This document shows positions 1 to 64,000 of a stretch of DNA of 64,000 nt, piece by piece (the first letter of the stretch is position 1; the number at the start of each line of letters is the position of its first letter). The stretch is from IMG/VR virus record IMGVR_UViG_3300027763_000038, positions 1-64,000 of that record. One strand, 5' to 3'. This DNA comes from a virus. A model generated the notes under the pieces. It had not been told where the DNA came from, searched no databases, and saw nothing but the letters and a program-made list of their open reading frames with translations. The translations under genes were made by a program, and so were the position numbers.

Positions 1-2
1 CC

Positions 3-347
3 CAATCAGTAGCTGTTCCTCAAGCATGGAATGTATTACAGTTAGCAGTAGCAGATATAGTCCAACAAATTCAATTAACTCATCCAGAACTAAAAGGATC
101 TAATAAAAAAGAAATAGCTATGAATGCCGTTTCTAGTTTTTATGATCAGGTTTTTTTAGTAGTAGAATTTCCCTTTCTACCACACTTCCTACAACCTATT
201 ATACAAAGGTACGTTAAACAACTGTTGATGATTTTGGTAGGAGCTTCCATAGATGCTATGGTTACCACCTTTAAAAACACTGGTGTTTTCAGTACTCCAA
301 CAGTTGATAACACAGTCGATAATATTCCCAAAGTTTCAGATAAATGA
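3..347 (+). CDS. Small hypothetical protein, 5' end outside the window
   Basis: The frame is open from base 3 to TGA at 345-347, so the gene starts upstream; 114 residues are visible, and the first internal Met is at 120. The protein is predominantly alpha-helical in composition. A hydrophobic stretch (FLPHFLQPII...YVKQLLMILVGASIDAMV) occupies its middle, followed by a Thr/Asp/Val-rich tail. I do not recognise a family. A holin or a small virion-associated protein is possible because the next two genes also encode small proteins with single hydrophobic segments, but nothing in the sequence proves it. It is followed after 15 nt by the next gene on the same strand, probably in the same operon. 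Confidence 0.6.
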   Translation, partial: QSVAVPQAWNVLQLAVADIVQQIQLTHPELKGSNKKEIAMNAVSSFYDQVFLVVEFPFLPHFLQPIIQRYVKQLLMILVGASIDAMVTTFKNTGVFSTPTVDNTVDNIPKVSDK

Positions 348-362
348 GAAAGAGAGATTCCA

Positions 363-752
363 ATGAATTTCACAGAAAGTTTTCAAGAGTTTAGTAGTCG
401 TTTGAGCACAATGGATTTGGCTCTTTATGCTGGCGCTGGTCTTGTACTATGGGTTTTATTTAAGGATAAGTTGAGTCCTGTACAAACATTCTTGGGTGGT
501 CTATTAGCTAAAATGAAAGGCTCTACTCCTTCTTCTGTTGTGCCAATTGTTGTACCATCAGTTGATGCTGTTGTTGTTCCAAAGTTAGTAGCTAATCAAC
601 CAGATGATACTTTTTTTAAGTTAGTTGTATCATGGAAGCAAACCAGAGATTTGGCTGTTCAAAGCGGTTGCGGCGAAGCAGTTAAGGTTGCTGACCAAAT
701 GTTTCCTTTCCTAAGTCCCAATGTTTGCAAAAAAGAGGATAAAGTATCATGA
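363..752 (+). CDS. Small single-pass membrane protein, unknown function
   Basis: 129 aa. An AGAGAG-like ribosome binding site precedes ATG 363. Residues about 19-34 (LALYAGAGLVLWVLF) form one membrane segment, followed by a basic patch and a Val/Pro-rich linker (residues about 60-80). A soluble helical tail with two Cys (SGCGEA and PNVCKKE) follows. No catalytic motif is visible. The stop overlaps the next start by 4 nt (ATGA), implying translational coupling with another small membrane protein. The two may work together in the envelope or at the virion surface, which is inference from context. Family not recognised. Confidence 0.65.
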   Translation: MNFTESFQEFSSRLSTMDLALYAGAGLVLWVLFKDKLSPVQTFLGGLLAKMKGSTPSSVVPIVVPSVDAVVVPKLVANQPDDTFFKLVVSWKQTRDLAVQSGCGEAVKVADQMFPFLSPNVCKKEDKVS

Positions 753-1240
753 GCATGGATAAAAAAGTATTATTAGCACTAGGTGGTTTACTCATTTTAG
801 TAGGCCTACTTAAGCCAGAGTTTTCTGATATGTTTAAACCTAGGCCAGCTGTAGTAGATGTTCTTGAATTATCAGTACCAACAGATGAAGCTGTAAAAAA
901 AGAAGCTGATGATGTTGTGGTAGTTCTAAAAGAAGCTGGCATCAAGTCAGAAGCTAGGAAGCTAAGAGATTTATATATTGATTTAGCAAAGCTAGTTGAA
1001 CTTGATGGTGAAGATGAAGTAATTAAAAGTACTGAAGAAATTCGTCAGGCTAATAGTCTAGCTGGTATTATGCTCAGGTTGGATATGAAAGGTAAGTATC
1101 CAAATCTAGCTAAAGAAGCAAAAGAAGTAGTAGTCGCTTCTATTGGTGATGATCAAATTCTTTTATCAAAAGAGCTAAGAGTTAAAGCTGTAGAAGGTCT
1201 TAATGCTTTAGCTTGGGCTTGCAACGAAGGGTCAAAATAA
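749..1240 (+). CDS. Small N-terminally anchored protein, unknown function
   Basis: 163 aa. A hydrophobic N-terminal helix at residues about 6-20 (VLLALGGLLILVGLL) is followed by a long acidic, Lys/Glu-rich helical region (about 45-150) with coiled-coil-like composition. The likely topology is one membrane anchor with a soluble helical body. It is coupled to the preceding gene by ATGA and to the following C1 peptidase gene by a TAATG overlap at 1238-1242. Operon context places it with the peptidase, suggesting that they are made together. No family recognised. Confidence 0.65.
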   Translation: MSMDKKVLLALGGLLILVGLLKPEFSDMFKPRPAVVDVLELSVPTDEAVKKEADDVVVVLKEAGIKSEARKLRDLYIDLAKLVELDGEDEVIKSTEEIRQANSLAGIMLRLDMKGKYPNLAKEAKEVVVASIGDDQILLSKELRVKAVEGLNALAWACNEGSK

Positions 1241-2166
1241 TGCCACGGTATTCTCCAAAAGAACTTTACGATAACTATCGTCAAGGATTTAGTGGTTGCA
1301 TATGGGAGCAACACGTATACGACCATTTTATGGAGAATGCAAAATATCCATTGTTTGGTGATGCTAGTAAAAAAATTAAGAATTCAGGTAAGGGCAAACT
1401 TTCAACACCATACAAAAGTGTGTTGAGATTTGAGAAGAATCCTTATAATGAACGACAAACTGTCGGAGATTGTGTTAGTCATGGAACACGAAATGCTTGT
1501 GATGTTACTAGAGCAGTCGAAATAGATGTGAATAACGAAAGAGAAGATTGGGTAACCAAGGGAGCGACAGAAGCTATCTATGGTGCTAGAGGTTTCTCTG
1601 GAGAAGGCATGAGTTGCGCTAGGGCTGCTGAGTTTGTTAGTAAGATTGGAGGTATAGTTCTTAGAAAGAATTATCCAGGCATTGCTGACTTTAGTAAATA
1701 CAATGGTAATCTAGGTGCTGGCTGGGGAGGCAGAGGACTTCCAGATAAAGTATTAGACTTAGCCAATGATCATCAGATTAAGACTGCTTCACTAATCAGA
1801 ACAGTAGAAGAGGCTCGTGATGCTCTTTCTAATGGTTATGGAGTAGCAGTATGTTCTAATTATGGTTTTAGTAACACAAGAGATAAAAAGGGATTTGCTA
1901 GACAATCTGGTAGTTGGGGACATTGCATGGCTTGGATAGCATGTGATGATACTGGTAGTGAGCCAGCCTTTTTAGTCCAAAATAGCTGGGGTAAGTGGAA
2001 TGATGGAGGACATCCAGAATGGGGTCCAATTCCAGATGGTTCATTTTTAATTCATGCTGATGTGGCTGCTGGTATGCTCGCCATGAATGGATCATATACA
2101 TTTAGCAGTTTTGACGGTTTTCCTCTCCAAAAGCTACCAAGCTATGGATTTGAAGACTATCTCTAA
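1240..2166 (+). CDS. Papain-like (C1 family) cysteine peptidase
   Basis: 308 aa from ATG 1240, which overlaps the previous stop and has AAGGG 9 nt upstream; a start at 1213 would only add nine residues translated from the previous gene. The papain triad is visible: Gln73-x4-Cys78 (QTVGDCVSHG), His228 (GSWGHCMAW) and Asn248 (LVQNSWGKW), in the C1 order and spacing. There is no signal peptide and no inhibitory propeptide that I can recognise. C1 enzymes cleave peptide bonds through the Cys thiolate. In a phage the target could be virion proteins, host envelope proteins or peptidoglycan cross-bridges; which one is unknown. A paralog lacking the Cys lies at 5718-7304, sharing WGPIPDGSFL near its C-terminus. 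Confidence 0.8.
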   Translation: MPRYSPKELYDNYRQGFSGCIWEQHVYDHFMENAKYPLFGDASKKIKNSGKGKLSTPYKSVLRFEKNPYNERQTVGDCVSHGTRNACDVTRAVEIDVNNEREDWVTKGATEAIYGARGFSGEGMSCARAAEFVSKIGGIVLRKNYPGIADFSKYNGNLGAGWGGRGLPDKVLDLANDHQIKTASLIRTVEEARDALSNGYGVAVCSNYGFSNTRDKKGFARQSGSWGHCMAWIACDDTGSEPAFLVQNSWGKWNDGGHPEWGPIPDGSFLIHADVAAGMLAMNGSYTFSSFDGFPLQKLPSYGFEDYL

Positions 2167-2248
2167 AATTCGCAATTAGCTATTTTAAACCATCATCTCT
2201 ATTAGGTGTATATACTTATATGCTTAAATTCCTACTGGGAATAATTTT

Positions 2249-2443
2249 ATGAGACTAATAGATAGAATAGCTCTAAATAGAGCAATACAAATGCTTTTAG
2301 ATTTTATCTTAGCTATCATTAAGATGTTTGATAAAAGTACTCCTGAGAATAAACCAGATGGTCCAGTAAAACCAAGGCCAAAACCCAAAAGGCCTTTGAG
2401 AGATTTAGTGGACAATATATTACCATGGAGAGATAAGAAATGA
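2249..2443 (+). CDS. Short protein with Pro/Lys-rich tail, unknown function
   Basis: 64 aa. It has an N-terminal amphipathic or hydrophobic helix (residues about 9-27, AIQMLLDFILAIIKMF) and then a basic Pro-rich segment (VKPRPKPKRPL), ending in NILPWRDKK. A GGGA motif precedes ATG 2249, and the stop is coupled to the next gene by ATGA, which supports real translation. The form (short hydrophobic helix plus basic Pro-rich tail) fits a peripheral membrane or scaffold peptide, but no family is recognised. The 82-nt gap before it (2167-2248) contains TATACT but no convincing -35 element. Confidence 0.55.
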   Translation: MRLIDRIALNRAIQMLLDFILAIIKMFDKSTPENKPDGPVKPRPKPKRPLRDLVDNILPWRDKK

Positions 2444-2781
2444 ATAAATTATTTGTTGGTTTATTTTGCGTTAGTTTATTATTTACTCAGTCTCACTACT
2501 ATGGGTCAACAACAGCCCCAGTAACTCTTGCTGGAGGCATTATTAAAGCCAAGCATGTGCAGGAAGTATCCCAAAAGTATAAAAGAAAAGATTGCCCAGT
2601 TTGCAAGGGTAAGGGTTGGTATATGAGTGGTGATGGTATTCTTAAAATTGATTGTACATATTGTGAAGCAGATAAAGGATCAATTTCTATAGGTCCAATT
2701 AAGTCATTTAACCCACAAACCCCCTCTCCAAAAGCATATTCAGCACCATGTCCCGACGGCAAATGCCCTCTTAAAAAATAA
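2440..2781 (+). CDS. Secreted small protein with DnaJ-type Cys motifs
   Basis: 113 aa. The N-terminus looks like a signal peptide (Met-Asn-Lys, then a hydrophobic core LFVGLFCVSLLF). It is followed by CPVCKGKGW (residues about 52-60) and a second CxxC (CTYCEAD), the CxxCxGxG type of zinc-binding pair seen in DnaJ cysteine-rich domains. A further Cys pair closes the protein (CPDGKCPLKK). It probably binds one zinc outside the cytoplasm or in the virion. It is ATGA-coupled to the short gene upstream. The substrate or partner is unknown. The Cys in LFCVS is not followed by a clear lipobox, so lipoprotein status is unsupported. Confidence 0.6.
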   Translation: MNKLFVGLFCVSLLFTQSHYYGSTTAPVTLAGGIIKAKHVQEVSQKYKRKDCPVCKGKGWYMSGDGILKIDCTYCEADKGSISIGPIKSFNPQTPSPKAYSAPCPDGKCPLKK

Positions 2782-2802
2782 ATACGGGGAGTTTGAAATC
2801 AT

Positions 2803-4983
2803 ATGTTTGATCCAAGCCTTCCTCCCCCATTTCCTATTGTAGAAGATGATTTAGTTTATGTTATAACTGGATACAATAAAATTAATTGTTTACCAGACTC
2901 TAGAGAATCATCAATACAAAACTTAAGAAGATATTTAGTACAGATCAGTGGAGTTTCTGGTATTGGGGTTCGTAATATTGATGGGTTTCCATTCATATAC
3001 TCCACTGCTCAAGAAGATAATTTAATAGACATTAACTATTCTAGTTCCTATCCATATTATCAAAGTATTGCAACTACTGGATTAAATGCCAGGATTGGTA
3101 ATAACATGGAAATCCAGTTTGCTACAGGAACTCCAGCAGCTAATAAATATGGTGGAGTAGGAGGCAAATATTTTAGCGGAATTATTTCTACTACGGGACT
3201 TAATACTAAAACAGAAAATCTAATAGTAAGAGATTTTGAAAGTATTTGGCCTTATAGTGGTATTATCTACAATACTGGTTTAAATGCCCGAGTTGGTAAT
3301 AACATGGAGATTCAATTTACCACAGGTACACCAGCAGCTAATCTATACGGAGGTGTTGGTGGTAAATATCTTAGTGGAATTGTTTCTACCACAGGACTTA
3401 ATGCTAGAACAGAAAATCTAATAGTACGAGATTTTGAGACCATATGGCCATATAGTGGAGTGATATATAATACTGGATTAAATGCTGTCGTTGGAAATAA
3501 TATGGAGGTTCAGTTCTATTCAGGCACACCGGCAGCAGATAGATATGGTAGAGTTGGGGGTAAGTATGTTAGTGGAATTATTTCAACAACAGGACTCAAT
3601 GCTCGCACCGAAAACTTAATAGTAAGAGATTTTGAAAGTCTCTGGCCTTATAGCGGAGTAATCTACAATACTGGACTCAATGCCGTTATCGGAAACAATA
3701 TGGAGATCCAATTCTACTCAGGAACACCCGCTGCAAATAAATATGGTAGAGTTGGAGGCAAATATATCAGTGGTATTATTTCTACTACAGGATTAAATGC
3801 TCGTACAGAGAATCTGATAGTACGAGACTTCGAAACTACTTGGCCTTACAGTGGAGTAATATATAATACTGGACTTAATGCTAGAGCAGGAAATTTGATA
3901 GAAATTCAATATAAAACATCTTCTCCAGCAGGAGGTCTTTACGGAGGTACAGAAGTTAAATATTGGTCTGGTATTATTTCTACCACTGGATTGAATATAG
4001 TTGATGGGAAAAATATTGCATATACTATAGATAATTCATTTCCATATAAATATACTATTTTTACAGTAGATAAAGCAGTTATTGCCACAGGATCTATAAC
4101 CTACTCAAATAATAATATATCCTCTAATGGCTATAGTTCAAATGTAATATCTTATACAGATACAAGTCTTTTAATAGATTATAGTATATTATATACTTCA
4201 AAAACTAATGAAACTATTGATTTAATATCTACTTTTAAATTTTTATTGCCAGAAAATAACGTAGAATTTTATGTGCCTTTTGCTGGTTATGATGGAACTC
4301 TTTCTCGTGGTAATACTAGAGCAGAATTAGAGGCGATAGGCGGAATACTTAATACTCCGTGGGTAGGAATAGTAAGCGGTTGTCCTGGGCCGGGTACTAC
4401 TAGTCCTGCTTGTCAAGCTTATACATATTCTGATAATACCTTACCATTAACTTCACCTGCTAACTCTTATGATTTACAATATTGGGAACCAATAGAGTTA
4501 AAAATAATAGCAGGATCATTTGAATTTACTATCTCCTGTACTGGAGGTGCTTCAAGTGTATTTGCTAAATACCCTGTAGTTTTTACTAATCTTGGTACTG
4601 GTATTCCAAACCCAAGCGGAGGCATTAGCTATCAATTTGGCTCAAATTTGATTTATGAAAAATATAGATCATCAACAAATAGTTCTCATAAATATGCTAT
4701 TAATAATGTAGATCCAATGGAAATAGAATATTTTCAACAATTACTGATAAATAGTAACTCAATGAATTCTCAAAACTCAATTGCTCCACTAGTTAATATC
4801 TCTAATTTTGGATATACTAGAACATACAGGAAAAAGATAGGTATGCAATACCCATGCGAGCCAGACTGCACAACCCCTTTTTATCTTTATCCACAACCAG
4901 TATATAGATATGTAACATATACAGGATATAATCAATCAGCTTTTTCAATTGGTCAAAGATCCTTTAAAACTAAAAATGTATAA
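2803..4983 (+). CDS. Repetitive fibre/adhesin-like protein with 66-residue repeats
   Basis: 726 aa; GGGGAG precedes ATG 2803. Residues about 92-420 hold five tandem copies of a 66-residue unit. Each unit contains two sub-repeats opening with SG-x-I-x-x-TGLNA, one continuing into LIVRDFE-x-x-WPYSG and the other into NNMEIQF-x-x-GTPAA. The repeated beta-rich pattern suggests an elongated fibre or decoration shaft. The C-terminal 300 residues are non-repetitive, Cys-containing (VSGCPGPG, PACQAYTYSD, CEPDCTTPF) and rich in Ser, Thr, Tyr and Asn, as expected for a binding head. It lies between small exported proteins and a second fibre-like gene. Function as a receptor-binding or capsid-decoration fibre is inferred from architecture only. 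Confidence 0.65.
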   Translation: MFDPSLPPPFPIVEDDLVYVITGYNKINCLPDSRESSIQNLRRYLVQISGVSGIGVRNIDGFPFIYSTAQEDNLIDINYSSSYPYYQSIATTGLNARIGNNMEIQFATGTPAANKYGGVGGKYFSGIISTTGLNTKTENLIVRDFESIWPYSGIIYNTGLNARVGNNMEIQFTTGTPAANLYGGVGGKYLSGIVSTTGLNARTENLIVRDFETIWPYSGVIYNTGLNAVVGNNMEVQFYSGTPAADRYGRVGGKYVSGIISTTGLNARTENLIVRDFESLWPYSGVIYNTGLNAVIGNNMEIQFYSGTPAANKYGRVGGKYISGIISTTGLNARTENLIVRDFETTWPYSGVIYNTGLNARAGNLIEIQYKTSSPAGGLYGGTEVKYWSGIISTTGLNIVDGKNIAYTIDNSFPYKYTIFTVDKAVIATGSITYSNNNISSNGYSSNVISYTDTSLLIDYSILYTSKTNETIDLISTFKFLLPENNVEFYVPFAGYDGTLSRGNTRAELEAIGGILNTPWVGIVSGCPGPGTTSPACQAYTYSDNTLPLTSPANSYDLQYWEPIELKIIAGSFEFTISCTGGASSVFAKYPVVFTNLGTGIPNPSGGISYQFGSNLIYEKYRSSTNSSHKYAINNVDPMEIEYFQQLLINSNSMNSQNSIAPLVNISNFGYTRTYRKKIGMQYPCEPDCTTPFYLYPQPVYRYVTYTGYNQSAFSIGQRSFKTKNV
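3076..4065 (+). repeat. Five tandem 198-bp coding repeats with diverged codons
   Basis: The codons for Thr-Gly-Leu-Asn recur at 3076, 3274, 3472, 3670 and 3868, exactly 198 nt apart. Protein identity between the first four units is high, while third codon positions differ: the TGLNA codons run act-gga-tta-aat-gcc, act-ggt-tta-aat-gcc, act-gga-tta-aat-gct, act-gga-ctc-aat-gcc and act-gga-ctt-aat-gct. The fifth unit is the most diverged in protein sequence. Confidence 0.9.
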
Positions 4984-5030
4984 TAAGGTGTATCGAATTA
5001 AGATTCAATCATTTTAATAAGGTGATAATT

Positions 5031-5435
5031 ATGACAACTCCAGATAATGAAAAACTAAAAGCTATAGCTGTTAAAATTTTAGAAAAATCTAATGTACAAA
5101 AAGATGAAGTATATGGATTTGCTATTATTACTATTTTAATGATAATTAGTATAGTTCTAACGTGTGTTAGAGTTTTACAAGAATGTAATAAAAGTAAGAT
5201 GACTACTAATTCAACAGCAGAAGATAAATATTCTATGTATGGTGAACAGCTCCATACTTTTAGTGAGCGTCGAGGCTGGTTTACAAAAATGAGAATCAAG
5301 AAAATTTTACGCAGAGAAATGAACAGAGAAGATTATGAAAAGTATTCATTAAGTATTTTGAATGCTTTGTTAGAAACAGGAGAAGTTCTCACGGATGATG
5401 AAATTAAAACCCTAGTGGAGAATGCCAATGTTTAA
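5031..5435 (+). CDS. Single-pass membrane protein, unknown function
   Basis: 134 aa from ATG 5031, which has AAGGTG 6 nt upstream; the frame also offers a GTG at 5022, inside that ribosome binding site. A membrane helix occupies residues about 29-46 (FAIITILMIISIVLTCV). It is followed by a charged cytoplasmic tail with basic (KMRIKKILRREMNRED) and acidic (LTDDEIKTLVEN) segments. The end overlaps the following GlsB/YeaQ-like gene by 8 nt. It may be one part of a two-component membrane module with that neighbour. The family is not recognised. Confidence 0.6.
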   Translation: MTTPDNEKLKAIAVKILEKSNVQKDEVYGFAIITILMIISIVLTCVRVLQECNKSKMTTNSTAEDKYSMYGEQLHTFSERRGWFTKMRIKKILRREMNREDYEKYSLSILNALLETGEVLTDDEIKTLVENANV

Positions 5436-5679
5436 TATTTTAGTGTGGTGTGTTTACGGTCTATTTGTGGGATCTATTGCCAAAAGCCTAGTTCCCGGCG
5501 AAGAAAATTTCGGCTTTGTTAAGACTGTTGCTCTTGGAGTAGCTGGTTCTTATTTAGGTGGAGCCATAATGTATTTAATAGGACAATATAATAGCTTGAG
5601 TCCAGCAGGTATATTTATGGGTGTTACTGGTGGCACTTTAGCTCTTGTGGTTTATAATAAGCTAAATCAGACTAAATAA
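5428..5679 (+). CDS. GlsB/YeaQ/YmgE-like (transglycosylase-associated) membrane protein
   Basis: 83 aa from ATG 5428, chosen because GTGGAG lies 7 nt upstream and the family starts close to this point; ATG 5422 would add two residues. The protein has three short hydrophobic Gly-rich helices: ILVWCVYGLFVGSIAKSLVPG, then TVALGVAGSYLGGAIMYLIG, then AGIFMGVTGGTLALVVY. The G-x-x-A-K-x-x-x-PG motif after helix 1 and the Gly-rich second helix match the transglycosylase-associated (GlsB/YeaQ) family. Members are small inner-membrane proteins often linked to stress; their biochemical role is not established. In a phage it may affect the host envelope, which is inference. Confidence 0.65.
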   Translation: MFNILVWCVYGLFVGSIAKSLVPGEENFGFVKTVALGVAGSYLGGAIMYLIGQYNSLSPAGIFMGVTGGTLALVVYNKLNQTK

Positions 5680-5717
5680 AGTCTCAGCTTGGCCTTTAGC
5701 TTAAATTAGACCAATAT

Positions 5718-7304
5718 ATGTTTACTCCAACCCAACTATATAATGAATACTCCGCAAATGTCTGTGAGGGTACTCCATATGACTTGATCCGTTTGGTCAA
5801 GTTTGTAAAACATTTAGATAGACCATGTTATAATCCAATAACTTCTGGAGTTCCAAATATTTCTCCAGCTCTTACTGGTAATATTAGTGGAACTGGCGCT
5901 AATAAATTAGGTATGCCTTTTAAATTCTTGATGAGACTAGATGCTGAAGCATTTACAGAAATTCAATCCAGTATTAAAAGCGGAACTGCTCATGGTATAA
6001 GAAATGCTTGTGATATTACACGAGCTTGTGATATAGAAGTTAGCGGCAATTATCAAGATTGGGAAGCCAGAATGTCTACAGAATATCTTGAATATTTTGC
6101 AGGCAATTCTTTACCAGACTGTTTAATGATGCTTGGTCCAGACGTAGTTTCTGGCATTTTATTAGATAGTGATGGAGAACCAGTAACCAGTACTCTTGGA
6201 AGATATACATATCCTGATGTAGAAAGAACCATAGGTTGTGACCAAGAATTGTCTTGTTTTGTTACTTCCGTACCGGGTTCTTTAGGAGCACCACATTCTT
6301 GTCAATTAAATCTGTTGACTATGAAAAGTACATGCGACAGTTGTAGTCCATGCACAAGAGAAGCAGATGATCCAGGTTATGCTACAGATCCGTGTTGTGC
6401 TGGTACTTGTAGAGAGAAAATGAATTTTTGTTGTGGTCAACCACAAACAAGTAGATTTGATTTTCAATATTTAGTACCATCTGAAGATAGTTATTTTGGT
6501 GGAAATACTTTAACTGGTTGGATTGATGAAGTTTTTAAACATATAGGAGTAGTTAAAAGAAAAAGGTATGATGGATATGCTAACTTTTTAGATCCTGTTG
6601 TTTCCTCTAGTATAAATATTTGTAAAAACGAACTAGCTCTAAAATATTTTCAAAAAAATAATGACTATGATTATGTCAAAAATACTGGAGAATCCAATAA
6701 TTTTGTTCCACGAATCAGAACTATTGGTTTTATCCAAAAAAATCAAACTAGTAGTGTTAAAGACCTACTATATAATGGTTACGGAGTAGTCTTATTTACT
6801 AATGTAGGATTTCCTAATACTAGAGATTCTACTGGATTAAGTTATCCTGACCGTAATCATTATCATACATATTCCATTATAGGATATGATGATCGTAAGA
6901 TAGAATATCCAGAGTGTGTATTTTTAATTGCCAATAGCTGGGGAAATTGGAATACTGGTGGTGGTCCTAGTTGGGGGCCAATACCAGACGGTAGTTTTCT
7001 AGTTACAGAAACCCACCTAAGTAAAATGGTAAAATTTAATCAAAATCCAGATTTAATAGGATGTCGTAAAAAAGAATGTCCCGAGCCATGTGACAGTATA
7101 ACAAGAGCAATGACTAATGCTTGTACGGAAGATGATTCTTGTGTTCCTTTTTCTTGCACAGACCATCAAAGTGCTTTTGGTTTAATTATAGGATTATCTA
7201 CTCATAGTGGCTTTCCGCCCAGAACTTTGGATTACAAGCAATTCTATCCTATAAATAAGTTTAAAAACCAAGAAACTACTCCTATTCTATATTTTGATCA
7301 ATAA
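5718..7304 (+). CDS. Catalytically altered C1 peptidase paralog (pseudo-peptidase), Cys-rich
   Basis: 528 aa. It is homologous to the C1 peptidase at 1240-2166: HGIRNACDITRA matches HGTRNACDVTRA, and both end the fold with NSWG-x-W and WGPIPDGSFL. Aligned on the shared HG-x-RNACD, the catalytic Cys of GDCVSHG falls on Gly89 of KSGTAHG. The His (H383, HTYSIIGYDD) and Asn (N406, ANSWGNW) are kept. It should therefore lack thiol peptidase activity but keep the fold. A Cys-rich insertion (residues about 175-245, including CDSCSPC, CCAGTC and FCCG) and a C-terminal Cys cluster (CRKKECPEPC...CVPFSC) are absent from the active paralog. A binding or structural role on the virion is the simplest inference. 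The next gene is a solenoid fibre. Confidence 0.75.
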   Translation: MFTPTQLYNEYSANVCEGTPYDLIRLVKFVKHLDRPCYNPITSGVPNISPALTGNISGTGANKLGMPFKFLMRLDAEAFTEIQSSIKSGTAHGIRNACDITRACDIEVSGNYQDWEARMSTEYLEYFAGNSLPDCLMMLGPDVVSGILLDSDGEPVTSTLGRYTYPDVERTIGCDQELSCFVTSVPGSLGAPHSCQLNLLTMKSTCDSCSPCTREADDPGYATDPCCAGTCREKMNFCCGQPQTSRFDFQYLVPSEDSYFGGNTLTGWIDEVFKHIGVVKRKRYDGYANFLDPVVSSSINICKNELALKYFQKNNDYDYVKNTGESNNFVPRIRTIGFIQKNQTSSVKDLLYNGYGVVLFTNVGFPNTRDSTGLSYPDRNHYHTYSIIGYDDRKIEYPECVFLIANSWGNWNTGGGPSWGPIPDGSFLVTETHLSKMVKFNQNPDLIGCRKKECPEPCDSITRAMTNACTEDDSCVPFSCTDHQSAFGLIIGLSTHSGFPPRTLDYKQFYPINKFKNQETTPILYFDQ

Positions 7305-7316
7305 AAGGATATAATA

Positions 7317-10300
7317 ATGATGTCTGAATGGTGTGATTCTCATCATTGGTGGAAAGATGCTGAATTTAGTAATCCAAGTACAGCTATTCCAAGAAATCAA
7401 ATTGACGAAGTACAAGTTGATTCTTCTTTTTTTGCTTATTCTTTAATAGAAAATAGTCAGTGTTATTCTCAAATTCCATTTCTACAATGCAATAATATCA
7501 ATATTGTTTTAAGTACAGGAGGAGGAGTTACTAATGTAGGAAATATTAGAGGACTTTTTACTTGTGCAGAATTAGCTGCTGCAAATGTTGTTGCAGGGAA
7601 TAATATCATTTTTTCTCATTGGTATCCAAATACATATTGCCAGTGGAATATTAATTCTTTTTCTGGAGGATCAAATGATATTGATCAAATTATATTTGAA
7701 GGATTAAACTATTTTATTCTAACTAATAATTCTTTTATTCGTAAATCTTATATATCAGCAAATACTATCAATTTAAGTGGCGTAACTTTACAAAGCATAG
7801 ATAAATATGTTACTACTCTCAAAGCTAAAGGAGGAAATCTTTTTTCAACATTAGATAATGTCTCTTGCGTTGGAAATAGATTTCAGTATGATGGTTCTTT
7901 TTTAGTTAATAACTCTATTATTGAAGGAACGGGTAATGGAAAATTTATTTTCCAGAATAATTCTACCAATAAGGCAACTCTATCCGGATCATTTTTATTT
8001 GAAAACTGTATCAATGAAGGTAAAATATATGGTCAAAATACTTTCTTTATCTCTTCTGGGGGTAATTCTTGTGTTAACAATGGAACAGTATATGGAGATG
8101 CCATATTTAGTGGATTAGGGTCGGTTAATGCTGGTACTGTTTCTGGTACTACTATTTTTATTAGTGGAGGCATTAATAGAGGAACTATCTTAGAACCAGC
8201 TATTTTTTATTCTGGTACTTCTAATGAAGGAACATTATCAAAATATTCTTTATTTGACTATGCAACTAATAATGGACCACTACTTAGTGGTTCTAAGTTT
8301 ACATTTTCTACAAATAATTATTCTATTGGAGATGGTTCAGGAAATTTCTTATTTGAAAACAATTCACATAATCGAAAATCAATTGGTACTTCTGGTGTTA
8401 TTTCTTTCATTAATGGTTCTAATAATTGGGCAGCATTGAGCGCACCTTCTGCAACAGTCATTTTTGACTTAGCTTCATTTAATAGAGGAGGCCCAATACA
8501 AGGCATAGCTACTTTTGGATCAGAATGTGCTAATGTTATAGGGGGAATTTTAGTTACAGGTATTTTCAATAGTAATTCTATAAATAGTGGAATGATTTTA
8601 TCTTTAGGTGTTTTTAATGATTCATCCATTAATATGTGGGATGCTACAAATGCAATATTTAATAGTCGATCAGCTAATAGCGGAAGAATTATTGAAAGTG
8701 GAAGATTTGAAGATTCCTCACGTAATGGAGCTATTGTTAAGAATGGATATTTTTATGGTCGTAGTGCACATGCTTCTGGTGCTACAGCACAAATCAGCGC
8801 GATATTCTGTAATCAAGCTAGAAACGTAAGCGGATCTAAAATTAATCAATTAGCAGAATTTGGACAAAGCTCTATTAATTACGGAGGAGATACCGACACT
8901 AATGCTAGTTTTAACTTTTTTGAAAATGCTATTAATTATGGTTACATAAATAATGAAAAAGTTTTATTTTCTGGTTCTTCTATTAATAGAAATTATGGTA
9001 AAAAAATACATTTTTATAATTCGTCGATAAATGATACGACTGGTAGTGGTTATGAGGCTGCATTTTTAAATAGTTCAATTAATAATGGGTATATATCGTA
9101 TACAGGACACTTCTTCAATACTTCTCAGAATGGTAAACTAGGAGTATTAAATACAGGAATTTTTCATGATTTTGCTATAAATAATGGGTCTATGAGAAGA
9201 CCTTTGGTATCTGGACTTGAAGCATTAACATCTGGTTATCGTAAAATTGATATACTTGATAGTGGAATTAATAATGTTTCTCTGTATAACGTAGAATTTA
9301 ATGTAAAAACATCTGGAATAAATAGAGGTAATTTACAGTGGGTTTTTGATCCTCTAATAATCTTCACTACATCAGGAATATATAATACAGGAACCACCCC
9401 TTATTCAATAGTAGAGACAGGAACATTCCAAAGCTCTTATATTAGCGCAATCATTCCTAGTATAACTTTTGATGATAGCTCAATTAATAGAGGAACTATT
9501 GTTGGGTATAAAGAGATCAAATTCTTAAACAAATCTAGTAACTATGGAAACATTCGTACCTATCCTCCTATCGAGACGAACACACCATGTGTAACATTTA
9601 AAGGTAGTGGAAAAGTTTTCGATATACCTCCATCAGCCATTTTTTGTAAAAATTATGGAATTATTCAAAATGGCGCTACTTTTACAAGTGGAATTAATTT
9701 TTCGTCTATTGGTTCTGGTGATTTTACAGAGTCATCAAATTCTGGATCAGCAGAGTCTGCTCGATTTAACAAATCAAGAAATTTTGGTTCTATAAATAAA
9801 ATTGGAGTTTTTAATGATTCTTCTAATTTTGGTATAATAAATCAATCTGGTTTTTTCTATAACTCAATAAATATGGGTCCTGTATATAGTGGATATTTTA
9901 ATAAGTCTAGTAATTCAGGATCATTAGATATTGGTGAATTTGTCGATCAATCTAAAAATTCAGGAAATATTTTACAATCAGGTTCGTTTTTAAATTCTTA
10001 TAATGTTAATCAATTTATACCATTGCCATTAGCTACGTTTGCTGGAGCATCAAATAATTCTGGTATTGTAGCATTAGGCTATTATTATGGATCTTCTACA
10101 AATAGTAATACCGGGCTTGTTAATGAATTTTATGATTCATCAAAAAACAAAGGAACAGTATTTCGACAAGCAATGTTTAGTGGCTCATCAACGAATAGTG
10201 GACTGGTAGTAAATACTTCATATTTTAGAGGAAATAGCAGTAATCAAAATAGTGGTTTGGGATTATTATTTTTTTATGACTCAGCAAAAAATGAAAGTCT

Positions 10301-11201
10301 TTTGTCTGGCATTGTTAGTTTTGAAGCAGGAATTAATAATGGAGTTATTGTAGGAGATAGACCAATTTCTTTTTTTTCTGGATCTATTAATAATAATCTT
10401 ATAATTGGAGATACCACTTTTTCACTAGACTGTATTAATAATGGATATCTTAAAGGCAAAGGAATATTCTTGTCTAATAGTTTAAATAATGGTACTGTTT
10501 CTGGAGATACTTCTTTTTCTTCTGGCTGTAAAAATGCTAACATAGTCATGAGTGGTCATGCAATTTTTCTTTCAGGGTCTGCTAATGATAAAAATGTTTT
10601 TGGTACCTCTGAATTTTATAACAGCAAAAATAATTCTTTTGTATCTGATGAGTCTAAATTTTATGATAGTATTAATTTTGGAAATGCTCAAACATATGGT
10701 CTTTTTTATGGAACAGGTTATAATGCAGGTTCTGTGGTTACAGGAATATTTAATAATAGATCATCTAATAATGGAGTAGCAACTGTTGGACTATTTTATA
10801 ATGAATCTAAAAATTCTTTGACAGTTAATTCTGGAGCATTTTATAATGCTTCCTATAATCAATCTAGTGTCACAAACGCTTCCTTATATGATTCTGCTAT
10901 AAATCAGGGAACAATTAACAATGGATATTTCTATAATCAATCTTTTAATTCTGGGACAGTTTCTGTAGGATACTTTTTATTTGGAGGAACTAATTATGGA
11001 ACAATTAGTTCAAATGCTTCGTTCAATAACGCATTCTCAAAATCAGGAAATATTGGTGGTAATGCTATTTTTACTAATAATAGCTATTGTGAGAAAACAT
11101 CCATCAATGGATCTGCTACTTTTGACGGCACCTCCTGCTATGATAAAAATACTACTAGTATAAATGGAACTATTACAAAGTCACAAGACTGTAATCCATA
11201 G
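7317..11201 (+). CDS. Large beta-solenoid-like repeat protein, putative fibre or adhesin
   Basis: 1294 aa; AAAGGA lies just upstream of ATG 7317 (a second ATG is at 7320). After about 180 residues of less regular sequence, almost the whole protein is a degenerate short repeat. Ser-x-Asn-x-Gly turns recur every 15-20 residues and alternate with an aromatic position (for example FNDSSINRG, FYNSSINDT, FNKSSNSG, FENAINYG). Such Asn/Gly turn ladders with stacked Phe/Tyr are typical of beta-helix or beta-roll solenoids in phage spikes and bacterial adhesins. No catalytic residues or C-terminal chaperone domain are recognised. The final segment holds two isolated Cys (SYCEKT, TSCYDK) before the end. 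Probably a long rigid fibre. Confidence 0.65.
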   Translation: MMSEWCDSHHWWKDAEFSNPSTAIPRNQIDEVQVDSSFFAYSLIENSQCYSQIPFLQCNNINIVLSTGGGVTNVGNIRGLFTCAELAAANVVAGNNIIFSHWYPNTYCQWNINSFSGGSNDIDQIIFEGLNYFILTNNSFIRKSYISANTINLSGVTLQSIDKYVTTLKAKGGNLFSTLDNVSCVGNRFQYDGSFLVNNSIIEGTGNGKFIFQNNSTNKATLSGSFLFENCINEGKIYGQNTFFISSGGNSCVNNGTVYGDAIFSGLGSVNAGTVSGTTIFISGGINRGTILEPAIFYSGTSNEGTLSKYSLFDYATNNGPLLSGSKFTFSTNNYSIGDGSGNFLFENNSHNRKSIGTSGVISFINGSNNWAALSAPSATVIFDLASFNRGGPIQGIATFGSECANVIGGILVTGIFNSNSINSGMILSLGVFNDSSINMWDATNAIFNSRSANSGRIIESGRFEDSSRNGAIVKNGYFYGRSAHASGATAQISAIFCNQARNVSGSKINQLAEFGQSSINYGGDTDTNASFNFFENAINYGYINNEKVLFSGSSINRNYGKKIHFYNSSINDTTGSGYEAAFLNSSINNGYISYTGHFFNTSQNGKLGVLNTGIFHDFAINNGSMRRPLVSGLEALTSGYRKIDILDSGINNVSLYNVEFNVKTSGINRGNLQWVFDPLIIFTTSGIYNTGTTPYSIVETGTFQSSYISAIIPSITFDDSSINRGTIVGYKEIKFLNKSSNYGNIRTYPPIETNTPCVTFKGSGKVFDIPPSAIFCKNYGIIQNGATFTSGINFSSIGSGDFTESSNSGSAESARFNKSRNFGSINKIGVFNDSSNFGIINQSGFFYNSINMGPVYSGYFNKSSNSGSLDIGEFVDQSKNSGNILQSGSFLNSYNVNQFIPLPLATFAGASNNSGIVALGYYYGSSTNSNTGLVNEFYDSSKNKGTVFRQAMFSGSSTNSGLVVNTSYFRGNSSNQNSGLGLLFFYDSAKNESLLSGIVSFEAGINNGVIVGDRPISFFSGSINNNLIIGDTTFSLDCINNGYLKGKGIFLSNSLNNGTVSGDTSFSSGCKNANIVMSGHAIFLSGSANDKNVFGTSEFYNSKNNSFVSDESKFYDSINFGNAQTYGLFYGTGYNAGSVVTGIFNNRSSNNGVATVGLFYNESKNSLTVNSGAFYNASYNQSSVTNASLYDSAINQGTINNGYFYNQSFNSGTVSVGYFLFGGTNYGTISSNASFNNAFSKSGNIGGNAIFTNNSYCEKTSINGSATFDGTSCYDKNTTSINGTITKSQDCNP

Positions 11202-11226
11202 GCTTCATTTAAAGAAAGATACCAGA

Positions 11227-11279
11227 CTTGCCATGTGTTCTCCAGAAACTATAATGTTCTATGAGACCAAACTGGCAAG
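11227..11279. repeat. 7-bp inverted repeat bracketing promoter and start codon
   Basis: CTTGCCA (11227-11233, overlapping the -35) is matched by its exact reverse complement TGGCAAG at 11273-11279, inside the deaminase coding region. It could be a pair of operator half-sites looping over the promoter, or chance. Confidence 0.35.
11228..11255 (+). promoter_or_regulatory. Sigma70-type promoter for the dCMP deaminase/sugar operon
   Basis: A -35 TTGCCA at 11228-11233 (one mismatch to TTGACA) and a perfect -10 TATAAT at 11250-11255 are separated by 16 nt. Transcription would begin near 11261-11263, at the ATG of the next gene, so the message would be leaderless or nearly so. No Shine-Dalgarno sequence precedes that ATG. 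Confidence 0.65.
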
Positions 11280-11722
11280 AATATTTTATAGGACTAGCAC
11301 ACGCTGTATCCGTTCGTAGTCATGACATACAAACACAGCATGGATGTGTTATAACAGATAATCACAATAGAATTCTAGGGTTAGGATATAATGGTTTTCC
11401 TAAAGGACTGGATGATAGTAAACTGCCCAATACTCGACCAGAAAAATATCCTTGGATGATCCATGCAGAACGAAATGCTCTTTCCAATTGTACAATTAGG
11501 CCTGAAAATGGAATAGCATATGTAACAGGACAGTCTTGCAATGATTGTATAATGGCTTTATGGCAAGAAGGAATTACAAAAGTTTATATGAGAGAAAACC
11601 ATGGAACCCATTTGTTTGATGAAGAGCAAAAGAAAAGATTCGATCTATTTATTAAAATGAGTGGAATAACTATTGAATATATAAATCCAGATCTATCATG
11701 GATTAATAATCTTAGAGTTTAA
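11261..11722 (+). CDS. Deoxycytidylate (dCMP) deaminase
   Basis: 153 aa. It belongs to the zinc-dependent cytidine/deoxycytidylate deaminase fold: HAERNAL supplies the zinc His and catalytic Glu (residues about 68-74), and SCNDC supplies the two zinc Cys (about 91-95; the usual PCxxC has Ser in place of Pro). The N-terminal segment AHAVSVRSHDIQTQHGCVI resembles the family's substrate-pocket region. It converts dCMP to dUMP for dTTP synthesis. It opens the operon that continues into sugar genes, directly under a consensus promoter and without a Shine-Dalgarno. The RNR at 16945 and dNMP kinase at 27360 are its pathway partners in this window. No thymidylate synthase is seen here. Confidence 0.8.
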   Translation: MRPNWQEYFIGLAHAVSVRSHDIQTQHGCVITDNHNRILGLGYNGFPKGLDDSKLPNTRPEKYPWMIHAERNALSNCTIRPENGIAYVTGQSCNDCIMALWQEGITKVYMRENHGTHLFDEEQKKRFDLFIKMSGITIEYINPDLSWINNLRV

Positions 11723-11739
11723 TAAAGAAAGACTAAAAC

Positions 11740-12615
11740 ATGAATATTACAGAAATCAATGTTTGTGCAACGTGGAGAGATGCTGAAGCTTATGCAGAAA
11801 GAACTTTGGCCTGTCTAGAGAAATTGCTAAATTTAGACAATTTCAAATTCAATTTTTATTTTTACGAAAATGACTCTACAGACAATACTCGACAAATTTT
11901 GAGAAACTGGATAGAAAACAAATCTGGTGAATTATTCTATGAGGATCTTGGTGTTCCTAAACTAGACAGTTTGGAACCGCTGCATAAATTTATCTTATTG
12001 TCTTATTGCAAAAATAAATTAAATCAGTTGTCAATGCCCGAAACAGATTATACTCTATTAATTAATACAGACGTTATATTTGATCATATAGACTTTACTT
12101 CTTTGTTTGAAAAAGCTCAAACCCTTCCAATGGCTGTAATGCTTGTTGCTAATACAAGAGACTTTCAGACCAAAGATCTTATGGAAGAAACTACCTCAGA
12201 TAGCTTCTATGATATATTAATATTTAGGGATAAATATTTTCATCACGGACTACCATTCACAGATTGTCCATTTTTATTAAAAGAAGACAGAGAAGCTTGG
12301 GATAAAAATTTACCTATTCTAATTAATTCTGGTTTTGGTGGATTTAGCTTAATTAGAACACCAGTATTAAAACAATGTTTTTGGTCAACTGTTGGTCAGC
12401 CCGAGTATGTTAACTTTTGTTCTGAGATTTCTAAATTTGGTAATATAATGATAATTCCAGATTGTAAGCCCAAGGCAGCTTTAGATTTATCCAATATTTC
12501 TTTAGAGTCTTGCAATAAGATAGCCAAAGAACAAATAGAAAAAATGGAACAGATTAATCAGATCTTCTATACCTCCTTATCATCAGAAATAACTAAACAA
12601 GATGACAATGAATAA
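11740..12615 (+). CDS. Glycosyltransferase, GT-A fold (GT62/GT69 Anp1/CAP59-like)
   Basis: 291 aa; AAAGAAAGA precedes ATG 11740. The N-terminal segment contains ENDSTDNTRQIL (residues about 43-54), the signature by which Anp1/CAP59-type GT-A enzymes bind sugar nucleotide. The metal-binding position is NTDVIFD (about 105-111), a DxD variant. NSGFGGFSLIR further on resembles the acceptor-side loop of such transferases. It should transfer a sugar from a nucleotide-sugar donor in the cytoplasm; donor and acceptor are unknown. It is the first of five transferase-like genes in a row, and overlaps the next by 14 nt. Confidence 0.65.
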   Translation: MNITEINVCATWRDAEAYAERTLACLEKLLNLDNFKFNFYFYENDSTDNTRQILRNWIENKSGELFYEDLGVPKLDSLEPLHKFILLSYCKNKLNQLSMPETDYTLLINTDVIFDHIDFTSLFEKAQTLPMAVMLVANTRDFQTKDLMEETTSDSFYDILIFRDKYFHHGLPFTDCPFLLKEDREAWDKNLPILINSGFGGFSLIRTPVLKQCFWSTVGQPEYVNFCSEISKFGNIMIIPDCKPKAALDLSNISLESCNKIAKEQIEKMEQINQIFYTSLSSEITKQDDNE

Positions 12616-13360
12616 ACCAGTTATATTTACTACTTATTTTTCACAGAAAAAACACCCAAATGATCCGTCTGATGATGCTGTAATAGGCAGAGATAAAGAC
12701 GGAAGAGTCTTGCAAAATAATTTTGATTATATCAAGAATTGGTATAATTCAATTGTTTCCTTGGGATTAGAAGCTAGGGTATTTTATGATAATTTATCTG
12801 ACGAATTTTTGAGAACATATGAAACAGATAAAATTAAATTCGTCCACGCTGCACCATCAGAATACTCGAATAACGATTGGAGATTCTTTGTTTACAAAAA
12901 ATATCTATTGGCTAATAAGTTCGATTCTGTTTTCTTAACAGATGGCTCAGATGTTGCAGTTGTTAAAGACCCATCTCAAATACTAATAGATTTTCCTGAT
13001 ACAGACTACTTTATTTGTAAAGATAGTATTAAGCTAGTTGAGTTTCCTTACTTATGGATACATAGAGATCTTAAGTGGGATAACCTACAATTTTTTACAG
13101 AAAATGCTAAAGAATGGGATTTAATCAATATGGGTGTTATAGGTGGTTCATATACTAATATAGTTGAGTTCTTAAAAACATTCTGTCAAGCAAGAGAAGA
13201 TATGAAGTATGAATACTTTAATGCTGATATGTGGGTTGGTCAGTATGTATTCAGACATTTACTACCTAGTAGCAAAAAACTATTAATTGGTGAGCCTTTT
13301 ACTAGTAACTTTAAAAAATATGAAACCAATAGACAAGATGTCTATTTTATTCACAAATAG
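12602..13360 (+). CDS. Putative GT-A glycosyltransferase
   Basis: 252 aa; ATG 12602 or 12608 are both possible starts, overlapping the previous stop. A Rossmann-like N-terminus (PVIFTTYFS) leads to FLTDGSDVAVV (residues about 109-119), a DxD-type metal site. NMGVIGGS and NADMWVGQYVF follow, the positions where GT-A enzymes close the active site. This pattern resembles proteins annotated as glycosyltransferases of unknown donor in bacterial polysaccharide loci. It has no membrane segment, so it probably acts in the cytoplasm. Its position inside a run of sugar genes supports the assignment; the specificity cannot be read. Confidence 0.55.
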   Translation: MTMNKPVIFTTYFSQKKHPNDPSDDAVIGRDKDGRVLQNNFDYIKNWYNSIVSLGLEARVFYDNLSDEFLRTYETDKIKFVHAAPSEYSNNDWRFFVYKKYLLANKFDSVFLTDGSDVAVVKDPSQILIDFPDTDYFICKDSIKLVEFPYLWIHRDLKWDNLQFFTENAKEWDLINMGVIGGSYTNIVEFLKTFCQAREDMKYEYFNADMWVGQYVFRHLLPSSKKLLIGEPFTSNFKKYETNRQDVYFIHK

Positions 13361-13369
13361 GATTTATTC

Positions 13370-14290
13370 ATGAAAATTACCTTCGTTGGTCCAGGCGAAA
13401 TTAATATTCCTCCTAACGGCTGGGGAGCATTAGAGACAGTAGTTTGGAATCAGTTCGCTAATTTACAAAAGATGGGTCATACTGTTAACATAATTAACGA
13501 GAAAGACACTAATTTAACATATCAAAGGGTTTTAGAAACCCAACCAGATATTGTTCATTTACATTATGGTAAGCATTGGCAAATAATGCCTTATTTAAAG
13601 TGTAAAAAAATTGTAACATCTCATGATGGAGGATTTTTATATTCTCAAGCTTTTCATAAAAATTTAATCAGAAGCTTTTTTAAAGACTGTAATTTTTTCA
13701 TGTTAACATCATGGGAAAAACAACTTCTATTAGATAGCGGAATTGATGAGTCTAAAATAAAAATACTGCCTAACGGAGTAGATAATGGTCAATTCAAAAT
13801 TACTGATCAGCCACAATTTAAAGACAAGAGTATTTGTTTAGGAAAAATAGATCAAAGAAAAAGACAGGCTTTCTTGCAATCATTAGATTGTAATATCTGT
13901 TTTGCTGGACAAAACACTATAGCAGAATTTGATCCACTAGATAATAATTATTTAGGTTTGTGGGATCGTGAGACAGTATTTAGTGAATTGACCAATTATA
14001 ACAATTTAGTATTACTATCGGTGTCTGAATTACATCCATTAGTTTGTTTAGAAGCTTTAGCTGCTGGTTTGGGTCTAGTAGTCTCAGAAGTTGCCTCACA
14101 AAATCTAGATCTTTCTCAACCTTTTATTTCGATGATTCCCCAAGATCAAATAGATAATACAGAATTAGTAAAAACCACTATTGTTAAAAATAGAGAGCTA
14201 TGCTCTAGTATTTCTCGTAATATAATAAAAGAGTATGCACAAACATTTGATTGGATAGAAATACTAAAAAAATATGAGAGCTACTTATGA
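13370..14290 (+). CDS. GT4-type glycosyltransferase (GT-B fold)
   Basis: 306 aa; TAGGA precedes ATG 13370. The protein has the GT-B build. An N-terminal Rossmann domain contains ITFVGPGEINIPPNGWGALE (the Gly-rich loop) and HLHYGKHWQ. The C-terminal donor domain holds KILPNGVDN, CLGKIDQRKR (the sugar-nucleotide phosphate region) and SELHPLVCLEALAAGLGLV, the EX7E-like signature of family 4 retaining transferases. It is shorter than most GT4 enzymes (about 350-400 aa) but both domains are recognisable. ATGA-coupled to the next gene. Confidence 0.75.
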   Translation: MKITFVGPGEINIPPNGWGALETVVWNQFANLQKMGHTVNIINEKDTNLTYQRVLETQPDIVHLHYGKHWQIMPYLKCKKIVTSHDGGFLYSQAFHKNLIRSFFKDCNFFMLTSWEKQLLLDSGIDESKIKILPNGVDNGQFKITDQPQFKDKSICLGKIDQRKRQAFLQSLDCNICFAGQNTIAEFDPLDNNYLGLWDRETVFSELTNYNNLVLLSVSELHPLVCLEALAAGLGLVVSEVASQNLDLSQPFISMIPQDQIDNTELVKTTIVKNRELCSSISRNIIKEYAQTFDWIEILKKYESYL

Positions 14291-14964
14291 AAATTCAAGC
14301 AATATTATTTATGTGTAATGATTTTACTAGAGCTAAATTTACTCTAGAAAACTTTAGAAAACATAATCCTGAAATACCTATTAGAGTAATAAATGTCGGT
14401 GGAGATTCTCCAGAATTATTATTGTCTCATATTTCTAATATCGAATTTATAGATGCTCCAAATCTATGGCATAAACAAACTCATTGTGGCAGAGGTTCTT
14501 TTGGACCAAAATTTGCTGATTACTTTTTTGAATTTGGTCTTAATGATAAATTTACACATACTATTTTATTAGAAACAGACGTATTAACAAATAGAGCCAT
14601 AACTATAGAACCCAAATTTGATATAGCTGGACCAAATAATCCTTGTGGACCAAGAGAACTTGCATTATATGATGCTTTAGGTATTAAAGAACCTAGAATA
14701 CACACTGGATGCGGTGGCACTATTTTTAGTAGTAAATATTTTACAACTATCAAAGATAAGAATTTTTTTGGTTTATTTCAAGAACTATTTGATAAATTTT
14801 CTGGCAACTATTTTATGGATTTAATTTTGACATTAGTTGGACGAATAGCCGGACTTTCTGTTGGTCATTGGGAAGAAGTATCTAATATCCCAATCCATGT
14901 TGTTGATGGCAGATTTGTTAATGCTGATATGAACGCAACTCTTGTGCATAATTTTAAGGTATAA
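14287..14964 (+). CDS. Putative GT-A glycosyltransferase, unknown family
   Basis: 225 aa. The N-terminus IQAILFMCNDFTRAKFTLEN resembles nucleotide-sugar-binding GT-A proteins that begin with a short beta strand and a Phe/Thr-rich loop. LLETDVLTNR (residues about 96-105) gives a DxD-like acidic pair. HTGCGGTIFSSKYF is a Gly-rich loop similar to the acceptor side of GT-A enzymes. It is coupled to its upstream neighbour by ATGA and lies 2 nt from its downstream neighbour. The assignment relies on these motifs and on context, and I cannot name a CAZy family. Confidence 0.5.
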   Translation: MKIQAILFMCNDFTRAKFTLENFRKHNPEIPIRVINVGGDSPELLLSHISNIEFIDAPNLWHKQTHCGRGSFGPKFADYFFEFGLNDKFTHTILLETDVLTNRAITIEPKFDIAGPNNPCGPRELALYDALGIKEPRIHTGCGGTIFSSKYFTTIKDKNFFGLFQELFDKFSGNYFMDLILTLVGRIAGLSVGHWEEVSNIPIHVVDGRFVNADMNATLVHNFKV

Positions 14965-14966
14965 TT

Positions 14967-15812
14967 ATGGGACTAGTTTTAATATCACAAGATGAAAAAA
15001 AAATAGAAGCAAATTTATTTAAAAACTACGAAAACAGAGGAGAGTCTGTTAAAGACTTAATAGCAGGATCTATTCGTTATGGTATTCAAAAATACAATAA
15101 CTATCCTGGTAAAGAGTTTAAAATGTCAATATGGACTGGTGATCGTCCAGTAGATGAAGCCCATTTTTCTTTTTCAACCATAACAAAAAACTATAAAAAA
15201 ACATTCCCCTGTTTTGTATACGATTCTTGGCCAGCCTGCAATATTCAAAATTATAGTGAACTGATTCATTCTTTTGAGGATACTATTCCATCAAGTAATA
15301 AAATAGGATGGATAGGAGCTTTAACGGGAGATAAAAGGAAAATTTATCATGATCAGTATCATGATACGTCTTTTACTGAGACTGTGACGATAGACTGGAA
15401 TCGTGAAGATCCAGACAATCTATGGAAAAATACTTCAAAATATCTGTCTTTTCAACAACAAATAAATAGATGGAAATATTTACTAGACATTGAAGGAGTA
15501 GGATATTCTGCCAGATTAAAAATATTATTACATTCTCCAAGAATTATTTTTATAGTCAACAATCCTTACAAAGAATGGTGGCATGAATTTTTTATTCCTT
15601 GGAAACATTATATTCCTATTAAAGAAGATTTAAGCGATCTAGAACAAAAATATAATCTTATTGAAAATAATCCAGATGCACAAAAATACATTAAACAAGA
15701 ACAAAAAAAGTTTGCTCTTAAATATCTGACCAAAGAAGCGGCATACGAAAAAATCTATAAAATCCTTTTATACTTTCAAAACAAAAAAACATATGCTAAT
15801 GCCAAAAGCTAA
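14967..15812 (+). CDS. CAP10/GT90-like glycosyltransferase
   Basis: 281 aa. The C-terminal half is typical of the CAP10/LpsA (GT90) family: QQQINRWKYLLDIEGVGYSA (residues about 168-187), then RLKILLHSPRIIF and the EWWHEFFIPWKHYIPI segment, where the donor-binding Arg/Lys and acceptor loop lie, ending with a helix that includes KFALKYL. GT90 enzymes transfer xylose, glucose or related sugars in fungal capsule, bacterial LPS and eukaryotic protein glycosylation. Such a gene is uncommon in phages as far as I know. The 3' end overlaps the UDP-galactopyranose mutase gene by 20 nt, suggesting co-translation. Confidence 0.75.
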   Translation: MGLVLISQDEKKIEANLFKNYENRGESVKDLIAGSIRYGIQKYNNYPGKEFKMSIWTGDRPVDEAHFSFSTITKNYKKTFPCFVYDSWPACNIQNYSELIHSFEDTIPSSNKIGWIGALTGDKRKIYHDQYHDTSFTETVTIDWNREDPDNLWKNTSKYLSFQQQINRWKYLLDIEGVGYSARLKILLHSPRIIFIVNNPYKEWWHEFFIPWKHYIPIKEDLSDLEQKYNLIENNPDAQKYIKQEQKKFALKYLTKEAAYEKIYKILLYFQNKKTYANAKS

Positions 15813-16797
15813 AATAATAGGTTGTGGATTATCTGGAATTACCTCAGCAATCTTATTAAAAGATAGAGGATATGACGTTACTATTTTTGATAAACGAAAT
15901 CATATTGGAGGAAATTGTTTTGATAGTAATGTATGCGGAACTATGTTACATAATTATGGTCCTCATATATTTCACACAGATGATGACGAAGTTTTTGAGT
16001 TTTTAAGCAGATATACCGAGTGGGTGCCATTTAGATTACAGCCTAAAGGCAATTCCAAATTAGGTCTCATCTCTTTGCCATACAGTAAGAAAACAGAAAA
16101 AGAAATTGGGAGACAACTATCTCAAGAAGAGATACTAGAATTTATCTTCAAAGATTACTCAGAAAAACAATGGGGCGTTCCTTTTGAATATATTCCACGA
16201 ACTATAACGAATAGAATACCAAAAACAAAAGACTGTGAAGATCCTACTTGGTTTGAAGGACAAAAGTATCAGTGTTTACCTAAGTACGGATATACTAAAA
16301 TGATGCAAAATATGTTGAATGGATTTGATGTTAGACTATCTTGTTCCAATAAAGAATGGAAAAATTTTAACACTGATCTTACTGTGTATACTGGGAAAAT
16401 AGATGAATACTATGATTATATCTATGGTGAGCTTCCGTACAGATCATTAGAGTTCAAACATACTGTTACAGATAAAAAAATGCCATACTTCATAGAGAAT
16501 CAGAATAATGATATTGTAAAATATACAAGAAAATACGACCACAGCTTTCTGCAACATAATCATTCACAACCCACAACCGTTATTACTGAAGAGTATCCAG
16601 TAGAATATAACCAAAATAATATTCCTTATTATCCTATACCATTTGGAGATGGTGTTGAAATAGCAAAGAAATATATCCAATTATCTAAAAATGAACAGAA
16701 TACTATTTTTCTAGGAAGATTAGCCACTTACCAATATTTAGATATGTGGATGGCTATAAAGCAAGTTATGCTGAAATTCAAACATTCCGACTGGTGA
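15793..16797 (+). CDS. glf: UDP-galactopyranose mutase
   Basis: 334 aa, or 332 aa if ATG 15799 is used. An FAD-binding Rossmann motif opens the protein (IIGCGLSGITSAILL, with the acidic end of strand 2 at FDKRNHIGGNCFD). The mutase signature GPHIFHTDDDEVFEFL lies at about 56-71, and GDGVEIAKKYIQLS with LGRLATYQYLDM near the end closes the flavin site as in Glf proteins. Slightly shorter than E. coli Glf (367 aa). It interconverts UDP-galactopyranose and UDP-galactofuranose using reduced FAD, supplying the furanose donor for galactofuranosyl transfer. One of the five upstream transferases may use that donor. It ends the first sugar operon. Confidence 0.85.
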   Translation: MLMPKAKIIGCGLSGITSAILLKDRGYDVTIFDKRNHIGGNCFDSNVCGTMLHNYGPHIFHTDDDEVFEFLSRYTEWVPFRLQPKGNSKLGLISLPYSKKTEKEIGRQLSQEEILEFIFKDYSEKQWGVPFEYIPRTITNRIPKTKDCEDPTWFEGQKYQCLPKYGYTKMMQNMLNGFDVRLSCSNKEWKNFNTDLTVYTGKIDEYYDYIYGELPYRSLEFKHTVTDKKMPYFIENQNNDIVKYTRKYDHSFLQHNHSQPTTVITEEYPVEYNQNNIPYYPIPFGDGVEIAKKYIQLSKNEQNTIFLGRLATYQYLDMWMAIKQVMLKFKHSDW

Positions 16798-16865
16798 GAC
16801 AAATAAAAAACAATGCGCTGGTGTTTTTGTTGTGTGGAGATATGATAAATTCATCGCTCACAGAG

Positions 16866-16887
16866 ATCGAATTCTTTTTCATTCGAT
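16866..16887. promoter_or_regulatory. Perfect inverted repeat upstream of the RNR gene
   Basis: ATCGAAT (16866-16872), an 8-nt loop tctttttc, and ATTCGAT (16881-16887) form a 7-bp perfect stem within the 147-nt gap before the RNR gene. No run of T follows, so it is not an intrinsic terminator. It could be an operator or an mRNA leader hairpin. The rest of the gap holds a TATGAT at 16841 without a matching -35, and TAGGAG before ATG 16945. Confidence 0.5.
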
Positions 16888-16944
16888 AGTGTATTACCAA
16901 TAATCCACTTTAGTCAGAATCATTATAGGAGTACCATTTATATC

Positions 16945-19137
16945 ATGTCAGCTCTACAAGAACTTCAAAATTATACCTTCGTTAGTAAGTATGCCAGATG
17001 GTTAAGTGATCAAAATAGAAGGGAAACTTGGAAAGAAGCTGTAGACAGAGTTAGAGAAATGATGCACTCTCGTTATGATACATTTGGCATCTCGGAAGAG
17101 ATCGATTGGGCTTACGATATGATGTATAAGAAGAAAGTATTAGGTAGTCAGAGAGCATTACAATTTGGTGGAGATCCTATTCTCAAGCGACACGCTAAGA
17201 TATATAATTGCACAGCTTCTTATTGTGATAGACTAAGATTTTTCCAAGAGTGTTTTTGGTTACTATTGTGTGGATCAGGAACTGGTTTTAGTGTTCAAAA
17301 GCACCATGTTGCTAAACTACCATCATTAGAGCATGAAGTGGAAAAAGGACAATCAACTAAGTATGTTATTGATGATAGCATTGAAGGCTGGTCAAATGCT
17401 CTAGGCGTTTTATTGAGTTCCTATTTTAGTAAACCCATAGAAGAATTTAAACAATATAAGAATAGTCATATCTCATTTGATTATTCTAATATCAGACCAA
17501 AGGGCGCAGCACTAGCTTCTGGGGTGGGTAAAGCTCCGGGATATGAGCCACTAGCTAATGGTCTAGAAAAAATTCGTGCTTTGCTAGACCGACGTTTAGC
17601 AGATGGGCAAAAGAAACTTAGGCCTATTGACGCATATGATATTGTTATGCATAGTAGTGATGCTGTTTTATCTGGTGGTGTTCGCAGAAGTGCATCTTTA
17701 GCTTTGTTTAGTCATGATGACGAAGAAATGGCTAAAGCTAAGACTGGAAACTGGTATATTGAAAATCCACAAAGAGCACGAAGCAATAACTCTGCCCTAC
17801 TCTTAAAGAGTGATACAACTTTTGAAGAATTTTCTGCACTGATGCAATCAGTTAAAGAATTTGGAGAACCCGGATTTATCTGGAGCGAATCTACAGAAAT
17901 GATTTTTAATCCTTGTGTAGAAATTGGTATGTGGCCTATTGAAGAAGAATCTGGTAAGTCTGGATGGCAAGGTTGCAATCTTTCAACAATTAACTGTTCT
18001 AGTGTTGATGATGAAGAAGATTTTTATGAAAGATGCAAAGCAGCAGCTATTATTGGAACATTACAAGCTGGTTTTACAAAACTAGATTATCTTGGACAAA
18101 CTAGTGAGAAGATTTTTGCAAGAGAAGCTCTTTTAGGGGTGTCTTTAACTGGCACTATGGAAAAGCATGATCTTGTTCTTACAGAAAAGGCATTAACTAA
18201 GGGCGCTAAAATTGCTGTTGATACCAATAAGCATATTTCTAAGAAGATCAATATTAATCAAGCAGCTAGAGTCACATGTCTAAAACCAGAAGGAACATCA
18301 TCAAGTATGCTTGGTACTAGCTCTGGTATCCATCCACACCACGCTAAACGCTATATACGTCATGTGCAGGCCAATATTTTAGAAGCACCATACCAACACT
18401 TCAAAAAAGTAAACCCACAAGCCTGCGAAAAATCCTCGTGGTCTGCAAATAATACCGACGAAGTAGTTAAGTTTCCAATAGAAGTACCAGATGGAGCTAA
18501 ATTAAGAAATCAATTACCAGCAGTAGAAATGCTTTCTGTTGTAAAAGATACACAAAAGAATTGGGTTCATTCTGGCAAAAATAGATCATTATGTACACAA
18601 GAATATTTGAGTCACAATGTTAGTAATACTGTAACAGTGAAACCCGATGAATGGGATTCTGTAACAAAATATATCTATGATAATAGAAAGTATTTTGCAG
18701 GTATATCTTTAATTCCTCAAAGTGGAGACAAAGATTATCCACAAGCTCCTTTTACTACTGTTTATACTAGTAGAGAGATTGTTAAAGAATATGGAGATGC
18801 TGCATTGTGGTGTTCTGGTTTGATTGAGCTTGGTCTAAATGCTTTTAACAATAATCTATGGGCAGCTTGTGATTATGTTAGTTTAAATCAAGCCAAAGAT
18901 GGAGATGATGAAAATAAAGTTAGGTTTATTAATAAGATGAAAAACTTTGCTACTAAGTATTTTAATGGAGATAACAGGAGACTAACTTATTGCATGAAGG
19001 ATGTCTACAACTGGAAGTTATACTGTGATCTTTATGATAGTTTTGAGAAGGTGGACTATACTCAATTACTAGAAACAGAAGACAATACTGCGGGTATTGA
19101 GGAGATCAGCTGTGCTGGTGGGGCTTGTTTACTCTAA
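16945..19137 (+). CDS. nrdJ: Class II (adenosylcobalamin-dependent) ribonucleotide reductase
   Basis: 730 aa; TAGGAG precedes ATG 16945. It matches the monomeric, B12-dependent ribonucleoside-triphosphate reductase type. YNCTASYCDRL holds an active-site Cys, GSGTGFSVQ follows, LSGGVRRSASLALF forms part of the barrel, NPCVEIGMWP carries the thiyl-radical Cys region and GCNLSTINCSS the second redox Cys. CLKPEGTSSSMLGTSSGIHP is the phosphate/substrate loop. The C-terminal tail CAGGACLL carries the mobile redox Cys pair that receives electrons from thioredoxin-like proteins. It makes deoxynucleotides without oxygen or a second subunit, but needs host adenosylcobalamin. No cobalamin riboswitch is recognised upstream. 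Confidence 0.9.
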   Translation: MSALQELQNYTFVSKYARWLSDQNRRETWKEAVDRVREMMHSRYDTFGISEEIDWAYDMMYKKKVLGSQRALQFGGDPILKRHAKIYNCTASYCDRLRFFQECFWLLLCGSGTGFSVQKHHVAKLPSLEHEVEKGQSTKYVIDDSIEGWSNALGVLLSSYFSKPIEEFKQYKNSHISFDYSNIRPKGAALASGVGKAPGYEPLANGLEKIRALLDRRLADGQKKLRPIDAYDIVMHSSDAVLSGGVRRSASLALFSHDDEEMAKAKTGNWYIENPQRARSNNSALLLKSDTTFEEFSALMQSVKEFGEPGFIWSESTEMIFNPCVEIGMWPIEEESGKSGWQGCNLSTINCSSVDDEEDFYERCKAAAIIGTLQAGFTKLDYLGQTSEKIFAREALLGVSLTGTMEKHDLVLTEKALTKGAKIAVDTNKHISKKININQAARVTCLKPEGTSSSMLGTSSGIHPHHAKRYIRHVQANILEAPYQHFKKVNPQACEKSSWSANNTDEVVKFPIEVPDGAKLRNQLPAVEMLSVVKDTQKNWVHSGKNRSLCTQEYLSHNVSNTVTVKPDEWDSVTKYIYDNRKYFAGISLIPQSGDKDYPQAPFTTVYTSREIVKEYGDAALWCSGLIELGLNAFNNNLWAACDYVSLNQAKDGDDENKVRFINKMKNFATKYFNGDNRRLTYCMKDVYNWKLYCDLYDSFEKVDYTQLLETEDNTAGIEEISCAGGACLL

Positions 19138-19190
19138 TAGAGTTAACGGTCAATTAACTAGCAAGTGCTAATTGTTTACGATAATAATAC

Positions 19191-19214
19191 TTCTTATATG
19201 GTGTATTATAAGAA
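19191..19214. promoter_or_regulatory. Perfect inverted repeat between the RNR and phoH genes
   Basis: TTCTTATA (19191-19198), loop tggtgtat, and TATAAGAA (19207-19214) give an 8-bp perfect stem with an 8-nt loop, the same loop length as the repeat before the RNR gene. There is no T-run. A second possible hairpin (TAGC-AAGT-GCTA, flanked by CAAT/ATTG) lies at about 19151-19174 in the same 120-nt gap. Confidence 0.5.
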
Positions 19215-19257
19215 TAACTTGGGATCTCTATTCCATATATTAGCTAAAGGGTAAGCC

Positions 19258-19986
19258 TTGAGAAAAAATAAAACCACCAAGAAAAGGTCCAAGGTCATCG
19301 ATGCTACTAAAGAACTCCCCATCCCAGAAATTTACAGAAATAGGCTAAAACCCAGATCAGAAAACCAAAAGCAATATATCAGAGATATAGCAGAAAATGT
19401 TATTACATTCTGTCAAGGAGTTGCTGGTAGTGGCAAAACACATATTGCTGTTGGTATGGCTTTAGAATATTTACTGGACGACAAGGTAAAAAAGATTATT
19501 ATTACCAGACCAGTAGTTGAATCAGGAGAAAAGATTGGATATTTGCCCGGAACAGCAGAAGAAAAATTACATCCTTATCTATTACCATTATTAGATGAAG
19601 TAAATCATTTCATACCTAGTGCTAAATACGCTAGTCTTAAAACTAATAATAAAATAGAAATTGTTCCTCTTGGATTAATGAGAGGACGTAATTTTCATAA
19701 TGCTTTTATCGTAGCAGATGAATGTCAAAATGCTTCGTATGATCAGTTAAAAATGTTACTAACAAGAATTGGTACTAACAGCAAAATGGTATTAACTGGG
19801 GACGTTAGTCAATCAGATTTACACAGACATATGCAGGGTGGTTTTTGGTCTATGACAAATGCCTTAGCTGATATTGAGGGTATTGCTGTTGCTAGACTAG
19901 AAGCATCAGATATTGTTAGAAATCCAATTATAGGAAAAATTATCGGACGACTAGACAACTACGAAAAAGATGAAACCTCAAAATAG
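19258..19986 (+). CDS. phoH: PhoH-like ATPase
   Basis: 242 aa; the start is TTG 19258 with AAAGGG 6 nt upstream, and no ATG lies near the domain start. P-loop ATPase of the PhoH family: Walker A GVAGSGKTHIA at about residues 52-62, IITRPVVESGEKIGYLPG (the PhoH-specific loop) at about 80-97, Walker B-like VADECQNAS, then LTRIG and TGDVSQSDLH (sensor region). This is the core domain only, as in many phage PhoH proteins, with no N-terminal PIN domain. Its role in phages is unsettled; links to phosphate stress and RNA metabolism have been proposed. It overlaps the HNH gene by 17 nt. Confidence 0.88.
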   Translation: MRKNKTTKKRSKVIDATKELPIPEIYRNRLKPRSENQKQYIRDIAENVITFCQGVAGSGKTHIAVGMALEYLLDDKVKKIIITRPVVESGEKIGYLPGTAEEKLHPYLLPLLDEVNHFIPSAKYASLKTNNKIEIVPLGLMRGRNFHNAFIVADECQNASYDQLKMLLTRIGTNSKMVLTGDVSQSDLHRHMQGGFWSMTNALADIEGIAVARLEASDIVRNPIIGKIIGRLDNYEKDETSK

Positions 19987-20551
19987 TAGATGCTTAATTT
20001 TAAATGCTGATTACACCCCACTAGGTATCATCTCTTGGAAAAGAGCTTTGGTGTGGTCTTTCAGACACGATGAGAATTCTCATGTAGGTGTAGAAATTAT
20101 AGATTTCTATAAAGATGATCATATCTGTGGTGCTAACAATAAAAAAATACCGATACCAGCAGTAGTTAAAACAGCAAAATATTTTCGTCTAAATCTCCAG
20201 AGCGTTAATTTTTCTAGAAAAAATTTATTCATTAGAGATAATTATAGCTGTCAGTATTGTGGTTCTGAAAAAGAAATCAATCAATTAACTTATGATCATG
20301 TTATTCCTAAATCTGTTTGGAACAAAAATATAGGATCACCTACTTGTTGGACAAATATTGTTACAGCTTGTGTTGAGTGTAACCGCAAGAAGGGTAATAG
20401 AACACCAAAAGAGGCCAATATGCCTCTTAGAAATCTTCCAGTAGTACCAAATAAAAGTGCAAAGTACTTGCCAGTTAGAGGACTTCTTCTTAAGATAAGG
20501 TCAGACATTCCCAAGGAATGGACGATTTACCTTCCAGAGTCTTATTTATAA
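19970..20551 (+). CDS. HNH endonuclease
   Basis: 193 aa. The N-terminal segment RCLILNADYTPLGIISWKRA is characteristic of a widespread HNH family. The nuclease core is intact: CQYCG and CVECNRKKGNRTP provide the two CxxC zinc knuckles, DHVIPKS the catalytic HNH His/Asp, with LTYDH before it. The family cleaves DNA, often as free-standing or repair-type nucleases in phages and bacteria; the target is unknown. It overlaps phoH at its start (17 nt) and the FmdB-like gene at its stop (TAATG), so it is part of the replication operon rather than an isolated insertion. Confidence 0.85.
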   Translation: MKPQNSRCLILNADYTPLGIISWKRALVWSFRHDENSHVGVEIIDFYKDDHICGANNKKIPIPAVVKTAKYFRLNLQSVNFSRKNLFIRDNYSCQYCGSEKEINQLTYDHVIPKSVWNKNIGSPTCWTNIVTACVECNRKKGNRTPKEANMPLRNLPVVPNKSAKYLPVRGLLLKIRSDIPKEWTIYLPESYL

Positions 20552-20901
20552 TGCCGTGCTATACATATTGTTGCGAAAAGTGTGAAGCTAAATTTGAATT
20601 AGTAGTTCCCATCAAAGACTATGTGGATCAACCAAAGTGTGAACATTGTAATAGCAAGAAAACATACAGACTATATATGGAAGATATTAAAACTCTCAAT
20701 ACTTCCATCAAAAAGTCAGATAGCGAACTTAAGACACTTGGCGATTTAGCTAATCGTAATAGAGATAGGCTTAGTCAAGACCATAAGATAAGTTTAGAAA
20801 AAAAACATAACGACTATAAAGAAGAGCCATCTCAAAAAGAACTACCTAAAGGTATGTCTAGAATACAAAAACCTAAATTCAAAACTAAATGGACCTCCTA
20901 A
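20551..20901 (+). CDS. FmdB-like zinc-ribbon protein
   Basis: 116 aa from ATG 20551 (overlapping the HNH stop); an upstream ATG at 20518 would add 11 residues from the HNH frame and is unlikely, since FmdB proteins begin MP-x-Y-x-Y. The N-terminus MPCYTYCCEKCEAKFELVV carries the first CxxC and CEHCNSKKTYRLY the second, forming one zinc ribbon. The rest is a charged, helical, probably disordered tail rich in Lys, Asp, Glu and Ser, ending in basic KPKFKTKWTS. FmdB-type ribbons are regulatory or nucleic-acid-binding in bacteria; here it sits among replication genes. Its partner is unknown. Confidence 0.7.
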   Translation: MPCYTYCCEKCEAKFELVVPIKDYVDQPKCEHCNSKKTYRLYMEDIKTLNTSIKKSDSELKTLGDLANRNRDRLSQDHKISLEKKHNDYKEEPSQKELPKGMSRIQKPKFKTKWTS

Positions 20902-20916
20902 GAAGGATCAGATACT

Positions 20917-21312
20917 ATGGATAATTTTATTTTTAATCCTGAGAGCAAATATTCATCAGAGAATATTGATGAAGAAATTGTTTCTGAGTTCTTTACTTTA
21001 TCTGGAATGGAAGACTTTTTGGATACAGATGATCTTCCACAAATAAAAACTGAAACAGATTCTGTTTTTGCTAAAAGAACAAAAAGGAAGAATGGAACAA
21101 CTAAATTTACTATTAGGCTAAGTAATAATGGTAAACTATATAATCCGGTATCTATTTTGGGTCAAGAAATTAATCATAGTTTTTTGAATAGAGTTTGTCG
21201 ATCAAATAATAAATTTGCTGAAGTAAACCAAAAGGTGTTTAATTGGTATGTCAAATTTTTAAAAACCAAAAATGTTGCATGGCTTCACAATGCTGAAAGA
21301 GAGAAAGAATAA
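20917..21312 (+). CDS. Hypothetical protein in the replication cluster
   Basis: 131 aa; AAGGA lies 9 nt before ATG 20917. An acidic N-terminal third (FLDTDDLPQIKTE) is followed by a basic, nucleic-acid-binding-like middle (FAKRTKRKNGTTKFTIRL, then KLYNPVSILGQEI) and an aromatic-rich end (FNWYVKFLKTKNVAWLHN). I recognise no family. Its stop overlaps the start of the next gene, and its place between FmdB-like and RecA-like genes suggests a replication or packaging accessory. Charge pattern only, no motif. Confidence 0.55.
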   Translation: MDNFIFNPESKYSSENIDEEIVSEFFTLSGMEDFLDTDDLPQIKTETDSVFAKRTKRKNGTTKFTIRLSNNGKLYNPVSILGQEINHSFLNRVCRSNNKFAEVNQKVFNWYVKFLKTKNVAWLHNAEREKE

Positions 21313-21653
21313 TGGCTAGAATTAATAAGATTCAAAAGTACGCTGCTCTATGGCTGAATAGTCAAGGGTGGGATTCTCCAAAGATTGCAAATGAACTATC
21401 TCTTACTGATAGTCAGGTTAAGAATGTTGTAGATAGTCCATCGACTACTCCTCAAGCTTCTATCAAAACTGTTTCTTCTCCTATGGGTAAATCTCCATCG
21501 AAGAACTTAATGATTAATGAAAGTGCTGGAGGTACTCGTAAAGTCTCTATTATGACTAAAGAAGCTTCTGCTATGAATGACGATCTAAAGAAAGCTAATC
21601 ATCCAGAAGGACGTAAGAATCAAAAGGGTATTTTCAGACCATTTAATAATTAA
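21312..21653 (+). CDS. Small protein with possible helix-turn-helix N-terminus
   Basis: 113 aa. The first 40 residues (YAALWLNSQGWDSPKIANEL, then SLTDSQVKNVV) read like an HTH with the recognition helix at SDSQVKNVV-type spacing. The rest is low-complexity and Ser/Pro/Lys-rich, ending KGIFRPFNN. It overlaps the upstream stop by 1 nt and lies 6 nt from the next gene. It may be a small DNA-binding regulator or adaptor; that is inference from the first 40 residues, and no family is recognised. Confidence 0.55.
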   Translation: MARINKIQKYAALWLNSQGWDSPKIANELSLTDSQVKNVVDSPSTTPQASIKTVSSPMGKSPSKNLMINESAGGTRKVSIMTKEASAMNDDLKKANHPEGRKNQKGIFRPFNN

Positions 21654-21659
21654 ACTATT

Positions 21660-22076
21660 ATGATAGAATCATTTGAAAGCATATACGAACAATTGACAGA
21701 AGAAGAAAAACAGCTTCTGGCTAAGATAGAAAATAAACTAAATTCTGTTGTAGAAGAAATTAAGGATAATCGCTTTGTAAATATTGATACGGATAATCCT
21801 AATGTTGTTCCAGACTTTTCAGAAAAACATCCAGATTTGATACACCCCAAACATCTGACAATAGCTCCTCATGAAATTACATTTTTAATTAAAGCAGAAG
21901 TTTCTGAGATAGATGACAAAGGATATCTCGGTGAGATTAAAGAGATAGTAGAAAAATATTATCATGTACCAGTTAAAGCCAAAGACGATTATGAGATATA
22001 CATGAATAAATTTTTTGAGAAGTTTCATTCTTCCTTGGAAAGCGTTTGTCAGGAATTAAACCAGTTTAAAAAGTAA
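21660..22076 (+). CDS. Hypothetical protein, helical
   Basis: 138 aa, acidic, with helical N- and C-termini (IYEQLTEEEKQLLAKIENKL; FFEKFHSSLESVCQELNQF) around a beta-like middle (ITFLIKAEVSEIDDKGYLG). No domain recognised. Stop and next start overlap (TAATG), placing it in the same translational unit as the unknown 139-aa protein and the RecA-like gene, so a replication or recombination accessory role is possible but unproven. Confidence 0.55.
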   Translation: MIESFESIYEQLTEEEKQLLAKIENKLNSVVEEIKDNRFVNIDTDNPNVVPDFSEKHPDLIHPKHLTIAPHEITFLIKAEVSEIDDKGYLGEIKEIVEKYYHVPVKAKDDYEIYMNKFFEKFHSSLESVCQELNQFKK

Positions 22077-22495
22077 TGTGCGACAAATACATATCTAAGT
22101 ATTCTAATGGGAAAGAAGTGTCCCAGGCTCAGTTTATTACAGAGATTATCTGTGAACGTAAAGCTCAAAAAGACAAGCTAGATCTACATTATCGTTTTTG
22201 GGTACATAATAAGTGGGCAACTTTTTTCAGAAACCAAATAGGTTCAGCTCATAAGTTGCTTAAGACGTATTCAGCTAAGGCGATCATAAGGGCTCTCAAT
22301 ACTGATCAGGGGAAGAAAATCTATTCTTTGCGAGCACCCCATCTGCCTGCTATTATAGAACAACAAGAAATTAATATTACACAAGAAAACACAACTCTTA
22401 GTTTAAATATTGAAAGAAAAGATAATATCACCTTTGGTATTAAATCTCCAGTTTCTAAAAACATTATTTCCAAGCTTAAGGATTTAGATCAATGA
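22076..22495 (+). CDS. Hypothetical protein directly upstream of the recombinase
   Basis: 139 aa. The N-terminal half is basic and aromatic (LHYRFWVHNKWATFFRNQI, then SAHKLLKTYSAKAIIRALN), consistent with nucleic-acid contact; the C-terminal half is beta-like (TTLSLNIERKDNITFGIKS). Overlaps the previous stop by 1 nt and the RecA-like start by 4 nt (ATGA). Strong coupling to the recombinase suggests a loading or regulatory partner. I recognise no homologous family. Confidence 0.55.
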   Translation: MCDKYISKYSNGKEVSQAQFITEIICERKAQKDKLDLHYRFWVHNKWATFFRNQIGSAHKLLKTYSAKAIIRALNTDQGKKIYSLRAPHLPAIIEQQEINITQENTTLSLNIERKDNITFGIKSPVSKNIISKLKDLDQ

Positions 22496-23517
22496 GTCTC
22501 AAAGAAGATGTAATTAAAAATTTTGGTAATGAAATCATGCTAACGGCAAGCGCTGTTGTTGACAAGAAGCTCATTACGATTCCTGTGAGTCCTTCTCTGG
22601 ACATTATTTTAAATGGAGGTGTCCCAGAAGGAAGTTTTATGATTTTAACCGGACAACCCAAATGTGGAAAGACCACAACCTCTTTAGACTTCGCTGCCAC
22701 AGCACAAAAACCCGAATATGCTTATCAGGGATTCAAAGAGGGTAGAGAAGTGTACTACCTTAACATTGAAGGTAGATTAAAGAAAAGAGATCTAGAAGGA
22801 ATTCCAGGATTAAATCTAGATAGATTTCATATTATAGGTTCTCAGCAAGGTAAGATTTTACACGCAGAAGAATATCTTCAGATTGGCGAGAGAATTATTA
22901 ACGAAATTCCCGGATGTGTTCTAATCATAGACTCCTACTCTGCATTATGTACTGAAACAGAAATTACTTCCGATATGAATAAGATGCAAAGAGCAGATGG
23001 CGCTAAACTATTAGCTAAGTTTTGCAGGAAAGTGGCGAATGTTATTCCTGTGAATAGAAATATTGTTATTGGTATTACTCATCTTATGGGTAATCCGGGA
23101 ACCGGTCATGTTGAGTGGAAAGAAAAGAGTGGTCAGGCTATTGCTTATCAGACAGATATTAAACTAAGAGCTAAGTTCCACACAGCTTGGAAAATTGGGT
23201 CGGCAGAAGATGGTCAACAAATTGGTCAAGAAATTCAATGGCAAGTAATGTGTTCTGCGTTAGGCGCTCCCGGTGGGACTATTACTAGCTATATTCGATA
23301 TGGTCAAGGTATAGATAAGCAAATGGAATTACTTATGCTTGCAGTTGATATTGGCATTATACAAAAGGGTGGAGCTTGGTATACTCTAACTTCAGTTACA
23401 GACAAGCCCAAATTTCAAGGAACAGAGAAACTAAGACAATATATAGTAGATAATCCTTCTGTCTATGATAGCTTACTAGCACAAGTCAAGGAAACAATGG
23501 GCATTAAATGCAAGTAA
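22492..23517 (+). CDS. RecA/UvsX-like recombinase
   Basis: 341 aa. RecA-fold ATPase: Walker A GQPKCGKTT (residues about 54-62), the SLDIILNGGVPEGSFMILT strand before it as in RecA/UvsX, Walker B CVLIIDSYSAL (about 142-152), and an NIVIGITHLMGNPGTG strand-loop matching the MAW/L2 DNA-binding area. The C-terminus (EKLRQYIVDNPSVYDSLL) resembles a small UvsX-type lid. It polymerises on ssDNA, catalyses strand exchange and supports recombination-dependent replication. Replication partners in the window are SSB, DnaB-like helicase and the possible annealing protein at 40779. Overlaps the EDxHD nuclease gene by 10 nt. Confidence 0.82.
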   Translation: MSLKEDVIKNFGNEIMLTASAVVDKKLITIPVSPSLDIILNGGVPEGSFMILTGQPKCGKTTTSLDFAATAQKPEYAYQGFKEGREVYYLNIEGRLKKRDLEGIPGLNLDRFHIIGSQQGKILHAEEYLQIGERIINEIPGCVLIIDSYSALCTETEITSDMNKMQRADGAKLLAKFCRKVANVIPVNRNIVIGITHLMGNPGTGHVEWKEKSGQAIAYQTDIKLRAKFHTAWKIGSAEDGQQIGQEIQWQVMCSALGAPGGTITSYIRYGQGIDKQMELLMLAVDIGIIQKGGAWYTLTSVTDKPKFQGTEKLRQYIVDNPSVYDSLLAQVKETMGIKCK

Positions 23518-23918
23518 AAGACCTTGATGGAAACATATGTAATTGGCAACTTATTGGAGGCATTGCTCATGGGAAGGCTAAAAACAAATCGTCCTTGCAT
23601 TTGGTTGCTAGGGACTTACTACATAAATGCTTCCCCACGATGCAAATTCTGGAAGAAGTGCCGATTCCTCTAAGAAGATCAGAAACTTTATACTTAGATT
23701 TCTATATCCCTCTATTAAAGAAAACAATAGAGGTACATGGAGAGCAACACTATAAATTTGTTCCCTTCTATCATAACACTTTGTTAGGATTTGTTAGACA
23801 TAAGAAAAGAGATCAAGAAAAACAGGAATGGTGTGATATAAATGGCATAACTTATATTGAGTTACCATTTCATGAAGATGTAGAACTTTGGTCTAATAGG
23901 ATAAAAAATGAGCAATAA
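23508..23918 (+). CDS. Vsr-fold (EDxHD-type) endonuclease next to recA
   Basis: 136 aa. The pattern Glu49/50, Asp64 (LYLDFYIP), then Glu75-Val-His-Gly (EVHGEQHY, His81) and Asp102 (KKRDQEKQEW) matches the EDxHD catalytic layout of Vsr-like homing endonucleases such as phage-encoded I-Bth0305I. That enzyme acts on a phage recA, which fits its position here against the RecA-like gene. The protein is short, with only the nuclease core visible. It overlaps the recombinase stop by 10 nt and the next gene by 11 nt, so it is embedded in the operon and may be domesticated. Target and activity are inferred. Confidence 0.65.
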   Translation: MQVKDLDGNICNWQLIGGIAHGKAKNKSSLHLVARDLLHKCFPTMQILEEVPIPLRRSETLYLDFYIPLLKKTIEVHGEQHYKFVPFYHNTLLGFVRHKKRDQEKQEWCDINGITYIELPFHEDVELWSNRIKNEQ

Positions 23919-24402
23919 AACTGCTAAAGAAGAATTGCAAGATTGGGATAATCTTCTAGATGAATATGAAAACAATCTAGGACTACCTAGATATGCTGCT
24001 GGAGGTTTACCAGAAGCAGAGTTAAATAGTTATCTCTCTATGAACAGGGATGAACTAGAAAAATTAACACCAGAAGATTGTGGTCAGATTTCTTACAGAC
24101 TAGCACAGTTCTCTTTTCATGTTCAGAGAACCATTAATAGAGAAATAGCTAGATATAACTGGGCAGAAGATACTACTAAGATAGTGATAGCAGATGATAT
24201 CAATAACTATAAAGGTTATGGATACGTTGAAAAATCTAATCAGGCCATTAAACATAATGATAAAGCACAGTCCTTAAATAAAATTAAGATTTATGCTAAA
24301 CAAAGAACTGATAGACTATCGTATATAGCTAATTCTATTAAGAATCTGTCGGATATTCTGATTGCTATCCAAAGAATGAAAGTGACTAAACATGGACAAT
24401 AA
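23908..24402 (+). CDS. Conserved-looking hypothetical phage protein
   Basis: 164 aa, helical and acidic in the first third (ELQDWDNLLDEYENNL). QISYRLAQFSFHVQRTINRE and the following IARYNWAEDTTKI suggest a packed helical domain, and the C-terminal half is Lys-rich (LNKIKIYAKQRTDRLSYIAN). No motif that I can name. Overlaps neighbours by about 11 nt on both sides. Position between the EDxHD nuclease and a zinc-ribbon protein upstream of the helicase suggests a replication accessory such as a helicase loader; that is speculation. Confidence 0.55.
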   Translation: MSNKTAKEELQDWDNLLDEYENNLGLPRYAAGGLPEAELNSYLSMNRDELEKLTPEDCGQISYRLAQFSFHVQRTINREIARYNWAEDTTKIVIADDINNYKGYGYVEKSNQAIKHNDKAQSLNKIKIYAKQRTDRLSYIANSIKNLSDILIAIQRMKVTKHGQ

Positions 24403-24778
24403 TATTAATCTAGATCCTCAACAAATACAGCAGATGATTTTAATGCTTCAATCAATGCTACCGAAGCAGGATGGCTCAGAACAGAAAAACTTGAAGACTA
24501 AAAAGAAAGCTCCTCGTACTAATAATAAAAGTAAAGAGTCAACATCAAAGCCTTCAAATAATAAATTTGATTCTATGATGGAAAAAAGAATGCACATGGA
24601 AGATATCGAAATAGATAAGAAATTAATAGTTCAACCTCCAGTTCCAAGAGCAAGACCATTTAATTTGGTGACTGCTACTTGTAGAGTTTGTGGAAAGAAA
24701 GAGACTGTTAATCCAGTACTGATTACAGACTCAATAGACAGATATAAGTGCAACAAATGTTCCGGAGCAGCAGGTTAA
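24392..24778 (+). CDS. Small protein with C-terminal zinc ribbon
   Basis: 128 aa. Residues 1-60 are low-complexity and Gln/Lys/Ser-rich (QQIQQMILMLQSMLP, then KTKKKAPRTNNKSKES), probably disordered. The C-terminal 35 residues have two CxxC knuckles (CRVCGKKE and CNKCSGAAG) for one zinc. It could bind nucleic acid or a protein partner. It ends 1 nt before the helicase start, so it is co-expressed with it. Confidence 0.6.
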   Translation: MDNNINLDPQQIQQMILMLQSMLPKQDGSEQKNLKTKKKAPRTNNKSKESTSKPSNNKFDSMMEKRMHMEDIEIDKKLIVQPPVPRARPFNLVTATCRVCGKKETVNPVLITDSIDRYKCNKCSGAAG

Positions 24779-24779
24779 T

Positions 24780-26234
24780 ATGATACTTTGTGACGTTGCA
24801 GCAGAACGTGCTGTTTTATCTGGAATATGTAATTATGGCGAAGATGCCTATTTAGATGTTGCAGATATTATTCAGGATACTTCATTTACTATAGATAGTA
24901 ATTCTATCATTTTCAAATGTCTAAAAACTGTTTGTGAAAGAGAACAAAAGCCTAATATCGACGTAGCTACTATTTTTTCAGTAGCAGAAGAATTGGGCTA
25001 TGGACATATTTTAAGCAAAAAAGAAGAGGTACAGCATCTTAGAGCTATTATTGATTTTCCAGTAGCTTTAGATAATGTTCGTAAATTTGCTGCTAAAATT
25101 CGTAAACTGGAAATTGCCAGACTTTTACGCAAGCAACTAGAATTAGCTCAAGAAAAAATTCTAGATGTTAACGGTACAGAGCCTATCGGTTCTATTCTTG
25201 GTATTGCAGAAGAGACGATATTTAATTTTACTTCTTTACTAAATGATAGTGATAATAACCCTGTCACTATTGGTAAAGATCTGGATGCCTACATTCGTAA
25301 TCTTGAAGAGAATAAAACTGATCAGATTGGTATTCCTACTGGCTTTCCAGCATATGATCAAGCTATTGGTGGTGGTTTAAGAAAAGGCACAGTTAATGTT
25401 ATAGCTGCTCGTCCTAAAACTGGTAAGACTTTATTATCAGATAATATTGGTCGTAATGTAGCCAAACTAGGTGTTCCCGTGTTAAATATGGATACGGAAA
25501 TGAACAAAGAAGACCATATTAATAGAATCTTGGCTATGATGACTGAAATTGAAATTAATGCAATTGAAACAGGGAAGTTTGCAGAATCACCAGACAAAAA
25601 GACAAAACTACTACAGGCAGTAGAAGAAATCAAGAAAACACCATTTTATCACAAGAGCATTGCTGGTAAACCATTTGAAGACCAGCTAGCTATTATGAGA
25701 AGGTGGGTATTGAAAGATGTCGGTCTTAATGACGATGGAACAGCAAAAGATTGTGTTATATTTTATGACTATCTAAAACTTATGGATAGTGCTGGTATGA
25801 GCCAAGACCTAAAAGAATATCAGGTTCTTGGTTTCATGATGACCTCGCTGCATAACTTTGCTGTTAGATATAAGGTTCCTATTGTCGCCTTTATCCAATT
25901 AAATAGAGATGGCATTACCAAGGAAAGCACAGATACAGCAAGCGGTTCAGATAGAATCATTTGGTTGTGTAGTAATTTCAGTATCTTTAAGAGAAAAACT
26001 CCTGAAGAGATTGCTGAAGATGGTCCAGACAATGGTAATCGTAAATTAGTTCCTTTGATTAGTAGACATGGTGGTGGATTAGATGATAACGATTACATCA
26101 ACTGCCACATGAAAGGTTGGTGTGCAAAGATTACTGAAGGTAGAACAAGATTAGAAGTCATTAATAATAAAGGCGGCGCATCTGATGGATTTGTTGTTGA
26201 AGAACAAAATAATGAAGAAATCCCATTTGAATGA
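24780..26234 (+). CDS. DnaB-like replicative helicase
   Basis: 484 aa, close to DnaB length (about 450-470). An N-terminal helical DnaB domain (residues 1-115: AAERAVLSGICNYGEDAYL) is followed by a linker and the RecA-like motor domain. Visible there are Walker A ARPKTGKTLLSD (about 208-219), Walker B-like CVIFYDYLKLMDSA (about 322-335), the FIQLNRDG motif (helicase H3) and VVEEQNNEEIPFE at the end. It unwinds the fork as a hexamer 5'-3'. The primase gene follows with a 23-nt overlap, matching the classical helicase-primase pairing. Confidence 0.85.
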   Translation: MILCDVAAERAVLSGICNYGEDAYLDVADIIQDTSFTIDSNSIIFKCLKTVCEREQKPNIDVATIFSVAEELGYGHILSKKEEVQHLRAIIDFPVALDNVRKFAAKIRKLEIARLLRKQLELAQEKILDVNGTEPIGSILGIAEETIFNFTSLLNDSDNNPVTIGKDLDAYIRNLEENKTDQIGIPTGFPAYDQAIGGGLRKGTVNVIAARPKTGKTLLSDNIGRNVAKLGVPVLNMDTEMNKEDHINRILAMMTEIEINAIETGKFAESPDKKTKLLQAVEEIKKTPFYHKSIAGKPFEDQLAIMRRWVLKDVGLNDDGTAKDCVIFYDYLKLMDSAGMSQDLKEYQVLGFMMTSLHNFAVRYKVPIVAFIQLNRDGITKESTDTASGSDRIIWLCSNFSIFKRKTPEEIAEDGPDNGNRKLVPLISRHGGGLDDNDYINCHMKGWCAKITEGRTRLEVINNKGGASDGFVVEEQNNEEIPFE

Positions 26235-27363
26235 TCAACACAAGCTTAAAATAGTTTGTGATGAGGTATGTGATAATATTGATACCTTACTAGACTTTTT
26301 TAATATTGAGTACAGATCAAATAATAAGATGATTTCAATGGCTTGTCCTATCCACGGTGGAGACAACATTTCAGCTATCAATCTATATCCAGAAGGAGAT
26401 CGATATAGAGGTAATTGGAAGTGTAGAACACATGGATGTGATAAGGTATTCAAAGCATCCGTAATAGGTTTTATTAGAGGGGTATTATCTCATCAAAAGC
26501 ATGGTTGGGAAAAAGATGGAGATAAGGCCTGTTCTTTTAATGATGCTTTAGACTTTGCTCTCAAGTTTATTAAGAAAGATCTAAAGAATATCAAGATATC
26601 TGGCTCAGATAAAGATAAAAAGTTATTTACTAGTACTATTAACTATATTGGTAATGCTACAGCTACACAAACTTCAGTATCACAACTTCCTACAAGGGAA
26701 CAGGTGAGAAAGTCTTTAATAATGCCAGCTAAATATTATTTAAGTAGAGGATATTCATTAGAAATACTTGATAAATATGATATAGGATTCTGTAACAAGC
26801 CAAATAAAGAAATGTCTAATAGAGTTGTAGTTCCTATTTACAATAATGATTATACACATATGATAGGATGCTCTGGAAGAAGCATATCTGAAAAATGTAC
26901 AAAGTGCTCATCGTATCATGATTCAGAAGAAAATTGTCCATCTGATGAAAAGAAATGGTTGTCTTCTAAGTGGAAACATAGTGTAAATTTTAAAAGCCAA
27001 AATTGTTTGTATAATTTCTGGTTCGCTAAAGAACATATTATTAAAAGTACCGTAGCTGTTATTGTAGAAAGTCCAGGTAATGTATGGAGATTAGAAGAAA
27101 GTGGCATACACAACAGCGTAGCTATATTTGGTTCTTCTCTCAGTGATAGACAGAAAATCATGCTTGATTCTTCTGGAGCTATGACTATTGTTATATTAAC
27201 AGACAACGATGACGCTGGTAAAAAGGCTGCTGAACAAATTAAAGAGAAATGTAGAAATACATATAGAATATTTATTCCTCAAATCTCCAAGTCAGATATT
27301 GGAGAGATGACTAAATCAGAAATAGAAACAGAAATCAAACCATTCTTAGAAAGTATTGTATGA
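26212..27363 (+). CDS. DnaG-like primase with TOPRIM domain
   Basis: 383 aa from ATG 26212; the longer frame from 26185 would add nine residues that read the helicase gene in another frame. A CHC2-type zinc module sits at residues about 45-75 (CPIHGGDN...CRTHGCDK). The TOPRIM region lies near 285-340: VIVESPGNVWR (the conserved Glu) and VILTDNDDAGKKAA (the DxD pair). Between them a second Cys cluster (CTKCSSYHDSEENC) may be an additional zinc site. It primes DNA synthesis and probably contacts the helicase just upstream. ATGA-coupled to the dNMP kinase gene. Confidence 0.78.
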   Translation: MKKSHLNDQHKLKIVCDEVCDNIDTLLDFFNIEYRSNNKMISMACPIHGGDNISAINLYPEGDRYRGNWKCRTHGCDKVFKASVIGFIRGVLSHQKHGWEKDGDKACSFNDALDFALKFIKKDLKNIKISGSDKDKKLFTSTINYIGNATATQTSVSQLPTREQVRKSLIMPAKYYLSRGYSLEILDKYDIGFCNKPNKEMSNRVVVPIYNNDYTHMIGCSGRSISEKCTKCSSYHDSEENCPSDEKKWLSSKWKHSVNFKSQNCLYNFWFAKEHIIKSTVAVIVESPGNVWRLEESGIHNSVAIFGSSLSDRQKIMLDSSGAMTIVILTDNDDAGKKAAEQIKEKCRNTYRIFIPQISKSDIGEMTKSEIETEIKPFLESIV

Positions 27364-27956
27364 CCAAAATTATAGCCTTTGCTGGCAGAAAACAATCTGG
27401 TAAAACAACCTGTGCAGAAGCTGTTTTAGGTTATTATAAAGCTAATCTAGGAGAAGATCGTTTTGTTAAGATATACAATTTTGCTGACCCACTCAAGCAA
27501 GAAATCTGTATTAATATTCTTGGCCTAACTCATCAGCAATGTTATGGAGAAGATGCTGATAAGAATACGGAGACAGACATTTCATGGGAAGGTAAAAATC
27601 TAACAGCAAGAGAAGTAATGCAATTTGTTGGTACTGATTTATTTCGTAAAATGAAAAATGATGTATGGACTAGTGCTACGATTAATAAAATCAATAATGA
27701 AAAACCAGACTTGGCTATCATAGCCGATTGTAGATTTCCTAATGAGGTCGAAGCTATTCAAGCTGTTGGTGGATTAGTAATAAAGCTTACTAGAAATCCA
27801 TATAATTCAGACCACCCAAGCGAAACAGCATTGGATCCAGAAAAGTACTCTGTATGGAAGTTTGATTCTTTTGTTCAAAATGATAGATTAAATATTTTCC
27901 AACAGTCAGAATTAATAGTAGCTTTCTTAAAAGAAAAAGGAATATTCACATTATAA
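27360..27956 (+). CDS. Deoxynucleoside monophosphate kinase
   Basis: 198 aa, the type seen in T4 gene 1. The P-loop GRKQSGKTT is at residues about 9-17, FADPLKQ at about 43-49 resembles the dNMP-binding start, LTAREVMQFVGTDLFR the NMP region, and IIADCRFPNEVEAI the Walker B/lid region. It phosphorylates dNMPs to diphosphates, complementing the dCMP deaminase and RNR in this window. The gene starts by ATGA overlap with the primase and ends at 27956, where the next gene may begin on a non-AUG codon. Confidence 0.82.
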   Translation: MTKIIAFAGRKQSGKTTCAEAVLGYYKANLGEDRFVKIYNFADPLKQEICINILGLTHQQCYGEDADKNTETDISWEGKNLTAREVMQFVGTDLFRKMKNDVWTSATINKINNEKPDLAIIADCRFPNEVEAIQAVGGLVIKLTRNPYNSDHPSETALDPEKYSVWKFDSFVQNDRLNIFQQSELIVAFLKEKGIFTL

Positions 27957-28990
27957 TTACATATCTTAGAAGTAGTTCTTATGGTACACATTCTATGTGT
28001 CCACAACAATATTTTTTTGAGTATATTCTTGGTTTAAGATCTCCATCTAATAAAAAAGCAGATAAAGGAACTATTTGTCATAAGGCTTTAGAAATATTAG
28101 CATTTATTAAACTTAATACCCAAAACAATAATCCAATTTTTGAGGATGATGTTGTGGGGAAAGTAGATATAAATAATTATAGCATTAAAAAAATAACTGA
28201 TCAAGTATATGAATATTATACTTCTCAGTTCACCCATCATGTTTGGGAACCAAAAGATCATAAGGATTGTCATGCATGGATTAATAAAGCTTTAGATTAT
28301 AATAAGGGAATGTTTGATCCTAGGAATAGACATATCGTTCAGCCAGAACAACGCTTTGATCTTGAGATTAAGAAACCTTGGTCATCTTACCGATATGAAA
28401 CTAAAGATGGAATCCTTGAAGGAAACCTTGCTATAAAAGGAACTATTGATCTTATCACTAAAGTCAACGATAATACTCTAGAAGTTATTGATTGGAAAAC
28501 AGGACGAAGATTAGATTGGGCTACTGGAGAAGAAAAGACCTTAGAGAAATTACAAAATGATCCTCAATTAAGAATATATCATTATGCAATTCAACATATG
28601 TATCCAGATATCGAACACGTAATGATATCCATTAATTTTATCAACGACGGAGGAGCATTCACTATTTGTTTTGATAAAACTGATTTATACAAAACAGAAA
28701 TAATGTTAAAACAAAAATTTGAGACTATTAAGAACACTCAAAAGCCACAACTAAATAAAAGTTGGAAATGCAGTAAGTTATGTCATTTTGGTAAAACTAC
28801 ATTTGCTAATAGTTCAATAGAGCCGTTAACAGAATATAGAGATGGTCAACTAACAGCTAAAGATCAATGTATGACAAAGTGTGAACAAGTTAAACATGAC
28901 ATAGACACGACCGGAATGAAAGCTGTCATTGACAAGTATCAGGCTCCCGGCTATAGTATAGGTCATTACAAGGCACCTGGCACCGTATAA
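27956..28990 (+). CDS. RecB/Cas4-like PD-(D/E)XK nuclease, probable non-AUG start
   Basis: 344 aa from ATT 27956 (or ATA 27953, both overlapping the kinase stop); the first ATG is 27995. The upstream in-frame ITYLRSSSYGTHSMCPQQYF is what the family has before its first core strand, so starting at ATG would remove it. Nuclease motifs: GTICHKALEI (conserved His), GTIDLITK, then EVIDWKTG (the D-x-K) and QLRIYHYAI. Cys at CPQQYF plus CSKLC and CMTKC near the end could hold an iron-sulphur cluster as in Cas4/AddB. Role in recombination or end processing. AAGGAAT lies upstream of the proposed start. Confidence 0.65.
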   Translation: MTYLRSSSYGTHSMCPQQYFFEYILGLRSPSNKKADKGTICHKALEILAFIKLNTQNNNPIFEDDVVGKVDINNYSIKKITDQVYEYYTSQFTHHVWEPKDHKDCHAWINKALDYNKGMFDPRNRHIVQPEQRFDLEIKKPWSSYRYETKDGILEGNLAIKGTIDLITKVNDNTLEVIDWKTGRRLDWATGEEKTLEKLQNDPQLRIYHYAIQHMYPDIEHVMISINFINDGGAFTICFDKTDLYKTEIMLKQKFETIKNTQKPQLNKSWKCSKLCHFGKTTFANSSIEPLTEYRDGQLTAKDQCMTKCEQVKHDIDTTGMKAVIDKYQAPGYSIGHYKAPGTV

Positions 28991-29030
28991 CATTTTTAGT
29001 TATCACAAATAAACAAGGAGACAATTAGAT

Positions 29031-30924
29031 ATGGACATGACTAGAGGATATGTGCCTCTGCATGTCCATTCTTAGGTGGGCTATGTACTCACTTTTGGAT
29101 GGACTATCGCAACCGAGAACTATTGCTGAAAGATGTCAGGAAATAGGTGCAACTTCTTGTGCATTAACTGATCATGGTAATATTGCTGGATCAGTTAAAT
29201 TTTATACAGAAATGAAAAAGAAGGGGATTAAACCTATTCTAGGGTGTGAGATTTATGTTTGTGATCAAGACCCCAAGATTAAAACCAAAGAAAATAAAGA
29301 TCTGACCCACTTTGTTATTCTAGCTAAGAATTATGAGGGGTGGAAAAGCCTTATTAGAATTGTTTCTGAGTCTAACCAGCCAGATCATTTTTATCATAAG
29401 CCAAGACTCAATATAGACACTCTTGCACAATATTGTAACAATAATGTTATCGGGTTTTGTGGTCATGCCGGATCCTATTTAGCAGATAAAATTAGTGCTG
29501 ATAATCAGCTACTTGGTGACTGGAGAAATATAGGTATTGACCAAATTGGTAAACTTAAAGACGTTTTTGGTAAAGACAATTTCTTCTTAGAAGCACAATT
29601 GATGGATTCGGTCAATTCTCCTATTCAAACAGTTTTGACTGGTGCTATGAGAGATTTGGCCAAAATTACCAATACGAAAATCATCTCCACGCCAGACGCT
29701 CACTATTGCCGTAAGGAGGACGCTGTAGATCAAAGGGTGCTTCTCTGTAATAATTTAAAAACGACCTTCCCAGAGATCAGCAGGAAGATCAGTAATGATG
29801 AGGAGGTGCCTCTTGGGTGCTTTTTTACATCTGATAACTTCCATATCTTGTCTCCAGAAGAAATGGGCCATTTTCATACAGAAGAGGAAATGGAAAATAC
29901 TAAGTTAGTAGATGCATTATGTGAAAACTATAATATCTTAGATAAGCCACATTTACCTCCGTTTCCTTGTCCAGATGGGACCAATCCAGATGAATATTTG
30001 AGGCAGTTATGTCGTAATGGTTGGAGAGATAAAATTGCTAATAATATAGATAAAGATCTTCAAAATGATTATGTTAATAGAATTAAGTACGAATTAGAGG
30101 TTCTACAAGGAGCGGATCTTTCTAGCTACTTTTTAATTGTACAAGACATTGTGAATTATGTCAGAACAAATAACTGGCTTCCGGGACCGGGAAGAGGAAG
30201 TGCTGCTGGTTGTCTGGTTTCTTACTTGATTGGTATTACTAGTATTGATCCTATTAAATATGGTTTATTGTTTGATAGATTTTATAATGCTGGACGAAAT
30301 AGTAAAGACCATATCTCTATGCCTGATATCGACGTAGACGTACCTATCAATAAGAGAGAAAACGTAATTGAATATATTAAGCAGTGTTATGGGGCCGATA
30401 AGGTTTCTCAAATGATTACATTTAATACCATTAAGGGTCGTGGAGCTATTAAGGACGTATTAAGAGTATATGGTAATATATCTTTTGATGAAATGAATAA
30501 GATTACTAAAAGTATTCCAGACGAAGCTAAAATTGCAGACGATCTTCAAGAAATGAAAGAAGAAACCGGTGAAGCATCTATTATTCGTTGGGCTTTAGAA
30601 AATGAGCCAGATAAACTGAAAGAATGGTGCTATATAGATGAAAAAAATGAATTGCAGGGACCACTTGCCAAAAGGTTTGAACAGGCTATTAGATTAGAAG
30701 GCACCAAGTCCAATCAGTCTAAACATGCGGCTGGTATTGCAATTAGTGCTCAACCATTAAATACTCTATGTCCTATGGTGTACGATTCAAAAAATGATCA
30801 ACTCATAGCTGGCATGGAAATGCAAGATTTAGAAGCGTTAGGTATTATCAAATTTGATATTCTTGGCGTGGCAATGTTGGATAAAATTATGACTATTCAA
30901 GACATCTTATCAAAAGGAGACTAA
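29031..30924 (+). CDS. dnaE: DNA polymerase III alpha, N-terminal part (PHP and palm), frame disrupted near start
   Basis: AAGGAG precedes ATG 29031, whose frame encodes MDMTRGYVPLHVHS, the PHP-domain opening with its HxH motif, then stops at TAG 29073-29075. The rest (YSLLDGLSQP onwards) continues in the +1 frame to 30924. Removing the 10 nt 29073-29082 restores HVHS-M-YSLLDGL, the family spacing. PHP residues TDHGN and STPDAHY follow, then the palm with MPDIDVDV (two catalytic Asp) and GIIKFDILG (third catalytic Asp). The part ends 18 residues after that Asp. Fingers and OB fold are in a separate gene at 31812. If translation begins at ATG 29083 instead, the PHP HxH is lost. A sequencing error cannot be excluded. 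Confidence 0.78.
29070..29085 (+). other. Frame break: possible +1 frameshift, 10-nt insertion or bypass site
   Basis: The bases read tct (29070-29072), then taggtgggct (29073-29082), then atg (29083). TAG is in frame with the PHP start. AGGTGG at 29074-29079 is Shine-Dalgarno-like and lies about 3 nt from ATG 29083, so re-initiation is also possible. The take-off codon tct and the codon before the resumption point, gct, share two bases. Confidence 0.6.
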
Positions 30925-30926
30925 TT

Positions 30927-31121
30927 ATGGCAACACAAAAACTTAAGTTTATGGATGTTCCGGTTGATACTATATTCATATTTGAGAATAATAAGTACAA
31001 GAAGATTCCAGAAGAAAGAATTAGTTGCTGCACAGTTATGAACGCTGTTAGCGCCGCTAATGCTGAACAAAAAGTTAATATTTTACCACTAATAGAAGTA
31101 GAGGTTGAGACCGCCGAATGA
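30927..31121 (+). CDS. Small conserved-looking protein within the polymerase locus
   Basis: 64 aa; AAAGGAG lies within the end of the previous gene. The sequence KFMDVPVDTIFIFENNKYKK then IPEERISCCTVMNA looks like a small beta-barrel protein, with a CC pair at residues about 34-35. I believe similar short proteins occur in other phage genomes, but cannot name a family. It lies between the two polymerase fragments and is ATGA-coupled to the exonuclease gene, so it is co-translated with the polymerase. A role as a polymerase accessory is possible but not shown. Confidence 0.55.
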   Translation: MATQKLKFMDVPVDTIFIFENNKYKKIPEERISCCTVMNAVSAANAEQKVNILPLIEVEVETAE

Positions 31122-31819
31122 TCAACTATAACAAAATTTGTGTTTTTGATTTTGAAACAGATGGCTCAGATCCTAAGTCCTGTAGTCCTGTGCAAATTGC
31201 GGCTGTAATTATTGATCCATTAAAATTAGAGATTGTTCCAAACTCAGAGTTTAATATCTTTTTTAAGCCAGAAGTTTTAGCAAATGACGAGGATTATCAA
31301 TATACTACAGACATCTTAGATTTTCATGCTAAAGTAAGAGGCTCTTCAAAAGAAACTATCTTAGCAGAGTGGAAGAAATATCCCTCGCAAGATCAATCTT
31401 GGAAGTTATTTACAAATTATCTAACTATGCACCACAGTAGGTCTAGCAAGAAGAGTCAATTTAGTGCTCCTATTGCTGCTGGCTACAATATTAATCGATT
31501 TGACCTACCAATTATTGATAGGCTTAGTCGTAAATATGGTAATATTAATAAAGAGGATAGAAGTGATATTTTTTATCCAAGAGACGTATTAGATATTATG
31601 AATCTAGTTTTTTATTGGTTTGAAAATAATGGAGATCTAAAAAATCTATCTTTGGATACTCTTAGAGATTATCTTGGTATCAATAAAGATGGTGCTCATG
31701 ATGCCCTTAAGGACGTTAAAGACTGCGCAGAGATTCTAGTTCGTTTTATGAGATTACATCGTAACCTAGGAAATAAGATTAAGTTTAAAGACTCATTTCA
31801 ATCACCATCTCATGCCTAA
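31118..31819 (+). CDS. DnaQ-like 3'-5' exonuclease (DEDDh)
   Basis: 233 aa. DEDDh motifs are visible: CVFDFETDGSD (Exo I, residues about 8-18), AGYNINRFDLPIID (Exo II, about 122-135) and GAHDALKDVKDCAEIL (Exo III with the catalytic His, about 190-205). It removes mismatched 3' ends. Its place between the N- and C-terminal polymerase genes makes it the probable proofreading subunit, like epsilon of polymerase III. It overlaps the C-terminal polymerase gene by 8 nt and is ATGA-coupled upstream. Confidence 0.85.
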   Translation: MINYNKICVFDFETDGSDPKSCSPVQIAAVIIDPLKLEIVPNSEFNIFFKPEVLANDEDYQYTTDILDFHAKVRGSSKETILAEWKKYPSQDQSWKLFTNYLTMHHSRSSKKSQFSAPIAAGYNINRFDLPIIDRLSRKYGNINKEDRSDIFYPRDVLDIMNLVFYWFENNGDLKNLSLDTLRDYLGINKDGAHDALKDVKDCAEILVRFMRLHRNLGNKIKFKDSFQSPSHA

Positions 31820-33443
31820 AAAATTTCAATACAGTTGCGGGTGTTCTTTTGATATTCTGTCTGAACATGATGACAAAGACAGGATGACTCTAAAATTTAA
31901 TCCAAAAATAGAAGAGATTAGTTTGGAGTGTCAAAAGACTTGGGATCTAATTTCAGACGGAAATACTAAAGGGTGTTTTCAATTGGAATCTAGACTTGGT
32001 AAATCTATGGCCAAAAAATTAAAGCCAGAGAATATAGAACAGCTTTCTGCATTGATTAGTATTATGAGACCAGGATGCTTGGAAGCTTTTAGAGACGGTA
32101 AATCAGTTTCCAATCATTTTATAGATAAGAAGAATGGTCAGGAGTCTGTAGATTATTATCATCCCTCTTTAGAGCCTATTTTAAAGGGAACTTATGGGGA
32201 AATGATTTATCAAGAACAAGCTATGGAAATCGCTAAGATTGTAGCTGGCTTTGATCTTCAAGAAGCAGATATGTTAAGAAAAGCCATTGGTAAAAAGAAA
32301 CCAGAAGAAATGGCTAAGATTAAAATTAAGTTCTTAGAAGGTACAGAAAAAGTAGGAACAGTAGCTACTTCTCAAGCAGAAGAAATTTTCGGCTGGATTG
32401 AAAAGTCTCAGAGATATTCTTTTAATAAATCCCATGCTGTTAGTTATGCCATTAATAGTTATTTGTCAGCTTATACTAAGGCTCATTTTCCCAAAATATT
32501 TTTTGCTGCATACTTGAGATTTGCAAAAGATAAAATTGATCCTAAGGCAGAAATTAAAGAATTGGTACAAAATGCTAACGAAATGGATGTTCCTGTTTGC
32601 ATACCAGATATTAGAAACTTAAATCAACTATTCATTCTTAAGAATAATAAGATCTATTTTGGACTAACAGATATTAAAGGTTTTGGACAGTCTGTATTCG
32701 ATAAATTAGTAAAACTTAAGGAAGATAAGAAGTTAGATTTTGATACTATGAATTGGGTAGAAATACTTATGAAAGTTTTAATAAATATTAACTCTACATC
32801 GGCTAAGGCTTTGATTCAAAGTGGAGCTATGTCTTATTTAGGTAAACAGAGAACAGGAATGTTATTTGAATTTGGATTAGTGTCTGAACTTACAAAAAAA
32901 GAATCAGATTTCATTCTAGCTAATCTACATCAATATAAGTCTATCGGAGATGCTTTATATGATTTATATCACAATGGAAAGTCTAACAAGAACAGAAAAA
33001 CAATCATACTTGATTTAATTAACAGCTATAATAAACCCCCATATTCTTTAGAAGATAATCCAGACTGGATCTCTGATGCAGAAGATGCTTTCTTGGGGTG
33101 TAGCATCACCTGTTCTAAAGTCGATATGTATGATATTACAATGACTAATACAACTTGTAAAGATTTTAAGAATACCACACTAAAAGATAATATAATTCTG
33201 TGTGGAGAGATAGAGAATGTTGGTGTTACTAAAACTAAATCTGGTAAGACTCCGGGACAAGAAATGGCATTTGTTACTATGAGTGATGGAACAGGAGTAA
33301 TAGACTCTGTTGTGTTCTTCCCAGAAGCATATAAAGCTTATCGAAACATTTTGTTTGATGGTAATGTGATCATTATTAAAGGAAACAGAGCCAAGTCTGG
33401 TGATTCGTTAATAGTTGAAAAGACGTATATTCCTAAGACTTGA
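31812..33443 (+). CDS. dnaE: DNA polymerase III alpha, C-terminal part (fingers and OB fold)
   Basis: 543 aa. Residues 1-45 form an unusual Cys-containing start (KFQYSCGCSFDIL), after which the sequence joins the family at TWDLISDGNTKGCFQLESRL (residues about 42-61), corresponding to the E. coli region just after the palm. KLKPENIEQLSALISIMRPG and QRYSFNKSHAVSYA (the fingers/primer-grip area) follow. Near 460-500 an OB fold appears (GEIENVGVTKTKSGKTPG, then VVFFPEAYKAY). No intein is present: no His-Asn/Cys splice ends are seen. Together with the N-terminal gene (about 630 aa) the total matches the usual size of DnaE, so the two chains probably assemble into one enzyme with the DnaQ-like subunit encoded between them. 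Confidence 0.82.
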   Translation: MPKKFQYSCGCSFDILSEHDDKDRMTLKFNPKIEEISLECQKTWDLISDGNTKGCFQLESRLGKSMAKKLKPENIEQLSALISIMRPGCLEAFRDGKSVSNHFIDKKNGQESVDYYHPSLEPILKGTYGEMIYQEQAMEIAKIVAGFDLQEADMLRKAIGKKKPEEMAKIKIKFLEGTEKVGTVATSQAEEIFGWIEKSQRYSFNKSHAVSYAINSYLSAYTKAHFPKIFFAAYLRFAKDKIDPKAEIKELVQNANEMDVPVCIPDIRNLNQLFILKNNKIYFGLTDIKGFGQSVFDKLVKLKEDKKLDFDTMNWVEILMKVLININSTSAKALIQSGAMSYLGKQRTGMLFEFGLVSELTKKESDFILANLHQYKSIGDALYDLYHNGKSNKNRKTIILDLINSYNKPPYSLEDNPDWISDAEDAFLGCSITCSKVDMYDITMTNTTCKDFKNTTLKDNIILCGEIENVGVTKTKSGKTPGQEMAFVTMSDGTGVIDSVVFFPEAYKAYRNILFDGNVIIIKGNRAKSGDSLIVEKTYIPKT

Positions 33444-33467
33444 CGCTGGCTCCTCTCAGTCTATAAT
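33440..33467 (+). promoter_or_regulatory. Sigma70-type promoter for ssb
   Basis: A -35 TTGACG at 33440-33445 (overlapping the polymerase stop TGA at 33441-33443) and a perfect -10 TATAAT at 33462-33467, with a 16-nt spacer. It gives a leader of about 46 nt before ATG 33520. The 16-nt spacing equals that of the promoter at 11228. Confidence 0.75.
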
Positions 33468-33519
33468 ATGGAGCAGTTCGTTTTTTGGACCTTGGTTTTT
33501 TATTTTTAAGGAGAACTTG

Positions 33520-33891
33520 ATGAATATTAATATTCTACGTGGTAATTTAGCTAGAGACCCTGAAATGCGTGTTGTGAATACAAATGGTAAGCAAACTTCA
33601 GTAGTTAATTTTACTGTAGCTGTTTCTAGGGAATACACAAAGGCAAACGGTGAACGAGATAAGGTAACAACATTCGTTCCATGTGAAGCATGGGATAGTG
33701 GTGCTGAAATTATTGGTCAGTCATTTAAGAAGGGTGATTTTGTTTTGGTCGAAGGATCTCTCAGGAACGACTCATGGGAAAAGGATGGCGTCAAGCATAA
33801 TTCCCTGAAGGTTCGTGTTAATAACTTTTCTAAGATTACTAAGCTATCTAAGAAGAGCAAAGATCAAGCAGAAGAAGTAGTTAGTTTCTAA
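33520..33891 (+). CDS. ssb: Single-stranded DNA-binding protein
   Basis: 123 aa. The start is ATG 33520, 6 nt after AAGGAG; an open frame from 33415 would read the leader and is rejected. OB fold of the bacterial SSB type: ILRGNLARDPEMRVVNTNGK (strand 1 and loop), VVNFTVAVSREYT, TFVPCEAWDSGAE and FVLVEGSLRNDSW. A Lys/Ser-rich linker leads to the short acidic/hydrophobic tip AEEVVSF, like the tail that recruits replication partners. It has its own promoter and is followed within 30 nt by a strong terminator, so it can be expressed at high level independently of the polymerase operon. Confidence 0.9.
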   Translation: MNINILRGNLARDPEMRVVNTNGKQTSVVNFTVAVSREYTKANGERDKVTTFVPCEAWDSGAEIIGQSFKKGDFVLVEGSLRNDSWEKDGVKHNSLKVRVNNFSKITKLSKKSKDQAEEVVSF

Positions 33892-33920
33892 ATTAAACCC
33901 CTTTTACCATTTTAAGAGAT

Positions 33921-33946
33921 GGGGGTGCAAAACACCCCCGTTTTTT
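33921..33946 (+). terminator. Intrinsic terminator after ssb
   Basis: GGGGGTG (33921-33927), loop caaaa, CACCCCC (33933-33939), then g and TTTTTT at 33941-33946. This 7-bp GC stem with a T-run is the clearest terminator in the window. The next gene's ATG begins at 33947, the first base after the T-run. Confidence 0.9.
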
Positions 33947-35614
33947 ATGTCTAACAAAAAACTCAAAATTTTAATGTGTTCTGAGGCCAGCTTTCTAAGT
34001 TCTGGTTTTGGAACATATGCCAGAGAAATACTAAAAAGACTTCATGCTACCGGAAAGTATGAAATAGCAGAATTCGCTTCTTATGGAAAAGTTAATGATC
34101 CAAAAGATATTGATATTCATTGGAAATATTATGCTAATGCTGTAGATCCTAAAGATCCTAGGCATCAAGAATATCATAGTTCTATGGAGAACCAATTTGG
34201 TCGATGGAGATTTGAGAGAGTATTATTAGATTTTCAACCAGATATTGTGTTTGATGTTAGAGATTATTGGATGAGTTCATATCAGCAGTTTTCTCCACTA
34301 AGACCATTCTTCCACTGGGTTCTTATGCCAACTGTGGACTCTGCTCCACAACAAGAAGAGTGGATTGATACCTTCTTACAAGCTGATGCTATTTTCACAT
34401 ATTCTGACTTTGGCAAAGACACATTACTAGCACAGAGCAATAATAAGATTAAGTATATAGATACCACTTCTCCCGGCGTTGATCTAAATACATTTAATAT
34501 GATAGCAGATAGAAAAACACTAAAGAGTCACTTGGGTCTTGACCCAGACAGTTTCATTATCGGCTCTGTGATGAGAAATCAAAAAAGAAAACTTATTCCG
34601 GAACTATTCTCAGCACTAAAGTCTTTCTTATCAAAATTACAAGCAGAAAATAATCCTATAGGAGAAAAGACTTATCTTTATCTTCACACAAGCTATCCAG
34701 ATGCGGGTTGGGATATACCTCAGCTTCTCAAAGAATATAAGGTAGGAAATAGAGTACTATTCTCTTATAGTTGTAAGAATTGCGGATACTTTTATCCTTG
34801 CTTATATCAGCATCCTATGGCTCATTGTCCAAGATGTAGTCAGAAGGCATTTTCTCTTCCTAATGTTAGTTCCGGAGTATCGTCAGAAACATTAAGTATG
34901 TTGATGAATTCTTTTGACATATATGTTCAATATGCTATCTGTGAAGGTTTTGGTATGCCTCAGGTTGAAGCATCTGCCTGTGGAGTGCCAATCGCATCTG
35001 TTGATTATAGTGCCATGAGCGACGTTGTTCGTAAAGTCGGTGGCTATCCTATTAAAATCAATCAGTACTTTAAAGAACTAGAAACTAAAGCCGTTAGAGT
35101 ATATCCAGACAATAATCATTTAGTAGAAATTTTACATAATTATCTTTCTTTGCCAGACTTCCTTAAGGAACAAAAAAGATTTGAGACACGCAAGCTTACT
35201 GAAGAACATTATAATTGGGATAATATTGCTAAAAAATGGGAAAAATATTTTGATAGCGTTGTATTAAAAGGAATGCAAGGAAAGTGGAAAGAAAATCTTC
35301 CGATGCTTGAACCAGTAAAGAGTTTGCCTACTAATATTAGTCCTTATGACGCAATCACCGGCACTATTTCTAAGCATATGCCTCAACATCAACTAACATC
35401 CTCTTTGATATTACTAAATATGATTAGAGATTTGGATTATGGTTTTTCTATTAATGGAATGCACACAGAACCGTATGGTCCTGAACAAGCTATTAATTCA
35501 ATCAACAATATCATTACTAATAATAATGTAGCTCAAAATGTAAAGAATAATGATAATGCTTTAAGAGACGAAGATTTTATTCAATATGCTAGAATGAAAG
35601 AAGATATCAAATGA
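33947..35614 (+). CDS. GT-B glycosyltransferase with internal zinc ribbon
   Basis: 555 aa. An N-terminal Rossmann domain begins KILMCSEASFLSSGFGTYA (the family 4 loop). The C-terminal donor domain includes IICEGFGMPQVEAS-type sequence (AICEGFGMPQVEASACGVP), the EX7E-like donor motif. At residues about 275-300, between strands of the donor domain, are two CxxC pairs (YSCKNCGY and CPRCSQKAF) forming a probable zinc ribbon insertion. A 130-residue C-terminal extension has no known domain. The gene starts directly after the ssb terminator and no Shine-Dalgarno is visible outside that hairpin. It begins the second sugar cluster; donor and acceptor unknown. Confidence 0.75.
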   Translation: MSNKKLKILMCSEASFLSSGFGTYAREILKRLHATGKYEIAEFASYGKVNDPKDIDIHWKYYANAVDPKDPRHQEYHSSMENQFGRWRFERVLLDFQPDIVFDVRDYWMSSYQQFSPLRPFFHWVLMPTVDSAPQQEEWIDTFLQADAIFTYSDFGKDTLLAQSNNKIKYIDTTSPGVDLNTFNMIADRKTLKSHLGLDPDSFIIGSVMRNQKRKLIPELFSALKSFLSKLQAENNPIGEKTYLYLHTSYPDAGWDIPQLLKEYKVGNRVLFSYSCKNCGYFYPCLYQHPMAHCPRCSQKAFSLPNVSSGVSSETLSMLMNSFDIYVQYAICEGFGMPQVEASACGVPIASVDYSAMSDVVRKVGGYPIKINQYFKELETKAVRVYPDNNHLVEILHNYLSLPDFLKEQKRFETRKLTEEHYNWDNIAKKWEKYFDSVVLKGMQGKWKENLPMLEPVKSLPTNISPYDAITGTISKHMPQHQLTSSLILLNMIRDLDYGFSINGMHTEPYGPEQAINSINNIITNNNVAQNVKNNDNALRDEDFIQYARMKEDIK

Positions 35615-36735
35615 ACGTATTATTTTTGGGACCATATAGACAACAAGATGATTCTGGAATAGCTTCTCAAAACTATATTAAAGCAATAGGTTCTCAACAA
35701 AAATATAATCTCACTACTAGACCGATATTTTTGGGACAACCATCAGATAAGATTGATAGAAACATATTAGAATATGAAAATTCTCTATATGATTCTTATG
35801 ATGCTGTTATTCAAGAAACATTACCACACTGTTTATTTTACAATAGAAAATTTAAGAAACACATTGGGTCCATCAAGCTGGAAACAAATAATATTTCTAA
35901 TTCTGTATGCTTATTTAATATCAACCAAATGGATGAAATTTGGGTAGCTAGCACACAAGAAGAAAAATGCTTGAGAAAGTCTGGGGTTACCAAACCAATA
36001 AAAATTATATCTCAACCATTAGATATTGATCTAATTAAGAAAAATGAAGACAAAGATCTAGATTTGCATCCAATGATTAAACAAACATTTAAGTTTTATT
36101 ATATTGGAGATCATACAGAGAGGGCGAATCTTAAAGATCTAGTTGTTGCTTTTCATTTAGCTTTCGATATAACACAACCTGTGTCGTTGATTATAAAAAG
36201 CAGTATACCTAACATGTCTGTTGGAGATTCTTATAAATCAATAGAAAAAGAAATAGACGACATTAAAAAAAGACTTAATATCAGTAAGAAATACAAAAAA
36301 GAAGTTATTATTACTGAGGATTTATCTTATGAGAATACTATCCGGTTACATAACTGTGGCGATTGTTTTGTGTCTACTTCTAAAGGAGAATCTTTTTGCA
36401 GAGCAGCTGCTGAAGCTCTTGTTCTTGGCAAAACTCCAATAGTTACAGACAATACTGGAATGACAGACTTTGTTGATACTAAGAACGGTTATGTTGTACA
36501 AAGTCATAGAACACCAGTTGTCTTAGAGAAAAAATTTCTAACAGATGATTTCGATATCTATAATGCTAATGAGTATTGGTATCAAATTAACATATATGAT
36601 CTAGTAGAAAAAATGAGAGCAGCGTATTCTTTGTATAAAACTAATAAAAAAGAGCTAGAACAAAAGAAAGAATTAGGATTACAATCAATTGATCAATTTA
36701 GCTATGAGACAATAGGGAAAAAACTATGTATTTGA
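35611..36735 (+). CDS. GT4-like glycosyltransferase (GT-B fold)
   Basis: 374 aa, coupled to the previous gene by ATGA. The N-terminus MNVLFLGPYRQQDDSGIASQ is a GT-B nucleotide-sugar domain start. The C-terminal domain carries FKFYYIGDHTERANLKDLV, the phosphate-loop region, and FVSTSKGESFCRAAAEALVL, an EX7E-like site, then DNTGMTDFVDTKNGYVV, typical of family 4 retaining enzymes. No membrane segment. It shares its architecture, though not obvious sequence identity, with the neighbour upstream, so the two may act in sequence on one glycan. Confidence 0.72.
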   Translation: MNVLFLGPYRQQDDSGIASQNYIKAIGSQQKYNLTTRPIFLGQPSDKIDRNILEYENSLYDSYDAVIQETLPHCLFYNRKFKKHIGSIKLETNNISNSVCLFNINQMDEIWVASTQEEKCLRKSGVTKPIKIISQPLDIDLIKKNEDKDLDLHPMIKQTFKFYYIGDHTERANLKDLVVAFHLAFDITQPVSLIIKSSIPNMSVGDSYKSIEKEIDDIKKRLNISKKYKKEVIITEDLSYENTIRLHNCGDCFVSTSKGESFCRAAAEALVLGKTPIVTDNTGMTDFVDTKNGYVVQSHRTPVVLEKKFLTDDFDIYNANEYWYQINIYDLVEKMRAAYSLYKTNKKELEQKKELGLQSIDQFSYETIGKKLCI

Positions 36736-37649
36736 GTTTTGTTACTGGAAATATATTACAAAAAATTGCAGAAGATACCTATAATATTATATACTACCCA
36801 CAAAATAATATCATAGACCACTGTATCTCAGCTATTGATAAGCATAAATACTATATGTTTGGGAGTAATCGTCTTAACTATAAGATCGATAATATGATCG
36901 ATTTACCAGATCAACACCTCTCATTGTATAATTATAACTTATGTATTACAAATAGACTTCTTAGTTATACTACTAATCCAAGTATTAAACAATTTCATTT
37001 AAATACTATCATTTTAACACATTCACATAGGCCGCCAAATATTAAAAAAGAAGATGCTGTCCTTATGAATCAAAGACTTAAGAAAGAAATCAAAGTATTT
37101 TTTTCAGAGGGTGCAAAAAATTCTTGGAGGCTGGATAATAGTATTGTTGTAAAGTATGGAATCCCACGAATTTTCCAGTGTGTTAATGATGTCTCAAAAA
37201 GGAAAGATGTCTTGATCCTAAATTATGACAATCTGCCACACGCACAGCAAATTCAAGCAGCTCTGATTAATAAAAATTATTCTTGTGATACTATGAATTC
37301 TTGTAGAATGCCTATGGAAGAGATAAATTCTACAATGAATAACTATAAGGTATGTATTGATTTAGCCGAGCATAATATTTTAAATCTATTATGTGGAGTA
37401 GCATCAGGATGTACTGGAATATCTATTAAACCTCCCACAACTTCAGAAGAATACTCCAATATTAATGGATTAACATTCATCTCAAACATAGAAGAGATTC
37501 TTCCTGCATTATCTCAAGTTTTGGATATAGGAGATGAGGAAAGAAAAAATAATTCAGATAGCATACTAAACGAATTTGATTTTACTAACTTTAGTACCAT
37601 TATGAGTAATATAATCCAAAAAGCTAATAGAGAGGCATTCATACTATGA
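36726..37649 (+). CDS. Probable degenerate GT-B glycosyltransferase-like protein
   Basis: 307 aa, overlapping the previous stop by 10 nt. It looks like a GT-B protein with a shortened first domain. FFSEGAKNSWRLDNSIVVKY resembles the interdomain part, YKVCIDLAEHNILNLLCGVA the donor-domain EX7E area with substitutions, and SGCTGISIKPPTTSEEYSN the loop that follows. Clear catalytic motifs are missing. It is embedded in a run of sugar genes and coupled downstream by ATGA. It may be an inactive transferase or a partner subunit. Confidence 0.45.
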   Translation: MYLSFVTGNILQKIAEDTYNIIYYPQNNIIDHCISAIDKHKYYMFGSNRLNYKIDNMIDLPDQHLSLYNYNLCITNRLLSYTTNPSIKQFHLNTIILTHSHRPPNIKKEDAVLMNQRLKKEIKVFFSEGAKNSWRLDNSIVVKYGIPRIFQCVNDVSKRKDVLILNYDNLPHAQQIQAALINKNYSCDTMNSCRMPMEEINSTMNNYKVCIDLAEHNILNLLCGVASGCTGISIKPPTTSEEYSNINGLTFISNIEEILPALSQVLDIGDEERKNNSDSILNEFDFTNFSTIMSNIIQKANREAFIL

Positions 37650-38062
37650 TTAATCAGATTAATATTGTTGTAGATAAAGAAAAGGATGTTGTAACAGGAT
37701 ATTCTAATATTGCTATAGAAAATATTACTCAAATTACTAATGGTTATGTTAATAACATTATCTTTACTACTATTGATAAAGTAGAACAAGAGAACAGAGA
37801 CAAAATTTTACTTGAGCTATGCAAAAAACTGAGCCATGGAGGCTCTATGACAGTAAAGTTTTTGAATCCAGATGCTTTGGCTCATAAAATTAAAAATGGT
37901 AACGTATCCGGAGGCACATTCTCCTCTTTAGTTCAGAATGTAAAATCCTCATGGATGGAGACAGATTTGCTTACACTAATATCCGGTTTGAATGGATTTA
38001 ACTTATTAAAGCATGTTCATGAGGATGTATATTCTATTGTAGTAATTGAAAAAAGTAAATGA
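37646..38062 (+). CDS. Short methyltransferase-like protein
   Basis: 138 aa. KILLELCKKLSHGGSMTVKF resembles the strand 5 region of class I SAM-dependent methyltransferases, where a leader helix and a Gly-Gly turn precede the last central strand. VHEDVYSIVVIEKSK resembles the final strand. The SAM-binding glycine loop of the N-terminal half is not visible, so the protein is truncated or highly diverged and may not bind SAM. ATGA-coupled on both sides. Methylation of glycans is a common function for such genes in sugar clusters, which is the only support. Confidence 0.4.
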   Translation: MINQINIVVDKEKDVVTGYSNIAIENITQITNGYVNNIIFTTIDKVEQENRDKILLELCKKLSHGGSMTVKFLNPDALAHKIKNGNVSGGTFSSLVQNVKSSWMETDLLTLISGLNGFNLLKHVHEDVYSIVVIEKSK

Positions 38063-38751
38063 ACAGAATAGCGTGTTTTATTTTATCTTATGAGATCACA
38101 AAAGGAATGAAGTCTTTTGGTCCTATTGGACTATTAAAGTCTAGTGGATTTAATAGAGAATTAATTTTGTGTCAAATTCATAACCTAAAAAATCTTTTTC
38201 CAAAAACAGACATATCTATTATCTCTGGTTTTGGTGGAGATAAATTACATAAAAAAATACCAGAGGATATTAAAACAATAACTAATAATGAATTTGATAC
38301 CAAAAATCAAGGATATGCTTTAAAGCTTATTTTAGCTAATTATGAGCTAGACAGATATGATGGAATTTTTATTATCAATAGTGGAACCCTAATTAGAAGC
38401 TTATCACCACACAAAAATCTGTCTACAAAAAAATCATGGATTATATCAAAAGCTATAAGAAAATCTCAACAAAATATAAAGTTTTTAGGAGCCAGAGCAG
38501 ATAACAAAGGACAAGTAGACTATATTTTTTACGATATAGGAGACTATGCTTGGTGTGACAGTGTCTATATTTGTAACCGTGATATAAACTTAATTAAAAA
38601 TGATATAACTTCTTATTACGATAATATGTTTTTATTTGAAGCAATTAACAAGTCTATTTCTAACGACGCTAGATATGAACAAATTATTGTAAATCATGAT
38701 TCGGTCATTAACATAATAGGAATGAAAGATAAACACAAAATCAAAGACTAA
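38059..38751 (+). CDS. Nucleotidyltransferase-like (GT-A fold) protein
   Basis: 230 aa. The N-terminal strand and loop ACFILSYEITKGMKSFGPIG and DISIISGFGGDKLHKKI are arranged like sugar-nucleotide pyrophosphorylase or MobA-like nucleotidyltransferases, with GIFIINSGTLIR in place of the usual D-x-D. No complete catalytic signature is visible. It is coupled to the methyltransferase-like gene and separated by 3 nt from the next. A role in making an activated sugar is the inference. Confidence 0.4.
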   Translation: MNRIACFILSYEITKGMKSFGPIGLLKSSGFNRELILCQIHNLKNLFPKTDISIISGFGGDKLHKKIPEDIKTITNNEFDTKNQGYALKLILANYELDRYDGIFIINSGTLIRSLSPHKNLSTKKSWIISKAIRKSQQNIKFLGARADNKGQVDYIFYDIGDYAWCDSVYICNRDINLIKNDITSYYDNMFLFEAINKSISNDARYEQIIVNHDSVINIIGMKDKHKIKD

Positions 38752-38754
38752 ATA

Positions 38755-39537
38755 ATGAAAAATAAAATTTTAATACATGTAGCTAAAGAAAATGAGTATA
38801 TTTCCTTTATTCAAAATCTAAACACCAGTGTTTCAGATAATGATGAGATTATAGCAGTCAGTGTTCATGGTAATTTATTTGAATTGTTTCATGCTCATAA
38901 ACCAAATATAGTAATTTTACCCGCCCATGAATATACTCAAGAGTTTCATGATTTTATTAATGAACACAATAAAACTATCAAAATAATTATTTTTATAAAT
39001 GTTCATATTAAAGACCAACAGATAATTGAATATTGGAATTTAAATAAGCTTACTCTAGCTGGGAAGAAAGAATATTTGGTTGCTGAGTCCGACAATTCTT
39101 TACTATACTCTAAATTATATGATAGCAATATTTTTACCAGAATTTCTCCTGAAAAACCCAGGAATGAAAAAATAGCTGTGATGCTATCAGATGATAATCA
39201 AAAAAATACTGCTATAATAGGCCCACTACTTTATCCATATAGTAATGCAAAACTGGTTTTATTTAATTCTCCAACATTCAATCCTCCACAAAACGTAGGA
39301 ATGTTAAATCAACATGATGCTTGCTTAATACTCAATACTTATCAGTTCTTGATAGATCTAGACGATAAATATTCTATTGAAGCACAAGTTTGTGGAATTG
39401 ATAACTTACAGATAGAGAATGATATTCCTTCTAATATCGCCAATAAGATTTTGAAAAATACACAATATGATCTAGATACTTCTTCATTTAAATATTATAT
39501 TCAAAATCAATTTTTACCAACTATTCTTGAGGCTTAA
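38755..39537 (+). CDS. Hypothetical protein, possible GT-B-like remnant
   Basis: 260 aa. Alternating beta/alpha pattern at the start (KILIHVAKENEYISFIQNL, IIAVSVHGNLFELFHAHKPN, then IVILPAHEYTQEF) reads like a Rossmann half with a His-rich loop. The C-terminal half (HDACLILNTYQFLIDLDD, then SIEAQVCGIDNLQ) recalls a shortened donor domain. No catalytic motif. Placed between a nucleotidyltransferase-like and another unknown gene of the second sugar cluster. Related to transferases by overall shape only. Confidence 0.4.
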   Translation: MKNKILIHVAKENEYISFIQNLNTSVSDNDEIIAVSVHGNLFELFHAHKPNIVILPAHEYTQEFHDFINEHNKTIKIIIFINVHIKDQQIIEYWNLNKLTLAGKKEYLVAESDNSLLYSKLYDSNIFTRISPEKPRNEKIAVMLSDDNQKNTAIIGPLLYPYSNAKLVLFNSPTFNPPQNVGMLNQHDACLILNTYQFLIDLDDKYSIEAQVCGIDNLQIENDIPSNIANKILKNTQYDLDTSSFKYYIQNQFLPTILEA

Positions 39538-39539
39538 TC

Positions 39540-40019
39540 ATGGACATCGGATTTTACTTACTAGACATATTACCAAACGTTCCAGCACAAAATAATATTC
39601 TTACCGCATTAAATGATTTATGTAAGTTATGTCCATATGACAATATTGTTTTATTTAATGATCAATATAATAGGATAAATACAAACAATAAATATTATAC
39701 TCTACACATACAACAAGCTAAATATTTTGATGGAATTTTATTTGTTTTTGATACTAAAAGCGCAATGTTAACACAAACATTTCCTGTTCCTAAAAAACAA
39801 ATTTTATATATGCCAGAAGTTGAATGGAATAAAAATTCCTCTCTTCCCTATGGTTTTTGGTATAATATGTATATGAAAGATAATATTGAAATAATTACAG
39901 ATAATATTGATACATATGAACTATGCAATATTTGTTGGAAAACACCACTTAGTTTAATTAAACAAATAGACAGTAAGGAAATTAAAAATGTCATCGACAA
40001 AGTACAAACAACTATCTGA
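39540..40019 (+). CDS. Hypothetical protein at the end of the second sugar cluster
   Basis: 159 aa. It starts MDIGFYLLDILPNVPAQNNI and contains NKYYTLHIQQAKYFDGILFV then KKQILYMPEVEWNKNSSLPY, again a Rossmann-like pattern of strands ending in aromatic loops; CNICWKTPL lies near the C-terminus. It is half the size of a GT-B protein and could be a separately encoded N-terminal domain. The stop lies 32 nt inside the EDxHD nuclease gene, which starts at 39988. No family assigned. Confidence 0.4.
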   Translation: MDIGFYLLDILPNVPAQNNILTALNDLCKLCPYDNIVLFNDQYNRINTNNKYYTLHIQQAKYFDGILFVFDTKSAMLTQTFPVPKKQILYMPEVEWNKNSSLPYGFWYNMYMKDNIEIITDNIDTYELCNICWKTPLSLIKQIDSKEIKNVIDKVQTTI

Positions 40020-40779
40020 TGCAGCTAAGAAGGATATTCTAAATAAGCATTATGTTCTAGAAAAATTAAGCTTTCAAGATATTGCTTTAAAGTATAATAC
40101 ATATGCTAACCAGATCAGAAGGGATGCCCAAAAATTTCAGATACCTATTAGAGATAAAAGTCAGGCTCAAAAAAATGCTTTGAGTAGTGGAAAACATAAG
40201 CACCCAACTAAAGGGTCTGAGAGAAGCATAGAAACTAAAGAGAAGATCGGTATGGGGGTTATGGATTCTTGGAGCAATCTAAGCAAAGACGAACTAGATC
40301 AAAGGAAAGAGAAAAGTCGTGCCAATTGGAATAATTTAAGTTCAGAAGAAAAAGCTAATATAGTTAAATCAGCAAACACGGCAGCTAGACTAAGTAGCAA
40401 AACAGGATCTAAATTAGAAAAGTTTCTTTTGGAAAAGTTGCTAGCTGATGGTTATGTGGTAGAATTCCATAAAGAGCAAATGTTATCAAATACCAAGTTG
40501 CAAGTGGACCTCTTTCTACCTACAATGAACTTAGCGATTGAAGTTGATGGTCCGTCTCACTTCTCTCCCATATGGGGAGAAGAAACATTTAAGAAAAATC
40601 AGAAATATGATGAAAAGAAGAATGGTCTTCTTATAGGTAAGGGATTAGGATTAATTAGGATCAAACAACAAAAAGACTTTTCTACAGCTAGAGCAAATTT
40701 GATTTATTCTAGATTAATAGACTGTCTTAAAAATAACAAATATAGTTCAGGAACCGTATTAGAAATAGAGGATGAATGA
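39988..40779 (+). CDS. HTH-plus-EDxHD (Vsr-like) endonuclease, probable free-standing homing enzyme
   Basis: 263 aa; AGGAAA precedes ATG 39988. Residues 1-55 carry a helix-turn-helix (EKLSFQDIALKYNTYANQIR). Residues about 75-135 contain a NUMOD3-like segment (GSERSIETKEKIG). The C-terminal nuclease domain has Glu163, Asp174 (LQVDLFLPT), Glu185-Val-Asp-Gly-x-x-His191 and Asp208 (QKYDEKKNG), the EDxHD pattern of Vsr-type homing endonucleases. It overlaps both the upstream sugar gene and the downstream annealing-protein candidate, the kind of place where free-standing homing nucleases insert. Its target is unknown. Confidence 0.65.
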   Translation: MSSTKYKQLSDAAKKDILNKHYVLEKLSFQDIALKYNTYANQIRRDAQKFQIPIRDKSQAQKNALSSGKHKHPTKGSERSIETKEKIGMGVMDSWSNLSKDELDQRKEKSRANWNNLSSEEKANIVKSANTAARLSSKTGSKLEKFLLEKLLADGYVVEFHKEQMLSNTKLQVDLFLPTMNLAIEVDGPSHFSPIWGEETFKKNQKYDEKKNGLLIGKGLGLIRIKQQKDFSTARANLIYSRLIDCLKNNKYSSGTVLEIEDE

Positions 40780-41504
40780 TGGCTAAGGAAAAGAAAGTTG
40801 CAGAAATAGCTGTGGAGTCAACAGAATCAACACCGGCAAAAGTTACACCTAATGATTTAGGATGGACGGATTATGTTTTAGGATTATTATCAGATGATGA
40901 AAAAATCTCTGGTAATCCTACCACCGATGGTCTAAGGAGAGTATTTGAAGTAGCTTTAAATTGTGATGTTATTGAGGCTATTACAGAAATTGTTCAAGCA
41001 CCCACACCAGAAAATGAAAAAAGAGCAACTGCTACCCACACCATTCGCTATGTATTAAAAAGTGATTCTTCCTCACAAGATGACGTTAAATACAGGGCTG
41101 TTACAGGCGCTGCTGACGTTTATTGGGGCAATTGTGATAAGATCTATCGTAACCATCCTACTGCTGTGGCAGAAACAAGAGCAGAAGGTCGTGCATTAAG
41201 AAGGGGTCTGAAACTAAGAAAAGTTGTGGCTGCTGAAGAAATTGCAAAAGATATTGAAGATCATCCAGATGAAAATTCAGTATCTAAGATAAGTGTTAAT
41301 CAAATTAACTTTATAGATGTGATTGCTCAAAGACTAAATGTTAATGTCAGTAATTTAATAAAATCGCTTGCAATTGCTGAGGAGAACATATATAATATCT
41401 CACATGAGGACGCAGTAGGTGTGATAAAGCACTTGACTTCGTATCAGCAAGATATGAGTAAAATTACAGAAGAATTAACAGGGTATTTACCAAACTGGAA
41501 GTGA
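40779..41504 (+). CDS. Putative single-strand annealing protein
   Basis: 241 aa from ATG 40779 (ATG 40776 is directly before and the spacing to GAGG favours 40779). The central segment VTGAADVYWGNCDKIYRNHP then TAVAETRAEGRALRRGLKLR resembles phage Rad52/Erf/Sak-type annealing proteins, which have an AETRAxGRALR helix in the core. The N-terminal 30 residues are Glu/Thr/Pro-rich and the C-terminal 60 form a separate helical piece. The neighbouring zinc-ribbon protein is compatible with ssDNA work. The link is by one motif, so it is tentative. Confidence 0.45.
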   Translation: MAKEKKVAEIAVESTESTPAKVTPNDLGWTDYVLGLLSDDEKISGNPTTDGLRRVFEVALNCDVIEAITEIVQAPTPENEKRATATHTIRYVLKSDSSSQDDVKYRAVTGAADVYWGNCDKIYRNHPTAVAETRAEGRALRRGLKLRKVVAAEEIAKDIEDHPDENSVSKISVNQINFIDVIAQRLNVNVSNLIKSLAIAEENIYNISHEDAVGVIKHLTSYQQDMSKITEELTGYLPNWK

Positions 41505-41508
41505 TATT

Positions 41509-41841
41509 ATGAAAGTAACTTATACAGCCAATGACAAACTATCTTTTGAATTAGAAGCTGCTGGACAAAAGGAAATTTTTAAAGAATTAGCCTTAATTCA
41601 GGAAATTTTTTCAGAAGATAAGTGTGGGCTTTGTAAGAGTACTAATTTGAAGTTTATAGTTCGTAATGTCGAAGGTAACGATTATTACGAATTAAGATGT
41701 ATGGATTGTGGGGCGGTATTGTCCTTTGGTCAGCACAAAAAGGGTGGTACTTTATTTCCTAAGCGTAAAGATGACGAAAACAATTGGTTACCAAATAATG
41801 GTTGGCACAAATGGCAAAAGAATCAGGGCGAAAAGAGCTAA
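41509..41841 (+). CDS. Zinc-ribbon protein, possible ssDNA/recombination accessory
   Basis: 110 aa. Two CxxC pairs, CGLCKSTNLKF (residues about 38-48) and CMDCGAVLSFG (about 65-75), form one zinc ribbon. The C-terminal segment is basic and aromatic (FPKRKDDENNWLPNNGWHKW). It starts 4 nt after the annealing-protein candidate, so it is co-transcribed with it. Its 3' end overlaps the DUF2135-like gene by 31 nt. Confidence 0.6.
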   Translation: MKVTYTANDKLSFELEAAGQKEIFKELALIQEIFSEDKCGLCKSTNLKFIVRNVEGNDYYELRCMDCGAVLSFGQHKKGGTLFPKRKDDENNWLPNNGWHKWQKNQGEKS

Positions 41842-42791
41842 ACAATTATCCTAGTCTCTTAGATAGAATAGTTAACTATTTATATAGGATTGGTATGCTT
41901 CATAGTATAATATGGCATACTTCTATATTATTAGTTCTTTGTTTATCAGTGTCTTCAACTCTTCCTAAGAAAATTAGTTTAGAGTTATCTTTTTCAAGTG
42001 GGGAGTCTTCTGATGTTTCTATGGAAGATCCTGTAGAAATAAACTTTGATCAAGAATCTTCTGAATCAGGTTTTGATGAAAGTGAATTATTAGAAGAAGC
42101 TACAGCTTCAAATAGTCCATACACAGAAGAAATTGAACCACAACTATTCATTCAGGAATTATCAGAAAATAATACTGATAATTTAATATCAGATATATCA
42201 ATAAGTGATTTATCTACTCAGATAGTTAAAGAGTCTTCAGCATCACAGGTTCATTCCTCTAATAATAGTCAAAATGAAGCTGATGGGACGCTGGGAGAGC
42301 TTATTAAAAGTATACCCACTTCGGGGTCTAATGGTTTAAATAATGGCTTTGGAGAAAGAGGGGAGGCTCTTGAAATTGGTCGTAGATTAAATGAGGCAGG
42401 AGCGAAGACTGGGGATGTTCAAGTATCTATAGGATGGAATACTGTTGATGATATAGATGTTCATGTTCATTTTAGGTCATTCAAACAAAATTCTTACATT
42501 TCTTGGACAAATAGGTTTGGTGCTTGTGGTGGCATTTTGGATGTAGATATGAACGCTAATTCATATAAACTAAACAATAAGCCTGTAGAGAATATTTTTT
42601 GGCCAGCTGGATATTCTCCTTATGGAGAATTTGTCGTATCTCTTCATAATTTTAGAAATTGGTCTGGAGCTAGGTCAGTCCCAGTTGTTGTAATAATAAA
42701 AGTTGATGGTGAAACAAAAGTAATAAATACAGAAGCTGTTTATGGTAGACCTATGGTTGAGGTAGCAAGATTTATTAGGTTTCAAAAGTAA
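41811..42791 (+). CDS. Membrane-anchored protein with DUF2135/YfaP-like C-terminal domain
   Basis: 326 aa from ATG 41811 (a TTG at 41802 is also open). Residues about 25-45 form a membrane helix (MLHSIIWHTSILLVLCLSVSS). A long acidic Ser/Glu linker (about 55-180) follows. The C-terminal 130 residues read GDVQVSIGWNTVDDIDVHVH, then GGILDVDMNANSY and PVENIFWPAGYSPYGEFVVS, a DUF2135/YfaP-like beta-sandwich that I have seen often in Planctomycetes proteins with the same helix-linker layout. The function of the domain is not known. It may be a host-derived envelope or virion protein. The 3' end overlaps the convergent minus-strand gene by 17 nt. Confidence 0.65.
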   Translation: MAKESGRKELNNYPSLLDRIVNYLYRIGMLHSIIWHTSILLVLCLSVSSTLPKKISLELSFSSGESSDVSMEDPVEINFDQESSESGFDESELLEEATASNSPYTEEIEPQLFIQELSENNTDNLISDISISDLSTQIVKESSASQVHSSNNSQNEADGTLGELIKSIPTSGSNGLNNGFGERGEALEIGRRLNEAGAKTGDVQVSIGWNTVDDIDVHVHFRSFKQNSYISWTNRFGACGGILDVDMNANSYKLNNKPVENIFWPAGYSPYGEFVVSLHNFRNWSGARSVPVVVIIKVDGETKVINTEAVYGRPMVEVARFIRFQK

Positions 42792-43269
42792 TAATTGGCC
42801 CCCACTTATCAGCAGGACATTTTTGATTTTTATAAGCCAGTTTATTCTTGTAGTTTGCTTCTCTTATAACAGTACAGCCACACAATAGGCAAGAGTTTTC
42901 TTTAAAATATTCGCAAGTATTACAGATAGCTAATCTTCCTTCTATTTCTTCTGCTGAACATAACTTATTTCCAGCTTCCGAAGGAGGATTCTCAGCTCGT
43001 TTTATTGCGTCTTTTTTAGTCTCTTCTAATACTACGTCACTTATATTTTGTGTGCTAGAAAGATGTATGGGTGGTTTTGAGTCAAAATTACCAGTATGAT
43101 TTTGATGTATTTTATGTGCTATGTCTTCTATCTTTTTAAAACACATTATTTTAGTTTCTGGATCTTCTAAAGCGACTGTTAGATCACAATATTTACATTT
43201 ATAAAGTGGTTTATTATTGAATGTGCTATCTAAAAGCTCTAAATCACAATAAGCTGTTTTATTATTCAT
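42775..43269 (-). CDS. Cys-rich small protein, zinc-binding C-terminal domain
   Basis: 164 aa. The N-terminal part has C-x6-end and a CKYC pair (PLYKCKYCDLTVAL). The C-terminal 50 residues carry a compact Cys pattern: CNTCEYFKENSCLLCGC, followed by CPADKWGP, a type that I recall from small phage proteins near tail genes. It probably binds one or two zinc ions. Coupled to the 2610-residue tail gene by ATGA (43266-43269), so it is the last gene of the tail operon and may be needed for its assembly. Convergent with 41811-42791. Confidence 0.65.
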   Translation of the reverse strand: MNNKTAYCDLELLDSTFNNKPLYKCKYCDLTVALEDPETKIMCFKKIEDIAHKIHQNHTGNFDSKPPIHLSSTQNISDVVLEETKKDAIKRAENPPSEAGNKLCSAEEIEGRLAICNTCEYFKENSCLLCGCTVIREANYKNKLAYKNQKCPADKWGPIITFET

Positions 43270-46200
43270 GATATTGAATTTTTCCCTATTCTACAACAAT
43301 AATTATTATCATCACATTTTGGTACTTGAGTATCATAACATCTTGGAATATTCTCGCAATCAAAAGTTTTCACTCTTTCTGTTTTATTGATAGTGGCTGA
43401 TGGAGGACACGAACCAACAACAGCACTACATTTTTCTATTAATTGATCTCCTTTAAAAATATCCTGTATAGTTTTTGGTCTACGATATTGATAAGTATAA
43501 GAAGCTACTGTGAATGTTACAGAATTAGAGCTTACTACTGGATCTCCCAAGGTTGCTTTGTATTTCATTCCATTATAAACCACAGGAGTAAATGTAACCT
43601 CTCCACAAGATCCGGGGACAACACCTTCTACTATATCATCAACATCTATTGTAGTTATATTATTAAAACATGGGGCAGTATTGAGCCTTACTTGTTTCAT
43701 TTGTTCTTTCCATATATCAACATATCTTCGATTAGCGTTGGAGTTAGAGGTAACAATGGGATAAACTATCGGAACATCGCAACCTCCCACAACGCTATGG
43801 GGATAACGATCATTGCCTCCAACACAAACAGATGGTTCGGTATATGTTATACAAATACTCCAAGGGAAAGAATCTGGAGCTTCTTTAAGAGCAAGTCCTT
43901 GGCCACAGCTAGTATAATCACTATTACAACACTGATCGCTACAACAACCATTACAATATCCGCAACCAATTGTTTGACAACCCAATTCTAGAGGACCATT
44001 CTCATTTGGGTTTCCTCCGCTTAAAATAGAACCTAAAATACAAGTACGAGTTTCTGTAACAATTTCCCAGTTTTGTTTTTGATCAACCATTGCAATTTTA
44101 TTGGGTTCAACCCCACAGTTATCACAACTGCTTGAAATAGAATCTGATACGGTATAGGTATCATTTGGAACAGTAATATTTATGATTGGACAAGTATTTC
44201 TAATTGTATTATTAATACATAAATTAGATCCATTAGGCATGATAATAGTCAAGGTATTATTATCGTATTCAATAGAACATAGCTCTTCTGGACACTTTGC
44301 TTCGTAGTTTGGATATGTTGAAGTAGTTTCTCCAGTATGTACATAATATATAGCAGGTGCTCCGGCAGAGCTTTCTAAAAAGCTAAATTCTTCTTCTACT
44401 TCTCCTCCTCTATCAGAAGATCCAGGGAAGGTTCTCCCTGGCTCTGTACCGTTGCAGGCTGCACTCTTAGTAACTACTATTCCATTAGGATTATATTTTA
44501 TTTTTCGTTTATGAGCTTTTAAAGAAATATTATATCTACAGTATTCAAAGCTGTAATCAAATTCATCATATTCATAAGACTCTGTGCTACATAAACAACT
44601 ACTATTATTAGAATTTCTACAATAACCGTAATCCCAATCTGCACACTCACAATTATTTTCAAGGTTTCCATCAGAAGGAGGAATTGATGTTTTCCTTATT
44701 GGATCATAATAATCAAATCCAGTTAAAGGATCTTTATAGTCTAATGTTTTACAACTTCCACAACGAGGACCTGTGCTTGTTACTTTACTTGGTATTGCAT
44801 ATGGATGAGCGATAGCGGATCCTCCTATTTTATCTTCAATATCTCCACCATTATTTCTGGTAAGATTAATGCTACCTCCCATAACAAAACAATCTTTTAC
44901 TAGACCAAAAATACCCCTAGCGACTCCTCCTAGTTTTATTGTTCTACTTGTGCTACTTAAAACTGTAAATACATTTGGATTTAAGCTATCTATACCAAGA
45001 CCAACTCCCCAATTTGTACATCCCCAACCTGGTGGTCCTCCTGCACTTGATGTGTTAGCACAACCTCCTGCTCCACGAGGAAAAGGAGAACTTGGAATTT
45101 TTCTTCCTTGAGAATCAAGAAAGTTTGGACTGCAATTGTAAAAATTATAAGTCCAATAATATTGACCAGCTAAATCCGATGGATATGGACAAGCATATGG
45201 CTTATATTGATCTTGAGCGGATTGAGATAATAAATCTGCAAGATCATTATTTCCAGCATTTCTAGCTGCTTGGGCATCTCTTTCAGCTTGGGCTATTGCT
45301 AGCCATGCTTCTCTATCTAGAATAGGCCAATATGGATAAGTGAGCTGATTGCCATCACAATCAACATCTCCATAAATTTTTCCAGAGGTAAAGGCGTGAT
45401 AAAATCCAAGATTTCTTCTTTCTAGCTCTTCGCATTTTTTTAGCAAAGTGTAATTAGCAAGTTGTCTATCACTAACAATTAAATTATTAGTAATAGCAGA
45501 TTCAGTATATATTACTCCTGATATACTTTTCCCATCTACTGTGGCTAAAGCGATTATTTTACCATTTTCTCTAACAATAGAAATATCAATAGTCTTACCA
45601 GCAACCTCTGCTGTGATAGAATCTCCTACTTTCAAGATGCCTCTTATTGATAATGACCCAGATATTTTACGATTACTAGTATCTGCTGAGGTATCTAAAT
45701 CATAAGGAATATTTTTGTATACATCTTTTGCTTCTATCTTGGGATAATTATACTTAATAAGATCTGTAAAAGAAACTGAATTATTAACATTGTCTATAGT
45801 ATTTAGATTAATCTTTTGTTTTTCTCCATACATTAGCCTAAAAAACATTTCGTTAGCTAATATGTCGGTATTTTGAACTAATGCTGTATGATCATCTACT
45901 ATACTATCATTCATTAATGATTGATATTCTTCATTTAATACAGAAATTCTGTTATTTATTGGCCTAGGAGATACATTAGTATTACAATTGGAAGCTGGAT
46001 ACAAAGTATTATCTGGGGTAAGCTCTAATCTTTGAATATATTTTAAAGATTTATTTCCTATTGGATTATAAAAACCAGCATCATATGATAGAATATAAGG
46101 GATATCATTATTTTCATCAGTTAATTCTTTTGTTTTGTTAATTTCTATATCATATGTTCCGCTGTATGAGATATATCCAGCAGTATTCATCCCACACGCT

Positions 46201-49200
46201 AAACTTGAACATGCTCCTGGTGGAAGATTGTCTGTATCACAGTATACTGGAAACCTAGAAAAAACACCTCCCGTATATGGAACTTGTTTGAAATGATCAA
46301 ATTCCAAAACGTTATCTGCAAATGTTTGTTGATCAGTGGGAACTAATGGATCAAAGACTCTATAACAACCATTTGAATTTACTCTTCTTGTAGAATTAAT
46401 TTCTCGTAATTGAAAAGGAGAACTATCTACTCTTAGCGTATTAGTATAAAAAGTTTTATTTGAATTGATTGTTAAAGCAGACTCTAAGAGCTTACCAGCT
46501 CTCAAATTTACCCAAAACAAATTAGCAGTAGGAGAAATAAAATCATTTTCATAAGGATGTGCAGATCCTAAATTTGCTAGAATACCACTAATTTTAATAG
46601 ATCCTAAAGGTATTTTATTGGCATCAATCATTTGTTGTAAATGAGGTTGGATTTTTTCTCTAAAGTCATTTGTAACATTATCACCTGACTGAGGAATATT
46701 GATATCTATAAAAGATAGATAATTTTGATAATCTTCTATTGATCCATTAGTTAAAATATCTAAACCAATATTATATGGTTGATGTATTGTAAAATTTGCT
46801 AATCCGGAGTGAGTAATAAATAAGTTATTATTATTTAAATTAATATTATATCTATGTATTTTATAATCGGTATTATTAATGATAATCTTAAAAAAATTAT
46901 TATTATACAAACTAGATGGATATATGACATTTAAGTAATCGGAACCATAAAAATATTGAGATAAATCATTAGTTAATTTACCATCAAAACTAAAAATATC
47001 AGACCACTTGGTTAAATAATTCCCATTAACTAATAATGTATCATTCTCTCTAGCTAGTGTGGGTTGGCTTTGATAAAGAAAAAATGAGTCCGCCCCCTCT
47101 TGGTTGGATGAATCTAAATTCAATAAACTAAAATCAATATAGGACTGCTTATATCTTATATCTTGATCAAACTTTATTTCTGTATAAAAATTTCTATACT
47201 CATTAATAAGGCTATTGCTTCTTTTAATTTTATTCTTGCTCTTATCTATAGTCACATGATATAAGCTTTTTTCAATAATTTTAGCATCATAATTTTCTGA
47301 TAGATTTTCTTTGTTATAAATTTTAACAGTTTGATTACATTTCTTTTTAGTATCAAAAATATATCCTTGTCTATTTCTTTCGTTATAACCTATGTGTAAA
47401 TCACTAAAATTAGTATATAAACGATTATAATCTACCAAAGAATAAGAATTGCGGTTATTTTTTGCTCCATTTCCTCTATATTTCCATCTTTCTCCATTAA
47501 CTAATATTAATTCTGGATAAGTAGCAGTAATTTTATCTTGCTCATCTGTTGTTAGCTGATCAATAGAATCATGCAACGTCACTAGTGCCGAATCATTTTC
47601 TCCTAAAATAAAATATAATCTTACCCCATCAAGTTTTGCTGTTCTAAGATCATCTTCATTTTTAATAAAGTCCGTATGGAAAAAGGGGTATTTTTTTTCT
47701 GAATAGTGTGTAATTTGATTTCCACTAGGAATAAAATTATACATAAAGCTGAAATTTATATGTCCTTTTGGTGATACTGGTATTATTGGACCATCAACCA
47801 TTTCGAAAGAATCTTGACTAGAATATTTAAATAAATATGGTTCTCCAATATATGTATTATTGTCTTTTTTAAATCCAAAAACATCGTCAGTATTATACTC
47901 ATACCACCTATCTTCTAATTTCAGGTACAGCCTCGGTTTTTTGTGTGATTCAAATCCATTAATTTGAGCAAGTATCTTTTTCACATCATCTGTAAAATTT
48001 CCTATTAATATAGAGCCAGAATTATACGGGGAACCAGAATTAAAAAGTTCTTTATCATAAGAAATATATGGAGATTGTTTCAAATATTCTATCGGACTAT
48101 TTCTAATAGTTTGTTCTCCATTAATAGATAAGTCAGTTTTATATGTAAGACCACTATTAGGATGAAAAAATCCTCTTTTTAGAGTTCCCATTCCGGTAGT
48201 AGACGGAATAGCAAAATTAATGATTTGTTTTCTTGGAATTCTAGTAAATTTAATAGGAACCAGAATATTTTCGTCTCCTCCTATTATATTACTAGCAAGA
48301 CACGAATTACCATTTGGAGGATATAATACATATTGGTTACCTCCGAGTATCGCCTCTAGATAAGGATTAGTAATCTGTGCTGTAATCTCAGATGCTGTAT
48401 TTCCTTTTTCTACAACTATTTTTTTCTGTTTATCGTATACTACTGTGTTATTAATATCTACTTTACTAGCAAATCTTTGATATCCTGCATTAGGAATAGA
48501 TTCAAGTTCGCCATCGACAGAAGTAAAAGAAAGTGTGGTTCTAAAAAGATCAACATTCTCTAATACTTCTGCCCAAATATCTGCATGAATAGTATCATAG
48601 CTAGGCAAAGAAAAAGCCCATGAGCTATATACATAATTAGGTAGACTAAGCTGAATAGATTTTTGACATCCATAAGGCATTTCTGGATCAATTTTTTTAT
48701 TAACAGCATTTAAAATAGTGCCTGTTGCTGGATGATTTGGTATTGTCTCACTACCTAATATTCCAGTAATATAATTAGATGAGTACCCGCCGTATGATTT
48801 TAATCTCGGACTATTTGAGGTAGATAATCCAGGAGTAAATCTTAATGGATCATTACTAAAAATGAAAGAGTTTTGGTTGCAAATATAAGGATATTCTGTG
48901 AAAGTAGACAAACCAAGACAACCACAAGTATTTTGATTAGGAAAAGCTCTACATTCATACGTGTCTTCGTTCGATCCTCTTAGTTTTTCTATTTTTAAGC
49001 TATAAAGTTTAATACCAGCATCTTTAGTAGTAAATGTAATTTTTGCTCTTGGATTATTAATGAATTGTAATGATACGTTATTAACAAACACAGTACTATT
49101 ATCTACTCCAAAAATTTTACTATCGTAGTATACTCCTCCTTGATGATGAAAAGCTGCTTTATCAATTCTTGGATTAATAGCAGTAGCGCTATATCTTCTA

Positions 49201-51098
49201 TCTAGTTCAGCTTTTGGATATTTAGCATAATAATGTTTCAAACCAGTAGAATAAACCATTTCTTTGATAAGATTATCATTGAAATAAACTCCGGCCATTT
49301 TTGCAGCCTTATCAGTTTCTACCACCCCACTTATACAAGTCTGGGAATATCTTGTTCTAGTGTCTCTTTTTGTCTCTAGTTTTAGATTAGCCAATTCTAA
49401 AGACTGAGAATAATCGAAATTTTTTCTAAGACCAGGATCAGAACAATCTTTCATCCCTTTCAAACTAGCACTAGAAAGTCTATAGGTATCTGATAATTTA
49501 ACAGTCATATCAAAATCCAAATCCACATAACATGCGGCATCAATATTTTTAGTAAATTCTAGTGTGGTTGTGGATTGAGGTGGAAACCAGATATATGCAC
49601 CATATTTATTAGCTAGTGCAGTTATCAGGTCTCCTGTAGTTTTTATATAGTCTAATTTACTAAGCGAATTAATTGGACTAGTAGACATGTCAGCATTAAA
49701 TCCAGATAATTGCTTGTATTCATTAAGTACATAGGTTTGGTCTAAATTTCTTTTTAATAGATCTATTGTAATTTGATCATATTCTGGAGATGTACATAAT
49801 AATGCAGATAGCTCGAATATTTGTATAGGGTTTAGAATACTAATACTAGAATTTCTTTCATGATCTTCTTCATTAATGTAGTCCAGTGCTGTATAAATAC
49901 TATAGAATCGATCATATAGATTACTAGAAATATAAGTAAACTTAGAACCACTAGGAATAACTCCTACAACACCATTATTTTGAATTAGTTTTAGACCAGA
50001 AGGACAGAACTTAGTAGTTCCTCCTCTATCTCCGCTATAAGGAGGATATTCTGGGCCGTCATTAGTAGCATAGAATACGTCTCCGGGAGAAATATAAAGA
50101 TCAACGCCAGATATTGGTCGAGGATCATTTATTATCCCGGTTTGATAGTATCTATACCAGCCTAATACTCCAGAACTATAATTCCACTTCCAATGAGACC
50201 CAAGTTTAGTATGTTTAACAAATATATTGTCATAAGTTTTATTGTTAAAACCATGTGGTATTACAGAAAATTCATCTGGTGTTGGTAATACATCTCTCCA
50301 ATTTGGCCAAGGAATATTATCTCCAGTAGGCCCTATTAGTCCATCAAATATGGAATATTCGGGATTATATCCAGATGAATCAGGATTAACGTGAGTAAGT
50401 ATAAAATTGCCACAAGTTTTACCAACTTGTAAAAACTTAGCATACGCTTTATTATGATCATCTATATTATCGTATTGAGAAGTTTCTTTATCATATGGTA
50501 TTTCTCCCATTCTTTCTTTCAAAGACCAATCGATCATCATTTTTGCTTCAGTTGTATTATCACTAGTAATAGTAAAATTTCTTAACTCAGATAATTTGAT
50601 GAAATTTTCAAAGCCTAATGGCTTGTTAGTTACTGCTGGAAATTGATCTTGATATTTCCAATCATAAAATTCAGTTAAATATTTTTGATTTAGTAATGGT
50701 ATTTTAGGAAGATAATCATCTTTAAACATTCTATTATCACAAGATCCTGATCCGGTACAACAGATAGTCGTAATAGGAGACAAAGGAGTACAATAGTTAC
50801 AATCTAAACCAAATATAGGTTTTTCCAAATCATTATAGTTTCCAACATAATTAATTGCTGATGAACAGTTAAATGGATCAAAAGCTTGAAGTAAAACCGT
50901 CTGAGGCTGAGTGAGTAAGTCAACATACTTATGATTTGAAATATTTCCACTAACAACAATAGGTCTCCATAGGCCACTAGTACCAGAACTAAACGCAGGA
51001 ACTAGATTTCTAAGTCTGGACATATCTACCTCAACACTAAGTCCAGTTAAGGTAGCTTCGGTAAATAAGGACCTATTAAATAGCGTACAACAGCTCAT
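43266..51098 (-). CDS. Giant Cys-rich tail/baseplate protein (2610 aa)
   Basis: 2610 aa. The N-terminal 500 residues have a hub-like look: repeated Tyr/Pro/Gly loops and the LDYIKTTGDLITALANKYGA segment (about 477-496) that resembles the tail-hub core of Mu gp44/gp27-type proteins. The middle (about 1500-1950) contains SIRGILKVGDSITAEVAGKT with small beta domains. The C-terminal third is very Cys-rich (about residues 2370-2400: GCGYCNGCCSDQCCN; also CCTGSGSCDN near the N-terminus and NNYCCRIG at the end). Position directly after the 1822-residue gene, in the tail operon, supports a baseplate or tail-tip role. Function is inferred, no enzymatic motif is seen. Confidence 0.65.
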   Translation of the reverse strand: MSCCTLFNRSLFTEATLTGLSVEVDMSRLRNLVPAFSSGTSGLWRPIVVSGNISNHKYVDLLTQPQTVLLQAFDPFNCSSAINYVGNYNDLEKPIFGLDCNYCTPLSPITTICCTGSGSCDNRMFKDDYLPKIPLLNQKYLTEFYDWKYQDQFPAVTNKPLGFENFIKLSELRNFTITSDNTTEAKMMIDWSLKERMGEIPYDKETSQYDNIDDHNKAYAKFLQVGKTCGNFILTHVNPDSSGYNPEYSIFDGLIGPTGDNIPWPNWRDVLPTPDEFSVIPHGFNNKTYDNIFVKHTKLGSHWKWNYSSGVLGWYRYYQTGIINDPRPISGVDLYISPGDVFYATNDGPEYPPYSGDRGGTTKFCPSGLKLIQNNGVVGVIPSGSKFTYISSNLYDRFYSIYTALDYINEEDHERNSSISILNPIQIFELSALLCTSPEYDQITIDLLKRNLDQTYVLNEYKQLSGFNADMSTSPINSLSKLDYIKTTGDLITALANKYGAYIWFPPQSTTTLEFTKNIDAACYVDLDFDMTVKLSDTYRLSSASLKGMKDCSDPGLRKNFDYSQSLELANLKLETKRDTRTRYSQTCISGVVETDKAAKMAGVYFNDNLIKEMVYSTGLKHYYAKYPKAELDRRYSATAINPRIDKAAFHHQGGVYYDSKIFGVDNSTVFVNNVSLQFINNPRAKITFTTKDAGIKLYSLKIEKLRGSNEDTYECRAFPNQNTCGCLGLSTFTEYPYICNQNSFIFSNDPLRFTPGLSTSNSPRLKSYGGYSSNYITGILGSETIPNHPATGTILNAVNKKIDPEMPYGCQKSIQLSLPNYVYSSWAFSLPSYDTIHADIWAEVLENVDLFRTTLSFTSVDGELESIPNAGYQRFASKVDINNTVVYDKQKKIVVEKGNTASEITAQITNPYLEAILGGNQYVLYPPNGNSCLASNIIGGDENILVPIKFTRIPRKQIINFAIPSTTGMGTLKRGFFHPNSGLTYKTDLSINGEQTIRNSPIEYLKQSPYISYDKELFNSGSPYNSGSILIGNFTDDVKKILAQINGFESHKKPRLYLKLEDRWYEYNTDDVFGFKKDNNTYIGEPYLFKYSSQDSFEMVDGPIIPVSPKGHINFSFMYNFIPSGNQITHYSEKKYPFFHTDFIKNEDDLRTAKLDGVRLYFILGENDSALVTLHDSIDQLTTDEQDKITATYPELILVNGERWKYRGNGAKNNRNSYSLVDYNRLYTNFSDLHIGYNERNRQGYIFDTKKKCNQTVKIYNKENLSENYDAKIIEKSLYHVTIDKSKNKIKRSNSLINEYRNFYTEIKFDQDIRYKQSYIDFSLLNLDSSNQEGADSFFLYQSQPTLARENDTLLVNGNYLTKWSDIFSFDGKLTNDLSQYFYGSDYLNVIYPSSLYNNNFFKIIINNTDYKIHRYNINLNNNNLFITHSGLANFTIHQPYNIGLDILTNGSIEDYQNYLSFIDINIPQSGDNVTNDFREKIQPHLQQMIDANKIPLGSIKISGILANLGSAHPYENDFISPTANLFWVNLRAGKLLESALTINSNKTFYTNTLRVDSSPFQLREINSTRRVNSNGCYRVFDPLVPTDQQTFADNVLEFDHFKQVPYTGGVFSRFPVYCDTDNLPPGACSSLACGMNTAGYISYSGTYDIEINKTKELTDENNDIPYILSYDAGFYNPIGNKSLKYIQRLELTPDNTLYPASNCNTNVSPRPINNRISVLNEEYQSLMNDSIVDDHTALVQNTDILANEMFFRLMYGEKQKINLNTIDNVNNSVSFTDLIKYNYPKIEAKDVYKNIPYDLDTSADTSNRKISGSLSIRGILKVGDSITAEVAGKTIDISIVRENGKIIALATVDGKSISGVIYTESAITNNLIVSDRQLANYTLLKKCEELERRNLGFYHAFTSGKIYGDVDCDGNQLTYPYWPILDREAWLAIAQAERDAQAARNAGNNDLADLLSQSAQDQYKPYACPYPSDLAGQYYWTYNFYNCSPNFLDSQGRKIPSSPFPRGAGGCANTSSAGGPPGWGCTNWGVGLGIDSLNPNVFTVLSSTSRTIKLGGVARGIFGLVKDCFVMGGSINLTRNNGGDIEDKIGGSAIAHPYAIPSKVTSTGPRCGSCKTLDYKDPLTGFDYYDPIRKTSIPPSDGNLENNCECADWDYGYCRNSNNSSCLCSTESYEYDEFDYSFEYCRYNISLKAHKRKIKYNPNGIVVTKSAACNGTEPGRTFPGSSDRGGEVEEEFSFLESSAGAPAIYYVHTGETTSTYPNYEAKCPEELCSIEYDNNTLTIIMPNGSNLCINNTIRNTCPIINITVPNDTYTVSDSISSSCDNCGVEPNKIAMVDQKQNWEIVTETRTCILGSILSGGNPNENGPLELGCQTIGCGYCNGCCSDQCCNSDYTSCGQGLALKEAPDSFPWSICITYTEPSVCVGGNDRYPHSVVGGCDVPIVYPIVTSNSNANRRYVDIWKEQMKQVRLNTAPCFNNITTIDVDDIVEGVVPGSCGEVTFTPVVYNGMKYKATLGDPVVSSNSVTFTVASYTYQYRRPKTIQDIFKGDQLIEKCSAVVGSCPPSATINKTERVKTFDCENIPRCYDTQVPKCDDNNYCCRIGKNSIS

Positions 51099-51104
51099 TT
51101 GATA

Positions 51105-54100
51105 TTAACACCTATAAGATTGTAAAACCCATCCGCTACCCATAAAGGTAAATAGTCCTGCATCTCCAACATTAACATTAAAATCTAAAGGATTAGAGAA
51201 AGTTGTTAGATAAGTTCCAGAAGTATTACGATATAGATTATACATATCTACAGAATTTGCTCCTCTAATAATACCGGAAGTCATAGATGGTTTATTAAAG
51301 ATTGGTTCATAAAATCCATTCTGGCCATTATAGTTACAGTAAACATGAGCTCCTCTAGGAGCACCATTAACTCCTAGTGGATCTTTTACAAATACTAAAC
51401 GACGTAATCCACTAGCTAATGGCTGATTACTATAAGAATCGTCTACTATCTCACCACGAGATGGTTGATTACCTACTAAATCTGTTTCTATAACTACCCA
51501 AATTGGTTTATATCCATTGCCTCCAGCAACCCAAACTCCAGCAACGTCATCCCATCTAAGATCAACAGGACCAACTGGCCATGTTCCTGGTAATTGCCCC
51601 CAACCTTTATAAAAAGAATTTTCTTTGTATGGTTCTGTCCAGGTTTGATCAGGTTTTTGAGTTTGGTTTTTGTATATAATATTACCACTAGTATCTTTAA
51701 CAATTTCTCCATTAGTATCTAATTTTGGTTCACCAGAAGAGTTAGGAACTGGAAATCCTTCTAAATCATATCCCCAAGCATGAACCATCAATGGTCCTCT
51801 TAATCCAAAAAATCTTGCATTATTAGCAGGACAACCAGATGCGCCCGTTGGACCAGGAATAGATTTAGCTGCACAATGATCAATATAATTTTGATCATAG
51901 TCAAGAAAGTTTTTCTCTATTGTTGATGAATAAGCAAATTTTAAAGAATTTCCTGTCTCGGGGACTGTCATACCCAAACCAACCAAGTCGATACTATGTC
52001 CAGTAAGATCTCCAGATTGTCTATTTTGAAAACAACTAAATTCTCCAGTAGCTAATAATACAGGATTTAATGTGGAATAATTAATAATAGTATTTTGATT
52101 GGTTTCACCAGAAGGTTGTCCAGTATTGGCATTTTTAGAAATAATAGTTAAATCATCTCCACTAGCTAAAATATATGGAGGATTTGTTTGTTTTGGAGAA
52201 GAACTCTTGTAAGCTCTTTTTTCTTTATTATCAATAGTTTCACAAAATGGACAAACATCAGTCTGGCTAGACTTTAATTGTATTAGTCCTGCAAAGCCTG
52301 ATGGTTGAGATCCTGAATCTCTAGGTATGTCAAATTTTTCCCAAGTATAATTGCCACTACCTTTACAAAATGCGCAGTTATCTCTAGGATATTTTGTAAT
52401 ATTATAAGTAGAACCATATAGTGTTGGATAAAAAGAAATAGGAGATAATAAACCATCTAAACTCATGAATGATTTTTGACTATAATCATCTTTTAATTCT
52501 CTTGGTAGTTCTTGAATATCTTGAACAGAGACATTGGTTAAGTATCTTAACATGTCTTTAGTATTATAGCTTGTATTTTTAGAATATGGAAATTTTGACC
52601 ATGATGGAGAAAATCCTAGATCAGCATAAATATCTCCAATAGAACTTTGGAAATTTAACTGAGGATATGCGGCGCCAGCTAAAATCTCGAACGGACTCCA
52701 TCTTAATGGCTTAGGAGTGTCTGCACCACCAAGTAAACCATTATTAGACTTGGGGAAAATATTTGATTTAATTTTATTTAGAGCACTATTTATGCTATTA
52801 TTAGTGTCTCTTCGTCTTTTCATAAATTCTAAATTAGTATCACGAATTCTATCAGAATTTTCTTTATTAAAAAACCCTATTTTTTTAACATATGTTCTCA
52901 TATTATAAGAGGAAGTAATACCAGCATTATTAAGACTAACATTAAAATTAGTTACTATTGGTCCTGCTGTATCTTCAGCAGTTAATTTTAGTACACTTCC
53001 TATACTATATGACTTACCGTTAGGATCTTTTAAAAGCAAACCCACAGCGCTAATACTACCTTGTTCAGTAACTTGTTGGTAGTTTATATCATCTTTAATT
53101 ATATTCATGACAACAGCATCTAAAGCATTCGTTCCTCCATAATTCCAAGGAACTAAATCATCCTGAACATTTACTTTAACTCCACCAACCAAATTATTTA
53201 CTAAATTATTCAAAGCATCCTGATTGTATGGGTTGTCTGCATCTGGTGGGATAAATATTAATGAAGAAACACCTTGTAAACCTGGATGATTAATCCAGGG
53301 ACCATAAGTATATCTATTGTATTTAACTGGAACTGCCGCAAACTCAGGACACGTTGCTTTTTTAGCAATAACAACATTCTCTGCTGAATTATTAATAGAT
53401 ATACCGTGATTACCACCAATTAATTTCATTGTACTAGAAAATCCCCAAGCACAAAGAATAGCTTTCCAATTCATAGGATTAGAAGTAGCTTTTAATGAAT
53501 TATTTGTGCGAGATCTATTATTTGGGGGTTGAGCAGATCCTCTGTTCATTATGATTAAAGCATCATGCAATTGAACATAGGATAAAGAATCCTGTGCATC
53601 AGATTTTCCTCCTCCTAAATATAAAGGATCTGGTAAAGATAAAATAGCTCTAGGACGATAAAGATCGTCAATGTCTTTTAAGAAAATTACTTTTGGTTCA
53701 ACTTCAGACTTGACATACATTTTAAATTGCCAGCCTGATGGAATTGGTTCTCCATGAGGAGTAGTAGGAGCCAGGGTTGCTCCAACCAAAGTGTTAGTAA
53801 CATTTTCTAATCCAAGATTAGATATTGTTGGATTTTGGTATGGCACATACAAATATTGATCAGGTTGCATACTGTGATCTAAAGGAAAATAAAAATATTC
53901 ACTTCTGTCTACAACAGAACCAAAAGAATGAGACATAGCTAACATTAGAGCAGTTAGTGAATTGGGATCATTCCTAGTAGCAAGATAAGTTTGAGACCAA
54001 AAATCTCTAGAAGCAAAATCTCCATTAGCATTAAATCCTAAAATAGGCTGTATTTTATTGTCATCGTCTGAAAATAAAGAAGCTTGCGAGGAACCAACAA

Positions 54101-56573
54101 CTATTGTATCATCTATAAAGTTACCTTCTTCTTCCCAGGCCCCATCAGTAGCTATTTCCCAATCGGTATAAAATCTACTACTAGTTGAATAAGCAAAACC
54201 TCCATAACTAACTGATGTCTCCCCATCACTATTACTAAAAGGAGACGTTTGATACCATCTCATTTTAGGTGTTTTCACCATAAATTTCTTACCATAGTAA
54301 GTATTACAAATATTTGCAAAAAAATCATGTATCTTTTTTAAATCTGCATATAATGATTGAACGTATGGCTGAGAATTTTCAATACTAATAGTATATGCTC
54401 TTGGTTCTTTAGTCTGAGTAACTGTACTTTTATTAACTGCATCCCAATTAATAATATTTAAACCAGCTAAAAAATCTCTTCTATTACCAAAAGTAGGATA
54501 TTGAGCACAAAAAGCTGAATATATTAAATCTGCAATGTCTGTATTAAATATGTTGTCAAAACAATAAGAAAACCAAGCTTCAAATCCACCACCAGCTGAT
54601 CTAATTTCATTTTCTAAAACTACAAACTCACCACTAGAGCCAAAAGATTTAGTTAATAAAGATGTAATATCATTATTTCTAAAAACAATTTGTAACTGAC
54701 CTGTCTTACGGTCTAAATATACTTTTCTCGGTTCATGCCAGTCAATAGCTGATGGTACTGTGGTTGTGGTAGTATCTTGACCATGGTAACCAAAATATGG
54801 ACTAATTAAATCATTGTATAAAGGATAGCTTTCATTATTTGCAAAAGCAGGATTAGGATTACCTCTGTAACGAGAAGCTGGATCTTGTTCTTCTGTAGGA
54901 AAATAATTTCCTCTATAAATATTCAAAGAGGTTCCAAAAGTATCTATAGTCTGAAATACGTCCCAATCATTAATTTGACCAACTGCTGATCCGCCATCTG
55001 TAGAGGTTTGAGTATATCTAGTGCTACCAGCATCTGGTATTCTAAAATAATTTTCATAATTAGTACCAGCACTAGTGGTGCCACCAAAATCCATAAAATG
55101 ACCAACACCATTATTATAGTATGGATCAAAAACTAAACTACTCTGTTTAGAAGATATATGTACAGATTTAACTTGTAATAATCTTTGCTGTTTACTTCCA
55201 ATATACATGGATCTAATTTCTTTATCATTATATTCTTGTCCATATGTATAAGAACTCACTTTTGCTCCAGCACCAACTAAATTAGCTACTATTTTTTTAA
55301 TAATTTCTCTAGGTGGTTGATTTCTTTTACTTACTGTACGAATGACAATAACTCCAGAAAAATTACCGACTTCATTAGGATAATTACTATCTGGAAGTCG
55401 AAAATCCACATAAAAGTCAAAACCAGAACCATTGCATATTTTGCTTATAAAATCAAGTATACTAATAGTTGGACCAGTATTTAAAAATAAGTCATTAGGA
55501 GGTATCGGTAATTCACTTAAGTCTAATTTTAATTTTGTTCTTCTAACACTATCTGTTGCTAAAATATTAGGACATAAACCACATTCTTGCAGAGTCATAG
55601 TTTGGTGAGGAGTAGCATTTGTGCTGAATATTTGTTGACTACTAACATCAACAGGAACTCCACTCATAGTTAATGGATGTTTAGCAATAATTGCTCCATA
55701 CGGAGAAAATGGGTTACTTATGCCTCCCGCTAAGTCTTGTAACGCATAATAAATTTGTAAAGCTGAAACTCCACTATCTGTTTTCCCAGCATATCCAAAG
55801 CCTTTGTTTTCTAAATATCCAAAAATATTAAATACATTTGGCATATTGCCCTTAACAATATCTGATGTATAAACACCAGTAGTATTTGATGGAACAGCTA
55901 TGTCATCATTAATTTCAGTTGATATTGATCCCATGTAGTCATCAATAATTAACCAAGACCCAGCTAGTAAACTAGCATAACTTTTTAGTGTAACTTCAAA
56001 TAAGCCACTACCGCCTTGACCACCATTAGCTTTCCAATCGGAAATCATTCCTCCAAAAGATATTCCGGGTGAAAACTTAAAAAAAGCTGGAGCACCAATA
56101 ATGTCATAAGCATCACGAACCAAGCTACTATCTGGATCATATTTAGGTAGTCCTAAAAATCCTGGATCTGGATCAGTCCAGTTTTTTTTCACATTATTAG
56201 CATTATCCCAGTAAACTTTTCCAAGATCATTATATTGATTTTGATCTGCTATTTGTGGACTTATAGTTTTGAATAAATTTCTACCAGGATCAGCATCACT
56301 AAATGAACCATCTGTGTTTCTTCTTAGCGCTGTGGATCCTCGGTTAGTATTAGAATTAGTATTAGCTACCAGAGTGTTAAGTGGACCATATTTTGTTGAG
56401 GCCGGGTGATATGCAGGGTCTGATACTAAGTTAATTGTTATTGAACTAGCATCGGCACCCCATCCTAGATTCATATTAAAACTAGTTAAGCTACATCCTA
56501 AAAATAATGTCTGATTATATGGCCCTACTTCTTCATATGATCCAGGACATGTAAACGGATTCTGTGGAGGCAT
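51105..56573 (-). CDS. Large tail/baseplate hub-like protein (1822 aa)
   Basis: 1822 aa; AAGGAT precedes the ATG at 56573. The N-terminal 400 residues look like a tail hub: GCSLTSFNMNLGWGADASSI, then FEVTLKSYASLLAGSWLIID and SILDFISKICNGSGFDFYVD, the loop and domain style of gp44/gpD-type hub proteins. Around residues 1396-1445 a DnaJ-like pair of CxxC motifs (CAFCKGSG and CPFCETID) suggests a bound zinc within the shaft. The C-terminal 150 residues are rich in Gly and aromatic loops and end WVLQSYRC. It is followed 6 nt later by the 2610-residue gene. Baseplate or tail-tip role inferred from size and position. Confidence 0.65.
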   Translation of the reverse strand: MPPQNPFTCPGSYEEVGPYNQTLFLGCSLTSFNMNLGWGADASSITINLVSDPAYHPASTKYGPLNTLVANTNSNTNRGSTALRRNTDGSFSDADPGRNLFKTISPQIADQNQYNDLGKVYWDNANNVKKNWTDPDPGFLGLPKYDPDSSLVRDAYDIIGAPAFFKFSPGISFGGMISDWKANGGQGGSGLFEVTLKSYASLLAGSWLIIDDYMGSISTEINDDIAVPSNTTGVYTSDIVKGNMPNVFNIFGYLENKGFGYAGKTDSGVSALQIYYALQDLAGGISNPFSPYGAIIAKHPLTMSGVPVDVSSQQIFSTNATPHQTMTLQECGLCPNILATDSVRRTKLKLDLSELPIPPNDLFLNTGPTISILDFISKICNGSGFDFYVDFRLPDSNYPNEVGNFSGVIVIRTVSKRNQPPREIIKKIVANLVGAGAKVSSYTYGQEYNDKEIRSMYIGSKQQRLLQVKSVHISSKQSSLVFDPYYNNGVGHFMDFGGTTSAGTNYENYFRIPDAGSTRYTQTSTDGGSAVGQINDWDVFQTIDTFGTSLNIYRGNYFPTEEQDPASRYRGNPNPAFANNESYPLYNDLISPYFGYHGQDTTTTTVPSAIDWHEPRKVYLDRKTGQLQIVFRNNDITSLLTKSFGSSGEFVVLENEIRSAGGGFEAWFSYCFDNIFNTDIADLIYSAFCAQYPTFGNRRDFLAGLNIINWDAVNKSTVTQTKEPRAYTISIENSQPYVQSLYADLKKIHDFFANICNTYYGKKFMVKTPKMRWYQTSPFSNSDGETSVSYGGFAYSTSSRFYTDWEIATDGAWEEEGNFIDDTIVVGSSQASLFSDDDNKIQPILGFNANGDFASRDFWSQTYLATRNDPNSLTALMLAMSHSFGSVVDRSEYFYFPLDHSMQPDQYLYVPYQNPTISNLGLENVTNTLVGATLAPTTPHGEPIPSGWQFKMYVKSEVEPKVIFLKDIDDLYRPRAILSLPDPLYLGGGKSDAQDSLSYVQLHDALIIMNRGSAQPPNNRSRTNNSLKATSNPMNWKAILCAWGFSSTMKLIGGNHGISINNSAENVVIAKKATCPEFAAVPVKYNRYTYGPWINHPGLQGVSSLIFIPPDADNPYNQDALNNLVNNLVGGVKVNVQDDLVPWNYGGTNALDAVVMNIIKDDINYQQVTEQGSISAVGLLLKDPNGKSYSIGSVLKLTAEDTAGPIVTNFNVSLNNAGITSSYNMRTYVKKIGFFNKENSDRIRDTNLEFMKRRRDTNNSINSALNKIKSNIFPKSNNGLLGGADTPKPLRWSPFEILAGAAYPQLNFQSSIGDIYADLGFSPSWSKFPYSKNTSYNTKDMLRYLTNVSVQDIQELPRELKDDYSQKSFMSLDGLLSPISFYPTLYGSTYNITKYPRDNCAFCKGSGNYTWEKFDIPRDSGSQPSGFAGLIQLKSSQTDVCPFCETIDNKEKRAYKSSSPKQTNPPYILASGDDLTIISKNANTGQPSGETNQNTIINYSTLNPVLLATGEFSCFQNRQSGDLTGHSIDLVGLGMTVPETGNSLKFAYSSTIEKNFLDYDQNYIDHCAAKSIPGPTGASGCPANNARFFGLRGPLMVHAWGYDLEGFPVPNSSGEPKLDTNGEIVKDTSGNIIYKNQTQKPDQTWTEPYKENSFYKGWGQLPGTWPVGPVDLRWDDVAGVWVAGGNGYKPIWVVIETDLVGNQPSRGEIVDDSYSNQPLASGLRRLVFVKDPLGVNGAPRGAHVYCNYNGQNGFYEPIFNKPSMTSGIIRGANSVDMYNLYRNTSGTYLTTFSNPLDFNVNVGDAGLFTFMGSGWVLQSYRC

Positions 56574-56601
56574 TTGATATCCTTGTATTCTTAAAACTAA
56601 A

Positions 56602-58209
56602 TTATTGTTCTATGCATCTTACCCATTCCCAAGTTTTACTAGTACTGATTCGTCCTTCTTTTGGATTCCAATTACTAGTATTAGCCGTTACATACGATTT
56701 GATACCTGCCGTATTAGCATATCCAATTGTAAAACTGGCAGGATTAAATCTTTCTACTACACCTGTTATAGTAGTATAGTGGTCACCTGGGAATAAAAGA
56801 TCTACTAAACTACTAGGTTTAGGAAGCACTACTTCAAAATTAACAGTTCTAGATGATGAACTAAAAGTTCCCAAATCTTGCAAAATAGGACCTAATTTAC
56901 GTCCTAATACGAAAATAGAAGCAATCATAGGAGTAGCATGACGATCATCAATACTTAGTGTTTCGCTAATAGCTCCACTAACCAAGGGTCTTGGTCTATT
57001 GTTAAAAACCCAACTATATGTTATTGTTCCTTCCGCAGGATTCATTCCTTCTGTTATGCTCATAGGAACAGGGTTTATTGGAGCAAGTCCGCTGCTAACG
57101 GAAGTTGAATAACCCAGAGTCATCAAAGTACCAGTAGCAAAAGCGCTACTTATTCTATTAATTAAACCAGATTTTATTTCAGCATATCCACTTAATGCGT
57201 TAACAAATTTGGTACCATTAGTTCCATTTGCATGAGTATTATCGTTATATAATTGATTTAATGTACCAGTTAAAGATCCACTAAGATATGGAAGCATACT
57301 ACTATTGTATATATTTCCACTATTCATTAACTCTAAACCTTTTATTGTACCCTGTACTGTTACAGTTCTTAATAATTCTGAGTCTAATGAGCTATCAATA
57401 TTAAAAGTTTCTATATATGGTAATGTTACTCCACTAGGTACTCCTATCCAATTATCTGTTATTCTAAAAGATCCTTCAACTTCGCTAACATTTAAACTTC
57501 TAACAAAATTATATAGCTTCAATCCAACAACACCACTATATGTTGGAGGTTCTCCAAGTTGATAATTTACCCATCCTTTAGCATTTTGCACAGCACTAAA
57601 TGAAGATCCTCCACCACTATTAGGTATGTACTTGCCTACTGCTCCAAGAGTACGAGTAATTCGATAAAAAGGATAATGTTGTCCTTGGTTAAAAGAAAGA
57701 GCAGGATTTCCATATCCTGGCAAATAATTACCTAAACTAAACGGCCCCTTAGCAAATGCTGTTTCATCTAAAGTTTCAATACTCCATTCGTCTTGAGTGC
57801 TATTAACATAAAATGCTGGACTAATACCTGTAACAACACTATCTTCAAATTGTAAACCAATACTATAGTCAATAGTAGTTGTCCAATTATTATCTGTTTT
57901 ATTAGCAGAATATTGGGATACTTTACCTCCAGAAAATATACTAAGAGTTGACCCACAACCAACTGTTAATGTACCGCCATCGACAAATACGGATCTCAAA
58001 CCACTTTCTAATGTTAGCAGTTGTGGCAATCCACTATTACCACTACCCGTAAATAATTGTCCTTCTAAAGTAACAGAAGTGGTTGCTCCAATAGTTCTTC
58101 CCGCTCCATTTCTTTGATATTCTTTAGAAATAGAAACAGACGGAACTGGATATCCACTTGCTCCTTGAAAACTAAAAGATCCATATTTAACAAATGCTGA
58201 CGTAGCCAT
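56602..58209 (-). CDS. Tail-associated protein, unknown function
   Basis: 535 aa from ATG 58209, 11 nt after AAAGGA; the TTG at 58236 adds nine residues and lies upstream of that site. Begins MATSAFVKYGSFSFQG and has mixed beta sequence with many Gly/Ser/Thr loops (TTSVTLEGQLFTGSGNSG, GSTLSIFSGGKVSQY), a style common to tail-tube, tail-terminator or baseplate wedge proteins. It ends TSKTWEWVRCIEQ. Between the fibre-like 1455-residue gene and the 1822-residue hub candidate, it is probably structural. No known family recognised. Confidence 0.6.
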   Translation of the reverse strand: MATSAFVKYGSFSFQGASGYPVPSVSISKEYQRNGAGRTIGATTSVTLEGQLFTGSGNSGLPQLLTLESGLRSVFVDGGTLTVGCGSTLSIFSGGKVSQYSANKTDNNWTTTIDYSIGLQFEDSVVTGISPAFYVNSTQDEWSIETLDETAFAKGPFSLGNYLPGYGNPALSFNQGQHYPFYRITRTLGAVGKYIPNSGGGSSFSAVQNAKGWVNYQLGEPPTYSGVVGLKLYNFVRSLNVSEVEGSFRITDNWIGVPSGVTLPYIETFNIDSSLDSELLRTVTVQGTIKGLELMNSGNIYNSSMLPYLSGSLTGTLNQLYNDNTHANGTNGTKFVNALSGYAEIKSGLINRISSAFATGTLMTLGYSTSVSSGLAPINPVPMSITEGMNPAEGTITYSWVFNNRPRPLVSGAISETLSIDDRHATPMIASIFVLGRKLGPILQDLGTFSSSSRTVNFEVVLPKPSSLVDLLFPGDHYTTITGVVERFNPASFTIGYANTAGIKSYVTANTSNWNPKEGRISTSKTWEWVRCIEQ

Positions 58210-58244
58210 AATAATAAATGTCCTTTCCCTAAACAAACTTAAAA

Positions 58245-61200
58245 CTAAACTGATCCGTATAGAGGATTAGCTCCAGGATGATTAAGCTGATTAACTCTAG
58301 CAGTAGCTGACCATAGAGCAGTCCATCCACCACCACCACTAGCAACTATACTAAGTCTTGGGATACTACTAGTATTTCTTATTTCTGTAGATAAGCTCAT
58401 CACACTTGGCATAGTATCTCCATAGTATCTAACATTTTCATTACCAAATTTATAAAACTCAGTACCAGCCGCTGATCTATATACGCCACCCTCAATTTCA
58501 TATGTTCCAGCAAATTTTCTAGGACCCTGTGGACCACCTTGTACACCAGACTGCCACAATACTGAAACACTAATTTTATAACCCCAAACTCTATCATATT
58601 GAGCAGAGCTTAAACTATAAAAATCATTAAAATTAATACAATTATTTGAAGTTTCATCCGATATAACGCTACTTTTTGACCAATTAGTAACTAATGGATT
58701 ACCAACACCATTTGGTCCTGTTGTGCGAGTTCTTAGATAATACTGAACATATTGAGATGATCCATCATATACTCTGTTAACATCATTATGGTTAAATGAA
58801 CCACCCGCAAATGAGTGACTATTATATGTGCTGGTTACTGAAGGTTTGTAACCAAAAGCTATACCAGGACAACTTTGTGGATTACTTGTTTCTACTTGGG
58901 TTTGATATGCTTTAAGGCCGCTAGCAGTAACCCAGGCATAACCATTATACGCAACATATGCACCATCGTCTTTATCAGTAAATTGACTTCCATTAGAATT
59001 TCTTTTGGTAAAACCAAAATTAGTAATAAATGAACCATCTGCTCCTTGTGCAGTAGAGACGACATTGAGGGGGTAACTATTGCCGATAATATCAGTAGAG
59101 TATGCTGTGAACTGATTATTAATATCAAGATTGCTAAAACGAATATTTCCAGAAGCATCAGTTCTTAAATAATATCCTGATGGAGCAGTATCATTTCCCA
59201 CCTTCAATTCTGTTACCCATGCTTTACCATTTACATATAAAGCAGCTTTTGGATTATAGGTAGATAAATTAGCAGCAGGAGTATTTATAGCTACTGCTCC
59301 AGTTGGACTAATATGGAAACCTTTAAGTTCAATTAAGCCAGAATTTAAAACTGAAAACCTGTTACCTAATCCACGATTATTAAATACCGTATCTACTTGT
59401 GAATTAGAGCTTAAAATTATGTTGTAGTAACTATCATATCCATTTGTTGGAACGGTGTCTTCTGTAACATCAACGGATGCGCCCATAGCCATAACTTGCT
59501 GTGAATTAATCCAGCGAAGAGAGCTATTTCCAGTAGAATATGCAGCACTATTAGAAAATAGAAGAGTGTTGGGTCTGGTAACATAAGAAGATAATTTACC
59601 ATTATTATTAACATACAAGTAAGTTCCAGTTAAACTAACTGGCAATGTTAATCCACTATTTAAACCAATATTATGGAAATTACCAGAGTTACCACTAACA
59701 TTATAAAAGTTAATTTTATGATTAACATAATCGGTATCAAATAATACTCTAGCAAAATCTACCCCACCACTACCACGGATTCTTACTTTATATGTTGCTG
59801 CTTCATCATTTAAGAATAGTCCAGTACTATTAATATAAACTTCATTATATCCACCTAAATTAAATCCTAATTGTTTGATAGTAGGATTATATGCAATCTC
59901 AGTAATACCACTAGCTCCCTTATCTGTAACCTTGAATAACATACCTCCATTATCACCAGATAATCTAACTGGTAGCTGCCATGTTCCAACACCATTAGTG
60001 TTAGTTGTTAGTACATAAGCGTCAGGAGCAGAAAAACCTAGTTTGAAATCTGTTGTAGTGAAAAGTCCACTAACAGAAAGAGAGGACGTGGGACTATCTG
60101 TATTAATACCAACACGATTATTATTAAGATTAGCATTGATAACGCTGGTAGAATCTGAAGCAGACTTAACAATAAGGTTTTGTTGTAGTTTACCAGAATT
60201 AAAGACAATCTTATAGTTATCAAGAATCATCTTATTGCTATTATTAGTTCCTAAATATATAGTATCATCTACAACACCAGTCAAACCATAGCCGATAGCT
60301 ATATTTCTAACACCAGATACATAATTATTATATCCTAAAATTAAACCACTACTAAAAGGATATTTGTTATTGGATCCGACAACAATATTATTAGACCCGT
60401 AAACAGGATTCACCTCTGCTCCACCAGCCCCACCCATTCTTTGGTATGGCATAATAAGTCCACTAACAACAGTAGACGCAGTATTATTATCATCAAATGC
60501 GTTATTCATATAGTAATAACCATTTGTACGATCAAGAATAATTGGAGTATCAAGTGTGATATAGGTTATAGGCTCTATGGTATCTTCAACAATAGCTGTG
60601 ATAGTTCTTGTAAAAGTATTACTCACTGATGGAGGATTCTGAAAAGAAACTAATATTTTATCTCCCTGTAAATACTGGGCTAATAATCCTTTGGTTGGAA
60701 TATTAATAACAGTACCGCCAACATCCGTCATTGTACAGGTATTTCTTGTGTAACCTAGAGTATTATTACGACCATAAACAATATTATTTAAGCCGTCTAA
60801 TTTATTTGAGGTTCCAACAGCGATACCATTATTAACAACTTGATTATATCCAAGAACAATATTACCACTACCAAAAACATCCATTTTTTTATCAGCAGTA
60901 TTGAAAACAATTGATTCTTGACCAACAAGATTAATTTTGCTACCTACTGTGCCTAATTGACTTCCAACTAACGAATTAGAATTACCAACATTATAAGCGC
61001 TTGTGCTATTTTTAAGATTGTTATATGATCCTAAAGTATTGCTATTTGAACCTGATATAGCATTTTTATTACCAACTACAATATGACTATTACCAGCATA
61101 TACAACATTATTAATACCAGCAACTATAGAGTTGATAACAGTTCCGGCCGGTCTTTTACCTGATCCTGTTATAGTTCCAACAGAATCAATATAAACCCCT

Positions 61201-62612
61201 GTCTGATTGTTCAATATACCGAGAACTAAATTATTTGTACTAGCTGATGAAACAGCATTAGTGTTGCCCATAACTAAATTATTAGTAACAGATCCACTAA
61301 TATTATTAGTATTGCCTAATATAACAGATCCAGTAATATTTTCAGTAATATTGGATTGACCAATCAATAATATCTGGTCTGGAGTACCACTAGTTAAATT
61401 ATTATTAATACCAATTAAAATACTTTGTGATAAACCATCTTTTGTATTAATATTACCCATACCTAAAAATAATAGCTTATTAGAGTTAGATAGAGACATA
61501 TCATTACCGATAAAAATACCACTAGTCATAGTATTTAAAGATTGATTTGATCCTATGGAGATTAATTTTGATCCTAGAATAGAATCAGAACTACCATAAA
61601 TATTATTATTGTCTCCAGTAACAGAAACTAATGACCCAACAACATTATTAGAATTACCAATTAAATTATTCAAGTTTCCTATGTATATGTTATTGTTGCC
61701 ACTGTTGGTGGCATAGGCTCCAAAAATAATACCTGATGATCCGGTGTTTGAAGATAATTGGGTTAAACCAATACTCATATCTCCATTAAAATTATTATTA
61801 TCTCCCATCAAAATATTGTTTGATCCAGTAAGGGAGTTGGAGTTACCAATAAAAATATTGGATATGCCAGTAATGGCTACAGTATCACCCATAGCAATAT
61901 TGTTAGCTCCAACAAATTTAGAATTATTAACCAGAGCAACAATTTTAGAACCATTAATAGTATTAACACTACCAATAATTAAACCACTATTAGATAATCC
62001 ACTATTATATGCTCCGATACTTGTGATACCCACGCCGGTCACAGCATTATTACCACCAACGACAGTGTATGCATAACCAGAAACGCTATTGTTACCGCCC
62101 AACACTACATTCTTAATATTAGCCCTAAAAACGGGAGTATTGGTACCGCGATTATCAACAGTAAAAAGAATTTCGCCACTAGTATAGCCAGTGATAGGAT
62201 CTAATATCTTAGAGATAATTTGTCCATAGGCAATTTCATTATAACTAGTATCTCTACCAGCCAAATTAATAGTAGCTGGTAAACTTCCTGATAGTGGTGT
62301 TGTTTGGGGATTATGAACTAATAATAGAGTAACCCCAGTAGGACAATTTGTTACGCTTTCAACAATTAGACCATCTTTAGAGCATGGAGCAACAACATGC
62401 AGAATAGCATCTGGTACACCCGTACCAATACCTAATCGTCCAGTTGAGGCATCAAAATACATCAAGCCATTGCCGGTTCCTTTAATGCTAAAATCAATAT
62501 CTAGCTTATTAATATTAAAAGAGCTAGCGACACCAGAGGTGTTTGATAGTTTTATATCTGGTGTTGTACCAGAACCAATATTTAGTATACCGGAAATTGT
62601 TGTGTCAGCCAT
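58245..62612 (-). CDS. YadA-like repeat tail fibre/adhesin (1455 aa)
   Basis: 1455 aa; GGGAGA precedes the ATG at 62612, which overlaps the tape-measure stop. The N-terminal part carries GRLGIGTGVPDAILHV, a repeat typical of tail fibres, and about residue 830 again RVGINTDSPTSSLSVSG. Residues about 165-660 are a run of short repeats of the type G-N-x-N-x-I-x-G-x-x-x-x-V-x-G (for example NNIFIGNSNSLTGSNNILMG), the pattern of trimeric YadA-like left-handed beta-rolls. The C-terminus is a non-repetitive Tyr/Thr-rich domain. It probably forms a trimeric fibre on the tail. A self-cleaving chaperone domain is not recognised. Confidence 0.7.
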   Translation of the reverse strand: MADTTISGILNIGSGTTPDIKLSNTSGVASSFNINKLDIDFSIKGTGNGLMYFDASTGRLGIGTGVPDAILHVVAPCSKDGLIVESVTNCPTGVTLLLVHNPQTTPLSGSLPATINLAGRDTSYNEIAYGQIISKILDPITGYTSGEILFTVDNRGTNTPVFRANIKNVVLGGNNSVSGYAYTVVGGNNAVTGVGITSIGAYNSGLSNSGLIIGSVNTINGSKIVALVNNSKFVGANNIAMGDTVAITGISNIFIGNSNSLTGSNNILMGDNNNFNGDMSIGLTQLSSNTGSSGIIFGAYATNSGNNNIYIGNLNNLIGNSNNVVGSLVSVTGDNNNIYGSSDSILGSKLISIGSNQSLNTMTSGIFIGNDMSLSNSNKLLFLGMGNINTKDGLSQSILIGINNNLTSGTPDQILLIGQSNITENITGSVILGNTNNISGSVTNNLVMGNTNAVSSASTNNLVLGILNNQTGVYIDSVGTITGSGKRPAGTVINSIVAGINNVVYAGNSHIVVGNKNAISGSNSNTLGSYNNLKNSTSAYNVGNSNSLVGSQLGTVGSKINLVGQESIVFNTADKKMDVFGSGNIVLGYNQVVNNGIAVGTSNKLDGLNNIVYGRNNTLGYTRNTCTMTDVGGTVINIPTKGLLAQYLQGDKILVSFQNPPSVSNTFTRTITAIVEDTIEPITYITLDTPIILDRTNGYYYMNNAFDDNNTASTVVSGLIMPYQRMGGAGGAEVNPVYGSNNIVVGSNNKYPFSSGLILGYNNYVSGVRNIAIGYGLTGVVDDTIYLGTNNSNKMILDNYKIVFNSGKLQQNLIVKSASDSTSVINANLNNNRVGINTDSPTSSLSVSGLFTTTDFKLGFSAPDAYVLTTNTNGVGTWQLPVRLSGDNGGMLFKVTDKGASGITEIAYNPTIKQLGFNLGGYNEVYINSTGLFLNDEAATYKVRIRGSGGVDFARVLFDTDYVNHKINFYNVSGNSGNFHNIGLNSGLTLPVSLTGTYLYVNNNGKLSSYVTRPNTLLFSNSAAYSTGNSSLRWINSQQVMAMGASVDVTEDTVPTNGYDSYYNIILSSNSQVDTVFNNRGLGNRFSVLNSGLIELKGFHISPTGAVAINTPAANLSTYNPKAALYVNGKAWVTELKVGNDTAPSGYYLRTDASGNIRFSNLDINNQFTAYSTDIIGNSYPLNVVSTAQGADGSFITNFGFTKRNSNGSQFTDKDDGAYVAYNGYAWVTASGLKAYQTQVETSNPQSCPGIAFGYKPSVTSTYNSHSFAGGSFNHNDVNRVYDGSSQYVQYYLRTRTTGPNGVGNPLVTNWSKSSVISDETSNNCINFNDFYSLSSAQYDRVWGYKISVSVLWQSGVQGGPQGPRKFAGTYEIEGGVYRSAAGTEFYKFGNENVRYYGDTMPSVMSLSTEIRNTSSIPRLSIVASGGGGWTALWSATARVNQLNHPGANPLYGSV

Positions 62613-64000
62613 TATTTTCTCCCTAAAGCGCCTTCTGTTTGATCACTAAGAGTACCCATAGCTCTACCAACTTCTGCAACAACCATGTTACTGATTGCTG
62701 TTTCACTGAGCTGCTTTAACACTTCTGCTCCATTAAATACTACTTCAACTTTATGATTACCCATAACATTAATAACTGGTGGTAAGTTTATTGCTTTTAA
62801 TTGGCCAATAAATTCTGCAAATTTTGTCGTAAACTGGCTTAATCCATCCATATTGGGTGAGGATGAGCCTCCACTATTAGATACACCACCACCAGCACCA
62901 GATTCATCAGTCATTCCACCATTAGCTAAATACTTAACGCTACCACCACGACTATATCGATTATTGTTTATAGCTTGTAATAAGGGAAGATTTTGCTGGG
63001 CTGATGCTCGGTTAACAACAAACTCGCCCGGTGTTAACATAGCAGGAACAGTATCGCTTCCCCTTGGAATATAAGGAATCATCATTCCATGGTTAGCATA
63101 AATCATTCCACCGTATTGTTTATGAGTTGGTTCGGTGGTTGGAGGTGGGGGTGTTTGTTCTGGTTTTTTCTCTCCTGCAACTGAATTACCAGAAGCTTGT
63201 GATGCTTGTCCAGACATTATTTCGGGATGTTTCTTAAATAATATTCGCCATCCAGCATCAATAGCATCGCCTTCTATTTTTGCTCTTGCTTGACCATTAA
63301 GTATATCTAAAATACTCTTACCATTAACTCCTATTTTGCTAGCTTTTGGATCACGCTTTAAAATTGTATAAGCCTGTAAAGAATTATTGTAAATTGTTGT
63401 TAAATACTTATGTCTTTGTGTGTCTATGTCATATTGTTTTTTAGCATTAGTTTTAATTTCATCAGCTGATAGTTTACCCCATACTGACCAATATTTGTCT
63501 GCTAATCCTTCAGCAGTTAATGACTCATTTATTGCATCTGCTTTTAAAGCATCAAACATTTGTGGACTAGTTTCAGCTTCATTTTTAATTTGTAAGATTA
63601 ATGAGCCAGTTTGAGTTTTAGCGAGTGATCTCTCCATAATTATTTTTTGTTTTTCTTCTTCTGTTGGCGGCTGTGATCCTTTTGGGACACTACTAGATGC
63701 ACCTGCCATATCGGCCCAACCGCCGCCTTTAGCATATATGACTCCTCCCTGAGAATAAGCTTCAGTTTTACCATTATTAATGGCTTTTAATAGAGGTAGA
63801 TTTTTTTGTGTGGCAGCTCTGTTTACTACAAATTCTCCGGGTGTCAACATTGCTGGAACAGTATCTGTTCCTTTTGGTTCATAAGGAATCAACTTGCCTG
63901 TCTGTGCATAAATTACTCCGCCAGAAGCTTTATATTCTGGTTTAAGACTCAAAGGCCCGAGCACTTTACCATTGCTATATTTAAAATCCTGCGGTAAAAT
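62612..64000 (-). CDS. Tape-measure-type protein C-terminus, 5' end outside the window
   Basis: 462 visible residues: the frame stays open to base 64000 (ILPQDFKYSNGK) before the GTG at 63964, so the start lies beyond the window. Two copies of the tape-measure signature GTDTVPAMLTPGEFVVNR (with LPLLKAINN or LPLLQAINN) are present, the second with GSDTVPAM, and Gly-rich GGVIYAxxG segments surround them. The C-terminal 70 residues include INVMGNHKVEVVFNGAEVLK and end QTEGALGRK. Tape-measure proteins set tail length and help DNA exit. The gene opens the tail module as read from the right. Confidence 0.8.
   Translation of the reverse strand: MLPQDFKYSNGKVLGPLSLKPEYKASGGVIYAQTGKLIPYEPKGTDTVPAMLTPGEFVVNRAATQKNLPLLKAINNGKTEAYSQGGVIYAKGGGWADMAGASSSVPKGSQPPTEEEKQKIIMERSLAKTQTGSLILQIKNEAETSPQMFDALKADAINESLTAEGLADKYWSVWGKLSADEIKTNAKKQYDIDTQRHKYLTTIYNNSLQAYTILKRDPKASKIGVNGKSILDILNGQARAKIEGDAIDAGWRILFKKHPEIMSGQASQASGNSVAGEKKPEQTPPPPTTEPTHKQYGGMIYANHGMMIPYIPRGSDTVPAMLTPGEFVVNRASAQQNLPLLQAINNNRYSRGGSVKYLANGGMTDESGAGGGVSNSGGSSSPNMDGLSQFTTKFAEFIGQLKAINLPPVINVMGNHKVEVVFNGAEVLKQLSETAISNMVVAEVGRAMGTLSDQTEGALGRK
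62935..63110 (-). repeat. Second copy of the tape-measure end motif
   Basis: This coding segment and the one at about 63770-63930 encode the same domain (YxPxGxDTVPAMLTPGEFVVNR, then QxNLPLLxAINN). The two DNA copies differ at many third codon positions, so the duplication is old. Confidence 0.7.

What the first reader, a model, noticed from the sequence alone, without database searches (positions are those of the whole stretch)
5718..7304. Second C1 peptidase has lost only its catalytic Cys: an active/inactive pair in one operon region
The 1240-2166 enzyme has Cys78, His228 and Asn248. The 5718-7304 paralog keeps His383 and Asn406 and the shared WGPIPDGSFL, but has Gly89 at the Cys position, plus two Cys-rich insertions. 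This suggests that the fold was recruited as a binding or structural element, perhaps for the partner enzyme's substrate.
Basis: partly seen in the sequence, partly recalled or inferred. Interest (0 to 1): 0.6.

Follow-up and report, generated by a model that had tools for sequence, protein, structure and literature searches.

The report
Dead papain-like twin in large phages
A group of uncultured large phages carries, a few genes after a conserved papain-like enzyme, a larger copy that has permanently lost the enzyme's cutting residue and is kept with a surface-protein-like repeat gene, so it probably now works by binding or holding other proteins rather than by cutting them.

Summary
Confirmed and extended. 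The 1240-2166 protein has a papain-like triad (Gln73, Cys78, His228, Asn248). The 5718-7304 protein is its paralog (hhalign E 7.5e-43), with Gly89 at the nucleophile and His383/Asn406 kept. This is no one-off: 25 distinct paralogs from related viral contigs form one clade (support 100/100), none with Cys there (G20, A2, S2, T1), while all 114 distinct active-type relatives keep the full triad. Decay is ordered: Cys lost once at the base, then Asn once, then His. Both genes are under purifying selection, so the paralog is a functioning pseudoenzyme, not a pseudogene. It has 24 Cys, many in two inserts that the enzyme lacks. The paralog occurs in 23 of 101 active-enzyme loci, always downstream on the same strand; 12 large contigs without it at the locus have none elsewhere, so the enzyme does not need it. 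Its closest genomic partner is the next gene (7317-11201), a repeat protein whose N-terminal domain was found only directly after paralogs. A glycosyltransferase family accompanies it (19/23 loci; 0/78 without). I favour a pseudoprotease recruited as adaptor/binding protein for that repeat protein over a substrate-presenting partner of the enzyme. The role is inferred; no biochemistry exists.

The parts
1240..2166 (+). active-type papain-like peptidase (P0001, 308 aa)
   Evidence: Q73/C78/H228/N248 and NSWG; all 114 distinct relatives keep C, H, N and Q; Foldseek to xylellain 3ois E 5.8e-7 and cathepsins
1471..1473 (+). codon of catalytic Cys78 of the active-type enzyme
   Evidence: translation, alignment
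1921..1923 (+). codon of His228 of the active-type enzyme
1981..1983 (+). codon of Asn248 (NSWG) of the active-type enzyme
5718..7304 (+). pseudopeptidase paralog (P0002, 528 aa)
   Evidence: hhalign E 7.5e-43 to the enzyme family; monophyletic clade of 25 without the nucleophile
5982..5984 (+). codon of Gly89 at the nucleophile position
   Evidence: alignment column: G20 A2 S2 T1 in paralogs, C in 114/114 active-type
6864..6866 (+). codon of His383 (retained)
   Evidence: 19/25 paralogs keep it
6933..6935 (+). codon of Asn406 (retained)
   Evidence: 16/25 paralogs keep it
6141..6527 (+). Cys-rich insertion 1 (about residues 142-270; limits approximate)
   Evidence: unaligned to the enzyme in hhalign; Cys pattern conserved in the clade
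7041..7178 (+). Cys-rich insertion 2 (about residues 442-487; limits approximate)
   Evidence: no counterpart in the enzyme; C449, C469, C475 and C480 invariant
7317..11201 (+). long repeat, adhesin-like protein (gp29 family) directly after the paralog
   Evidence: N-terminal domain found only directly downstream of paralogs
2440..2781 (+). conserved small Cys protein of the core gene block (CxxC motifs)
   Evidence: family 4, present in 86 of 101 loci
5022..5435 (+). conserved membrane protein of the core gene block
   Evidence: family 1, 92 of 101 loci; one predicted membrane segment
5422..5679 (+). conserved small membrane protein; the paralog cassette is inserted after it
   Evidence: family 6, 84 of 101 loci; three hydrophobic segments; weak Transgly_assoc match, below cut-off
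2803..4983 (+). fibre-like repeat protein between enzyme and paralog; seen only in paralog-bearing loci
   Evidence: family 49: 9/23 paralog loci, 0/78 others

Best explanation
The 5718-7304 gene is a single-origin pseudoprotease of a phage papain-like family. Shown by sequence: after duplication of the peptidase, the nucleophile Cys was lost at the base of the clade, two Cys-rich inserts were gained, and the Asn and then the His were lost in one sub-clade, while the protein stayed under purifying selection. Inferred: it cannot cleave peptides. Its former substrate groove and its Cys-rich inserts act as a binding or attachment surface for the product of the directly adjacent gene, a repeat protein (7317-11201), as an adaptor, anchor or assembly partner of an adhesin-like surface protein that travels with sugar-modifying genes. 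The active-type enzyme upstream works independently in the conserved gene block of small membrane proteins.
For: No Cys at the nucleophile in 25 distinct paralogs, against 114/114 Cys in active-type relatives. One clade, support 100/100; Cys lost once, Asn once in 9 rows, His twice and only among Asn-less rows. dN/dS 0.08-0.25 in most pairs (0.38 maximum), so it is not a pseudogene. Two conserved Cys-rich inserts. The next gene starts within a few bases of the paralog's end (window 7304/7317), and its N-terminal domain was found nowhere else (E at most 6e-18 after paralogs, next best 0.0046; whole-contig search of 18 large contigs). Glycosyltransferase family 34 in 19/23 paralog loci vs 0/78 others, Fisher p 5e-17. 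Distance correlation of the paralog with the downstream protein 0.59, with the enzyme 0.41, with most controls 0.38-0.44. Enzyme without paralog in 78/101 loci and in 12 large contigs searched whole.
Against: No biochemical or virion data. Co-location can mean co-transfer rather than physical contact. The three deepest paralogs (L086, L112, L115) lack the repeat protein and are followed directly by a glycosyltransferase. In the Asn-less sub-clade the next gene is of other families, whose N-termini resemble gp29 only weakly or not at all (hhalign probability at most 24%). The window's own cassette has no family-34 glycosyltransferase, only other sugar-related genes further on. His and Asn are still kept in 19 and 16 of 25. 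The distance comparison uses only 11 loci and was not significance-tested. Fisher counts treat related phages as independent.
Confidence: 0.55

Rival explanations
1. Partner or regulator of the active enzyme: the dead copy binds the same substrate or the enzyme itself and presents, protects or regulates.
For: All 23 paralog loci in the deduplicated set have an active-type gene 1.2-9 kb upstream on the same strand; the four loci without one are cut short upstream by the contig end. Dead/active protease pairs that work this way are known in other folds (CspC in C. difficile, PMC6636752).
Against: The enzyme occurs without the paralog in 78/101 loci and 12 large contigs. Paralog distances track the enzyme no better than control genes. 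The paralog is linked more exclusively to the downstream repeat protein.
Confidence: 0.2
2. Active enzyme with another mechanism: Ser or Thr near position 89, or His/Asn-based chemistry, replaces the Cys nucleophile.
For: His383, Asn406 and Gln83 are kept in the window copy. Ser88/Thr90 flank Gly89, and L112/L115 have Ser at the position itself. Silicateins are Ser-bearing papain-like enzymes (cited in PMC4671257).
Against: The flanking Ser and Thr are not conserved (Gly or Ala, and Val, in some members). Gly cannot be a nucleophile. Asn and then His are lost while the protein stays constrained.
Confidence: 0.1
3. Purely structural or antigen-like surface protein (part of the fibre or a decoration) with no specific binding groove left; fold kept for stability only.
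For: Cys-rich inserts, adhesin and glycosyltransferase neighbours, loss of all triad residues in some members.
Against: High conservation of the core around His/Asn (NGYGVVLFTNVGFPNTRDSTGLSYPDR) in the clade suggests a kept surface.
Confidence: 0.12
4. Decaying pseudogene or assembly artefact.
For: Loss of a catalytic residue.
Against: 25 distinct full-length open frames from independent contigs and dN/dS well below 1.
Confidence: 0.02

Closest known systems
Papain family C1A peptidases (xylellain 3ois, cathepsins, papain)
   Same: Order Gln-Cys-His-Asn, NSWG motif, central helix starting at the nucleophile; best Foldseek matches of the active-type model
   Different: No detectable sequence match in Pfam C1 above cut-off or in PDB sequences; no prodomain or signal peptide recognised; the paralog lacks the nucleophile
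SERA5 of Plasmodium falciparum (papain-like pseudoprotease)
   Same: Papain-like domain without the catalytic Cys; essential but non-enzymatic role (PMC4671257); SERA5E appears among the paralog model's weak Foldseek matches
   Different: Ser, not Gly, at the position; eukaryotic, different accessory domains
Soybean P34 / Gly m Bd 30K (from memory, not tested here)
   Same: Papain-like protein with Gly in place of the catalytic Cys, reported as a ligand-binding protein
   Different: Plant protein; no Cys-rich inserts of this kind; resemblance recalled only
CspC pseudoprotease of Clostridioides difficile
   Same: Catalytically dead protease that works as a signalling partner (PMC6636752)
   Different: Subtilisin fold (from memory), different biology
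Phage tail-associated NlpC/P60 papain-fold peptidases
   Same: Papain-like fold used by large phages (PMC7824862)
   Different: Peptidoglycan hydrolases of another family; active

Membership tests
C1A papain-like peptidase (for 1240-2166) | Catalytic order Gln ... Cys ... His ... Asn | tested here: met
   Q73, C78, H228, N248 invariant in 25 diverse members and in all 114 distinct members
C1A papain-like peptidase (for 1240-2166) | Papain-like fold | tested here: met
   All listed Foldseek hits are papain-like, E down to 5.8e-7, but model pLDDT 62.6 and TM 0.4-0.6
C1A papain-like peptidase (for 1240-2166) | Match to Pfam Peptidase_C1 above cut-off | tested here: not met
   (best C1 E 0.011 in one member)
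C1A papain-like peptidase (for 1240-2166) | Peptidase activity | not testable with these tools
   no biochemistry
C1A peptidase (for 5718-7304) | Catalytic Cys | tested here: not met
   Gly89; 0 of 25 paralogs have Cys in that column
Papain-like pseudoprotease (for 5718-7304) | Homology to an active-type family with loss of the nucleophile | tested here: met
Papain-like pseudoprotease (for 5718-7304) | Retained under selection | tested here: met
   dN/dS 0.08-0.38
Papain-like pseudoprotease (for 5718-7304) | No residual catalysis | not testable with these tools
   needs an assay
Papain-like pseudoprotease (for 5718-7304) | No other Cys at the nucleophile place in 3D | tested here: inconclusive

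The most novel reading that the evidence does not exclude
A papain fold turned into the attachment or assembly module of a phage surface protein: the dead groove holds a peptide of the downstream repeat protein, so that a protease lineage has become a modular adaptor which is exchanged together with its adhesin and glycosylation genes.
Probability: 0.2. Interest if true: 0.75.

Novelty: new variant of a known kind. Interest (0 to 1): 0.5.

Why it matters
Dead proteases with new roles are well known in eukaryotes, but I found no described papain-like pseudoprotease in phages: no relative in 50,697 named phage records and nothing in the held papers, though the literature search was limited. The clade offers a rare graded series (full triad, no Cys, no Cys/Asn, no Cys/Asn/His) in constrained proteins with a conserved neighbour. 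This makes the question of how an enzyme fold becomes a binding module testable by ordinary expression and pull-down.

Tried and rejected
Sequence searches of Pfam, PHROGs, PDB sequences, named phages and (paralog only) plasmids gave no significant family for the two proteins. Pseudogene: rejected by dN/dS and 25 intact frames. Alternative nucleophile: flanking Ser/Thr not conserved and His/Asn lost later. Paralog elsewhere in genomes that lack it at the locus: not found in 12 large contigs. Remote homology between the gp29 N-terminus and the other downstream proteins: suggestive but not significant. Terminase marker PF03354 gave no match in 8 large contigs, so nothing was learnt about phage type. 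The weak PDB match to a phage tail protein (3pqi, E 0.27) was judged chance.

Full report
Observation. The window belongs to a 108,770-base virus record. The protein at 1240-2166 has Gln73, Cys78, His228 and Asn248 with an NSWG motif; the protein at 5718-7304 has Gln83, Gly89, His383 and Asn406 and shares WGPIPDGSFL exactly. They are homologous over most of the enzyme's length (BLASTP 2e-24; hhalign E 7.5e-43). The paralog adds two Cys-rich stretches, about residues 142-270 and 442-487, and has 24 Cys.

Fold. No Pfam or PHROGs model and no PDB sequence recognises either protein above threshold. The AlphaFold model of the enzyme (pLDDT 62.6) is closest to xylellain and cathepsins (Foldseek E 5.8e-7, 167 matches at E 0.001 or better, all 50 listed being papain-like). 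The paralog model (pLDDT 65.6, with core residues 61-140 and 331-440 mostly above 70) reaches the same family weakly (E 3e-3), as expected with long inserts. The predicted central helix starts at Cys78 in the enzyme and at residue 86, next to Gly89, in the paralog.

Clade-wide loss. Scans of IMG/VR found more than 500 relatives of the enzyme and, after removal of duplicates, 25 distinct paralogs. Across one alignment, 114 of 114 active-type proteins have Cys, His, Asn and Gln. Paralogs have Gly 20, Ala 2, Ser 2, Thr 1 at the nucleophile; His is kept in 19, Asn in 16, Gln in 22. The paralogs form one clade with support 100/100 on a long stem. On the tree Cys is lost once, Asn once (9 rows), and His twice, only within the Asn-less rows. 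Both genes are constrained: dN/dS 0.08-0.38 for paralogs and about 0.01-0.12 for the enzyme.

Active-type enzyme under selection. In some genomes the active-type gene carries inteins at three different sites, each at or near a triad residue: directly before the nucleophile Cys (L137, L139, L140), directly after the catalytic His (L098), and three residues after the catalytic Asn (L104, L105). Junctions carry the expected splice residues, and Pfam finds intein-splicing and/or LAGLIDADG domains. Inteins usually sit in conserved functional sites (established knowledge), which fits a conserved, catalytically important enzyme. None is present in the 25 paralogs.

Neighbourhood. Of 101 distinct enzyme loci with at least 6 kb downstream, 23 have the paralog, always downstream on the same strand, 1.2-9 kb away. 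Twelve contigs of 111-244 kb without it at the locus have no copy elsewhere. The core block is small proteins, several with predicted membrane segments (families 5, 3, 2), enzyme, then families 4, 1, 6 and usually a dCMP deaminase (family 7). In 42 loci without the paralog, family 6 is followed directly by the deaminase; in the window and most gp29-type loci the paralog plus one long repeat protein lie exactly between them. That repeat protein starts within about a dozen bases of the paralog's end, and its N-terminal domain was found only directly after paralogs, also in whole-contig searches. A glycosyltransferase family follows in 19 of 23 paralog loci and is absent from the 78 others (Fisher p 5e-17; the loci are related, so the p-value overstates independence). 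Pairwise protein distances of the paralog correlate best with this repeat protein (0.59), and with the enzyme only as with control genes (0.41 vs mostly 0.38-0.44; 11 loci).

Interpretation. Shown: a constrained, single-origin paralog clade without the catalytic nucleophile, tied by genomic position to a specific repeat protein. Inferred: loss of proteolysis, and a new role as a binding or adaptor protein for that repeat protein. The idea that it serves the partner enzyme's substrate remains possible but is less supported, because the enzyme is common without it. What the active-type enzyme cuts is unknown; the small membrane proteins beside it would fit a role at the cell envelope, for instance lysis, but this is speculation.

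Comparison. It works like known papain-fold pseudoproteases such as SERA5, whose role is essential but non-enzymatic (PMC4671257). As an active C1 peptidase it fails the defining feature. As a papain-like pseudoprotease it meets homology, loss of nucleophile and retention under selection; absence of activity is untested. I found no phage example in the papers and phage records searched, but that search was limited.

Noticed in passing
L137, L139, L140 (ORFs at 1-1980, 8648-10687, 3-1976); L098:6710-8728; L104:4998-6944; L105:6-1952: Three different inteins invade the active-type papain-like enzyme, each at or beside a different catalytic-triad residue (before Cys78, after His228, three residues after Asn248). 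A neat case of inteins targeting every catalytic residue of one phage enzyme.
   Followed up: partly
L237, L238, L239, L240: Active-type relatives sit on contigs binned as Flavobacteriales, SAR202 and Lokiarchaeota genomes. Their neighbours include phage-type families, so these are probably phage contigs misbinned or true hosts; host not resolved.
   Followed up: no
L112:3733-6027 and L115:9950-12181: Deep-branching paralogs with Ser at the nucleophile position, His and Asn kept, and long C-terminal extensions: the best candidates for residual or altered chemistry in the clade.
   Followed up: no
window 29050-30924 and 31812-33443: DNA polymerase split over two genes: the first matches the N-terminal half and the second the C-terminal half of one PHROG polymerase family (phrog_405, positions 53-614 and 622-1068), with about 0.9 kb and a small ORF (31118-31819) between.
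   Followed up: no
window 2803-4983: Protein made of near-identical repeats (STTGLNARTENLIVRDFE..WPYSG), present only in paralog-bearing loci (9/23 vs 0/78).
   Followed up: no
window 43266-62612, minus strand: Three very large ORFs (2610, 1822 and 1455 aa); the first two have no Pfam match, the third was not searched. They lie next to a tape-measure-like protein.
   Followed up: no
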